Below are positions 1 through 64,000 of a stretch of 64,000 nt of DNA, piece by piece. The stretch's first letter is position 1. Each line of letters begins with the position of its first letter. Position numbers and translations under genes: made by a program. Below the pieces are notes generated by a model. The model worked only from the letters and a program-made list of their open reading frames with translations. It searched no databases and had not been told where the DNA came from. Source of the DNA: Anaspis maculata (Eukaryota; Arthropoda; Insecta; Coleoptera; Scraptiidae); assembly GCA_949128115.1 (NCBI GenBank), contig OX421961.1:108360363-108424362 (forward strand). The letters are read 5' to 3'.

Positions 1-476
1 GGCCATATTGAAATTTCTTATTAGTGGAACGATTGTCATGAAACTTGAAACTTACCCTTGTCTAGTACGATCATTCTTATTTTCAAGCCAAATTTCATGA
101 TTGCCCCACCATCTTGGCCGCCATATTGAAATCTCTTATAAGTGGAAGGATTTTCATGAAACTTGAGAGTTACGCTTGTCTCGTACGATCATTCCTATTT
201 TCAAGCTGAGTTTCATAATTCTGCCGCCATCTTGGCCGCCATATTGAAATCTCTTGTTAGTGGAACGATTTTCATGAAACTTGGAACTTACCCTTGTCTA
301 GTACGATCATTTTGATTTTCAAGCCGAATTTCATGATTCTGTCGATATTTTGGCCGCCATATTGCAATTTCTTGCCCAAGACGGTAGAACCCTAATCACT
401 TAACATCTTGCGTTCACTAATCCTCCAAAAAGGAAGTGCGCTACTGAGCCTCATGCCCATGAGGCATATTCGCTTG
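1..476. repeat. ~119-bp tandem repeat (about four units) plus tail, left copy
   Basis: Units recur with a period of about 119 bp; each carries 'ggccgccatattg', 'ttcatgaaacttg' and 'gtacgatcatt'. The tail from about 370 contains 'aggaagtgcgctactgagcc' and the small palindrome 'ctcatgcccatgag'. The whole block reappears as a reverse complement at 62956-63445 with very few differences. No coding potential is seen. Confidence 0.85.
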
Positions 477-477
477 T

Positions 478-1652
478 TATATCATTTACTCGAGTTTCGG
501 CTAATTAAATATATAAAGCCATTTTCAAAAATAATGTGACATAGCATAGAACTTTATGTCTAAGTAATGATGTAACAATGAAGAATAGACGTAACAGGTA
601 AAACAACAAAAGAAAATGAAGGAAAGGATTATAAAATTGGGAGTAGAGCTGGTATAATGTAGATATTGTCAAAATCGGTTTGTTCGTTGAGGAGGCTATC
701 TGGGTCAAGATTGTATTGTTTTTTTATTTGCAAAATTTCAGAAAATTCAATTAGGTGTCTGTTGTCAAGTTTTTGGATTGGTTTCAAACAATTAAAAGCA
801 AAATCATGGCCCTCGGCAACTACTTGTCTTGTAAAGTTTGATTTTATATCGAACGCAGGTAGTTCCCTGCGGTGCTCATTTAGTCTAATTTTGAAAGATC
901 TTATTGTGCGTCCTATATATATTTTGCCGCAAGAACAAGTTAATTTGTAGACTCCACTAGAATTTAGAGGGTCAATGGGGTCTTTGGTTTTTACTAAATG
1001 GGAGCTTAAAGTGAAAGGTGTTTTGAAACTAATATTGATGTTAAATTGTTTAAAGAAACGTGAAATTGAAGTGGAGATGTTGCCAAAATAAGATAAAGAA
1101 AAATAATTCTTTTGAGTTTTTTCTTGAGTCAAGCTGAAATTGTTTTTTATTTGATGTTTTAAGAGCTTTTTCTTGTAAAAAGATTCGAAGACTGCTTGGG
1201 GAAATGCATTGTTGGATGCAATTTGTCTTATGATATTGAGTTCAGCTATAAACTAAACAGCTAAACTACCTGCGTTCGATATAAAATCAAACTTTACAAG
1301 ACATGTAGTTGCCGAGGGCCTTGATTTTGCTTTTAATTGTTTGAAACCAATCCAAAAACTTGACAACAGACACCTAATTGAATTTTCTGAAATTTTGCAA
1401 ATAAAAAAACAATACAATCTTGACCCAGATAGCCTCCTCAACGAACAAACCGATTTTGACAATATCTACATTATACCAGCTCTACTCCCAATTTTATAAT
1501 CCTTTCCTTCATTTTCTTTTGTTGTTTTACCTGTTACGTCTATTCTTCATTGTTACATCATTACTTAGACATAAAGTTCTATGCTATGTCACATTATTTT
1601 TGAAAATGGCTTTATATATTTAATTAGCCGAAACTCGAGTAAATGATATAAA
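478..1652 (-). mobile_element. Penelope-like element remnant with inverted terminal arms
   Basis: The block is bounded by two near-identical inverted arms, about 478-863 and 1266-1652. Between and within the left arm lies the C-terminal coding part of a Penelope-like retroelement on the - strand. The right arm repeats, in the opposite orientation, the last ~80 codons plus the 3' flank. No reverse transcriptase domain is present, so the copy is severely 5'-truncated. Inverted terminal structures are known for Penelope-like elements; here the repeated part includes coding sequence. Confidence 0.75.
629..1252 (-). pseudogene. Penelope-like element pol, C-terminal GIY-YIG endonuclease domain (truncated)
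   Basis: The frame is open on the - strand from about 1252 (in-frame TAG just upstream) to the stop at 629. It reads ELNIIRQIASNN...FPQAVF near its start, a segment typical of the region after the RT domain. The nuclease core follows: SGVYKLTCSCGKIYIGRT, with GVY and YIG motifs and paired cysteines, then RSFKIRLNEHRRE, with the conserved Arg and an H in the family's usual place. It ends in an acidic helix region and NIYIIPALLPIL. In intact elements the GIY-YIG domain nicks target DNA for target-primed reverse transcription. The RT domain is missing, so this copy cannot act alone. A second, inverted partial copy of the same coding end lies at about 1266-1497 (+). Confidence 0.8.
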
Positions 1653-4367
1653 AAACAAGTGGAGAAGACTGATTTACTACAACTTTAAATTGAAAAAAAA
1701 TTTGCTCCTCAAAATTGTGGATTTTTAATTCACGATATTTTCACGTTGAATACATCAATGTTCGAAATTTTTAATAGGATCGATAACTGCAACTATTTCA
1801 CGCATTTAAATCAGGCATTCGACATAATTATCATTTCTTGAACACTATAAAATCGAGTTGGTTTGACGTTCGGGGTAAGCCAGCTTGAAACTGAAAATTA
1901 AGGCTATACCCGCGGGAAAGTGGCTGTTGTTATATTATTATTAATTCAATGTAGAGTGCTTTTTTTTCGGAAGCTAGAAAATTGTTTTGGCTACAAAAAG
2001 AAACCTTAAAAGATAGAATCAAAGCGATATTACAGCTACAATACAATTTTTCAAAGTGCGCGGAGATATTTTTGAGTGACATTTAAGACTTCGACATTTT
2101 TTTCAATAAAAATATTTTTTTCACCTTGTTACCACTTTCCTCGCGTTTGTGATATGATAGTCTTGTGCAGAAAGATCCAAATAATTCATCCAATCGTAAA
2201 TCCAAATGATTATTGCATTAAACAGAAAAATAACCCAAATTGAAAAACCGCTTTATTTTGGTCCCAAAATCACGCTTTTCTGCCGAAAATTGCTCGAAAC
2301 ATTGTTTAATCAGAATTTGAAGGTCATAATCGGATTTGTAAGGTCAGATTTAGTGGGAAACGATACCCAACATGCCAGCATTATCTCAATATTAATGAAA
2401 ACCAAATATCTTGCACAGGTCACCAATTGCCCCCCTCCCGGGCTCCCCTCACGGGAACCATAGACGTCTGGTTTGTCATTAAGTTCCACTTATACCCCAA
2501 TGTATCCAAATATGATAAATTTGAAGCAACTGACTAGATTGCTTTTGTCCTAGAATTTTTTTAATGAAAATTTTGCCCCGCCCCCCTCAAAAATTATGAC
2601 GCACACGGAGAAAAGTTGGGGACTTTTAGTATGTTGTTCAGTAAGGTTTAGTGGATATGATACCGTGAAGATTGCACGTGGATTAATTTGTTTCATGTCA
2701 AATGCTAAAAAGCCTGGGCTATTTATGAATTTTCAAAATTTCTCCTGACCAACTCGCTTTTGTAGCAGGGCTCCATTCAAAAATCCATTTCTGATCGAGG
2801 ATCGACTTCTTTGGAAAACTCCAACTGATATCGAAAGTAGACTGAATTGGGCGTCGTGTAGGCCTGTTTTCAAAATCGACACGGTTTTGGTTTTCCGACG
2901 GTAATTTTTTCAAAATGAAATTTGCATATTCCGTGAATTTGAAAAAACGCAGTGCAAACTTCGACATGCGGTGAGCCAGATCGTGGGTGAGCCCCACGAA
3001 ATATTCATTTGAGGTGCAGACATGATTAAAATGAAAGTTTGAGAAAAGAGTGAATTAATTTTTGGAGGAAAAATTTTTTTAATCGGACTCACGGTTTTCG
3101 AGTTTTTCTCTCTGGAAAAACAGCAAATTTTCCAACTTTCAATCCCGTGAACAGATTTCCACCTTTTTTTTAAACAAGAGGTGACTGGTTCTCTAACATT
3201 TTCCAATTTTTTTCCCAATTTCCGGGAATTTTCCATTTGAAAATGTATAACTGGCCTGAGTTATCGAGACCGGACTTGAATGATGGAGTTCAAAGTGAAG
3301 CCTTGATTGACGATTTCTACAATAAGATGATTTGGAATAAGATTTGAGGTATTCACGGAAAATTCAAATTTTCCTGACAAAACTTTCAATTTCCTGTAAG
3401 TTATTTTTAATCTTTTTCTCTAATTCCAACTTTCTACCCGAAAGGACGTTTCGAACAAAAATTTACATAGGTTCCTGGATACTGGTCGGGAAAGTTTTGG
3501 GGTGACACAACCGATTTTTTTTCATTTAGCATCACTAAAAACTTTGAGGTGCTCTTTCCGAGTTTCTACTTTTTATTTCGTATTATTTCTATTCGTACAT
3601 ATTGAAAAAATGGCGCCCAAAAATTTATTTATTTATTTTTTGTCAAATGTGAGGTCGACACGTTTACATGCAATGAAAGCTCATTCAATTTCCTACAATT
3701 TGAATCCCTGATGTCGTTATATAGTTCCCTTTCGTGGCCAACGAGCTGGAACTTTTGCGCAAAAAGAAATCCCTGAAGCATCCACTTTTGTCATCTAATC
3801 AGCATGTAAGTTGATCCCAGCTCCACGTCGTAGCCAAATTAACCATAAATAACGATAAGTTGTCAACCACAGACCACAGATCATTGATATTCAGAAAATT
3901 AATAATGGCAATGATTGTTGTGCAACTACAGGGTGAACTCCAAGGGCAATTTTGTCTTTTTGGGCACCATTTCTACAAAATTACGGCCAAAACAACAGCG
4001 ATACAAAGTGGAAGAGTGGATATTCTGAAAGCTCACCCCAAATTCAGTACAGAGTTCTAAGTATATCGGATAACCTCGACCCCCAAATGCTACATCACCT
4101 TAGGTAATACCTTTCTAAAGTCAGTTTGTCTGTACAGTACCAGTACACTTTGTAGTTACACAAACTAACATCATCCATCATGATCGATTTTCTAAGTTTT
4201 TATGATCTATTGTTGATGGTTAATAGCCTCATTGTGGTGTCTGGATGTTAGATGGTAGGTCCATCCAAGTACTGGGACCGACAAGCGCAAGCGCACGATT
4301 ACCTGAACTCTGTCTTCAACACTTCAACCCCCGATGCAGGTTTAGACGGGTGCACGCCCTGCGCCTG
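1653..4367. other. Non-coding stretch, nothing recognised
   Basis: AT-rich sequence with only short, unconserved open frames. No protein family, tRNA, long repeat or inverted arm was recognised. Confidence 0.5.
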
Positions 4368-4369
4368 TA

Positions 4370-4534
4370 TAGACAATACAAATAGAAAAGACCATAATGC
4401 CGTCACGGATTTTTACAGTTGCGTAGGAACCAGGCGAGTCCTTCATTCAAAAAAAGGTTGGCTGATTTTTGATGCCCCAATATCCGTGACGACGGTGGTG
4501 ATAAACATATGGTCTTCTCTATTTGTATTGTCTA
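4370..4534. mobile_element. 165-bp MITE, family B, copy 1 (TA target duplication)
   Basis: The terminal inverted repeats start TAGACAATACAAATAGAAAA and extend about 26 bp, with TA on both sides (4368-4369 and 4535-4536). An almost identical copy lies at 25136-25301. The TA duplication and short length point to a non-autonomous Tc1/mariner-type element; no transposase is encoded. Confidence 0.9.
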
Positions 4535-4536
4535 TA

Positions 4537-5566
4537 CGTTCCTGATTTTGTCGGCCTCCCAGACTGCGTTGTCGGTTTAGGAGTTTCAGCCGGCTTAGAA
4601 TCAAATGAGACCCGCCAGCGACTCGCCCACTGACACTACCCATCGACGGTCACCTATCCAACTTTTGACCGCGCAGAGCGTTGCTGCAGTTTATCACCCG
4701 ACTGGAGCGGTGCTCTACACGCTATGCCCTCCTCAATCAATTTCATTGTTGAGGTAGATAGTCAACATGGAAAATTTTTGGATTTTCCTTTGCACAGGTG
4801 ACTTTGACTTAAGCGAAATATGTATTTGCAATTGCTTCTATCACCACGTCTAGGGCTTGATAACCAACATATATATAAACATATATATAAACATTGTTAA
4901 ACGCCTTTCTTTCTTTATTATTGAAACAGAATTTCAATCGTGTGCACCATCACTTGAAAATGTGTGATGGTTCAACGATCCTTAGTTGTATCAGTTGTAA
5001 TTCTTCTGGTCGGTTTGAAGAAACTAGGCCAATTTCACCATTGATAGAAAAACTGCCTCATAAAGCCTTTTACACTACACTATGGAAAAATATCAAATGT
5101 CAAGTGCGTTCCCATGAGCTGGGGTATACCTGAATCAAAAGGACTTTTAGTCCTAGTTAGTGCAAAAGATATGGGCACAAAAGTTACACATTTCAACAGT
5201 AAAGAATAGTTATATACCTACACGGCGAGCAGCCTTTTGTGGATGTCAATGCACCTGATTTAACAGGTTAGAGGGAACCCCTAACTTGCATTTCAATGGT
5301 TACCTACCGAATCTATTGTTCCCTTGAATTCCGAAAAATATTTGATATTATTGTATCCACCGTTAATTACTAAAATATCACATGACAAAAAAATTGAAGG
5401 TGTATACCGTAGTTATCTGGTAGGTATAGGTATACGTATTTGTTTCACTTCCAATATACCTATAGGTATATGCAATATATACCTACCCAGTATGCACCTA
5501 TAGCATATTATTAATTTCTTAATTTAAATGATAAACACAGTAAATACTGATAACAAGTATTCATTA
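4537..5566. other. Non-coding stretch
   Basis: No gene recognised. It contains short direct repeats of 'catatatataaa' near 4870 and many 'taggtat'/'ataccta' strings from 5200 to 5500. Confidence 0.5.
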
Positions 5567-6154
5567 TACAGGGTGTTTCAGGGATGATAGCAAAAAATTT
5601 AACTGTGGGTAGATCTCGTCAAAATATGACGAAAACCTATATACCTTTTTGCAAAGTTCGGCCTAATGACGAAGATACAGTCCTCCAAAGTTCACTTTTT
5701 TCGGATTTCAAAAATTTGTAACTCAGGAACGTTCCGACAAATTCAGCTTTAATCCAGCAAAAACCAGTTTGTCATGATTATCCATCAACCTGCCAAATTT
5801 GGGAAGAATCCAACCAGTGGTGTAGGAGTTATGAGGGTTGATAATTTGGAAGCATCCGAAGAAAAGTTGACTCAAGGTGACCCCTCATAACTTCTTCGCC
5901 ACTGATTGGATTTTCTCCAAATTTGGCAGGTTGATAGATAATTATGACAAACCAACTTATGCTGAATTAAAGCTGAATTTGTCGGAACGTTCCTGAGTTA
6001 CAAATTTTTGAAATGCGAAAAAAGTGAACTTTGGAGGGCTGTATCTTCGTTAATAGGCCGAACTTTGCAAAATAGTATATAGGTTTTCGTCATATTGTGA
6101 CGAGATCTACTCACAGTTAAATTTTTTGCTATCATCCCTGAAACACCCCGTATA
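5567..6154. repeat. 588-bp foldback (palindromic) element FB1
   Basis: Two arms of about 285 bp (5567-5853 and 5868-6154) are near-perfect reverse complements around a very short centre. The left end is TACAGGGTGTTTCAGGGATG and the right end is its complement with one change (CACCCCGTA). TATA lies at the outer edges. No protein is encoded. Transcribed, it would fold into one long hairpin. Confidence 0.9.
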
Positions 6155-7275
6155 GTGATAATGTCATTGCTAGGTAGATCCCTCTTGTTGAATACTTTCA
6201 TCAGAAACAAGGAAAGAAAAATACAAGAACTCTTTTTTTAATAGTTTTCTTGCAATTATTACACAAACAAATCTGCTTTCGACGTGTTAGACTGAAAGTA
6301 GGTACTCAAAGTACACAGATACTGGATGCATACCTACTAGTGATGAGTGCATAATAGTTATTGAAAGCAGTCTATAAGTAAGTATACTTACTCTTACTAT
6401 ACTGTGTTAGTTTGAGGTAGGATAATGGATTGATTGCAAATGAATCAACGATGACGTTAAGGTATAAACGATTCCTTAAGGTACCTATCTAAATACTCGA
6501 GAAAGTCTGAGCACTCTGAGCGGATGCATGGCTGTTTGGGACATGTGATTAAAAAGTCCAATATATTTCGGCATGAAACAAAGGGCAGTGTGGTCCACTA
6601 GAATAATAATTTCGAAGCAGAGGACTGCAACCCCCTGCAGCTTAACTGAGCCGCCAAAAGCAAAGTGTCAGGCAGAACGTTAACTAACAACCCAAATAGG
6701 TCGTAGGTACCTACCTACTTCTATACCTACACATGATCATGATATGCCATAGCATCCGGTCGCTTTTGATTAGAATTTTGTTATCCTTCGCCTTTAGCGC
6801 GAAAGCATAAGAAACCTTCGCCTTTAGCACGAAAGCATAAAAAACTTGGAGAGTTTTTCCTATTTGCCCATGGATTCCTACCGATAATATCATAGTTTAT
6901 AAATCGTTAATGAAGGGTTCTGCATATCAACTCTCGCCAGTCAGAGGCACTAACAATTCAAAAAGAAGAGGAGATCCAAACGTACGGTTAAGCGTCAAAC
7001 CCGGAGAAGAATGGCGGATGCGCTGCAAAAACGGTAGACTCCGACTCCACAGTAGATATCTCACATGAAAATATGTTGAGTGTTGCATTCAATGCAGCAA
7101 GCAAGCCAAGCCACTTGGCACATTGTTATTGGACTCATGAGGTGAATTTTGTCCAAAGCTCTTTCGATTTCATCTCTTATAAGTGAAATTTGGGCATGGT
7201 TAGATAGCCACAGATAATCCACCTTTCCTGCAAGAGAAATCACTTACTTCGCATACCTATACCTGTGAGCGCAGG
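6155..7275. other. Non-coding stretch with a 31-bp tandem duplication
   Basis: No gene recognised. At about 6787-6845 a 31-bp unit with core 'ccttcgcctttagc' and 'cgaaagcataa' occurs twice in tandem. Confidence 0.5.
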
Positions 7276-7693
7276 CTCCCGCTCAGGGCCGTCTAAAACA
7301 GGCGTGCAACTCGTGCATGGCACAAGGACGGCCAGATTCAGGGGGCGGCGGCCGCCCCAATGCGTTTTTCCCTATTTTTTATTTTTTACTTTTTATATTT
7401 TACCTCCGCGGCCGCCCCTGAACATTCCTATTTTTTTTTGCTTTTCATATTTCACGCCTTTGGCCCGGCCGCCCCGTAGCTATTATATTTGTTGTTTTAA
7501 GGATAATGCCGAGGATAATGCTGACGTTACCAGTCACATCACAGTCGCAACGGACGAGAGAAGTTTCTCAAAGCTAAAAATGATAAAAAAAAAACTACTT
7601 GCGGTCTACTATGATCCAGGAGCGTTTGACAAAGTCAGTAATCTCTACTGAACATATGCTATTTTGAACCAGTTGAATTTGTCAGATTAATCT

Positions 7694-7832
7694 CGGGTTC
7701 CACAAAACTTTTATCAACGCGATAACTTTATCACTCTGATAGTAACTAAGCAACTGGCCATCCTATTGGCTGGTGCATAGCAACTCTCAGCGTGATAGAT
7801 TCAATCTGCTCTTAAAATTTTGGTGGAACCCG
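7694..7832. repeat. Short TIR element (~139 bp) inside the hAT copy
   Basis: 'cgggttccacaaaa' at the left and 'ttttggtggaacccg' at the right form imperfect inverted termini around an AT-rich body. Similar 'gttccacaaaa' termini occur near 32054 and 32273. No coding capacity. Confidence 0.5.
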
Positions 7833-8642
7833 AAGACAATAAGAGAGTTCACCGAAGTTAAGGCCCGCTAAGTCAAATTTTCATAATATTATATTCTAGT
7901 TTATACATTGTAGGTACTCACTATGTATTTGTGAACTTTCGTTTATTTGTTCATTTGATTATTAAAATTTATAATATCGTTACTGTGTACCTACTTAAGA
8001 AAAATTCTGGTTCAAAATGCGAAAATTTCAATTCTAGTCTCTGTTTCTGTTATTTTCATAAAATAAGATTTGAATTAAAAGAGCTATGTATACAGGGTGA
8101 GTCATTGATATGGGCGAGCTCAATTACACCTACGCCATTGATGATATCGAAATGAACCAAACGGCACTTTGAACGGGAGGTCAAAGTGCAGTTTGTAAAA
8201 TTATTTTGCTCTATACAGGGTGCCCCATTTTTGCAGAGCAGTTTTTGAACGAGCTTTTTTGAATGGCATCCTCTGTATATTTTTGCGTATTTAGATTTGC
8301 CCTTTCTCAGACATCACAAAATTCATTTAGTTTTTGCAATTCGCTTCAACCGTTCAGAAGTTACTATTTTTTTTCCAAAAATTAATGCGTTTGTAGGCAG
8401 TTACTAAATAAATCGCAAGGCACTTAGTTTTCAGGTTATCAAGTTGACACTTTGCTCATGTTTAAGCAATAGCATAGGCTATCTTCTGGTGGTAATATCG
8501 CCTATTTCTGTTCTGGCATCACCTTACTGTGACACATTAATTTTGGTAAACTTTAAATGGCCATAGCTTCATTTTTTCAAATAGCACCCCCTGTTTTTAG
8601 CGCATTTTCCATCTTGATGAAAATCGCTATTGCAACCGCTTT

Positions 8643-8664
8643 GTCCGTCCGTCCGTCCGTCCGT
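8643..8664. repeat. (GTCC)n microsatellite
   Basis: About five perfect repeats of 'gtcc' at the left side of the insertion within FB2. Confidence 0.9.
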
Positions 8665-8799
8665 TCCTCGAACTCCTCCCAAACTAGACGACCTAGCTTT
8701 CTAATTTTTTCGCTGTTACATAGCTGCCACTCCCAAAGGAGGGCTAGGCTATATTGTGTGTCCATATTGCGCCGCCAACATAGAGAAAACCGCCCCCGA

Positions 8800-9890
8800 T
8801 AAACTTGAAATAACATAATATTGCACTTTCTACCAGACCTGATGCTCTAGTGTTCTCATTTTTTGAATAATACATAGTTGCCACTTATAAACGTAAGTCA
8901 AGAAACATTGCGTCTTCAATATGCGCCGCCAACATGAAAAAACTGCTAAAAACCGCCCCCAATCACTTTAAAATGAAAAACATAAACCCGAAGACATAGC
9001 GATCTGATTCTTTCGGTATATAAATAGCTGACTAAAAATGGGAAAGGATAGGCTACTTTTGATTAGTCGCCGCCCCCAGATTCCGCCCCCAAACGATACA
9101 AAAGTGCCACTTTCACAAATGTTACTGATTGAGATGTTCCCTTGAACATTTAGGAATTGCCAACTCAAATTGTGCAACATTTTCTCAGCCGAACGCTGCC
9201 GCTCCCACACGCCGCCCCCAAAGTAAGAGATAAATTAAAAACATGAACCCAAAGACATAGCGATCTAAGTTTTTCGCTATATGGATAGCTGACTGAAAAT
9301 GGAGAAGGATAGGCTACTTTTGATATGGCGCCGCCTCCAGCTTCCGCCCCCAAAAGAAAGAAGTGCAACTTTCAACAATTTTCACTGATTTAGCTGATAA
9401 TGTTACCTCGAACATTTAGAAACTCTTGACTCAAACTGTGCAAGAATTTCTTTGCCAAACTCTGCCGCTCCCACGCGCCGCCCCCAAAGTAAGAGATGAA
9501 TTAAAAACATAATCCCGAAGACATAACGATCTAATTCTTTCGCTAAATGGATAGCCAACTAAAAATGGGAAAGAATAGGCTACTTTTGATATGGCGCCGC
9601 CTCCAACTTCCACCCCCAAAAGAGAAAAATTGAAACTTTCAATAATTTCCACTGATTTACATTATAATGTTACCTCAAACATTCAGAAACTCCCAACTCA
9701 AACTATGGAAGAATTTCTTCGCCAAACTCTGCCGCTCCCACACGCCGCCCCCAAAGTAAAGGATAAATGGAAAACATAAACCCGAAGACATAGCGATCTA
9801 TAATTCTCTCGCTATATGGATAGCCGACTTTAAATGGGAAAGAATAGACTACTGTTGATTAGTCGCCGCTCCCAGCTCCCGCCCTCAAAC
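8800..9890. repeat. Minisatellite with ~266-bp period, about four units
   Basis: The marker 'gccgcccccaaagtaa' occurs at 9211, 9477 and 9744 (spacing 266 and 267), with a diverged first unit beginning near 8945. Each unit holds 'gacatagcgatct', a 'ttcgctatatggatagc' stretch and 'cctcgaacattta'. Frames inside are short and shift between units, so this is not coding. Confidence 0.85.
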
Positions 9891-11569
9891 AAAAAAATAT
9901 TGATGAGTGAAAGAATTTTCATTCAAATCTATTTCATTGGCATGTACCCCATTCTGATAACAAAATATCACAATGAGTTTCGAATGAAGAAAGTGGGCAA
10001 GGAATGGTGTTTCTCCTTCAACCGAATTTCTTTACGTTCACAATATGCCTCTTTGAGAAAATGCGCTACTGAGACTCACGCACGTGAAGGCATACTTACT
10101 TGTTTATTCCTTATTCGTATCAAGCATCTCATTTCACATCTTTTTTACCTGAAATATTTTTTCTCAAAAGTTGATAGTTTGAAAAATGATTCGGTTTTTC
10201 TAAAAACTGGACACAAATTTCATCAATTGAACTTAGCGTACAATGAAAATCAACTAATTCTGACAACCAATGTCAAAGTGACTTCTATCGTACGTCACTT
10301 TTAAATTTTGACAAGAAACTATCAAGTGACAATAAAGAATGCTACGGAAAGCCTCTTTAATTATTCCTTGCATATTTTCCCTGGTATTGACTTAAGCTTC
10401 ATACATCCGGTCGTAAACAAAGCCCTGAAGAAAAAATCGGGTTAGTCAAGTCAGGTGACCTCGCAGGCCATGGCACCGGATCAAGTAATCAACTTAAAAA
10501 TCAAACTAATTCTAAATCTAAACTGCATCAACTAATTCTGACAACCAACGTCAATATGACTCCTATTGTACGTCACTTTCAAATTTTGACAAGAAATTAT
10601 TATGTGAAAATTAAAAAACTCAAAATGTCGGAACAAGGAACTGAACAATATCACTTATTGAGATAGTGCAATAAATCAATAGGTAGTGATAACATTTACT
10701 ACTACATTTGCAATCGTAAAAACTGTTCAAATTGACAAAATTTCTTGTCAAAATTTAAAAGTGACGTACAATAGAAGTCACTTTGACATTGGTTGTCAGA
10801 ATTAGTTGATTTTCATTGCACGCTAAGTTTAATCGATGAAATTTGTGCCCATTTTATAAAAACCGAATTATTTTTCAAACTATCAACTTTTGAGAAAAAA
10901 TATGGGAGGTAAAAAAAATGTGAAATGAAACGCTTGATACAAATAAGGAATAAAAAACAGGGAGTGTTATTTGAAAAAATGAAGTTATGGCCCTTCGAAG
11001 TTTACCAAAATCAATGTGTCACAGCAAGGTGATACCGAAACAGAAATAAGCGATATTACCGCCAAAAGATAGCCTATGCTATTGCTTAAACATGAGCAAA
11101 GTCCCAACTTGATAACCTAAAAACCAAGTGCCTTGCGAATCTTGCGATTTATTTAGTAACTACCCCTACAAACGCATTCATTTTTAGAAAAAAATTAATA
11201 ACTTCTGAACGGTTGAAGCGAATTGCAAAAACTAAACGAATTTGTGATGCCTGAGAAAAAGCAAATCTAAATATGCAAAAATATACAGGGGATGCCATTT
11301 AAAAAAGCTTGTTCAAAAACTGTTCTGCAAAAATGGGGCACCCTGTATAAAGCAAAATAATTTTACAAACTGCACTTTGACCTCCCGTTTGCAGTGCTGT
11401 TTGTTTCATTTCGATATCATTGATGGCGTAGGTGTAATTGAGCTCGCCCATATCAATGACTCACCCTCTGTATACAAAATTTGACATTAAAAAAAAATGG
11501 GAGAAGAGGGCGGCCTTAAAGTTTTTGCATGAGGGCGGCCAAATGTCCAGAGACGGCCCTGCTCCCGCT

Positions 11570-13187
11570 AATACAAACAATAACTAGAGTCCGCCAGTTC
11601 TACAAAAAGAAGTGAAAGTAAAATGGAAAAAAACTCACTGAAATAACCGCCAAACACAGGGCTTTGTTGTTCCCCCAAACGCCATCGATTTTTCGTATAC
11701 GTTTTTTATTGTTTGTACCTACGAGAATTCAGCTGTCGACTGTCAAAAAACCAGTGCATGCTTTCTCAAGAGGAGAGTAGGAGCAACCCTATGGAATATA
11801 ACCGATTTACATTTGAAAAACGCCATCTGCGGTAGAACTCGGTACTCAATCATGAAGGAATTTTTTTGTGATGAACACATACTGGGACGTCTAGTAGCCT
11901 GGGTGGGTAGGCACTAGTAGATACCTGCAATACCGACATCGATGACATCGAAGGTAAAAGGGGGTTTTGCTTCCGTGTCTCCTATTTGATGTTGTGGTTA
12001 GCACTGTACTAGTTAGCTACTAGACTCAATTTTTTTTAATAAAACTACAGTTTTTCATATGATTTATGGTGGAAACCGCAGCGCGATGATATCTCAATTC
12101 TAAGTTCCTTGAAAAAATTGGAATAGAACGTTGGTGACGTCTATTTCACGCAAGAAAACGCATAAAAGGAAGGTCTCCAAAGTTGCATCCGCCGTCGTGT
12201 GAAGGACCGTATACGGTAATCAAGGGGATTAATAAATGACGTCGTGTACAGATTTTAGCGAGCCCCGAGAGCCAAGATGGAAGTTGTCCACCTTGATCGC
12301 CTTGCACGTTACTCGAGGAGTAACGATGAGCCTATTCGGGACGAACAGGCTTGAGAAGGGAGCAGTGTTACGAGCAGCGATTCTTGTGTATTCTGGAGAA
12401 CACCCGTGCTCGGTTTCACAAAGGTGAAAAATACGTGATCCTATTTATAAAACGACACAAATTTGTATAGTGTTATAGCTATTGTCGGACATTTTGCCTA
12501 CCATACGGTTATTGGTCAGACTAAGGTCACGCGTGGCCTGTGTTTGAAGCATATGACGATCAGGAATCACATGAGCATTTTATAATTTTGATAAAGCCGA
12601 GTCGGACATCTTTCGCTGGTTTAGCCGGGTTTCACTTTTCACTAGCAGGTATCTAACACGTTGAATCTTCTCGATCGTTTTTGATTAGTTGACTTTAAGG
12701 AAGTTATGTTCCTGGGTTCCTACTACTGGCTTGCAGACAGGAGAAGCCAGTGGCGTGGTTTCACCAGATTTGACGTACCTACAGTGCAGCGACGCCGCGA
12801 CGTTGACAAAATTTTTGTAATAGGTACTGATAAGCGTGAAGACGACGATGAAAAAGTGGCACGTAATATAAATATAACTTGTATTGTACTCTCGACTGTA
12901 CTCTTTTGTATTTCAACTATTAAGTTCCACGTAAATTAACATTTTGGAGTCAGTTTTCATATACCGTAGTTCCAGAGTCGCTACAACCGTGTCTGACTTT
13001 TGCTACATCCATTTTGTGCGCACTTATAGCAGCTATATGACGGCGGTTGTGAAACCTTCGAGTATGAACACGTCGTGTACGGATAAAACGCTTGCGCTTC
13101 TGTGAAACCGAGCACCGCGGTCTTTCTAGACACTTCCCATTAGGTCGCAGTGTACAAGTGCAAAGCTCTGGACATTTCGAAAATATA
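11570..13187. other. Non-coding stretch
   Basis: Mixed-composition sequence with only short frames (63-77 codons) that match no family known to me. No inverted or tandem repeats of note were seen. Confidence 0.45.
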
Positions 13188-13600
13188 CGCGATGGCTTGG
13201 CGATTGAAATTACATGGGAGACCTCAACGGTCGATTAGAAAACATCAGCAGAATTGGTGAAGGCGCCGCGTCTCCAGAGCACATAGTATGCACGCGAAAT
13301 GTGTTGGATTTTTCGGGAGTCGCCGCGAAACCGTATCCCGCGGGTCATTGTGAAATTTTCTGGAGGACTGATGGAACATTCAAGAAGACTAGTCCGATGT
13401 ATAAATAAGCAGCATGGATCGCCCACAAATTCAGTATTGAATCCGAAGTGATCGAGATCGATAGAAAGCGAGTAGTAATCAGCGATATTCCCAAGTAAAT
13501 AATTGTCGGCGTGTATTTATTGTAGTACGCAGTAATAACCAGTGTGTGCGTTTTAAAACGATCGTCTCAATTATCAACGAACCTAAACGCGAAATAGGTA
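13188..13600. repeat. Dispersed repeat R3, copy 1 (uninterrupted)
   Basis: The segment aligns along its length with 20870-21870, sharing for example 'gaaggcgccg'/'ggaggcgccg', a 'tgttgga' block, 'gtagtaatc.gcgatat.ccaa' and a 'tgtatttat.gtagt' tail. The second copy is split by foldback FB4 and a 53-bp duplication. The tail resembles the end of an LTR, but no partner or primer site was identified, so its class is left open. Confidence 0.65.
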
Positions 13601-14261
13601 CGTAACATCACAATTAAAAATATGTTCATACAAATATAACAGCCTAATTACTTAAGCTCCACCTCCACTATCCATTTTGCTTCAGCCCAACAAAATTTTT
13701 GCACGTCGCAAATATGACGTTCCAAGGGCACATTTACACAATTCGCCGCACAGGACAGGTGTTACCCGTTTCTTTGTCACAACCGAGAGCAAGCTGCTCG
13801 GAGTAAAATGTCGGTTCTGTGACGTCACAAACGTCAGATCTAGTTCACTGTAGAGTGCTCTAAAGCCTATGAATGATGATATTGTTTTGCGCATGTTTAT
13901 TTTTCTTACTTCCTATACTGTTACTTCTTAATTCTTACTTTACTGCAACTATGAATCCACTATGGGCTATATGCCACGAGACACATAGCGCCGCGTAGAG
14001 CACGAGCATGAAGTGGGGCTTTCGTGGTATATTGCCTAGATACACAAGAAGTACGCCGGCGTCATGCGAACACCCTAAGCATTTCCAACAGTGGCGGCTG
14101 GTTAAGGACGGCAGGTACGGCCAGGCCGTACCAGAAATTTTCGAAAGAAAAAAATGTAAAAAATCCAAATTATAGTGAAAATAAATGATAAATATTCGAT
14201 TTCCAATTATTAAAATGGGTCCCAAATGATATCATGAATTTACTAAATATTTGTATTTTTT
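13601..14261. other. Non-coding stretch
   Basis: No gene, RNA or repeat recognised. Confidence 0.4.
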
Positions 14262-14700
14262 TTGTATTTACGCGGACCACGAAAAGAACGTAGGTCGTCA
14301 TCCTGCACGGCCGTATGTGGGGCCTGGCGCGGCCAGAAGCCATTCGCCGTCCCAGAACGCAAACCGGCGGTCACTCGCCGAACAAAGTATTACATTATTA
14401 GGTGGTTTTGGTATTACGTATTTTACAATATACAATTTACATTTATTGGCAACTATTTATATGGTTTACATTTGTGGAGCGCGCCCGTCTTGCTTGCGCT
14501 CGTTGGGTTCAGGCGTATGGTGGGCACAGCCAGAAGCCATTCGGCCGTCCCAGGACGCAGACCCTGACTTTTTGAAATTATTATCATTATCAATGCTTCA
14601 TAGTGCGCTTCGAGCCATGATAAAGTATCACATTATTAGGTGGTATTGGTATTACGTTTTTTACATTATACAGTTTATTGGCAGTTATTTATTTTGGTGA
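14262..14700. repeat. Diverged tandem duplication, ~230-bp unit
   Basis: Two units share 'cagaagccattcg', 'gtcccag.acgca', 'cacattattaggtgg' and 'ggtattacgt'. Open frames across the block (149 and 101 codons) follow the repeat and show no known domain. Confidence 0.65.
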
Positions 14701-15110
14701 ATAAATAGATTAAATTGGATCGGTAGGTACCTACTCATATGGTTGACAGTTTTGTTGTCGGGCGCGGCGCCGCGCTTTCTCGCTCGCCCTCGCTCTCGCG
14801 ATGAGGCAGTTAGTAGCACGGTAGCCGAAGGTATCCCGATTCGTGCCGGCAAATGCCGAGAAAGCTATTCTGTTGTTTCAAATTTCTACCATTTTCATTT
14901 TAGTTTTCATAGTCATAGTCATTTTAGTTATGGTATAAAATTGAATTGACGAACTAGAGTGATGTTTCCCCTTAAGTCTTTCAACATTATATGTTGTCAG
15001 GGAAGAATAATTAATAGTGATTGCACCACTACTTACAGACCATAAAAATGATGAGGCAGGCCGTCACAGAATAAGATACTTGGCTAAGTCACTGATATGC
15101 ATCACGAATA

Positions 15111-15280
15111 ACGCTGGAAACATGCAGCAAAAATTAAAACTAAACTCTAACTCCAACTAAGAATTTTGGCACCAGATTGATTGATTCGGAATAGCAAGTC
15201 AAAATTTACCAATCAGATGGCTGGATTCTTAGTTGGAGTTGGAGTTTAGTTTTAATTTTTGCTGCATGTTTCCAGCATAA
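15111..15280. repeat. Hairpin with ~55-bp arms
   Basis: 'cgctggaaacatgcagcaaa' through 'aactccaactaagaat' (15111-15170) is matched by its reverse complement at about 15224-15280, with a ~50-bp loop. No terminal motif shared with the larger foldbacks was found. Confidence 0.8.
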
Positions 15281-16863
15281 ATAAGTCCTCACGCAAATTT
15301 TAAAATATGGCAAACTTGTTGAAAACTATTAAGAAGCAAAAAAATATATATATGTGGAAAAAAATTTCGCCTGCGGCGCTTCATGGGGGGGGGGGGCTGC
15401 GCCCCCCCAAACCCCCCCTCGGCTTTTCCAACATCAGTTCTTTACTCAGCCGTACTCCTTTCTTCAAGCACGAGCCGCCACTGATTTCCAACAAACACGG
15501 GTGCAACGGGCCAGCATCGTACAAATGCACTGATTCCATCACAGTATAGTGCTGGTCCAGCGCTGTGAAGTTGTACAAGACCTGTGCGCCGATGAAATGG
15601 CGGCCGACGTGCAGTTGTATACGAGTGGTGCAATAAAAACATCTTATTTTTTTATTTCATTTTATTTCACCGGCGGCTAGCTAGCTTTACCGGCGTTAAG
15701 AAACAACAATCCACCTTCGTAATCATTGGCCCAGCAACTTACGACACTCACCTGATTACCTGATTCTGGGAAGCGCTTCTTATACTCTGGTGAAGTGAAA
15801 TGCTGGCATGCCATAGCCATCACTTCGCCATCATTGCCATCATTAAACCGCGAGTCGGCCGATACTTGCGTGTTTGCTGGGTTCCCTCTACTCTGCCACT
15901 GCCACACGTGGTTCTTATTCCCACCACCATGGGCTCTGTGTGTCCTACGCCTTGATAGCTGAATGTTATGCGCGCTCTCCATAGCCATTCTCATTTACCT
16001 GGGGTCCTCGGAGCTCAGGTTCACCTATAGTGGTCGTCATTGGTCGAGCTCATACAACCAGCCCGATCGATAAAGCGCTCCCGGTTAAGGATGAAGTTAA
16101 ATTGGTGATATCAGCCGTTGCGATATCAAGTGCTACGGGCTTATTCCTGGACAGAAATTTATACTTCAGGTCTCTTTGGAAAGCTAAAAGGATGTACTTT
16201 GGTTTGAGGCCATTGGCATTCTCAAAATTAAAATTAAAAAAAAATCAAATTTGAAAGAATAATTTTTGGATTTTGGAAATGCCAATGGGCTCAAACTGAA
16301 GTAGGTACATCCTCCATGGGGTCTGTGTCCTACGCGTTGACAGCTCAAGGTCATGCACATAGCCCATAAGGCCATAACCATAAGGGTATATGCCATAAGG
16401 TCTTTTCATGTTAATTTTGTGTTTCGGTGGGCATGCGCAGAATTTGACAGTTCGGGTAGGCAAGCACCGGCATTCGAGCCAGCGTTATTTCGACCCCGTT
16501 GTTTGCCGACCGGCATGGAACGTGACTAACGTGAGCATGCGCTCCAAACCTCATGAAAAGACCTCTTGAATACCTATCATCGACAGCTTATGTGCCCAAC
16601 TTGTGCAAATATCGTCGACAGATTTTTTAGCATACTTCTGCAAATTTCGTCTACAGCTATTTGCGGCTATTTGTGCACAACTTGTGCAAATATCACCAAC
16701 AAACCAACCCTCTGCATCTGAGCATTTTGAGAGCCACTGACTTCTGTTGTCTGACAGTGAAACTAACCTCAAATTGAACTGTCACTGTCAGACTGTCACT
16801 GAAGTAAAGTAACCTAAAAAACGGAAGAAAAAATCACAAAACCAAATAAAAAGCTAGACTAAA
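15281..16863. other. Intergenic DNA upstream of KIFBP with dispersed repeat fragments
   Basis: It contains a G-run followed by C-runs (15385-15420), a repeat fragment with 'gtcctacgc.ttga.agctcaa' seen near 15945, 16325 and (inverted) 25850, and a short palindrome at about 16150-16330. The palindrome matches the arms of foldback FB6 ('ggtctcttt.gaaagctaaa', 'gccaatgggctcaaac'). No gene was recognised. The KIFBP promoter must lie in its last few hundred bases, but no core element is clear. Confidence 0.5.
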
Positions 16864-18698
16864 ATGCCGTTGCTCAAAGAAACAGTTCTAGATCTAAAAG
16901 AAAAATACAACAAAGTCCTCAAACTAATGCTGGATGATGGAAATTCCGAAAGTGAACCCTACAGCTCCAAATATGCCGCCCGCGAAATACTCTTCGATAT
17001 GCAGAACACAGTAGAAAACTTGCAAAAATCAGAAAATCTCGACTCAGATGATGAATTAAAACTGAAGGGTAATGCTTCATTTTATCGATTGCATAAATTT
17101 TTAATTGATGACCTGTCATTGTAGCTATGTTGGGTACCATTCAACTTTACCTCGGCATGGTGTGCATAGACACTGAAGAACTGTCAACAGGAGAAACACA
17201 TTTAGAAAAGTGCAGAGAAACAGTCCAAGACCACTTAGAAAAACCAGAGGTGATTATGGTGGCTCTGAATATGTACAACCAATTTGGAATTTTGTGGTCG
17301 CAAAGGGAACCGGAAAAGTCAAAGGTGTTCCTGGAGAAATCGGAAGAGCTGTATAAAAATTTTAAACAACAGCCTACGCCGCCAGTGGACATCGCCGATC
17401 TTTTCAATGTAGACGAACCGGCTGATGTGGAGATGGCAAGGATCAATTTTGAAAAATTATACACGTTTACGTTGTACTACTTGGCGCAGATATATCGTAC
17501 ACTCAAAGACGCCTTGAAAAGTTCGCTTTATTGTCATGTTACGCTGCAGAGACAGCTGGAAAGTAAAGATTATCATCCGATCGATTGGGCGTTGAATGCA
17601 GCCACTTTATCGCAGTTTTTCATGGAGAGAAACGGATTCAAACAAGCTCGTCACCATCTGGCCGCCAGTTCTTGCATAATCGACAAGTATGCAGACGAGC
17701 TGAGTGCAGTTGAAGTCACAAATGAAGAACATGAAGCCAAATTGGAGGTGCTGAAACACAGGAGCGCCGATGTGGCAAGATGCTGGGCCAAATACGGATT
17801 GGCGCTTTTATCTAAATCAAAAGAAAGGCTCCTGAATCGTCCTGATGTGATGGATTCAACCATTTCCGACCTTGAAAAGCTACGTCTCGACTCCACAGAT
17901 CTGACGCTGGTCACGGAAGGCCTTCCAAATTTGGAGTTCACTTCACTGGACGTGACCAAGTATGAAATGGAGGTAACTTGCAAGTTTGTTTTGACCATTC
18001 AGGATGCGCGTCTCGTCTTTGTGAACATCCAGAAGTGGCTTGGTAAGGCTAAATTGTATTATACTTTGGAAAATCTGGCGTCCGATCACGTCGAGATCGT
18101 TCAGGATGAGTCGCAGATGTATTTGAATTTGTTGTTTTTCGACGAAAGCGTCGAGAATCAGGCCAAGCTGCACAAGAGACGCATCGATCTTCTCGAAAAC
18201 GTGATCAGTAAAATCAATCCGCAATATTATCTACCGTATTGTCGCCAGATTTGGTACGAATTAGCCCAAGTTTATTCTGATATTTTGAACATCAAAGCCG
18301 ATCGATTGAGGGATTCAAATGAAAGACCCACGCCGCAGGCTTTGACGAAAATCAATTACTTGATCGATCAGAGCATTTATTATTTCAATTGTTTCATAGA
18401 GTCTTTCAGAGAAGCAAGCACCGGTGAAATATCCAGCACGATTCCCGATGATTTCGAGCAGGCGTTTCTCCAAGCGTACTTTTACATTGCCGCTTTGAGC
18501 ACTCGGTACGTAACCATGGATAAAAATGCACAGTTGCTTCGTACAGAAAAAAGTTACGAGTACTATAAAAAAGTCAGCGATTACTGCAAGAAAGATAACA
18601 AAGCCAAAGAAAAAATTCCAATGGAGATATCGATATGTGAAGAAATGGTCCAACTGCTACCAGTTAAAATTGCTAAGCTTCGACAGGAAATTTCTTAA
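16864..18698 (+). CDS. KIFBP: KIF1-binding protein homologue (KBP family), two exons
   Basis: KIFBP binds kinesin-3 motor domains (KIF1A/KIF1B class) and regulates motor-driven transport; in vertebrates it is needed for axon growth. Exon 1 is 16864-17068 and exon 2 is 17125-18698, joined across a 56-bp GT-AG intron (17069-17124, phase 1, giving GCT across the junction). The product is 592 aa, against about 620 in human. Hallmarks are IDTEELSTGETHL early on, YYLAQIYRTL, YHPIDWALNAATLSQF, HVEIVQDESQMY, LHKRRIDLLE, NPQYYLPYCRQIWYELAQVY and a C-terminal EEMVQLLPVKIAKLR, matching the helical TPR-like scaffold and KBP_C region. ATG 16864 follows 'gactaaa' and lies downstream of an AT-rich, stop-containing leader. 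If the intron is retained, translation stops at the TAG (17122-17124) that forms the splice acceptor. The frame is intact, so the gene looks functional. Confidence 0.95.
17069..17124 (+). other. KIFBP: 56-bp intron of KIFBP
   Basis: Donor g|gtaatg and acceptor attgtag|ct. Removal joins the 86-codon upstream frame to the long downstream frame in phase 1 and restores the conserved run ending LKAMLGTIQLYLG. Without removal the upstream frame ends at the acceptor itself. Confidence 0.9.
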
Positions 18699-18750
18699 AA
18701 TTATTCATGCTTCAGTGCTAGTTATCTTACCTATAATCCATTTCTCGAAA

Positions 18751-18756
18751 AATAAA
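18751..18756 (+). terminator. Probable KIFBP poly(A) signal
   Basis: AATAAA lies 53 nt after the KIFBP stop codon, in an A-rich context. Confidence 0.6.
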
Positions 18757-18794
18757 ATAAATATAAAACTGGAAACTGTACAGCTATTACATGA

Positions 18795-18800
18795 TTTATT
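18795..18800 (-). terminator. Probable poly(A) signal of the DUF3105 gene
   Basis: 'tttatt' on the + strand reads AATAAA on the - strand, 83 nt beyond that gene's stop. Cleavage downstream of it would place the 3' end close to, or overlapping, the KIFBP 3' end. Confidence 0.5.
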
Positions 18801-18883
18801 CCTTTCAATACATTAGTTATCATGTTCAAGTACAACAGTAAATTATTACTCAGACTTATATGTTTATGATTCAACCTATTGAT

Positions 18884-21800
18884 TCATGGGCAGACGGTCG
18901 TATCGTTGATGTCCGAGACCACAGAGGCATGTTCTTCAAGCATCAAAGTGAATTGTCCGTCACGAGATGTATGTTCCGGTCCTTTATTGGCATGCTCTTT
19001 TATGAATGATTCCACGAGCCGAGGTGAAACCTTTGACATTTCCAGCCTGTGACCCCAAGCGAGCAATGCAAGTGGCTGAAAAATACGGTTTCACATCACT
19101 TTTTGTTTTTTTTACACCCTTTTTAAAGCAAAACAGTGGCAATAGGATTCTAGAACGATTTTCAGTTACAGTTATGTTCACCCCATTTTTTTTCTAGACT
19201 TTTGTTGGTAACGAAACATCACATTCACTTCCTCAGGCATTTTTAAGTCCATGAGGGTGAGGACGAATGATGGAATACGTCCCGATTCTAAGATGATAAT
19301 TTTATTGCGTCGCACTATTTCTTCCAGCGCACGCCACACAATAGCATTAGGTGCGTGATGAGTGATTTCTTTCCCCTTCCTCTAGTTGCTACCTCCCCCC
19401 CCCCCCCCCAGACGGTTTCATAAATACGGTAGAACGAGAAACTGCATGGATCGTCCCGAATTTTCAATTTTTAATTTCCATTTTGGACACTATTCTGAGT
19501 TGTTTATGATTTTGTTTGACAAAATTTGAGAGATGGAGTGAACGTAACCGAAGCCAGATTTTCTTTTCACTGTCTCAAACGATGGATAATTTGTCACTAA
19601 AACAGCATCATAGACTGATTTATTTCCCGTAAATCTTCTTTCGCCAATTCATAACTTGAGAATTGTTAGGCATAGGCCATAAACACGAGGCGAACAAGAG
19701 GCATTATGCTTGGGTACAAAAGGTCCCACAGAGTATTTTTATACAGGTGTCCCGAAATTAGATCGCAGTATTTGACCAGCTTATTCTACGTCAAAAAATA
19801 GGAAGAAAAGTTCCAATAAACATGGGTCGAATAATGCCCCCTAAGGGAGCTAGACCCCCTTGAAGGGGTAAACCTGACGATGGTTTTTTGCAAATTTCTC
19901 CAAAACTTGCCAAGATAAAATGACGAAGATTGGTTTGATCACTACATGTTATAAGCCTGAAGTAATGCTTAGAAGAAGACTTCTACATTCCATCAGGAAC
20001 GTCCAACAAAGGGGGGAGGGGAGATGAATTCATCTCCATTTTTCTGTTCATGAATTTTTCTGAATTTTGATAGGATTGCAAATCTGCAAAATCAAAGTTT
20101 TTCATGAAGAAAGATTCTCTTGTGCTATATATTTCGATTCGACGCACTGTTTTCGAGATAAACCACTTCAAAGAAAACTTTACCTGAAATTCTTCTGAAA
20201 AATTTCCAAATACCGAGTACAGAAATCAGAGCAATAACTTGTTGGTTGGAAATGCTCCCTAGGAGACCTAGAGCCCCTAGAGCGCGATTGATTTTATTTC
20301 GGCAACTTACCCTTCCAACTCTTTGTCTAATCGAAATAGTACAAGAGGACCTTATTTACATAAAAAACTTTGATTCTCCAGATTTTCTAATCAAAATCCA
20401 GAAAAAATCATGAACAAAAAAAAATGGAGCAAAATTCATCCCCCGTTCCCGCTTTGTTGGACGTCCCTGATGAAATGTGGAAATCTTTCTCACAGCGTTA
20501 CCTCAGGCCACGAACCTGTCCTCAGGCTTATAACATGTAGTGGTCAAAACCAAATTTCGTCATTTTTATCTTGGCAAGTTTTGGAGAAATTTGCAAAAAA
20601 ACTATCACCAGGTTTCCCCCTTTAAGGGGCTCTAGCTCCCTTAGGGGGCATTATTCGACCCATGTTTATTGGAACTTTTCTTCCTTTTTTTTTGATGTAG
20701 AATAAGCTGGTCAAATATTGCTGTCTAATTTCGGGACACCTGTATAGTGGACCCCTAGTGCATTCGAGAGCACACGCGGCCCTTCTAGACCGTTCGAACA
20801 CAGTGCTACGACTTGCGAAACTCTCGTGCAATTCCAGTGCATTCGTGGGCATACGCGTAGGCTCTGCATGCACTGCACCGTTCGAAATTACCTGGAGATA
20901 TCAACGATTGAATAGAACACATCAGCCCAACTGGCGGAGGCGCCGGTTCCAGAACACGCTGGTAGCTACACGCAAAAATGTTGGACTGTACGAGAGTCGT
21001 CCCGAAACCACATGCCGCGATCAATGTCAAATTTGCCGAAGAACCGGTGGGAAGTTCCAGAATAACAGCCGGAGTATACAGGGAGAATCAGTTTTAACCG
21101 ATCAAACTTTGGGATGAGGTTCTCATCATCTTCCTTATTCAGAAAAATGGAACATACGTGCCACTCACTCGTTTCCAAAAAAGATCAAGGTGTCAAAGTT
21201 ACCTTTTTTCGATTTTAAAAATTTGTAACTTGCGAAGTATAAAACCAAATCAGCTCGAATTCAGCATAGGCTGGTCTGTCGGAAACATCTACCTACTTGC
21301 AGAATTTCGAAAGAATCCAATCAGTAGCGTAGGAATCATGAGGTCATTAATTTGGAAGCATCTGAAGTAACTCTCAAATTAATGTTCTCTCCAAACACCT
21401 ACACCACTGATTGGATTCCTTTGGAATTTGGCACGTAGGTAGATAATTCCGACAAACCAGTCTGTGCTGAATTTGAGCTAATTTGGTTGAATATTTCGCA
21501 GTTACAAATTTTTAAAAATCGAAAAAAGTGAACTTTGACACCCTGTATCTTTTTTAGGAAGCAAGTGAGAGGCACGTATATTGTGTTTATTCTGAATCAG
21601 GAGGATGAGAAGAGTCTTTTCCTAAAGTTTGATCGGTTTCAACTGATTCATTTCATATTGTATAAGCACCGGTGGGTCGACCGACACCAGTTTTTAAGGT
21701 TCATTTCATATTGTATGAGCACCGGTGGGTCGACCGACACCAGTTTTTAAATCCAGAGCGACAAAGCAAGTAGTAATCGGCGATATACCCAAGCGCGAAT

Positions 21801-24255
21801 AATAACTGTCATGTATTTATAGTAGTTCACAGTAATAAACGGTGTGTTATGTGGCGTGACATTCCTCCTTAAATCGTGAATGTTGTGAGAACAAGACATA
21901 TTTATCTGAAAATTGTGAACGACAATGTTGTTTGTGTAAAGAATCCAGTATTCTAGGTACAAGAAAATTCATGAGACCAATTAATATTTTATTTTTTTTA
22001 GTTCAGCCGTGAACCACATTCCATCAAGTTTTTAGAAACTTTTAGAGCACTCATAAAGCTCCTGTCCCAATGAAGACAAATAACAATTTGGAGAATGAGG
22101 GTGATCCCGAAATGGTGCATTTTCTCGCGGTCCGTTGTAAAGTCTTTATGGACTCCGGAAAGAATGGCAAAAAAATTCTCTTGGAAAATAAAGTGACTAC
22201 TGTAAGTACAAGAACTATTACCAGAAGGAATTGCAACACGTGTGTTTCATACAACCGCTTCTATTTTGGCCTTAATTTACTCAATAAAAATGAGAAAATG
22301 TACACACTGACATTTGAAATTATGCTTGTCATTAATGACAGCCAAAACAGTGGCACAATAGTATATTATATACCAAGTTCCCAAAGTACTACTTTATGGC
22401 ACTGGGTGGTGCGGGTTGTGAACCGAGCGAAGCGAGGTTTACATGCACCACAAGGTGACATAAAGGTACTTTGGGAACGAGGCATATACACTATTTTATA
22501 TAAAATCGTGTCGAAAACGCAGGTAAAATAGAACGAGGGAAATCTATGAAATATATAAATTAATATCAATACACCGTTTGAAACAAACGAATTGAAAATC
22601 TTGTTTATGAGAACATCAAATTTGAAAAAAATTTAACGGGTATATTTTCGTCGGCCCCATATCCTCTGTCCAGTTTTTTCCACTCCTAATTTGTGTAGGA
22701 TTATCTCGAGAATTATGGAAAGTGACGGTAGTGATGATAGTGAAAGCCTACCATTAGAAGTTGCATTAGCTGCAAAGGAAGCAACCCTCGACTTGCTTCC
22801 AAATAGAATCATCATAGATACCTACCTGCAGTTTATATATTTGCAGTGTTAACAGTTTGTAGCACTAGTTCTATTTATAACACTAGTGCTATAAAGTGGA
22901 ACTTTCGAAATGATTTTGGTCGCTATAATAACACATTTTCGACACGATTTTATATAAAGTGCTTTATTTTCAGTTGCACAAAGTAGCATTTTGCGACACT
23001 GCTTTTTGCAAAAACAGTGAGACTACAAAGTAATCATAATATAACCGAAATAGTCAAATGTTCAAATGAAGTTGGACTTTTTGTTTAGTTTAATTTCGAA
23101 AGTGAAAAAATAAAAATTTGCATTTTTTTCTATCATCTTTCTCTGACTCCCCTAGTGTCTTCTCAACAACATACTGACGGAAAAATACGCCATTTTAGAA
23201 TCACCTGTGTAGTTGAGAATTGAGGTGAACAATCTCATTTTCTACAGATTTTAGGGTTTCACCTTAATCAATCAGCTGGAATTCGACAAAAAAGAAACTC
23301 CGTAATCACGATTAGTTTCGTTATCTTTTCTGTACCGTTTTTCTTTTATTTGACTCACCACAAATATTAAAATTTCAATGTACCCATGAATCATGATTAC
23401 AAATCCTTGGTCTAGGTATTCCCTTACCCGTTCACGTGAAACCGATGTATATGGAGTTATTATATGCCTGTAAAGACAGCCTTTGACAAGATACTTCAAG
23501 AGTCGCACTTCATTTTTATCAGCACAAGGGTGGTACAGCATGACAACAGCTCCATGTTCCAAATTATGCAGCCACCTCTGTTTCGGTAAAAACTTATATT
23601 CTCCATACTGCGCCCAGAGTGGCCTGTGAGTACCACTGCAAAAAACGATTCTAATTTTCCAATTGAATACTTTTATTATTGCATTATTACTATGTAGGGA
23701 TTGCACTGCAATATTCTATAGGTTCGGTCATGCATCTATGTAGGGCCTGAAACAGAAGACCTCGAGAAAGTGAAGTAACTAGAATAATTCTTGTCATCTT
23801 ACAACATAGCCCTTTGGCACATGCTCATTTGTATAGATAGGTTTGAGATATGCATTTGGCACGAAACTTCTAGCCTCTAGACACGTGAAATTTACAGGAC
23901 TAAAGTCCCAGTCGACGGTCAAATTTGTTTGGCCATCGTCACAACTCAGATTCTTCACTCCCATAGGAGGCCCATGACTTTTTCCCTGGTCCTTTTGACT
24001 AACTACTGGGTTGTTATCTATGGGATTATCGGCCGAAAATGGAAACCAAGGTCCTCTCCAGTTTATCTCATTGCTATTGTAATCTAAAAATCAATTATTA
24101 GTAAGACAAAATATAGGTATAATTTATTTAAAAATAAAAGAACAAATTATACCTGCAGAAGCAGCTCCTTTCAATCCTGAATAAATAATGGCAGTGAAAA
24201 GTAAAAATTGTACTCTTTTGCACAAAGCCCTGGACTTTTCACGATCGAACATCAT
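18884..24255 (-). CDS. Secreted/lumenal DUF3105 protein, TP53I13-like, five exons
   Basis: Exons on the - strand: 24255-24153, 24083-23803, 23746-23691, 23635-23428 and 19075-18884, all with GT-AG borders and compatible phases (1, 0, 2, 0). The spliced product is 279 aa. The N-terminus MMFDREKSRALCKRV is followed by a hydrophobic run QFLLFTAIIYSGL and small residues, read as a signal peptide. The body has NLSCDDGQTNLTVDWDF, RCMTEPIEYCSAIPT, HRPLWAQYGEYKFLP, the signature RWLHNLEHGAVVMLYHPC, and PLALLAWGHRLEMS, typical of DUF3105 proteins including vertebrate TP53I13. The molecular function of the family is unknown to me; the conserved E-H-G and paired cysteines suggest a folded, disulphide-bearing domain. 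Intron 4 (19076-23427) is swollen by foldback DNA. The gene is convergent with KIFBP, with 185 bp between the stop codons. No transmembrane helix is seen after the signal peptide. Confidence 0.85.
19394..19409. repeat. Poly-C tract
   Basis: A run of 16 bases, almost all C, inside intron 4 of the DUF3105 gene. Confidence 0.9.
19741..20745. repeat. 1.0-kb foldback element FB3 in intron 4 of the DUF3105 gene
   Basis: Arms of about 480 bp mirror each other around 20240: 'ATACAGGTGTCCCGAAATTA' at the left and its complement at the right. Shared inner blocks include 'cgaataatgccccctaaggg' and 'acttgccaagataaaatgac'. Similarity falls toward the centre. No protein is encoded. Confidence 0.9.
21076..21650. 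repeat. Foldback element FB4
   Basis: Arms of about 280 bp (to 21355 and from 21375) are reverse complements. The left end is TATACAGGGAGAATCAGTTT; the right arm ends with 'gatcggtttcaactgattca', having lost the outermost motif. An internal 'gacaccctgta' stands at 21538. It shares its inner arm sequence ('aaaaatttgtaact', 'ggattc.tt.gaaatttggc') with FB1, so the two are related. Confidence 0.85.
21647..21750. repeat. 53-bp direct tandem duplication
   Basis: 'ttcatttcatattgtat' through 'gaccgacaccagtttttaa' occurs twice (21647-21699 and 21700-21750) with one substitution. Confidence 0.9.
22370..22492. repeat. Imperfect palindrome with ~40-bp arms
   Basis: 'tataccaagttcccaaagta' and 'ggtgc' on the left pair with 'gcacca' and 'tactttgggaacgaggcata' on the right, around 'gaaccgagcgaagcgaggtt'. 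A related inverted 'ttttatataaaatcgtgtcg' pair lies at about 22490 and 22935. Confidence 0.65.
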
Positions 24256-24639
24256 CAAAAAAACATATGGAGAATTATTTCACAATTTTCAAAGTTGAAT
24301 TTTATGCCGACTGTTCTACAACGACAGTAATTAGTGGAAAATGATGCAAATTAATTTTTGAGAAACGGTATTCCCGCCTTTGACTGATTAGAACGTTATT
24401 TATCTAGAATTTTTCAAACGTAAACAAAACTAAGTTTTATCTAATTTTATCGCGCTGAATTGTATTGACTGCAGTGAGACTGGCGAGTGTGGTGTCAACC
24501 AGAGGGAGTGTCAACAGAGAGCTGTCATCTCCAGCTGATCAACTGGCAGATAATTTTCACAGATCAAAAGTCAGCCGTCCCAAAACTGTTCACATCTCTT
24601 GAACAGAGCGAAAGATGGCGCATGGGTGGCGCCAATAAT

Positions 24640-25086
24640 TAGGGTTGCTAGATTATCGACAGCTTTGGCTGTACAAGGGTTACGCAATCATCCGTTGCTA
24701 AGGGCCGGTGGGAGGGGCTAAAATTCAGCTATGTGTCAAAATTTATCATGAGCGGAGAGAAAAGGAAATTTGTGGGGTCCGGTGCTGTTGCTTGATGTCC
24801 GCAACCGAACAAACACGAAAATTTCATTTCGTATAGCGGTATAAAAGACGTGTTTTGAAACTCATCGGGCAAAACATATCCACCCCTCACACGAATTTGT
24901 ACACCTAAATCCAAAATAAACACGCTCTTGACAGCTAGAGCCTGTTGGAACGGACGCCTATGGCCTTCCGTGAGGCCGACAGCTGTCAGTCCCTAACTCC
25001 GTGAGGCCGTCTAGTAAACAAACGGTCGGCCAGAATGCGGTACCCTTACGCCGGCCGGCCGGTCGCGTGATAATAAAGGTTCCCTA
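24640..25086. mobile_element. hAT-like MITE family A, copy 1
   Basis: It starts TAGGGTTGCTAGATTATCGA and ends 'gtgataataaaggttcccta'; the ends are imperfect inverted repeats (TAGGG...ATTATC). It is flanked by variants of GCCAATAA (left with an extra T, right GCTAATAA). Six copies of this ~440-bp family lie in the window. A 64-codon open frame on the - strand (24729-24923) survives in several copies but matches no transposase I know. Confidence 0.8.
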
Positions 25087-25094
25087 GCTAATAA

Positions 25095-25731
25095 TAGGGT
25101 TGCTAGATGCTAGATTATCGACAGCTTCCGCTGTATAGACAATACAAATAGAAAAGACCATATTATGTCATCACGGATTTTTACGGTTGCGTAGGAACCA
25201 GTTGAGTCAATCATTCAAAAAAAGGTTGGCTGATTTTTGATGCCCCAATATCCGTGACGACGGTGGTGATAACATATGGTCTTCTCTATTTGTATTGTCT
25301 ATACAAGGGTTACGCAATCATCCGTTGCTAAGGGCCGATGGGAGGGGCTAAAATTCAGCTATGTGTCAAAATTTACCATGAGCGGAGCAAAAAAGGAATT
25401 TGCGGGGTTCGGTGCTGTTGCTTGATGTCCGCAACCCAACATAATTATATGGAAATTTCATTTCATCTGGCGGCATAAGACGTGTTTTGAAACTCATCGG
25501 GCAAATCATATCCACCCCTCAGACGAATTTGTACACCTAAATCCAAAATAAACACGCTCTTGATGACAGCTAGAACCCGTTGGGACGGACGCCTATGGCG
25601 TTCCGTGAGGCCTAGAGCTGTCAGTGCCCTGTCTCCGTGAGGCCGTTCAGTAAACTAACGGTCGGCCAGAATGCGATACCCTCACGCCGGCCGGCCGGTC
25701 GCGTGATAATAAGCTTCCCTAGCCAATAAAT
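25095..25731. mobile_element. hAT-like MITE family A, copy 2, with nested MITE B
   Basis: It shares the 8-bp spacer GCTAATAA with copy 1 and is followed by GCCAATAA (25732-25739). It carries a small 'gatgcta' duplication near its left end and an inserted MITE B at 25136-25301. Confidence 0.8.
25136..25301. mobile_element. MITE family B, copy 2, nested in MITE A
   Basis: Ends are TAGACAATACAAATAG and its complement, with TA at 25134-25135 and 25302-25303. Sibling MITE A copies have a single TA here ('ggctgtacaagggttacg'), which shows the empty site and fixes the insertion boundary. Confidence 0.95.
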
Positions 25732-25739
25732 TTCATGAT

Positions 25740-26315
25740 CCAGCAGAGCGTACTTATATGGGTGTCTCAAAAGTAACGCTCTTCTTTTATTTGTCAACCA
25801 TTTCTGCAATTTTCGGTTCTAAAAATCAGTTGGTGGCTTGGGCTATGTGCATGACCTTGAGCGGTCAACGCGTGGGACCTACAGAGCCCATGGTGGTAGG
25901 AATAAGAAATTCTTGTCGGACTTCTTTGACAGCAGACAGTTTTGACGTGGTTGCAGGTTACTTGTTTTCACCTTTATTTCTCGTGCCTTTGAACCGTGGT
26001 GCTTTTGAACCAGACTTCCGATTTCAAAAATTCCGAAACTGCGAGCGCAAGCCAAAACATCACGCTTCGTGGTCCTTTCATTTGCATTTGAGAAAAAAAT
26101 TCTGAAAATGGGGGACCGTTGAATTTGCTAAAATTTTGCACTGTTCCACATTTAACCGTGTAGATATTTTACATGAAGCTTCCTGATCTTCACCTACTGA
26201 AGGTGAATAACGGAAAGACTGAGCTCACTAACCGTCAGAACAATCGAAATGGTCTGGGCTATTCAAAAGTTATTGTGGTCCAAAGTATCGGACCAATTTT
26301 TCCCTCGCGACAACA
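25740..26315. other. Non-coding stretch
   Basis: It contains the inverted 'gggctatgtgcatgaccttg' repeat fragment (about 25840-25900) also seen near 16330. No gene recognised. Confidence 0.45.
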
Positions 26316-26860
26316 TATACAGGGTGATTCATGACTAAACCGACATAGCTCAAGAGTAGATCCAGTTTTTTGAGATGGATTAGCAACTGCCTTTGAAATT
26401 TTTCGAGGAATTTTCTAACCTCTTCCGTTCAAAGTTACAGGGTGATTTATGTATTTTGGTCAAAACTTTAATAAACCGTATCTTTGGAACGGGTGGATGG
26501 AATCGTATGAAATTCTGTAAGTATGTTCTAGCAACGACCCTTGATACACTGCATCGTCGACCAATCCAAAAAATCCAGGGCCGGATTGAAACATTGTGTC
26601 CCTTGAATTTTTGTGGAAAAAATCACCCTGTATAATTTTTTTTACAAAAGTCCTTACCATATTCTGAAACTATATAAAAAATGCTGCAAATTCCGCAAAT
26701 AAAATTATATAGCGCAATTGGACTGTCAGAAAAATTTTGAAGATCTTGAATATTTTTGGTGGTGAAATTTTTTGTGAATTATTATTTTCAAATAGCTGCA
26801 AATGATCTACTATGCCTCTAAATTTCAGCCGTTTCCTCAAAAAAAGTGTAAGTACTAATC
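26316..26860. repeat. Dispersed repeat R4, copy 1 (TACAGGGTG type)
   Basis: It begins TATACAGGGTGATTCATGAC, has an internal 'ttacagggtgattta' and a 'caccctgtataat' at 26625, and ends around 'aaatttcagccgtttcctc'. The whole ~530 bp aligns with 33712-34240 in the same orientation, with the same internal motifs. Confidence 0.75.
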
Positions 26861-29205
26861 TTTTTCAATTTTTTTTGTGGTAAAAAAAGTTTCGGTTACA
26901 TTTTCAAAACTTTTTTTTTCACGTCCCCGTACTGCGGCTCAGTTCTTCCGTTCAGTTCTTCAATGAAAAACAATGATACCGGACCGTATAATTTCAAGAA
27001 ACAGCGATGTAGCCTGATCTCAAAGATCTTATGATTCAACTCCATATTCCATTGGACCTTTTCCTTTGCGGTTACCCCACGCCTCAGGTTCATGCCGGTT
27101 ACCCCCGAAGTAATCTATATCCCAACTTCCAAAAATCGCCAAATTCATTTGTTAAAGGAGACCAGAACACAAAATACAAGTTGGTCTCAGATGAAAGAGT
27201 TGAAAAAACTAGAAAGATTGCATTGAGTCTTGTAAATTTACCTATCTTGTGGCGGGCGCTGCTGTAATAATTAAGAACGAAAATAATTTTCACGGGCTAC
27301 CTATAGCTACTCACGGGCATACCTGTACCTGATTCCGTTGCCGATTAGACCACGACGGTTCCAAGCTGCCATAATTATTATTACTGATTGTCTGAAGACA
27401 ATGACGTTTGTCAAAACGACAACAGCAATAACAAGACCATGGGAACGTGACAGGTGAAAATCGGAGGTGAAAATCTAGGTGAAAACATCTTCCCAAGTGA
27501 AGTCACGTTAATATTTTCGAAACGTTCTATCGGCTGATCAGACTCGTATGGAAAACTTAGATTTGTTCAGTTTACTCTTGAACTACCTTCCCCATAAGTG
27601 AGTCAAATAAAATATAGACTCGATTGATGCGAATATTCGGACATAAAATGCGATTTTATATGCCAAATTTTGAATCGAGGGCTCTGATTGGCCAATATGA
27701 CGACTTTGACATTAAATTTCGCATTTTCTGTCCGAATATTCGCAACTGGGAATCCAGCTTTAGTGGGCGCTTTCCACCTAGACGGTACAAATACCACCAG
27801 ACGGAACATGTTCCACAGTTGGGCACAAAATTTTAGGTGATCCAATGAATGGCACAGAACCGGGTAAGAACACGTAGATGGAAAGCACCGTTTGGCACCC
27901 GCACATGCGTAAAGGACAGGTGTATGTACCAAACCTGGGGCTAGGTAGAAAGCACCCAGTACTTGCTGAATAATTGATAGCAGAGGTATATGCCGTTCAC
28001 GTTTTAAATTCAGTAGAATGACTTTTTGGTGCAAAAATAAAGTGACAAGCCCCCAGGCTACGGCTACGGCTGATGACACCTGCAAAGTTTCGGAGGGAAA
28101 CTATCATCGGTCATCAGCTGTATCCTCCCAGCGCTCCAGCTTGTCACTTTATTTTTGCTCAAATAGTCATTCTATAGGTACCTACCTACCTACTGAAAAT
28201 AAAAAGTGAACGGGTATAGGCGTTCTGCACATTTTGAATATCCCGCCCATTTCAGCACCCTCATGCGGCAGTTGCGAACATATGTGTGAGGAAAATTGTC
28301 AAAATTGAAGTTTATGCATTGTTGAAATTGACATTTGCAGGTGGATTGATTATTTAAATAGCATTGTTGTTATGGAAATATCTAGATAACTCCCTGTAGG
28401 AAAAGTACAAAAAAACCCGCAACTTTTGGCGCTGAAGCAAATCCGCAGAGTGCCTATACGTACCTCTGATACTGCCTCTGGTACTTATGCAACTGATAAT
28501 TGATAATACACCATACTCCACTTGCTGCCTCGGCGTTCATCAGTGACATTACGTTTAGAGAAAAACAATTTTTATTGGAAACGTGTATTACAATGAGCCA
28601 GGTAATTGCGCGAGAGATTCGATCCCAAGAATAGGGCGATTGCATGGAGGGCGGCGCCGTTTGCCACCTGGGGGCTTTAGGTTTATTAATTGGTATTGTA
28701 AATCGCCAAATCGTGTGTCATAACTGTCAATCGCGTGATTTTGGCACTTGAATAAAAAAACATTCAACTCGCCACACCAACTGCCCGCTGTAATTAGTTC
28801 TCTTCTCATCTTTCTATATTGTCGAACAAAACAGAAATGGCATAAAATTCCACAAGTTCCCCACCAATGAACCCCTGAAGAAGCGATGGGCCGTTGTTCG
28901 ACTTTTATTTGCAATTTGCAAAACATAAACAAACGAAACTAATCGATTATCTAGATCTGGCGCAAGCGCGCTGTGCCACCGAACCAAAGCCACCAAGTGG
29001 CGACAAGCTGAACCAACATCATGCAATTGCCCTATTCCTCTGGGGCCTTATTTCTAGAGGGGAGCGATCACCAGGTGATCACAGTTCAGCCAATCACAAC
29101 CCTGGTTGCCTAGCAACTTCGCATGTGAACGGATCACGTTCTTTCTAGAAATAGAGCCCCTGAACATTTCCCTTTCGCTTATCTATAATATCTTTTGTTT
29201 CACAA
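26861..29205. other. Non-coding stretch with two small hairpins
   Basis: Hairpin 1 at 27629-27745: 'gcgaatattcggacataaaa' against its complement around 27710-27745. Hairpin 2 at about 28013-28175: 'agaatgact' and 'gcaaaaataaagtgacaag' against their complements. The 160-codon frame on the - strand here overlaps both hairpins and shows no domain. Confidence 0.55.
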
Positions 29206-29875
29206 TCTCACGCTTCGACCAGTTTCTTTCAAATGAAATGCCGAAAGTAAATTTTATTGTTTTAATGAATTCTACTAATTTACAATAGTTACAAATCCAC
29301 AAGGTGATACCAGCAGGGATCTTCTTTCCGCTACGAAAACAACAATCGCGTTATTACATCTATAAATAATTGTGGTGGGACTCGTACTTTACATATAATG
29401 TATAAATCTGACTGATTTTAAAAACAATCGGATCACAAACTACTATGTATCTATTTACATCATGTATCTATTGTATCTATTTCTTTATATAAGAGCATCG
29501 CATTCCGAGTTCAGAGCGATAGATGGAGTTTATTCAAGAATACGAAAAAATATTTCAACAATTATTGATGCTTATTTTTGAAGGTAGGTACTTATAAGGG
29601 TCAGAGGGGAGAGGGGGGACTTGGCTCCTCTCCATTTCGTTATTCGAAGTGATTTTGGGGAACTCTTTGTCAAAGACTTATCAGTGAAAATTATCAGCTA
29701 CTGGATGCCCACTGAACCTCTATTCAAGATCCAGGGTGATTCTTCAGTCTCAAAAATTCATTTTCCTTCAAAAACGTCACTAAAAATGTTTTCATGAAAA
29801 CGAGAAGAACCATATTTTGTTCTAAATTACTTTAGGGACTAGTGGAATATTTTACAGGTATTCGCGATTTCAAAC

Positions 29876-31683
29876 TAGGGTTGCTAGATTATCGACAGCT
29901 TTGGCTGTACAAGGGTTACGCAATCATCCGTTGCTAAGGGCCGGTCGGAGGGGCTAAAATTCAGCTATGTGTCAAAATTTATCATGAGCGGAGAGAAAAG
30001 GAAATTTGTGGGGTCCGGTGCTGTTGCTTGATGTCCGCAACCGAACATACATGAAAATTTCATTCATATAGCGGCATAAAAGACGTGTTTTGAAACTCAT
30101 CGGGCAAGTCATATCCACCTCTCACACGAATTTGTACACCTAAATCCAAAATAAACACGCTCTTGACAGCTAGAGCCCGTTGAGACGGACGCCTATGGCC
30201 TTCCGTGAGACCGACAGACGTCAGTCCCTAACTCCGTGAGGCCGATCGGTAAACAAACGCTCGGCCAGAATGCGGTACCCTTACGCCGGCCGACCGGTCG
30301 CGTGATAATTAGGTTCCCTATTTCAAACTAGGGTTGCTAGATTATCGACAGCTTTGGCTGTACAAGGGTTACGCAATCATCCGTTGCTAAGGGCTGATGG
30401 GAGGGACTAAAATTCAGCTATGTGTCAAAATTTATCATGAGCGGAGAAAAAAGGAAATTTGCGGGGTCCGGTGCTGTTGCTTGATGTCCGCAACCGAACA
30501 AACACGAAAATCTCATTTCATATAGCGGCATAAAAGACGTGTTTTGAAACTCATCGGGCAAAACATATCCATCCCTCACACGAATTTGTACACCTAAATC
30601 CAAAATAAACACGCTCTTGACAGCTAGAGCCCGCGTTGAGACGGACGCCTATGGCCTTCCGTGATGCCAACAGACGTCAGTCCCTAACTCCGTGAGGCCG
30701 ATCGGTAAACAAACGCTCGGCCAGAATGCGGTACCCTTACGCCGGCCGACCGGTCGCGTGATAATTAGGTTCCCTGGCCAATAATTAGGGTTGCTAGATT
30801 ATCGACAGCTTTGGCTGTACAAGGGTTACGCAATCATCCGTTGCTAAGGGCCGATGGGAGGGACTAAAATTCAGCTATGTGTCAAAATTTATCATGAGCG
30901 GAGAAAAAAGGAAATTTGCGGGGTCCGGTGCTGTTGCTTGATGTCCGCAACCGAACATACATGAAAATTTCATTCATATAGCAGCATAAAAGACGTGTTT
31001 TGAAACTCATCGGGCAAGTCATATCCACCTCTCACACGAATTTGTACACCTAAATCCAAAATAAACACGCTATTGACAGCTAGAGCCCGTTGAGACGGAC
31101 GCCTATGGCCTTCCGTGATGCCGACAGCTGTCACTCCCTAACTCCGTGAGGCCATTTAGTAAACAAACGCTCAGCCAGAATGCGGTACCCTTACGCCGGC
31201 CGACCGGTCGCGTGATAATTAGGCTCCCTATTTCAAACTAGGGAACCTGATTATCACGCGACCGGTCGGCCGGCGTAAGGGTACCGCATTCTGGCTGAGC
31301 GTTTGTTTACTAAATGGCCTCACGGAGTTAGGGAGTGACAGCTGTCGGCATCACGGAAGGCCATAGGCGTCCGTCCCAGCGGGCTCTGGCTGTCAAGAGC
31401 GTGTTTATTTTGGATTTAGGTGTACAAATTCGTGTGAGAGGTGGATATGACTTGCCCGATGAGTTTCAAAACACGTCTTTTATGCTGCTATATGAATGAA
31501 ATTTTCATGTATGTTCGGTTGCGGACATCAAGCAACAGCACCGGACCCCGCAAATTTCCTTTTCTCTCCGCTCATGATAAATTTTGACACATAGCTGAAT
31601 TTTAGCCCCTCCCATCGGCCCTTAGCAACGGATGATTGCGTAACCCTTGTACAGCCAAAGCTGTCGATAATCTAGCAACCCTA
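29876..31683. mobile_element. Array of four hAT-like MITE A copies
   Basis: Copies at 29876-30320, 30329-30776 and 30786-31230 (direct) and 31239-31683 (inverted). Flanks and spacers are exactly 8 bp: TTTCAAAC at 29868, 30321, 31231 and 31684. The spacer between copies 2 and 3 is GCCAATAA plus T. The last two copies form a ~0.9-kb inverted pair with an 8-bp spacer. Confidence 0.9.
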
Positions 31684-33711
31684 TTTCAAACATCTAGACG
31701 CCGCCCTCTGGCGGTTAAAGTGGCGAAGCTAGTTTGTAAGTTTTTACGTCATTTTTGTTCTGTCGCTTCTGTTAGATAACCAGTGACAATCGCGCGAATT
31801 GTCAAAATACTCGTATAGGTGATCGAGTTATTCAAGAAAATTGATTTTTGTTGAATAGCGATCAATACCACAAATACCACAAAATACGACCGTTATACAA
31901 CGCGCGATGACAGGTGACAGAAAAACTTACAATCCTTCATCTTGTTTACAGTGCCCTCATCGGTACCTAGTTAAAATCGCGAATTAGTAAAGAAAACCGA
32001 ATTTTTGCTTTTTATGACTCACCCACTGTATCGTAAGTAGAAATTCACCGGCGGTTCCACAAAACAGATGATTCGAGATTAGTTGATTTGCGATTTTTGT
32101 TTGTCAATTTGTAGCTGACTGATCAATGGAAATGCTGGTTTATCTCTCAATAATGGAAAGATGATGGGTCTAGTACAGATTTCATGCATTTTTTGTGAGT
32201 AATCACCTAGCCTTCAGCAGAAAAAAGTTCAGTTAATCTGCAATCAGCCTTGATCGCTGATCATCTTTTTTGTGGAACTGACGGTCAGTGTACACCCACT
32301 AATTAATGATTTTTACTGATCAGTCTATCACAAATATTTAGTTCCACAAAATCACTTAAAATAGCGAAAAGGGAGGGGGGTGAAGTCCCATCCTTTAATT
32401 CCCCATATCTTCAGAAATAAACGTCATGTATTTTTTTGAATATTTCTCCCGTGTTTTGAGACATCTGTATTTTTTTTTATATTCAAATTTTATTCAATTT
32501 TGGTATAATTCTGTGAAGGTTGTGCACACCCATTTTATAACATTTTACAAGCAGCTGACATAGACATAGGTGCGACTAGTCAAGGAGGTCACAACACACG
32601 AGTGAACTGCACCCTCAACACCAGCGTCCCCAATAAACAAAGTCAAGTGCGTCGCTAGTGGTTAGGGTTCGTTTTTTTTTGCCAATTGCATTGTGCAATA
32701 ATAATTTTCTACAAACAATTTTAACAATGGAGATCAGTCAACAATAATTATTACTGTTTCTACACTCACTACAACCATTACATTTAGCTTTGAAATGCGT
32801 ATGCTGATTTAAAGTGAAAAAGGACACAATCATACAGGATCACATGTTTGTTCTTTAATCCTCAATGGGCAATAATAATAATAATCTTACTATACAAAAC
32901 ACTACATCATAGAGTTGCATATTATTCACAATTATGTAATCACTGGATGTCACATTTATCACGAGAAATCGGATAGATATTTTTCTTAATACAAGGTGAT
33001 TCACAATTAGACCAAAAGAATTTGACTCTGTATCAAGAAAGACTGTGACAATGACACTGATTTTTTTCATTCGTGGGCGTAAGAAGTTATATGGTCCTTT
33101 GAACTTGGAGGAAATTTTTGTGCTTTCTTCATTTTATCAACTTTTTTGCTTCTTCACATTAAAATACGGAGAATGGGTCAAAAACAGAGCTGATGTTACC
33201 TATGAAGCTTGAAAAAATAAGTAGCAAAAGGCAAAAATACGAGAAAAAAAAACATTAAGAAAGTTCAAAACATCACTTTCTTGCTCCTGTCTTCTTTCTT
33301 GATACGGTAGTTGATTATTTTGTTCTAATTAGTATACCTAGTATTTCAGATATTGTATATTGATACACAGCTACCTACTTACCCCGACAACTACAAATAT
33401 GGAACATTGTGTAACTTCTATTATACATATACAAAATATCTGAAATCTGAAACAGAATTGGTCGCATTGCTGCATTTCATAATCAAATTTTTAACGAATA
33501 TGTCCCAGTGCCCCAGTGTCAATATTTATATTGTCTTCTTCGGTAGGTACTATAAAAAAGTTGTTTTGTTTATATTACCGAACAATGGTTAAAGGAGTAC
33601 CTAGATTATAATATCAAGTATTCAAGTAGGGATGTTTCTTAAATGATTATGTCAATAATGTAGCAGAAGCCACATCATTATCATTGTGTAAGCAAATTAA
33701 GTATACCTAGG

Positions 33712-34240
33712 TATACAGGGTGATTCACCACCAAATGGACATAGCTTAAGGGTAGGTCCAGTTTTTCCAGGCGAAGCAGGATCTGGTTTTGAAATTTTTC
33801 TAACACTGTTCGTTTGGAAACTACAGGGTGATTCATCTATTTCGTAGAATTTTTCGACAAGCCATAACTTTAGAACGACCGAATGGATTCGATTGAAATT
33901 TTGTGGGTTAATTCTTCTATTGATAGCTGAGACATTGCTTCATCAAGCAGTTCGAAATTTCCAGGGCCGGCCTTGATAAAAAAAACTTCAAAGCTTTTTT
34001 TGAAAAAAAAACTTCTGTATGCATATTTCTCAAAATTCATTCACATATTCAAAACCCACATAAAACATGCTTTTGATATCGCAAAAAAAATTGCTTGGCA
34101 CCATTGAGCTGTCCATAAAATTTTGATAATCCTGAAGATTTTTGAAGTTAGGATTTTTTGTAAACTAATAATTCAAAATATTCGCAAATAATCTATTATG
34201 GCCTCAAATTTCAGCCGTTTCGTCAAAAAAAAATTGAAAA
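33712..34240. repeat. Dispersed repeat R4, copy 2
   Basis: TATACAGGGTGATTCACCAC at the start, a second 'ctacagggtgattcat' at about 33823, and an ending around 'tttcagccgtttcgtc'. It is absent from the matching place in duplication copy 2 (near 40870). Confidence 0.75.
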
Positions 34241-36520
34241 TTTTTTTCACGTTTTCTCAGTAACTTTTCTTTTACAGGTTCTTTTATTTTTTTTTGAAAT
34301 ATTTGAGTATTTGCGATTTGGATCAGCTTTTCCCGCCACAAGATGGCTGCCAAAAGCGACATGCGTCGACAGTGATTGCATGCCATCGTTATGTAACTTT
34401 GATGTCGTTGCGTCGTTGGCTGTTTGTCCCTACTCGTTTAAATCTTTATTTGGCAGCTGTCTTATGGCTGGGCTGGAAAAAATTATTTAATCGCGAATAA
34501 AGCCGCAGTTTCCACCTCACCATGTGGGTCTCAGCAAACGAATACCTTGTCAAGACCATCATCTCATCAGTATCAGAAATGTCACCGGTGGTGGATGTTA
34601 TAGTTCTGGAGTGCCCGGGCAAAACAGGATAAGTAACTGTTTCTCTCGCTGTTCCCCTTATCCAAAGATGACAAAAATCATATTACATCAATCAGCGAAA
34701 GTAGGCGAACAGCTCCAAAAGTAAAAAGCTTCAATAAAGCAAAGCTTAGAATGGATTTAGTAGTGAAAAAGTGAGTATCTTCGTGAGCTTGTTGATTGAT
34801 GATCACACAAGTGTGCATGCACGCATCATCATATTGTACCACTAAAAGTCCGAAAACTAAGGTCTCAAAGTATTTCCGCTGGTTTTCTTTTTTTTTGCGC
34901 GCGATCGTATATTAAAAAACAAAAATGCTAATTGAGGTTTTGAAAAACCTGAGAACAAAACTCCAGACACTGCTGTGATGAAAATCAAATCTAAACGGAT
35001 AATAATTAGGCAATCCGCAAATCGATCAATAGTCCAGACTGGTGGATCTCTACTGAATTAAGTAGTAGGTATGTATTATTTTGTTGCACTTGAGCTACAA
35101 CTATAGGTCGATACAATATTTAGGTCCAGTATAAAATCGTCTACATACATAAAATGTTTTTAGTGACGAAAGGCATAATTATAGGTATGTTCTTTTATTA
35201 CTAGAGATCCTTGAAAGCCCACTTAATCACAACGAAATTGGTAAAAAACATAACATGCGTGTTGAGGGGCAATAGTGCCGGAAGACAAAGAATGTGTGTT
35301 ATTGAAAGAAATGTGCTGCAGTTTATTTACAATTTTTTTCTCGTAATATTCACATCTCTTTTATATATTCTTCAGTTTAAAACTTTGAAACCCGATTTTG
35401 GTCAATTTGGTATTGCGTTCCTTAGGTATACTTGACTCATTTTTGGACCTATACCTACTGTTGAAGCCTAGAGTAAAAAAATCCCTTAACAAAACCACAA
35501 CGATCAAAAATATTTAGCAAGTTGTGTTTGATAAACTAAGATATTCCTACTTTACACTAGCTGAATAATTTTCAAAAACCATATCATAAAGGCCTAGGGG
35601 GTTTTAAAGCTGAATGCAGGACAGTACCAGCTATAGTACCTTCAACCCTAGTGCGATTCTAGTTGGCTAGGAGTTTCGCCACGCGACGCATTTGTAAAGG
35701 AGAAATTTGGGAAATCATAGCTCACTAGAATCACACTGGGATTGAACGTACTATACCAGGTACCTTCCTATTAAAGATGGTAGGTACTGTCTTTCGTTGG
35801 GAAGTATTAGTCTTTTCAATATCTACTGATTATGTGTGCATATCTCTATAAAGAACAACACTAGCATATACGCCTAAAACTATCACCTAAACAATTGAAA
35901 ATTTTTAACAATGTACGTTAGAATATGAATATTTCATATCAACATTTTCAGATTTATATTCTTACACAATAATTTAGATGGGTATTTAAGTTTACTTCCT
36001 TTGATCCTCGAAATTTGTCGACATAAATTACTTTACACCTAAGAACAAAACACAAAGCAAATTCTTACATAATATTGTCCTTTTAAAATTTGGTTCAATC
36101 TTATACAGAGAGAAATTTTAAATATAGTAAAAATGGCATCCTTTAATAACATATCAATACTCAGTCATTAAACGATAAATTCCCTATAAATACTGACTTT
36201 CTAAAAAAAGTGCGACACCTTCGTTCTCCAAGAAAGCGCCTCATTCCCCTACTGTGGTCGTGGTCATAGGCACCAAAGCAAAAGTGGAATTCCCTTGTCC
36301 CGTTTGCAGTCGTCAATTAAAACATTTTTCTCTGCTCATCGCATCATTAAAATCTTAGTCATGTAGTAGTAGGTACTTGAAGGATCAGAAAAACACGACA
36401 GGAATTAGGTCCAAAAGACCGAATTACTTTAAAATGATAGTTGCCGAGATCAGACAATCTAGGACCATTGTATACTAGGACTGTAGCTCAATCATCTCCT
36501 ATCGTGCCTTCGGTTCATCC

Positions 36521-37150
36521 TTAAGAGTCCTCTGTACGCTCAGAGTGGCTCCAACTAAAATGCCTCTAAATCGAAGCCAGTGATTTTCTTTGAACTGGCA
36601 TTTAGAGATTCCACTTCATATCTCCATATAAACATGTTAACGGAAAAAAATCCGAGAAAAACCGATCACAGCCGAAGATAGTCAAATTTCACGCGCTCCA
36701 TTCTAGGGCTTTTATTTGACTTGAAACAAAAATATTTTTTTCCAGGGTGGACTCTCAACAGTATTCTGCACAATCGTACCGGGTGGTTTTTCAGTAAAAA
36801 ATTTCCAGCTGAAGATATGAACCTCCAAATTTTTGAGCATTTTTTTAATAATTTTCACGGCCAAATAACTTGGGCTCCAGATATTTTATTGAAAAATCAC
36901 CCGGTACGTTGGTGCAGAGTACTGTAGAGACTCCTCCTTGGAAAAAGAAATTTACTTTCAAGTCAAATAAAGGCCCTAGAATGGCGCCTGTAAAATTTTA
37001 CTATCTTCGGCTGTGATGTGATTTTTTTCCTTTCACATGTTTTTATGGAGATATGAAGTGTAATCACCAAATACCAGTTGAAAGAAATTCACCGCCTTCG
37101 ATTTAGAGGCCTTTTAGCCGGAGCTGCTTTAAGCGTACAGAGGACTCTTA
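36521..37150. repeat. 630-bp foldback element FB5
   Basis: Perfect 20-bp ends, TTAAGAGTCCTCTGTACGCT and its reverse complement. Arms of about 220 bp continue with 'atgcctctaaatcgaag', 'catatctccat' and 'cttttatttgacttgaa'. The centre includes 'ccagggtgg' and 'caccc' motifs. It is absent from the matching site in duplication copy 2. Confidence 0.9.
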
Positions 37151-37939
37151 ACATCTTGTAGCAGCCACTCTCCAAGGCCAAGAGCACAAAGGAAAAAAAA
37201 GCAGCCACTTGAAGACTAACATTTTCACGAAGAGCAAAAAAAGTGGTGGGTGAAGAAGAACCACACCTTTTCTGTCGACTATAATTTGCCTCCTTGGTTT
37301 ATTGATAGATTTGAGTCTCCAAAACACATTTTTTTGCGAAAATTTCATCAAAAATCGGTTCACGACATTTAATTGGTGTTGCATTTGATGTTGCACTTTT
37401 TTTAGAACTCAGTTTAGAAAACAGTTATTCTGTCCACTAATTCTTGGTTATAATCCCATAGCTTGCCCATCGATAAAAATGCGCTTTTTGCCGTTTGATT
37501 GCATATCCAGTTGCAAAATTTGGATGTCGAATCGCTGGATAAGGAGGACAAACTGTGGGAACTTCTTCGGTCTCTTCAAACATAGCATATGACCAAAACA
37601 ATAAAACATAGGTATACGTTTACGGACAAACAAGTTAACCAATAAACATGTACCTATATCACAATCATCATCTCCATAAAATGAATACTTATATCACACT
37701 TTTTTTAACTCAACAATCAACATTGGCATATTACTGCTACAGCAAAATGTTCTATTAAGGTCCTTACGAAAATGTATAATGTGTGTCAACAATAAAGGAC
37801 GTCCTGGAACAAGCAGAGAAGAACGACGAATAATCAGGTAAGCTAGCTTGAAATCTGTAAAAAATTGAAGAAGAAATTAGAAGTTTTGAATGGTGTGCCA
37901 ATAATTTCCGAAGAGTATACTTACTTCTTTTACATCAAG

Positions 37940-38026
37940 TCATGGAAACGACGGAAAAAATCCCCATATGGTGAATGCGAGAATTATTGCCAAGATCGTG
38001 AGGCAGATCAAGATCATGATTTTCTT
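37940..38026 (-). CDS. Syx1A: Syx1A alternative terminal exon I (membrane anchor, distal)
   Basis: Acceptor 'catcccgcag|aag'. It encodes [20 protein letters not shown] followed by WGFFPSFP and TGA, 28 residues. The first 12 residues equal exon H; the tail has diverged. It lies in duplication copy 1. The basic KK and hydrophobic run are intact, so it could still work as a tail anchor. Confidence 0.75.
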   Translation of the reverse strand, partial: KKIMILICLTILAIILAFTIWGFFPSFP

Positions 38027-41000
38027 CTGCGGGATGTAACACACAACATAACGGATTAGGACTTGATTTGACATATCGTGCCATTCAGTTATAACACTAC
38101 ATAACATAAGTACTATGTGCCATTATCACTTCCTAAACAAATAAAAAATCTAAGGAGGTGGTTCTCGTAATTGAAAACGTTTTTATCATACCTACATGAC
38201 TCAAATCCATGGATATACCGAATATCAATATAGTCCTAACGTTAGTGGGAAATAACTTGCACTTTTATACCAAGCATTGTCACTTTGCATGCCTGTTGCT
38301 GGGACCACCCTGGACCAATCTAGATGTGAGAACATCGGCGCAAATAGTGCAGGCACTTTATACAGGGTGAAATAGAAAAAAAAATTGACAAATCGGAAAT
38401 CTTCAACCATAACCGATGTATGTAAATCAGGATTTTGATGACGGATTTCATGCTCATGAAGATGCTGCAAACAGTTTTGAAATACCTTTAGGTGTTTCCG
38501 AAATATGCTGGAAGAAGTGAAACTTCTTAATTTTTTTTCTTTTTTCGAAAATAGAGTTGTTTTTGGAGATATCGAGCTGCAACTTGATATTCCGACAAAC
38601 AATCATGTTTTTAATAAAACGCGATGTGGGGACATCGACAAAGCCTGCTAGATCCAAAACTGAGATCTTAACTTTCTTTTCCATCGTTAACGTCATCTTC
38701 GAATTGCCCTTTGTACAATTGTTGAAAAAACAACAGGTGACGGCTTTATTGGACGGAGAGAGTTCAGCGGCGTTTTGTCAAGTTTGTGCTCCTCAACGTG
38801 GATGGCTCGTATCCCTGCTGAGGTTTCCCGCAGGATATCATGTTGCGTCTTAATTGTGGGATTATCTAGCTTGAGCACGCGTCAGACTGTGCACTCGGTC
38901 TATTACATCACACCGTCCCGTCGGCTGGTTTGTGTAGTTAGTAGATACTGATACAACTAGCATTATAAAGCTGTTGGAAAGGCGTCCCGGCGATAACCAC
39001 GCTGATGAGACGTAGGAACGTCGAAACATCGGTGTCCGTGTTTTCGGTTCGCTTTTTTCAACAGCATTTTACCGTGAACGACATTATTAATCATAATCAA
39101 TTGGTAATTCCAAATAATAATAAGAACAATAATAATAGTGATAATAATAATAACATTCTCCTACTATATTTCACGTCTCTGGCATCCTTCGCTTCGACAA
39201 GTTTCTTTCAAATGAAACGCCAAGCAAGTAAAATTTTATTATGTTTTTAATGAATTTTACTAATTTACAATAGATACAAATCCACAAGATGATACCAGCA
39301 GGGATTTTCTTTCCGCTAAGAAAACAACAATCGCATTATTACATCTATAAATAATTGTAGTAAGACTCGTACTTTACATATTATTGTCTAATGTATAAAT
39401 CTGACTGATTATGAAAGCAATCGGATCACAAACTACAGTGTATCTATTTACAAGTGAAATTAACTGCCTTACAGGGTGTTTAATCAGGCGATTATACTAA
39501 AGGAAAGAATCGTACATTTTAAATATTTCAATAAGTAATAACAATAATAAATTGAATATATGTAATAACATTTTTCAATCTCTCTTACTAATCGAAATCT
39601 TTCCTACTTAGTAAAGTACAAGGGTGTAAGTAGGTATCTAAATACGGTTTTTCTTTACTCTTTTTTCTTTATAATACCTTCAATAGTTATGAAGTAGGTT
39701 AGTAAAGATTATGATTGTTTTTTTTTTTTTGTAAAAGGTATGCTAACGCTATACAATTTTTTACAAACTTATTAATTGACGATCTTATTTTCAATATGTA
39801 AGACACAAGACTCCCATCAGCACTTCAAGAAATAGTCTACGAGGATTTTTTATAATAATACTTAATGCCTATTTGATCAACTGCAATGGAGTTGAGTCGG
39901 TGTTTTGAGCTAGCTTCTAGTGCTAGTCTCAAAGTTGCGACACATAAGAGTCTTATTAAAAATATTGTACTTTATCCAATTAAATTCGTTTCAAATCCTT
40001 TTGCTAGATGAAACACCCGGTATACATAATATACACGCATATATGCATAAGGTACATATTATATTATTTATATTTTATTTAATTTTGGTATCATCCTGTG
40101 AAGGTTGTGTGCACATCCATTTTATGACATTTTACAAGGAGCTGACATAGACATAGGTGCCACTAGCTAAAGAAGGTCACAACACACGAGTGAGGGGACT
40201 GCACCCTCAACACCAGCGTCTCTAATAAACAAAGTCAACAAGTGCGTCGCTAGTGGTTAGGGTCCGTTTTTTTTGCCAATTGCATTGTACAATAATTATT
40301 TTCTACAAACAATTTCAACAATGGAAATCAATCAACAACTGTTGCTACACTTACTACGATTACATTTAGCTTTGAAATTTGTGCTGGTTTAAAGTGAAAA
40401 AGGACACATACAGAATCACATGTTTCTCCTTTAACCATTAATAGTTAATTATCTTACTATACAAAACACGACATCATAGAGTTGTATATTATTCACAATT
40501 ATGTAATAAACTGATGTTATATTTATCACAAGAAATCGGATAGATATATTAATATAGTATTTCAGATATATTCGATTTAACGAAAACCGCTATAAATAAA
40601 ACATTATGAACTTCTAATATGTATAAAATATCTGAAACAGAATTGGTCGCATTGCTGTACTCCAACTACATTTAACAACGATAACGATTATCTGAAGTGT
40701 TGATATATATTGCCTTCTTCAGTAGGTACTATATGCTATATTGTTTATGTTATCGAACAATGGTTAAAGGAGTAGATTATAATATCAAGTATGTTTCTTA
40801 AATAATTATGTCAATAATGTATAGCAGAAGCCACATCATTGTGTAAGCCAATATTAGGTATTACTTCCCACGATCGTAAGATTCTGATATACAATATAGA
40901 TCAAACTTTCAAAAACACCCATTGACTAAATATGTTTTGCTATTATTGTAGAACGACAAAATAATCTTATAAATTTGGAACATACAGATGCGAAACACCA

Positions 41001-44000
41001 TTTACAATTTTTAAAATGCCTACATATGTATAATACTACAAGATCCATTTTTTCAAAGAACTACTTACATGATAAAAAGTATTTTGACTACATTAATATC
41101 TCAATATCTCACTTGTTTGCATCGCCTTGGCGCCTTATAAGTAGATGCAAGAAAATTCATTACATAATTAATTATATTTCCCAATTGAATTGACACTTAT
41201 AAGTTGAATTGTTTTGCGGGTGCTATATGCAAATCCATCAATAGTCCAAAATGATGGATCTCATCTCTACTAAATTTAGTAATATTTTGTTGCACTGGAT
41301 CTACAACTATAGGTAGGTATGATATTAGGTCCAGTATAAAATCGTCTACGTACATAAATATTTTCAGTGACGAAAGACATATGTTTTTTTATTACAGAGA
41401 TCCTTGAAAGCCTACTTAATCACAAATAAATTGATAACAAACATAACATACGTATTTAAGGGGCAATAGTGACGGAAGACAAGGAATGTGTTCTTCAAAG
41501 AAATGCCGCAGTTTATTTACAATTTTTTGTAATATTTACATTCCTTTTTGATAATCTTCAGTTTGAAACTTCGAAACTAGATTTTGGTCAATTTTGTATT
41601 GTGTTTCTTAGGTACTTTTGACTCATTTTGGCCCGCTGTGAAAGCCTAAAATATATATACAAAAAATTCCCTCAACAAAAGCACAACCATCAAAAATTTA
41701 ATAAGTCGTGTTTGATAAACTGAGGCATTCCTACTTTAGTCTAGTTGGATAACTTTCAAATACCATATCATCAGGCCTAGAGGGTTTTAATGCTGAGTGC
41801 GGGACAGTACCGAGATATTGTGTCAATAATGTTCTACGTTTTTGAATATTTAAACTAATAAGGTTTTTTCGAGTGCAACAGGTACTTAAGATGGTACTGT
41901 CTTCCGTTGTGAAGTATTAGGCCTCTCAAAATCTACTGATTGTGTGTGCATATCTCTAAAAAGAACAACACTAGCACCTACGCCTAAAACTATCACCTAT
42001 ATCAACTAAGTTCTCCCAACAATGTACGTTAGAGTAGATTTTTCGTATCAACATTTTCAGAATTTATATTACATAATGTTATACTCTTAAATTTGGTTCA
42101 ATATACAGTAAGTAATTCTAAAAGAACTAAAAATGGCACCCTTCAACAATATATCAATACTCAGTGATGAAACGATAATTTCGCTACATAGAAAACAGTA
42201 ATTCTGTACACTAATTCGCAGTAATAATCCCATAGCTTGCCCATCGGTAAAATCCAGTATTTTGGGACACTTTGCCTTCGATTGCTATATCCAGTTACAA
42301 TATTCGAATCGCCAAATAAAGAGGACAAAATGTGGGAACTTCTTCGACCTCTTCAAACATAGCAATTGACCGAAACGATAGAACATACCTACGTTTACGG
42401 ATAAACAAGCTAACCAAAAAATATAACATCATCTCCATAAATATCACACGTTTTTTTTTTAACTCAACATTCACATAATATTATTGCTACAGCAAATGTT
42501 TTATCGAGGTCTTTACGAAAATGTATAACGCGCTATACTAGATCCTCTTGCTTTTCAAAGTGTTTTAGATTTCCATTCCACTCGAAATGTTTACGAAATT
42601 TTGGAACAAATTATTGTAGATTACATGTTTGTCAACAACAAAGGACGCTCTGGAGCAAGCAGAGAAGAACGACGATTAATCAGATAAGCTTGCTTGAAGA
42701 TCTGCAACAAATTCAAAAAGAAATAACTCCTTTTGAACAGTGAGCCAACTTTAGAAGAGTACTCACTACTTTACACCAATCCAAGGTATCCTCCTATGGT
42801 GCATGCGATAATTATTCCCAAGATCGTGAGACAGATCAAGATCATGATTTTCTTCTGCGAGATGTAACACACAACAAAACGAATTACTTATTTTCAAATA
42901 TAGTGCCATTTTGGTTACACTACACACTATGTGCCCTTGTCACTCACTAAACAAATGAAAAAATGTTGAATTAACATTTTGATTAAGCTGCTCCAGTTGG
43001 TGATCCATAGTCTGTAGGTATACAGAACAAATTAGAACAGTTTGTCTTGTTGTAAGCAACTGATGGCTTACGTTTTGACTTCTTAGTGCAGTGTGTAGGT
43101 GTGTGTGTATATGTGTGTGTGTGTGTGTAATCTCTGAAAAAGCCGGTTTATTCTTTATATTGCGTTAATGGGCAGCATTGTATAGATGCTATCGTGGCAT
43201 TCTAGATTCTGTACTAACTGAATGGGAGGAGTAATGGAACATAGTTCCATTTGGTACGTAGACCTCACTTTTGGGCCCATTGTGTACCACCTTCCCGTTG
43301 GTTCCCCCCCCCCCTTTCCCGAAGTCATCAAGCCAGTCCAGCCATCGACGAAACCGAGGATCCGACCAGGGAGGATTCCAAGGCTGCTGGCCACGCTAGG
43401 CCAGAGGTCCCCCAGTATGGGTCCTCTCATTGATGCTTAAAGAGCTGGGCAGTGACAAAGCACGTGCTCGCCTGTTTTATCACCCAGTGATTGATTGTCC
43501 AGTGATTGTCCAGTGAAATCCCCAAAGGTTTTCTGAGTTTCACCCCTTTCACCTTCACTGGACAGGTGCAAGCAGAGTAGCTGGCTACCTTTCTGGGAGT
43601 CTGGTCGTTGCGGCTTTCCCTTATTGTCTGCAGCCTTGAGTGTTCATGCACACCCATCGCTCTATATAATGACATTTGAGGGTGTCTTATTTTATCAGGT
43701 TTTTGACGGTTGTCAGCGGTGAAATTGGCTTACCGGGTTGTCGCGAACTCATCAGCTTCTTCATTTCCCTGATCCCCAGTGTGTGTTTTAACCCATATGA
43801 GCTCCATGACATTTGTCTGTGCTATTCGTTCCAGAGCCTGGGTGGCACTCCCACAAAGGTACTCTTCCGGAAGTTACTTCGCAACTAGCCAGGGCCAAGA
43901 GTACCAAGGAGCTTGTGGTGTGGTGGTCAGCGCGTTTGATTACCACTCCAGAGGTCGTGGATTCAAGTCCCACTGTGGACGCTCGGATTTTCGGCCCCAA

Positions 44001-47000
44001 AACAAGCTCTTTGATTTAGTTCGAATGCTTGCTAAATGCAAGACGCGGCGTGTGACGTATAGCACGTAAAATGGTGGTCGTTAAAAATCCCTACCCTGTG
44101 TTGGAACAGACAGGGGTTCGGCAAAATTTCCGGTATAGTGGAGGAAAGCATTCACCGGCGTCGGTGTTATACCTCGTTGCGGAAATAGACCGACGTTAAG
44201 TAAACGAATAAAAAAAAAAAGGTCAAGAGTACCGCTCTGCTATGTCAGAATTGAACTGTTTTGTTCCTGATTTTCCTTCCAGAAATTCGGTTTGCTCCGT
44301 GAATCACTCCCATCATTTTCGCCGGGAACACTGAGGTCTATCCAGGAGGTAGAGCTTCCTGAATTTCTAGCTGCTCAGAAAAGATTCCTGCATCAGATCC
44401 TCGATTGTTTTTGGAACCGTCCATGTAAATAATGTGAATGCCCCACTCTCTTCTCCCATCATTGTTGAGTGAGAATGGAAACGTTCATTTTATGATGGAG
44501 GGTGGATTCATCCAAGGAATTTTATTTTCCTTGTTCAAAAAATGCAATATGTTTTCCAGTCTGCTTGTCGATCGGTTAGTAAAGTAATACGAAATTAGTG
44601 CAACATGGCGGGCCAAGATGCAGATAACGTCACAATGGACCATATTGATAATTCGCACTTCCCTCTTTCAGATTTTTAAATTAGGTATGTTCTTTGGCTT
44701 GGGCGCATGCGCAGGCGCACTGCAGTAGGTCCAAGAGAAGATTTCACACACAATTGAATATTCCTTTTCATGTTAGTGTGGAGCCGACAAACGGAAAAGT
44801 GAAGCAAATGTCCGTTGGGAGCCACCCTGCCCAACATAAGCTTTCCAACGGGAAAAGTTGCCCGGCTCTATCTTTATTACTCCTCGAAGGGGAGTTCAAC
44901 TGCAAAAATTTGTACAGGGAAACTGACAGATCTGACCTTGAAACGGGTAACTGATCACATAGGTGTTCGTTTCTAGTGAGGATACTACTCTCAATAGATC
45001 GTGGGACAGATATACAAACCAGCCACAATAGAGCGATTGTTTTCGAAGATGCGCTAAAAAGTAGGTATAACTTTTTAAAGGAACTGGCCCACGTTATGAT
45101 TATTTTGTATAGGGTTTGTAAATGTGTAGTGTAAGTTTTGTAAACGTGTATTGTGAGTGTGCAAACTCAAAAATGTGTATTATTGTTTATATTATTACAC
45201 TTAACACATTTATATAATTAAGGTGGAGTTTACTCACCCAGGGCTTTCCGGATCCAATGGAAATGGACCTTTTCAATCACGACTGAAGAAAGGTTCAAAG
45301 AATACTTGGATACAATAGTGTAGGTAATCAATCACAGCATGTAATCACGAACGTGGACCTCACTTCAAACCATAAATTTGATTTTGGATTAAAATAGCTG
45401 TACCCTGGTCCACCAAGAGGTGGAGTAAAAAGCGTAATCGTATTTCGTTGAAATGTGGCAACTTAAAGCAAGCACGTTTTACACAGGTCAGCAAAGTCGA
45501 CTGTGTGATATCGTGCAATGCGAAATGAATGGACCATATACTAGGCCATGCACTGATGTTCTCGCGACTGCTCTATCTATTGGTGGACCAGAGTATAATC
45601 GATAGTTTGAAAACAAAGATGTGAAATTTTGATAAAGTTCTTTTTAAAAAAAAAATTCTTCCAAGAATTGGACTTTTTAAAAAAAAAAAAACAGACTTAT
45701 TTTGCAGCTTGTAACGGGTCAATTTAAATCATAAAAAGATTCATCATCATCTTAGTTCTCAAAAGACCGCATCAAATATTACAGGTGATTTTTCTTGACC
45801 AAATTTTTATGATGGTTTGATAGAGTTGCCGGGTATTGCTGCCATAAAAATTGAACTGGTAACTTTAAGATCCTTGAAAAATCATTCATGGCCATGCATG
45901 AATCTGCATGTTGTTGAGTAGGTTGCTAAATATTTCAACCTAAGCTGCATCTACGGGACATTTTATTAAATCAGTAGCACATAAATACCTTCTTAGTACT
46001 GATATAGAATGCTGTTGTAGATGCAGCTTCATCATCAAACTAAATTATTACTATTGATAAAACATGTTGATTCATCCTATATTTAAAATTTCAGTAATTA
46101 TACATATTGTTCTACAATAATCTTTAAGCTATTAATTATTTCAAGGTACATTCAACAATTCACCTAGGTATAGTACAATTTTTAGTTATAGAAAATAATA
46201 GCGAAAATAATAATCAACGATAAATCCTCTATTACAAAAATTGACATGCCTTTTTTATAGTTATTCATTTACCAACAAAAAAATCTTGTTACCTATTAGC
46301 TCTACATTCTTGTTAGACATCCTTCCTATTTTAAAAACTTTATTGTACACCTGTGTAATGGTGTTCTACAACGCCCATTTTTTTTAAGATTCCTTAATTT
46401 TTTTACATCGATATTACTAACTATATGGCCGTAATAAATTCATGCAGTTAATTTTGAACAGCAGATATCCTAATGTTTATGGAATCGAAGAAACGGGCTT
46501 TTGGCTTTTGATAGAACAACAAAAATTAGGGATCCCAAAAACACACTAATATTGACTCATGTTGAAATTAGCTAAAGAGGCCAACCAGCGACTGTTACTT
46601 CGCTGTGGCTGCCAAGTATCTATGATAACTTGACATGAGTATGAAAGTTGAAAAATGTAGAAATTACTTAATCGTCGAATTCTAAGTACTCTATCTACGG
46701 GTCAAGTCGACGTTATTAGGAAGACATCAAACAAAAACGCTGGACAGTTTCTAGCGGATCAAGTTTGGACGTTTGGCCTTGTGTGCTTCTCGAACTTATT
46801 ATGTAATAAGTTTTCAAAAATGCATGTTCAGTATCAAAGAAAAAAGAGCTAAAACTGCCCTGTCTACAAGAGCGATGGATAAAAAAACGGCTACAGCCTG
46901 AGGGATTGTTATTTTTTGTCATTTGATTTCTAACTCAAAATAATTGACCATCATTCAACTTTTTGGCCCTACCAATTTTGAACCAAGGTCAACGTGTGAC

Positions 47001-50000
47001 GTCACTGTTGAATCAGAAAAATCGATCAGAATCGATTAAAAAAAAGTATACGTTACGAAACATTCCGAGCTAAAAAAAATAAATATTGTGCACAGATTGT
47101 TCGCGATAAACCCCCCACTCTAGTCGGTCGTTATGGTCAAAATTTAGAAGGTAGGTTGTATCAAAAAGTCACCAAAAATTTTTCACTGGACCGATGATGA
47201 TGAATTTTGGTAACTGAATCGCAAAATGGATGTAATATCAGTCACAAATTTTGGTGGCTTGCTGATTAAAATATATGTGGCTCGTTCAGAACTTTGAAAT
47301 AACTTTCTGCATGCCACGCCTTTTATGTCTTCTATCTGACAACCGGACGCTTGTGTCCAACATTTACTGGCTCAAGGATATAGGTCTAACTCCCAAAGCA
47401 TTTCAGCGTTGATTGATTGATTGATTTCAGTTTTTGCAAAAGCCTTCTCTTAATGAAAAATAACATATGATAATGATGGCCGGGTGTGGCTTGTACTTTT
47501 TTCTCCAAATGGAACATGGACACCTTATATTTTTATTGGGTCATTCGGTTGAGCATTTGCGTGATTACAAATATATGAAATCAGTCGACAAAAATAATCT
47601 GTTGAAAAATTTATAAAATTATCATTAAAATAATTTTATTTCGCAGTAAGATGGCGTTGCCTTCAACTATCCACTTCAAAACTGAAGGTAACTCTTACAG
47701 AATTTTGCCCGTGGAATTCAACTTCAGTTTCAAAGTTTACAGCAGAAGTCAAAAGCTTGCGGCACAAAATTATTTCAATTATCAATTTTTTTTGCTGATA
47801 AATCATCAAAAACAAAGTGTAAAAAATCGTGTTGAATATTTCTATTCACATAAAGGCTCCATCGAATGACCCAATGAAATATGTAGTAGGTATTCCAGTT
47901 CAAAACAAAAAAGGACAAGTCAGACCCTGCATACGGTACCTATCAATTAGAACATTTTAGGGAACCGACTTGGAAGTCTCTGCGGAAAATCGTTGAGTTT
48001 TCCGAAGAATTCTATCTTGAACACCTGTATTTTCAGATTACAGCTGGCTTTGAACCATTCATCTCCGTTTTGAATTTAGAAAATCTGACAATGAATAACA
48101 ATTCTGCGGTTTCGGCCTTTTGCTCAATGGATTGTTCGATTTTTCATTCATCCTGACATCCAAAGTTTAATACAGAATGACCATGTTCCATAGCAACTCA
48201 AGAAGCTGCGGCGTACGATTGCGGCCAAAATAAAGTGAACGACAATGTCAACGAGTTGGCTTGCTGTCATGCCACGTTCAGGCCAGAATCCTGAAAAATC
48301 TGTCAACTGTCGTCCACTTAAAAAAGTCCGGAACGGTACCATTACGATAAAAAGAAACTGAGAGGTACAGGGAAAACAAAGGAATTGATTTCACTTGATT
48401 TTGGCTTGCTGTTAATGTGACATTCAAGTCAAAGTGAATAAAAAACACTTTGTGTCAACATACTATACCGGATTTTTTATCGCCATGGTATTTTTTATAT
48501 TTTTATAAAATTTCAAAACAACTGTACATCGTACAGTTTTTAGCAAAAATAACTGACTCAGACGAATCTGCTGTGGTTTTTACAGTTGAAAGAAGTTTCA
48601 TGTTTGCGTTTATTACCATCACAACCATTCTAGTTCAATAAAGAACTGTTCAAATTATATTCTAGAGCACACTTATAAATCACATGAACTTTCCTGCAAC
48701 TCTCAAATCGCAGCAAGTTTAACAATTATTTAAACTCATTTCATCAGTAGTCCCATTTCCATAAACACTCACCGTTTCCAATCTAAGCATAACCAAAAGA
48801 AAACCTAACAACAACAAAAAATAAAAAATATATAAAGATCTTTTAATAATTTATAACGTAATTACATAAATAATAAGTGCAAATAATAAGTAGTAAGTGA
48901 AAAAAATAATCTTGAACAAGAAGTATCATAGTACATCAATATTCAACGCAACTTTCAGTTACAAAGGTAAATTACCACTGATATTCTTTTCACAATAGTA
49001 GAGATATTTCATAACACACGTTCTTTGGTAGTATTCATAAATAATTTCAATAATAATAATAATAATAATAGGGATATTTTATAACAATACATTGTAAATT
49101 ACAGATATAGTTATGTACATGGTCCAAACTTGAATCACTATAATAATAAAATGTACATTTTTTCATAAATACGAATAATAATCATAATGTCAAAATAATG
49201 GATACAACTAAAACTTTACAACTTTTGAAAATCGGATACAGACATGTTGAGTATTGTGACATTACTGAATTTACAGATCATAATTTATAGTGATGCGACC
49301 TTATCACAATTAGGCAATTACTATAGAAGAGTAGAGACAAATCACAAGTAAACTACTGCGTTTTCAGCGACAATATTCTTGAAACTCCTTCGACAGCAGT
49401 GCTAAGTATGGCAAGTAAGGTTACACTGCTGAACTATAGATTTTCAGCAAGTTTAGTGTTTTCCGTCACTTAAGACGTCTGTTCAATCAAAATATGACGT
49501 GAATCAGCTAGAACTTCTCAACATTACTGCAAGCATAATGTGCCGAAACAATAAGGAAAACTCTCAAATGACTGGTTTCAAAATTATATTGCAAAGTATC
49601 ATTTAGGAGAATGAAATGTCATTCTTATTAATTCATCAATTTTAAAGATCATAATTTACAGGAGTTAAAGACAATAACTATTCTTTATTGCTTAGATATT
49701 TCTTTTACAGACACACATAAATTTCTACCTAAGCTATTTTTTTTCCGCAGACTTCCTGAATCTGTTTCAGCGTTTATAAAATTTTACTATGCACGCATTT
49801 CACTTATACCGTTTCAGTGTCGCGTATCAGCTCTTCATAAACTCTTGACGTTTGGAGTAAGTATATGTAGAGTTGAAATTGGACGTAGAAAATGAACACG
49901 TGAAATACGTTGAGGAAATCTCACAAACGTTGGATCCGATCCAAAATTTCGCTTGGAAATTCCAAGTTTCGAATACGAAGGCATTCTTTTTTTTATGCGA

Positions 50001-53000
50001 AACCTTTTGAAATGCATCTTTCATTTTCATTTGAATGTTATTAATTTGAATGCAGTAAACAAGCATTTATATAATTAACGAGAACAATGGGTTAAGAAGT
50101 CATCAATTTACCTGCCTTCTACGAATTGAGTTCGATATGGCGATTCAATTTGTAGGCGACACGTTGCCTCTTGTTGATTCAAATAAAAATATATAATAAC
50201 TACTAAATATGTCCTTGTGAGTTATACACTTGAGACAAATAATCACAAAACATACCAACAGTATATTGCACTGATCAACTTGGACTTGATCAAATCACAA
50301 ACACATGTTTTCTTTTTGGTGGTTCAAAGTAAAAACAAAACAAAAAAATAGGTGATGGTGGTTGGTAGGTGGCCGTTCACGTTCCAGATTAATGCAAAAA
50401 AACTGCCAAAATAATGATTAAAATGATGATAGCTACTATGAGGCAGATTATGATGAGGATCTTTTTCTGTGAACAGAAAAAATGAAAAATAAAATAAATA
50501 AATCGCCAATAATAACCAAACACACAGGGTCTCAGACATTGACAAACAAGCAACACATTGATAAATTCAAAATGAAAATTGCAAGACCCTGTTTTTTTTT
50601 CAAGAAAACATCAAAATAAGTGAACACTGAAATTGCATTCAAAAGACTGAGTTGTGACAACAACAAACGCAAATCTGTTGTGTTCTTCGAAAATGAAAGA
50701 ATTGCAGTATTCAACGTAAATAAAACTGAACAAAATACACAAATCAATAAAAGCTTAAAGAAATGGAAAAATCAGAGGGAGGGAATCGGATTTTAGTAAA
50801 CCTACCTTTCTAGCTTTAGTTTGGTATTCTTGCGCAGATTTCAGCTGCGTGCGTCCAGTTTGCACATGGTTTTCGGCTAAGCCAACATGATATTCCACCC
50901 GATCAACTAGCTCTCCCTATGGATCGGGAAAGCAAAGGATCGATGTGGGGGTGTGAGGTGGAAGGGATAGGAGGGGCGAGGATAAGGGCAAAAAGGATAC
51001 GAGGGTCAAGATAGAAACACCGAGAAAACAGCACAACCAACCATCGAGTATATGTACAAAAAACATTTAGTAGTTCATTAATACAGAGTGACAAAGGCAC
51101 ACAGAATATAGTTAGTACCAATTACCATAAAAGTTAAGCCAAGTAAAAAGAGAAAGAAGAGTAAAAAGCATTTTATAAGGCGAGACATGGACAAGGTAAA
51201 GGGATAAAGGCGAAAAGAAACAAAATACAAAAAATTAAAAGCAGATAGACACTAGATCATCTTATAGACTAGGAACAGACTCACCCGCCTCGCTTTGCTT
51301 TGGTACTTTAACGCTTTTTTGGTATCTTGCGTAGCAGTTTGGACATAATCCACGGCGTGCTCTACGTGGTACTCAATACGATCTATCATTTCTCCCTATA
51401 GAACCCAGCAGGACAAGCCCAGTATAAGTGAAAATGGTTAGTCACAGATAAAATTAAAATGTTAAAATCCAAGGCTTTTTTTGCACTATTACACATCTCA
51501 AGATAATAAATGATGTCAGTTTCATTTAAATCCAAGAAGTAGATGTAGTACAAATATGAACCCAAGACGTATAAATACAGAATGGAAGTCAAACAACCCA
51601 ACAGTAAACAAGAGTTAATTGATTATTTGAAATCGGATGCAGTAGTGGAATAAAATGAACAAGATAAAAGAAATGTCCTGCGAAAAGCTCCCACTGGGTA
51701 TTTACTAGCCGCTTTTCACGTCCTCACTTCTCTTGTGAATATAATAATCAGAGAGTGGAGGATGCTCAGGGCTCAGCTCAACAGTTCATAACGTTTCTGA
51801 ACTTATACGTTGTTATAGTACTTCAAATCGTTGCTAGTGGTGGCAACGTAGGCAGCAAATATCAAGGCCACTGATCAAGAAAGCTTTGGAATTTGATTTT
51901 CGTACAGGTAGGTGGGACCGTCAACTTTGAATGCTTATTACCTATTAAGCCTACAGCGGTTCGGGATAATTCAAATTTCAATGTGACATTTGTCAAATTC
52001 AGACAAATCAGAAAGAATTCGCAGCAAGAAACTGTGGTGTACGCAGGCAGAAAACAAATGCGGCAACCGTACAAAATTCAGACGTATTATACTAATTTGT
52101 CAAGATGTCAATGACTTTGACAGAACTCTTTTCGAAGTTGTCGGTACCTAATCAAATTTCAAGGCTACATTGATCAAGTGGCCTTACAAAAAATGACATT
52201 TTGAGTAGAAATAAACTTTCAAATCAATAATCAGCAAGGAACAATAAGTTCAACGCCAAGTTTTACAATGCAGGTATCTGTTGAACAATGCACGTATCTG
52301 TTGATAAAATGGGACAATAAAAACTACAGGGTGGCTAGGAAGTCACAATTGTATGCATTTTGACGTTCTATACTGTCAGTTTTATTAAACTCTTCAGTAA
52401 CATCCCTGAAGAAATGTTTACTCACTGCCACTAGTAGTACGATCGCACGCAAAACAAACGGAGATAGTGTTTCGCGCGGAGTGTACCGATTTACTGAATT
52501 TTGGCTTGGTGTCACAGTGACAAGAAGGCTAAAATTCATTAAATCAGTACACTCCGCGCGAAACACTGTCCCCATTTATTTTGCGTGCGATCGTACATTG
52601 CAGTACATTTAGTACATTCATTATTATCTTGCTCAAGGGACGGCTGTGGAAATATAACCATACGGCATGGAATTTGACCCATATTCAGGTACAATCATAA
52701 ATTAAAGTCAATTATAAAAGAGCGGGAAGGAGGAGTAAGATTTGTAAAGTTGATTCCTGACCACCCTGTATTGCAAAACTATATCTATAAGACCGAGTCG
52801 TTGATTGAAGAAATACCTAGCCTTTGTTTGCTTTCCTCGTACAACATTCGTACAAATACAAAGTGCCCTAGAAACTGTCTGACAATCGTGAAACTCTCGG
52901 ATGTCCTAGTGACGAACTCTTGTTGATTTAAAAATTGAAAGCCCAACTTGTCAAATCGATTTTCGATTTTCGAAGTTGTTGGTAGACTTTCGACTAGTGC

Positions 53001-56000
53001 AATTTTTCTATCTATTCCTCCACTGCAATGAACCATTTACTCGTAGGTACTTCAAAAATAAACGACTCAGCTGCCGTAAAAATAACATTGTGAATTTCAT
53101 GTGAATGTATGAATCATTGAATCAAATATCGCCCAGTGATCTGATGCAGTCAAGCGCGTGAACATGAACATTCGTTTAAAAAAGTTACGATTTTCATGGG
53201 CAACAAGATCTACATATGGTGCTCATGAACATCGGGAAAACAAGATAAATCGGCAAATTTGAAATCCTGAACAATAACAGCCGTAATCGTTTAGAGACTT
53301 TTCTGGCATTCCGAAAATCTTCGCCAGAAAAAAAAACATCTTCAATATTGCAAGTTCCACAATTTTATTTTTACTTTCAAAATAGTTTCTATGGGCCAAG
53401 GGCCAATTGAGCCGTGTTCCAAGAAGAAAAAATAGATTACCTGATTCTCTACCAACATGGCCATATCCATAAACATGTCGTGAAGTTCCTTAATTGAAGT
53501 CTCTAGTTTTATGATGTCCGCATGCCTGGCCTCTATGTCTGCCAAGGTTTGTTTAGCTTGTTGCGTTTCCATTATAATCTGAAATGCATACATAGAAAAT
53601 GTTCAAAAGATGGAAAGATAAACTTTTTGGATACCCTGTATAAGCCTAATGAATTGGTTCATGATCAATGAATACGTAGGTATTTGTATATCATATCAAC
53701 GCATAATATCCGAAATAATCTAGACACGTCAATGCTGTATTGATTCATACCTAATATTCATTAAATCGTTACTACTTGTGCTTGCTTAATTAAGCCTGAA
53801 CCTTGCTTCGGAATATTACAGCAAAATGTGCTGAAATTCAAGAAAATTCTACTTACACCTTGTGTGAACACCGCAGGGTTGCCTTGCTCCAACATCTCTT
53901 CCAATTCTTCATTTGTTGTTTGCCTACCAGCTAAAATTCAACATATTTAAAATTTAGTACTTTCCAACTCAACAAGTGGCATACAAAATTAAGCCAGCAA
54001 TAAATTATGCCCACGAAACTTACTAATTTCTAGTTGTCTTTGTATCCTTCCTTTACACCTCTCTCTGTAGTCTGTCTGCGTTCGATTGTATTCGGTCATG
54101 ACTTCCACAAACTTTCTGGATAGTGTCGAGTGTTGTGTTTTCCGTATCCTCAAATCCGCCGATGATTTATTTGTTTGTTCTTCTTGTTCTATGTTTTGTT
54201 CTATTACTATAAATGGAAAGAAGGAACTGGCATGAGTGAATTCGATGCGCTTCCAGATAACAAGTCCTTACCCTTAAGCTTGGCACGGACTTTATTGGCA
54301 GTTTTCTTAATATCGGCCATGAGGTCTTCAAGTTCCTGTTTCGTTTCTGCAATAGAAAATCCATTAAACACTCGTCGAGCACTTCAATTACCTACAAAAA
54401 AAGGGGCTAAAGTATGTCAGGATAAGCTAAGAGAATGAATAGTGCTGAAACGGCATGTTCCACAAGTAGCTCGTTCCGTTCGTGTATGTGTACCATGTTC
54501 ATGTCCTAAGCATTAGTCTCTTGTTATTCCCATTCTTCGATCAGGGAAGCGTGAGCTCTGGATAAATCAATTCAAGCATGTTACATCATTATTTGCATCT
54601 ACCGTTTTTCAGCTGGAACGCAGGGAACAGGAAAACCTCGTTAACTTTTATGCTGTTCTCAAACGCTTTTCAGAAAGACTACCGAAGAAACTAATAAAAT
54701 GGAAAGTGGGATGCTTTTATGCAAGCACCGTGCTATAACAAAGATTATCTGATGCACGCATTTTATGGTGTAAAATTGCAGAAAAGATGGGAAAATCGCA
54801 GTATAAAATGCTCAACAGGGTAAGTGTCATCCGGCCGAACTTCCTTCGATAACGAATTAATTTTCGATTTAGGGTTGTTATATCCTGGACGGTTGGGCAA
54901 AATGTTCGCTAAGGCATCACCCTGAAGGAACACGTTAAAGAGTCGGGATTGAAATTGGCCTTTTTCGTTACTTGGAGATTTTTACAAGGTGTCCAAAAAG
55001 TGACTTTGCTACTTCAAGGGGCGGATTCTGGAACGAAGCAAACAGCAATGTTTTTTTTTACTATCAATACTTGATACAAAGATGAGAATTTTGTGCGAAA
55101 TGCAACTTTTTCAAATGGTCTCCTCCAGATTCCACGCAGAAGTAAATGGCTACGTTTACACCGGTGGACTAAAACTGGACTGACCCAAGCACTGACCTAA
55201 ATTCTACCTAAAGTAATAGGTCCCTTCGTTTCGGTTTTTTTGAGTGCGCGAATTGGCGCGAATTTCATAGTTTCGTACACCAATATTGAAAATTAACACA
55301 AACAAATATTGTAGTGCACCTAAAATTTCACAAATAATTTGGTTGAATGTTAGATACCATTTTTTATATTGAAAGGAAATGTTTCATTGAAATTAAATTC
55401 AATGATCATTTGTGAAAGTTCAGGAACAACGAAAATGGCAACAGCGCTCAAAACAACAAGACATCGGCGCCAACTGTCACTTGTGACAATTATGATCACA
55501 CTTCTCGTTTCTACCTGACCTACATTTCATTTGCTCATGTTTTGACGAAAGAACAGAACCTGTTGAAAATGGCTGTACCGAGAAGGAAGTTCAAAGAAGC
55601 TACGAAGAGATGCATTTACGGTATGTATAACAGTGACAGCCAGGAACCAGTTGTTGGTCAGGCGGCTAGACAGAGCATGCAGCGTTGCTATTCAACTGAC
55701 AGGTGTACGAAAGTTTTCAAAATTTGGAGCCTTCAAGCATGCGCACCTGCCCAAACGAAGTAGCCTATTCTTCTCTTCCAGCGCTTTCACCGGCAGCCTA
55801 ACGCGGCCGACCTATTTTAAAATATGAAGTTAAACTAAATAAATATAAAAACTAGATTTACTTCAGTCCACGGCTAACCGAAGACCTGACCCAAGCTACT
55901 TGGTCCTAATTTGGTCCTTGTCTACAATCGTTTACACCACGTGGACTAAATTTATTTGGGTCGAATTTAGTGCTTAGGTCGCGGACCAAAGCCACGGTGT

Positions 56001-58286
56001 AAACGTAGCCAATGCTTTTTTACTGCTTTTTTCACTACTTTTGACAAGTTTCGGGCGAAATTTCATCTATTATAGCGCGAATAATGGCCCTTAGTAGGTC
56101 AGTCATTTCCGGATTGTTCCTGTAAACCACCGTTTTAGAAATCCACACAGGAAAAAATCCAAAGCCGAAATATCAGGCGATCTCGCCGGAAGTCGATGTC
56201 AAATGATGTGACCGGATTTGTAAATCTAACGATTAGAGAACATTTTGCGCCAAATTTTTATTGCAGCTATCGCTGTGCGTCTTGGTGAAACTAGTAACTG
56301 ACCACACCTAAATCTTCCAATTCATCGGTCAAAAAGTCCTGGATCATTCCACGATAGCGCAAACTTCTATAATATGGTTCACTATGTTTGGTACCATATG
56401 AAGATACGGATGCCTTCTTGAGTATATAAAATTTTCGTACCAGAATGAAATGAATTTTCCAAGTTTTTACTTACGGCTGTATTCTCAGCAGGCCAAAATT
56501 ATTTTGAGGATTTCTCCCTCAAAAGTGGAGATAAAAACTCATTTTTTTCATACGGTGTACTGCGTGTACTTATTACAAAATTCAACACAGAGCGTTTTTT
56601 CAATGTGAAAATAATATTTTTTTCTTTTTTGTTGACAACTTTTCCAAAAAACGGCTCTGTGCTCAATTTTCTACTAAAGTTATAAAACAGTTGATAATTT
56701 TTTCGTTTGTCAAAAAATGTCCCAGTAATCCTTTAGAAACTTTTCTGACGGTTTAGGGCTATTGCGGGCTTCTAAAAAATGTGGGGTAATCCAAACTGAA
56801 ACAAGGTGGACAAACATTTGATGGAATCCCATCAAAATCTCTGTATCTCTTTATCTTTATTTTTGAAGGAGAAATATTGATACTTTGCGTATACACTTAC
56901 AGCCTTAAGAAATTTGAAAACAACAATTCACAAATAATGGAATCGGAACCATGGCTACCCTTCAAAGTAGTTACTTTCTAGACAGCCTGTATCTTTTCTT
57001 TATTATTTGTTTCTTTATAGGTATTTCTCAATAATGAATAGGCTTGGTTCGACCGAAAACTGAAAGCTTGAACCAGCGAATACCGAATAAAAAAATTCAA
57101 ACACATAATTCAAAGTGGTGCCCGCTTTAAAACCGCAACAAAATTTTACCGGGTGACACTCAATTTGATTGAGCACTTTACAATCGTGATAAAATTACAA
57201 TTATTCTCTCGCATCTTTCACACTTCCGTCCTTCAAGAGCGTTGACTCTGCACCCTGTATAGGAATAATTTGTGAAACACCAGTTGAGTAAGTAATTTGC
57301 GTGACAAAGAACACGATCGATGAAAGATTTCCATCTTAATTTATTTTTAACATCATGCACATTTTGTTAAATTTTCTATTTGCGTAAATGTAGGTAAGTA
57401 TCCAAATTATAAGAAAGTGTAGGTACCAAATATCAACTTTTTTTTCAAACAAGTGATTTATTCAAAAATTATTTCTTTATATTCCATTTCAATGAAAAGT
57501 TAATTTAGTATTTCAAGTAGCATGTTTTGGAGTTGACGTAGCTAGATTAGGTATATATTTTCCGAAAAATGACTTCCAAATCCGAACACTTTAGGAATAA
57601 CTGCTTCGATAGGTATATACTGCTTTATCTGTCAACGTCATCTTGTTAATAACTGATGTGCTATACTTAAGATAAAATAATGACTGTAGTACATTCCAAA
57701 TGAATAACAAAATTTGTTTATACAACTGCTGCTGCAGTTTATACTGATCACAAAAGATTAAAGCACAGCAGGGCATAGCGGATCGTCTCACAAAAACCCA
57801 AGGTTTTCTTTTAAGGTGACACCATTATCGCTCGCATAAAAAATAAATTATTTCTTGTTTGAACCCTCCAGTCTTTCCTTTTATTAGGCTGATATTAAAC
57901 TTTTATTAACACGTCCGAGCTTTCTCCCAGTTGTTATTATAATCTTTACCTGTTAATGATTTTTTTTATTAGAAACAAAAATCACACAAAGTGTTTCCAG
58001 AAGCTCCAGAGAAACCATCGGTAGTTATGCAACAAAAAAAAACAGTAGCTGACACTGCTGCTGCGCATCCCACGACCAAAAATTGCGGTTGTTAAACCTC
58101 AATAGATCCCACGTTACGAGCCTTAAAACATAAACCCACCCTCGGGGAAGAAATGGGGGAAATAGGACAGCGAGAAAACGACTTACTCTCATCACTTTGC
58201 GGTGCCGAGAGGATGGAACTGTGTTTCTTTTTTACTTCTTCCACATTTGCCTGGATCTTATCTATCATGTCCCGTATATCTTCCAC
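37940..58286 (-). CDS. Syx1A: Syntaxin-1A (plasma-membrane t-SNARE), 3' part with alternative exons
   Basis: Syntaxin-1A pairs with SNAP-25 and synaptobrevin to drive synaptic and secretory vesicle fusion at the plasma membrane. Constitutive exons (- strand): A 58286-58187, B 54346-54272, C 54206-54024, D 53930-53857, E 53578-53441. Then SNARE exon F1 (51395-51285) or F2 (50916-50806), and anchor exon G (50466-50389), H (42854-42771) or I (38026-37940). All borders are GT-AG and phases agree. A-D encode Habc helices ([50 protein letters not shown]). E begins [16 protein letters not shown] and ends VENQ, the glutamine of the SNARE zero layer. A-F give 227 residues; with a 25-28 residue anchor and about 38 missing N-terminal residues this matches the family's ~290. 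The first exon(s) were not found up to 64000. Confidence 0.93.
38987..39047 (+). ncRNA. Type I hammerhead ribozyme
   Basis: The conserved core is complete. CTGATGA (39002-39008) is followed by stem II GACG/CGTC closed by loop TAGGAA (39009-39022), then GAA (39023-39025), a minimal 3-bp stem III ACA/TGT with loop TCGG (39026-39035), and cleavage nucleotide C39036. Stem I pairs CACG (38998-39001) with CGTG (39037-39040). An asymmetric internal loop (8 nt against TTTT) follows, then an outer CCG/CGG pair. The predicted cut is between 39036 and 39037. Very short stem III and open stem I are the layout described for hammerheads of Penelope-like elements and metazoan retrozymes. No second copy was seen nearby. 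Confidence 0.88.
39189..42965. repeat. Segmental duplication, copy 2 (contains Syx1A exon H)
   Basis: Collinear with 29206-38150. Shared landmarks include 'cacaacacacgagtga', 'gcgtcgctagtggttaggg', 'gtccagtataaaatcgtcta', 'cccatagcttgcccatcg' and 'gcagagaagaacgacga'. It is compact (3.8 kb) and lacks the three large insertions of copy 1. Apart from exon H it holds no coding sequence and probably supplies a 3' UTR. Confidence 0.85.
42771..42854 (-). CDS. Syx1A: Syx1A alternative terminal exon H (membrane anchor, middle)
   Basis: Acceptor 'catctcgcag|aag'. It encodes [20 protein letters not shown], then GGYLGLV and TAA (27 residues). This is the version closest to the usual insect syntaxin-1A tail and is probably the parent of exon I. 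Confidence 0.85.
   Translation of the reverse strand, partial: KKIMILICLTILGIIIACTIGGYLGLV
43091..43129. repeat. (GT)n microsatellite
   Basis: An imperfect run of 'gtgtgt' interrupted by 'aggt' and 'atat'. Confidence 0.85.
43155..44440 (-). pseudogene. Degraded non-LTR retrotransposon (RNase H and C-terminal Cys/His region)
   Basis: On the - strand, frameshifted fragments read [17 protein letters not shown] (start of an RNase H domain, about 44425-44375), then [14 protein letters not shown] plus [19 protein letters not shown] (about 43850-43735), matching the RNase H block W-V-x-x-H-[ST]-G-x-x-G-N-E-x-A-D. Further on, [11 protein letters not shown] followed by a stop and GDLWP (about 43460-43390) matches the C-terminal Cys/His motif of jockey/R1-type pol proteins. 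Several stops and frame changes make it a relic. A SINE interrupts it at 43906-44220. Confidence 0.8.
43906..44220 (+). mobile_element. tRNA-derived SINE, full length, with target duplication
   Basis: The head is tRNA-like: an A-box-like 'tggtggtcagcgcg' (43921-43934) and a B-box-like 'ggattcaagtcc' (43959-43970), spaced as in a pol III promoter. A ~240-bp body follows, ending in an A-rich tail 'cgaataaaaaaaaaaa'. The flanks carry a 13-bp duplication with one mismatch: 'ggccaagagtacc' (43893-43905) and 'ggtcaagagtacc' (44221-44233). There is no acceptor-stem pairing, so it is not a functional tRNA gene. Confidence 0.92.
44441..45400. other. Non-coding stretch
   Basis: No gene recognised; short frames only. 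Confidence 0.4.
45401..45595. mobile_element. 195-bp TIR element (MITE)
   Basis: TACCCTGGTCCACCAA at the left and TTGGTGGACCAGAGTA at the right are inverted repeats with one mismatch. TA at both edges is a possible target duplication. No coding sequence. Confidence 0.7.
45596..50388. other. Long AT-rich stretch, partly Syx1A intron or 3' UTR
   Basis: No second gene recognised. It lies between exons H and G, so its right part (below 50389) is likely the 3' UTR of transcripts ending in exon G. It holds a short (AAT)n tract at about 49045-49070. No conserved frame or large repeat was seen. Confidence 0.45.
50389..50466 (-). CDS. Syx1A: Syx1A alternative terminal exon G (membrane anchor, proximal)
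   Basis: Acceptor 'ctgttcacag|aaa'. It encodes [20 protein letters not shown], then AVFLH and TAA (25 residues). It keeps the KK-hydrophobic-C pattern but is more uniformly aliphatic than H and I. It is the nearest anchor exon to the SNARE exons. Confidence 0.85.
   Translation of the reverse strand, partial: KKILIIICLIVAIIILIIILAVFLH
50806..50916 (-). CDS. Syx1A: Syx1A alternative SNARE exon F2
   Basis: 111 bp, phase 0 at both ends (acceptor ccatag|gga, donor aag|gtaggt). It encodes [20 protein letters not shown] followed by [17 protein letters not shown]. Aligned to F1 it keeps hydrophobic or small residues at the +1 to +8 layers (V, V, V, A, V, G, L, A) and the YQxKAR juxtamembrane motif, so it should still form a SNARE helix. 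About half its residues equal F1. Glycine at +6 recalls the syntaxin-4 class rather than neuronal syntaxins. Confidence 0.85.
51285..51395 (-). CDS. Syx1A: Syx1A SNARE exon F1 (canonical)
   Basis: 111 bp, phase 0 (acceptor ctatag|gga, donor cgg|gtgagt). It encodes [20 protein letters not shown] followed by [17 protein letters not shown], the standard insect syntaxin-1A C-terminal half of the SNARE motif, directly after the zero-layer glutamine that ends exon E. Confidence 0.93.
52325..52770. repeat. TACAGGGTG-ended element with an internal 160-bp hairpin
   Basis: Left end TACAGGGTGGCTAGGAAGTC, right end GATTCCTGACCACCCTGTA. Inside, 52437-52596 is a separate hairpin with ~67-bp arms ('gtacgatcgcacgcaaaa', 'gtgtttcgcgcggagtgtac') and a ~25-bp loop. 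It lies in the intron between exons E and F1. Confidence 0.8.
53441..53578 (-). CDS. Syx1A: Syx1A exon E (N-terminal half of the SNARE motif)
   Basis: 138 bp, phase 0 both ends. It encodes [40 protein letters not shown] and MLVENQ, nearly identical to the insect protein and ending on the zero-layer Q. Confidence 0.95.
53857..53930 (-). CDS. Syx1A: Syx1A exon D (Hc to SNARE linker)
   Basis: 74 bp, enters in phase 1 and leaves in phase 0. It encodes [20 protein letters not shown] and FTQG, the E-L-E-x-M-L-E-x-G-N linker typical of syntaxin-1. Confidence 0.92.
54024..54206 (-). CDS. Syx1A: Syx1A exon C (Habc, Hb end and Hc)
   Basis: 183 bp, phase 1 to phase 1. It encodes [40 protein letters not shown] and [20 protein letters not shown], the best conserved Habc segment. 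Confidence 0.95.
54272..54346 (-). CDS. Syx1A: Syx1A exon B (Habc, Hb start)
   Basis: 75 bp, phase 1 to phase 1. It encodes [20 protein letters not shown] and AKLK. Confidence 0.93.
55148..56010. mobile_element. 863-bp TIR element with 3-bp target duplication
   Basis: The ends GGCTACGTTTACACCG and CGGTGTAAACGTAGCC are exact inverted repeats, with AAT on both sides (55145-55147 and 56011-56013). Further 'gtttacacc'-like and 'gacc(c)aa' motifs recur inside near the right end. A 73-codon frame (55542-55763, +) shows no transposase motif. A 3-bp duplication is usual for PIF/Harbinger elements, but AAT is not their typical TWA, so the class is uncertain. Confidence 0.7.
56014..57972. other. Syx1A intron, no further feature
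   Basis: Scattered 'agcctgtatc' (about 56986) and 'caccctgtata' (about 57252) motifs are remnants of TACAGGGTG-type repeats. No exon of syntaxin or another gene was recognised. Confidence 0.45.
57973..58095 (+). CDS. Possible terminal exon ending in a CXC prenylation motif (unassigned)
   Basis: A good acceptor (gattttttttattag) precedes a 40-codon open frame. It starts [18 protein letters not shown] and ends HPTTKNCGC directly before TAA. C-X-C at the very C-terminus is the geranylgeranylation signal of Rab GTPases, and a poorly conserved hydrophilic linker before it is normal for that family. No G-domain exon was found on the + strand upstream, and the frame is short, so it may be chance. 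It lies inside a Syx1A intron on the opposite strand. Confidence 0.25.
58187..58286 (-). CDS. Syx1A: Syx1A exon A (Habc, Ha helix)
   Basis: 100 bp, phase 0 in and phase 1 out. It encodes [20 protein letters not shown] and [13 protein letters not shown]. In the family it is preceded by an acidic N-terminal segment of about 38 residues, not found in the window. Confidence 0.95.
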
Positions 58287-59026
58287 CTGAAAAAAGAAAG
58301 ACATGGTAATGTTCCTGTAATTTTGCTGCTTTTGACATGTAATAAACACTTGAGAGGAGAATAGGACGTTGTTAATGTAATAAGGATATTAAATTTAAAT
58401 CAAAACAATTTCTCACAATGACAATCCATCGAGCCAACTTTCACAAAAATGTAGCCGCATCCAAAATTTCACGGTGTTACAGGGCACAATCACAAGTCGG
58501 AGATCCATCCTGAGCCAAAGTTGCACTTGCCAAAAATATGCTGATCTGATTCGTTGTTGCCATGATAAATGCCCTATTTTCCATGATCAAGTTTCGCCTG
58601 TTGCACGTTGAAACTGTGATTCTAGGCACTGAAATAAAGAGAAGCGCTGCCGTAAGTCCGCTGAATGAGCTCTTACAGTACTTGCGAGATGTTTACCGTT
58701 GGGTGAAATTTCATTAACCGAACGCATGACGTAAATCCTATTATTTCATCCTGAGATTTGACAAGTTATCTATAGATTTTGTCATTCGAAATTCGATTTC
58801 GTTCTATTGAAAATATCAAGACGTCGCCATCCAATAATAACTTGGCAGCCAGCCAAATTAAGGGCAGACTGACACCAGACAAAGCCCTTCTAGTACTTCA
58901 CTATTTATATCAGGAAACGGGCCGGTGCAAAGCTGGATTCAAAAGTTACTCGTAGCGTAGCGTCATCTACCGGCCACTCGGCCAGTGACAAAAGGTTACC
59001 CTGGCGCGTCTTTGTATATTTTTACT

Positions 59027-60760
59027 CAAGGACGGAGTCATATTGGTAAAATAAGCGTTGCGAAATCAATCCCTGTGGGTTTATTCCTTGACCGATTCTT
59101 ACCATTTAGGTCTCTTTCGAAAGCTACAAAGATGTAAACTGCTCAACGAAAAATAAGGATATTGAAAATTGTTGCTCAAGTTCAAATAGAGATAACTCAA
59201 AGAAAAATCAACCAATCTCAAAAAAATCAACATTGCCTGATTGGACTATTCTTTGCTAAGAAGTGGTTCTCTCAGTTTAATCATTCATCGCATTTTGCAA
59301 GATATACAGGGTGCCAAAGAAAGAGGTGAAAGTCGGTCAATTTTCGAAGTCATCTGCCTGTTTCAGAAAAAATGTTAGTTTTTTTCTGAGTTAATTTTCA
59401 GACAGCCTGCGTCAAAATCTGTCGACTTATAGTTATTTTTTTATTCAGTTTATTTTTTCAAAAATTTTAGAATTTTTCTCGGATTTTTTTTATGAAATTA
59501 AAAACTTTGATGTCGATTCTGTAAACGGCTTCCACTGAAATTCGGTAATGAGGTATGATTTCACTTGTTTGTTTGAGAAATCTAGAGCTGAAGAACACAT
59601 GGGCCTAGAATCGAAATTTGTTTTGAATCACAAGGCGCATACGCATATTCTCATAGCAAGGATGTTTCTCAGAGCAAACCCGACTGGGATGGAGGATGGT
59701 TTGCCGGTTTGGACATTTTTAATCAGCAAACATTCTCATGCCTGCTGTCCAAAGGACAAGACAAATATGTCAAAAATTATACTGGTGATGGTTGGGAAGA
59801 AATTTAATGCAACAATAAACCTATACAATGAAACAACATCAAACAATCAATAGCTTGCATAATCGACTTCTCAAAATCGTAGCATTCAATGCAGTTGTCT
59901 TTCGTCTTCGACTTGAGTCAGGTCTTCTAGCGACACCTGCAGTGTCCATGTTGTACTTCCATAAAAGTCTAGAAATTAGGCTTTGTGATGTTACTCTGAC
60001 CTAACTACCATGATCTGATAAATCCAACATGTAACAAAGTATCGACGGATACCGCGACGGATACCTCCTTGGGAAGTCACTCGTATCGGTTGGTTTAATG
60101 ATTAAATGAGACGGTTTGTGAAGTGAAATCATACTTTCCTACCAAATTTCAATATAAGCCGTTTACAGAATCGACATCAATTTTCATTTGATTTCAGAAA
60201 AAAAAATTAAAAACCGAGTTAAAAACTTTTTGAAAAAAAAACCTGATTTGAAAAAAATACTATTTAGTTGACAGATTGATGCAGGCTTTCAAAAAATGAA
60301 CTGAGAAAAAATCTGACATTTTTTCTGAAACAGGTAGACCACTTCGAAAATTCACTAATTTTCACCTCTTCCCTTGGCACCCTGTATATCCTGGAAAATG
60401 CGATGTATGATCAAACTAAGAACAGCACCTTGTAGCCAAAGGATAGTCCTATCAGGCAGTGTTGATTTTTTTGAAATTGGTTGATTTTTCCTTCAGTTAT
60501 CTTTATTTGAACTTGAGCAACAATATTCAATATCCTTATTTTTCGTTGAGCAGTTTACTTTGGTTTGAGCCTATTGGAATTTCCAAAATCCAAAAATAAT
60601 TTTTTCAAATGTCAAAATTTTCAAAAAAAATGGATTTCGGAAATGCCAATGGGCTCAAACCAAAGTACATCTTTGTAGCTTTCGAAAGAGACCAAAATTG
60701 TATGAATCCGTCAAGGAATAAACCCACAGGCTTATTTTACCAATTGAGCACCGTCCTTAA
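59027..60760. repeat. 1.7-kb foldback element FB6 with a ~540-bp unique centre
   Basis: The arms (about 59027-59575 and 60110-60760) are reverse complements. Landmarks are 'tttattccttgac', 'ctctttcgaaagctac', 'tacagggtgcc'/'ggcaccctgta' and 'tgtcgattctgtaaacggct'. The non-palindromic centre holds a 101-codon frame (59548-59853, +) with no known domain. Confidence 0.85.
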
Positions 60761-61796
60761 CGGACAAAGTTTCTATACAGGGCCAGAAAGAGTCGAAATC
60801 ATGAAAAACTTGAAAAAAAAACTCAACAAAATAATGAAAAATTACAACTCTGAAAATAAGTTCAGATTCTCATCTAGGTAGAAACTAGTTTCAAAATGCA
60901 ATGACACCCCTTTATTTAGTTTTGCTTTATTTTGTATTTGAATACGTAAATACAGGAAGTATATTGAAGGTACTTCTAAATGAATAAATCGCAAATAACC
61001 CTGTACTAGCAAATTTACATAATTTACAGATACAATTATCTCAATCACTTCTTCCACTTCTGTCCAACTATTATACAGGTACCACAAGACCTCTAAACGT
61101 AACGAAAAAATAAACATATAGTATTTTCACAATAAGTATAAGTGATTCAAAATAGGCCCAGTATTTCAGTTTGAGTTGAACTTCCGACTCCGACCCTTTG
61201 AAGAGATGACGTACTGTGCCCTCTGATTCACTGAGCCCTCTCCTACCCTACTCATAAGAAGCCTGGAGCATTATGGTAACGATGAAATGAAAAGCACAAA
61301 CAATACTATAGTCTGTTCAGCGATAGAACGGACTTTTTTGAATTTCAGTGATGTAACCTATAGCAAATAAAAGCACCAAAGACTGTAACAACATGGGCGC
61401 GTTTGGAACTAATATTAGTTTTGTTCGGTTGGGTAGTCTTACCCGGGCAAATTATTCCTACGCCAAGCCAATGGCATTACATTCAGCGAGTTTGACACTT
61501 ACATACGATTTCTAACCTCCATTTCTCTATGATGTTTGTTATTTTTAGTCGGCTCGGCAGTTGTGACTGTTGTGAATGTTGTGTATTGAAATCAGCTTCA
61601 TTAAAAAAAAAATCTCATCCATTAAAATTGGTATTAAACTGGTGTCATTTAAAATTACCATTACCATAGCATACCATAGCACTTAGCTGTGATTAGCGGA
61701 AATAAGCACCTCTTTCTAACTGGAATTTTAAATTTCGCGGACTTTTCAAGCGGAGGAATCTGGTGGTCCTTTCTGAGTGTATAGTGTATGAGTGTA
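60761..61796. other. Non-coding stretch
   Basis: Nothing recognised beyond short frames. Confidence 0.4.
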
Positions 61797-62165
61797 TACA
61801 GGGTGTCCCGTTTTTCAACGCTCACTATGGGTATCTCGGAAACGGTAAGAGATACAAAGTCGGTTAAATTACAAAAAAGTTACGCAATTTATGACTATCT
61901 CAAATATGTCAAGATATTCAAGATATCTCTGGTCATTTCTGAAATATCCCAAAAAAACTGGAAAATGCCGAATTCGAAAATTTCAAATCACTTCTTTATT
62001 ATGACAGCTATCAATTTGAAAATTGGTAATCTGACATTTTTCAAGGTCCTTGATTGACTGACGGTCATAATTTTTTCCTACGCCTACTAGTGTTTGAGAT
62101 ATGACAGTTAACTCAATTTTTTCTTATGGACACCATCATATCTCTCCACCCCATAAAACTTACCT
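61797..62165. repeat. Single-arm TACAGGGTG repeat
   Basis: It starts TACAGGGTGTCCCGTTTTTC and has the low-complexity texture of the foldback arms, but no inverted partner lies next to it. Confidence 0.5.
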
Positions 62166-62171
62166 TTTTTT

Positions 62172-62951
62172 TCTCTTCACAAAGATATGAAACACTTGTA
62201 GCATTTTTGTCAAAATAACCTATAAAAATTGGAAAAACTATTTCTGGGGCGAAAAAATCTAGTTACCGGTTCGGTTGCCATGCTCTCGTGACATAATAAA
62301 ATGGCATTCGGTTGCCATGGTCGGTTGATTTTGGAAAAAGTTGGGTTACATTCCGTTTTTATGTATTTGATAATAAATAAAAATAAAACAAATACAAAAC
62401 CAAGTATAACACAAAATAACATCGTAATAGTAATAAACACTTATAATTTACAATTACTCGAAATGGTGTCTATTTTGCGAAGAACGCTCCAAGATCGCAT
62501 TTATGGTTCATGACAGAACATCCCAAAGCAACCAAGAGCTGGAAGCAAGGAGTTGCTGATGCGTTCCAGTCAATTAACCCGCACGATATCAGCGCAGCCG
62601 TTGAAAATATGGCTAAAAGGCACACAACTCTACACAGAGCAAAATGAACTCCAATTCGAGCAATTGTAAATTATAAATGTTTATTGCTACTGCTATGTTA
62701 TTTTGTGTTATACTTGGTTTTGTATTTGTTTTATTGCTATTTATTATCATCATCAAATACAAAAAAACGGAATGTAACTCAACTTTTCCCAAAATCAACA
62801 GACCATAGCAATCAAATGCCATTATTTATATGCCACAAGAGCATGGCAACCAAAGCGGTAACTAGACTTTTTCGCCCCAGAAATGGTTTTTCCAATTTTT
62901 ATAGGTTATTTTGACAAGAATGCTTCAAGTGTTTCATATCTTTGTAAAGAG
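62172..62951. repeat. 780-bp foldback element FB7
   Basis: The arms (about 62172-62495 and 62630-62951) are reverse complements. Shared blocks are 'aaagatatgaaacac', 'ataacctataaaaattggaa', 'ttggttttgtatttgtttta' and 'attgtaaattataa'. The centre is ~135 bp. It abuts the inverted tandem-repeat block. Confidence 0.85.
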
Positions 62952-62955
62952 AAAC

Positions 62956-63445
62956 AAGCGAATATGCCTCATGGGCATGAGGCTCAGTAGCGCACTTCCT
63001 TTTTGGAGGATTAGTGAACGCAAGATGTTGAGTGATTAGGGTTCTACCGTCTTGGGCAAAAAATTGCAATATGGCGGCCAAAATATCGACAGAATCATGA
63101 AATTCGGCTTGAAAATCAAAATGATCGTACTAGACAAGGGTAAGTTCCAAGTTTCATGAAAATCGTTCCACTAACAAGAGATTTCAATATGGCGGCCAAG
63201 ATGACGGCAGAATTATGAAACTCAGCTTGGAAATAGGAATGATCGTACGAGACAAGCGTAACTCTCAAGTTTCATGAAAATCCTTCCACTTATAAGAGAT
63301 TTCAATATGGCGGCCAAGATGGTGGGGCAATCATAAAATTTGGCTTGAAAATAAGAATGATCGTACTAGACAAGGGTAAGTTTCAAGTTTCATGACAATC
63401 GTTCCACTAATAAGAAATTTCAATATGGCAGCCAAGATGGCGGCC
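62956..63445. repeat. ~119-bp tandem repeat block, right copy (inverted relative to 1-476)
   Basis: Reverse complement of the first 476 bases in the same unit order, including the 'ctcatgggcatgag' palindrome. Confidence 0.85.
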
Positions 63446-63734
63446 GAATTATGAAAGCCAACCTGTCTATTTGGTCCTTGAGGACCTAAGCTATCCACCG
63501 GATAAAGTTCAATCTTCAAGGGCTGTAGCTTTATTTCCCGAGGAGAAGTTCAACTTCATCGAAGTGCACAGGAGATCTCTGTTTTTTGAGAATAATGATA
63601 ACGATGTATGGATAACAAAAATAGTGCCCATTGGCCACCCTTGGGGACATCAGCTATTAATCGGAAAAAAGTTCCAAGACTCTTGTTTCAATTCTCGAGA
63701 AGGAGTACAGCGTCTTAATTTCTGCACGGACTCG

Positions 63735-63773
<39 letters not shown>

Positions 63774-64000
63774 CGGCCACATAAGCGTCATTCTGTTACT
63801 TATATAAAAAAATGTTCTCCAACTGATTTCGACCTCCTGAACACGAATATCGGGCTCACTTTTGAATTGGAACATTTCTTTTTTATCGAAAAACCGAAAA
63901 AATGGTAGCCTTGTCACATGATTTTTAGTGATACCTACCTACTTTTTTTTTGTTATTGAGCGAACATGTTTCGTAATTTGAGTGCCATTATCCTTCAGGT
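63446..64000. other. Repeat-associated sequence with an open frame, no domain
   Basis: A 145-codon frame (63471-63908, +) runs through a (GACA)n tract, so its middle encodes repeated DRQT. No family was recognised and the frame is probably incidental. Confidence 0.4.
63735..63770. repeat. (GACA)n microsatellite
   Basis: Nine perfect 'gaca' units. Confidence 0.95.

Follow-up and report, generated by a model that had tools for sequence, protein, structure and literature searches.

Positions 38898-39109 of the window (the whole stretch of 64,000 nucleotides analysed, C1:108360363-108424362) can with good confidence be assigned to a partial copy of a retrozyme, a non-coding element of about 330 bp that was likely moved by a reverse transcriptase and an endonuclease of the Penelope type. 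The motif that it carries at 38998-39040 of the plus strand is a complete type I hammerhead with predicted self-cleavage. Taken alone, this single motif is ordinary. The repeat copy and the parts of the motif are the following:

38898..39109, plus strand: partial copy (212 bp) of the family 1 hammerhead repeat (~330 bp), aligned to unit positions 101-312 of the copy in locus L040
38970..39065, plus strand: enclosing hairpin of 96 nt, outer stem I GCTGTTG.../...CAACAGC, with the hammerhead as its core
38987-38989/39045-39047, plus strand: outer stem I CCG/CGG, past an internal loop
38998..39040, plus strand: type I hammerhead (inner stem I, core, stem II, stem III and C17), from the descriptor and the R1 match
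38998-39001/39037-39040, plus strand: inner stem I CACG/CGTG
39002..39008, plus strand: core CTGATGA, C3-A9
39009..39022 (39009-39012/39019-39022), plus strand: stem II GACG/CGTC with the 6-nt loop TAGGAA
39023-39025, plus strand: core GAA
39026..39035 (39026-39028/39033-39035), plus strand: stem III ACA/TGT with loop TCGG; A15.1 is 39026 and U16.1 is 39035
39036..39037, plus strand: predicted cleavage between C17 and the next base, from the position in the hammerhead consensus

An earlier note on this DNA had described a complete type I hammerhead here, with a 3-bp stem III and a 6-nt stem II loop, and both points held. All core bases are present (C3 U4 G5 A6 N7 G8 A9, G12 A13 A14, A15.1-U16.1 and H17, the predicted cleavage C being 39036), as in the published core consensus, in which N7 is any base (PMC3088659). 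The pairs number 4+4+3; three helices can form with an open stem I, which is extended by outer helices, and the minimum-energy fold differs. A strict descriptor, which asks for CTGATGA without mismatch, GAA, H17, a 4-bp stem I, 4 bp or more in stem II and, in a stem III closed by A-U, 3 bp or more, gave this single site on both strands of the 64 kb, where a first-order Markov null expects 8e-5. No further hammerhead was found on either strand of the window, and the sequence past the other duplicated segment has no counterpart of the motif. Separately, the order CTGATGA...GAAA...GTC occurs at 28070-28117 on both strands, within an imperfect inverted repeat (28014-28174), and is rejected by the strict descriptor.

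The covariance search proposed in the earlier note gave a divided answer. In an Rfam scan of 18 kb at E <= 1 the window hammerhead had no match; on 251 nt, RF00008 scored 19.0 bits against a gathering score of 48.5 (E 0.12) and RAGATH-1 16.6 bits against 56.3 (E 2.1), both far below their cut-offs. No RF00163 (Hammerhead_1) match to the motif appeared in either scan, and in the shorter one an overlapping RF00008 match may hide one; the architecture of that model is nevertheless the one read in the window. No hammerhead was among the matches listed by Rfam for one Penelope locus and three loci of the family. Since the Rfam models made no call, we built a model, R1, from 16 hammerheads of the same genome: 15 belong to a second family (family 2, meaning all RF00163 matches in the genome with sub-families pooled) and one to a third, with none from the window's own family 1. 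R1 ranked the motif first in the window (38994-39044, 27.6 bits, E 6e-6), the next match standing at E 0.11. On 43 family 1 loci it gave 51 matches at E <= 1, the best of 34.1 bits, and a few of these lie off the family copies.

The same note had recognised no element body around the motif and had allowed for a lone one. This was overturned by a search of the assembly (757,842,296 bases) with 38920-39120, in which the window copy is one of at least 42 family 1 matches at E <= 0.01, itself included, that are 79-100% identical (40 of 132 candidates scored). The window copy shares 80.5% identity with L040; for other copies the figure is 79-89%, in each case along part of 38920-39120. An exact pattern of core, stem II and stem III matched 35 times genome-wide, its reversed control not once, and a scan of viral contigs gave 0 matches. 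As read from L040, the unit measures about 330 bp with 41% G+C. It has no protein-coding ORF, nor the reverse transcriptase with GIY-YIG by which Penelope elements are recognised; the ORFs near the window motif, 38225-38602 and 38557-38853, had no Pfam match.

In 8 of 30 family 1 loci, the window's own counted among the 30, a unit end is joined directly to a unit start in the same orientation (L023, L025, L026, L027, L029, L031, L036 and L046), and many copies start at differing points within the unit. The direct junctions suggest that the template was multimeric or circular. The earlier note's mention of retrozymes and Penelope elements proved a good lead. Family 2 comprises 73 RF00163 matches, all above the cut-off at 39-51 bits; its unit is of 406 bp with 52% G+C, and the 406-bp spacing recurs as a tandem in L009. 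Alignments between families 1 and 2 at E <= 1 cover the hammerhead stretch only, plus one 29-nt match of E 0.11.

Other arrangements were seen in passing. A third hammerhead repeat lies head-to-head in L008, at 519-573 (minus) and 760-825 (plus), with the sequence CTGATGA...AACAAGAGGCGAAACA...TGTGG. At L045, L047 and L080-L082 (C7:45.30-45.34 Mb), head-to-head retrozyme blocks stand beside similar ORFs, which by the look of their sequence may be tandem F-box-like gene copies. The inverted hammerhead copies of L078 and L079 are far apart and have ORFs nearby, P0121 being one of them.

Family 1 fits the known animal non-LTR retrozymes in size, composition, hammerhead type and junctions, to judge by its sequence. 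It is a dispersed non-coding repeat of about 330 bp (150-450 in the published elements) with 41% G+C (published, below 45%), bearing a type I hammerhead with short stem III and head-to-tail unit junctions (PMC7229834). Insects are named in the same source among further invertebrates with such repeats. The present elements differ from those described in that direct arrays do not exceed three units among the loci examined (the longest in family 2 at L009), family 2 reaches 52% G+C, head-to-head blocks are common and most family 1 copies have C at core position 7. Family 1 with its hammerhead is likely an animal non-LTR retrozyme.

As regards an autonomous partner, a review states that animal retrozyme repeats show no motif betraying one, and puts forward Penelope/Terminon elements as likely candidates, these also carrying hammerheads and co-occurring with the repeats (PMC7761336). 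A Penelope-like element is present near one end of the window:

477..1247, minus strand: left arm of a Penelope-like element arranged head-to-head, 98.8% identical to L084; C-terminal end of the ORF at 629-1132
1264..1691, plus strand: right arm of the same element, 99.1% identical to L084

The family has at least 150 matches, ORFs of up to 853 aa with RVT_1 and a 2,686-bp tandem. Among the best 120 relatives of its frame most carry RVT_1, and 10 of the 120 also GIY-YIG (PF01541). In the frame itself Pfam gave only RVT_1, with no GIY-YIG even at E <= 10, and solved structures gave no match at E <= 1. The designation Penelope-like is our own, the element being so classed from the domains of its relatives and from its arrangement in tandem and inverted copies, as is usual in that group.

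The hammerheads known from Penelope elements are likewise of type I with very short stem III (PMC11167929 and PMC7761336, both citing Cervera and De la Pena 2014). With the Penelope-like family, family 1 has the genome and the head-to-head habit in common; it differs by its lack of protein and of significant alignment to the Penelope locus L084, where the best alignment was of 15 nt (E 0.5) and no common sequence was recognised. Similarly, R1 found nothing significant in five Penelope loci (best E 1.6).

The Penelope pLTRs do contain a variant motif of their own, TTTTTGAAAATGGCTTT...AGCYGAAAYT, at 493-531 (minus) and 1597-1635 (plus) of the window and at 3372-3410 of L084. It has 242 exact matches in the genome, with 0 for the reversed control, and occurs in three of four relatives of 66-70% protein identity. 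To the eye its layout is like the three-way junction of a hammerhead whose core reads UUGAAAA (C3->U, G8->A). Positions 3 and 8 of the hammerhead form a pair, and the U and A found there look as if that pair had been swapped; R1 gives the motif no score. In the Penelope pLTRs examined only this variant was found, without CUGANGA.

We compared the orientation of opposed neighbours less than 5 kb apart. Head-to-head (a minus-strand copy followed by a plus-strand one) against tail-to-tail, the counts were 34:0 for the Penelope-like family (drawn from at least 150 matches, with 150 of 1559 candidates scored), 7:0 for family 2 and 3:0 for family 1; within the loci examined they were 11:0 for family 1 and 9:1 for family 2, the exception being in L016. 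Opposed pairs numbered 0:0 in 143 matches of a LINE-like reverse transcriptase, LINE being our own label, given to this protein on the ground of relatives with RVT_1. Fisher tests against the LINE, with copies treated as independent, gave p 1.9e-11 for Penelope and p 2.5e-4 for the hammerhead families, although this control is imperfect, for a single-copy template could hardly leave two complete 3' ends. Target duplications of 13 bp in L009, 14 bp in L011 and 11 bp in L036 surround whole blocks (3 of 12 blocks tested), so that each of these three blocks is one insertion. None of at least 10 bp was present at the other 9 of the 12, and 0 of 300 random placings had one.

Two hammerhead families and the young Penelope thus share head-to-head blocks and the LINE has none; the Penelope machinery is therefore the likely mobiliser, as we infer from structure. 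Multimeric transcripts would self-cleave at each hammerhead and the monomers would be circularised by a host ligase, as reported in other animals (PMC7229834). A Penelope protein would then copy the circle or the multimer, run beyond one unit and leave the head-to-head arrangement.

An alternative is that the retrozyme was moved by another reverse transcriptase, that of a LINE, and that twin priming on multimeric RNA gave rise to the head-to-head blocks. Twin priming on such a template would likewise set inverted units head-to-head, and LINE-like ORFs of up to 1013 aa are present in the genome. Animal retrozymes have also been likened to SINEs (PMC7761336). The counts speak otherwise, with 0 head-to-head pairs in 143 LINE matches against 34 in 150 Penelope matches. 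Moreover, the head-to-head arrangement is a published Penelope trait, being the commonest inverted arrangement observed among endonuclease-bearing Penelope elements of a rotifer (PMC3846280). We accordingly consider the LINE unlikely. We lean, with some reserve, towards the reading in which the autonomous partner that animal non-LTR retrozymes lack is a Penelope-like element.

We then aligned 33 of 36 family 1 copies, the window's included and three rearranged rows left out. All core bases are kept in 25 of the 33. Core position 7 is C in 29 (CTGACGA), T in three (the window, L021 and one copy of L045) and G in one. Compensatory pair counts inside the family do not exceed shuffles, which is expected of decaying copies and is of no help for the structure; such support as there is for the structure comes from comparing families 1 and 2, where stem II has G-C as its fourth pair in one and C-G in the other. 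Divergence outside CpG was 0.032 in hammerhead columns against 0.101 elsewhere (by permutation, p 0.0002 over the whole hammerhead and 0.077 when the core is taken by itself), a difference that may be partly due to copies having been found by similarity to that region.

The minimum-energy fold of 38967-39069 is a rod pairing CUGAUG with CAUCGG (-45.3 kcal/mol), whereas the best fold that keeps the hammerhead reaches -31.2 kcal/mol; both energies cover secondary structure only. With 15-nt flanks, the gap is 14.0 kcal/mol in the window copy, the largest of 25 descriptor-passing family 1 copies, whose median is 5.8 kcal/mol; in family 2 the median is 4.0 (n = 15). Because its gap against the hammerhead fold is the largest, we expect the window copy to be a worse ribozyme than its relatives, and its activity may be poor.

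This rod also bears on a second alternative, a MITE- or microRNA-like hairpin repeat in which the rod is the real structure and the hammerhead core incidental. It would suit the 14 kcal/mol by which the rod is stabler in the window copy and the 96-nt hairpin that both arms form. The T at 39006, which gives CTGATGA, also completes the rod, yet the resulting U-A pair 39006-39028 exists in only 3 of 33 copies. By chance, an intact core would be expected only 8e-5 times in the window, and a same-genome repeat of different body has the hammerhead in common and nothing else significant. We regard this alternative as very improbable.

The earlier note's suggestion that the window copy could be a relic describes its likely state. 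The copy is a single unit with one hammerhead, around which no target duplication was found, and a strong alternative fold competes with the ribozyme. Most likely the copy is inert, a relic. Such a copy could cut a read-through transcript, not release a unit.

The copy lies between two duplicated segments, as the earlier note had it, in the neighbourhood of syntaxin exons:

17127-18698: KIF-binding protein gene; closest among named proteins is that of Tribolium, 66-67% identity; by genus, the named hits above about 52% are all from beetles, which makes the host a beetle
29211..38148: segmental duplication copy A, in collinear blocks with insertions
39190..42962: segmental duplication copy B, 80 bp after the end of the family 1 copy
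between 58.3 and 50.8 kb, minus strand: syntaxin exons, from a search with a syntaxin query

Each duplicated segment has one match to a syntaxin membrane anchor (38029-38003 and 42857-42831), both short and weak (E 2.3 and 6.0). Two versions of a syntaxin SNARE exon lie at 50806-51395 (minus), with 45.9% and 74.4% identity to the syntaxin query. Elsewhere, a 456-bp tandem repeat occupies 29861-31690 and 24637-25729 and includes a long near-perfect hairpin, 31176-31293, which Rfam likens to mir-341 below cut-off on both strands.

As the syntaxin exons are on the minus strand, the hammerhead would be antisense to Syx1A; the Syx1A pre-mRNA would carry its complement, where the descriptor finds no hammerhead. 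Scarcely credible is the idea, also raised in the earlier note, that the ribozyme has a function at the locus in processing antisense RNA: for all its antisense position and intact core, the motif belongs to a dispersed repeat and recurs at dozens of other places, its competing fold is the strongest in the window copy, and core plus all 11 inner pairs are kept in 18 of 33 aligned copies, the window among them, so that its intactness needs no local selection. The motif is probably not a switch for the adjoining nerve gene.

Among the titles and abstract openings listed in searches of the open-access literature, none describes family 1 or ties retrozymes to Penelope through head-to-head blocks. 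The shared insertion signature is a different kind of evidence on what mobilises retrozymes, and one that any genome assembly allows to be counted. In this beetle, two retrozyme bodies and a young Penelope insert as head-to-head blocks of several units, as if one enzyme had copied circular or multimeric RNA each time. A genome with two hammerhead families and a young Penelope with open 853-aa ORFs is a good system for testing this link.
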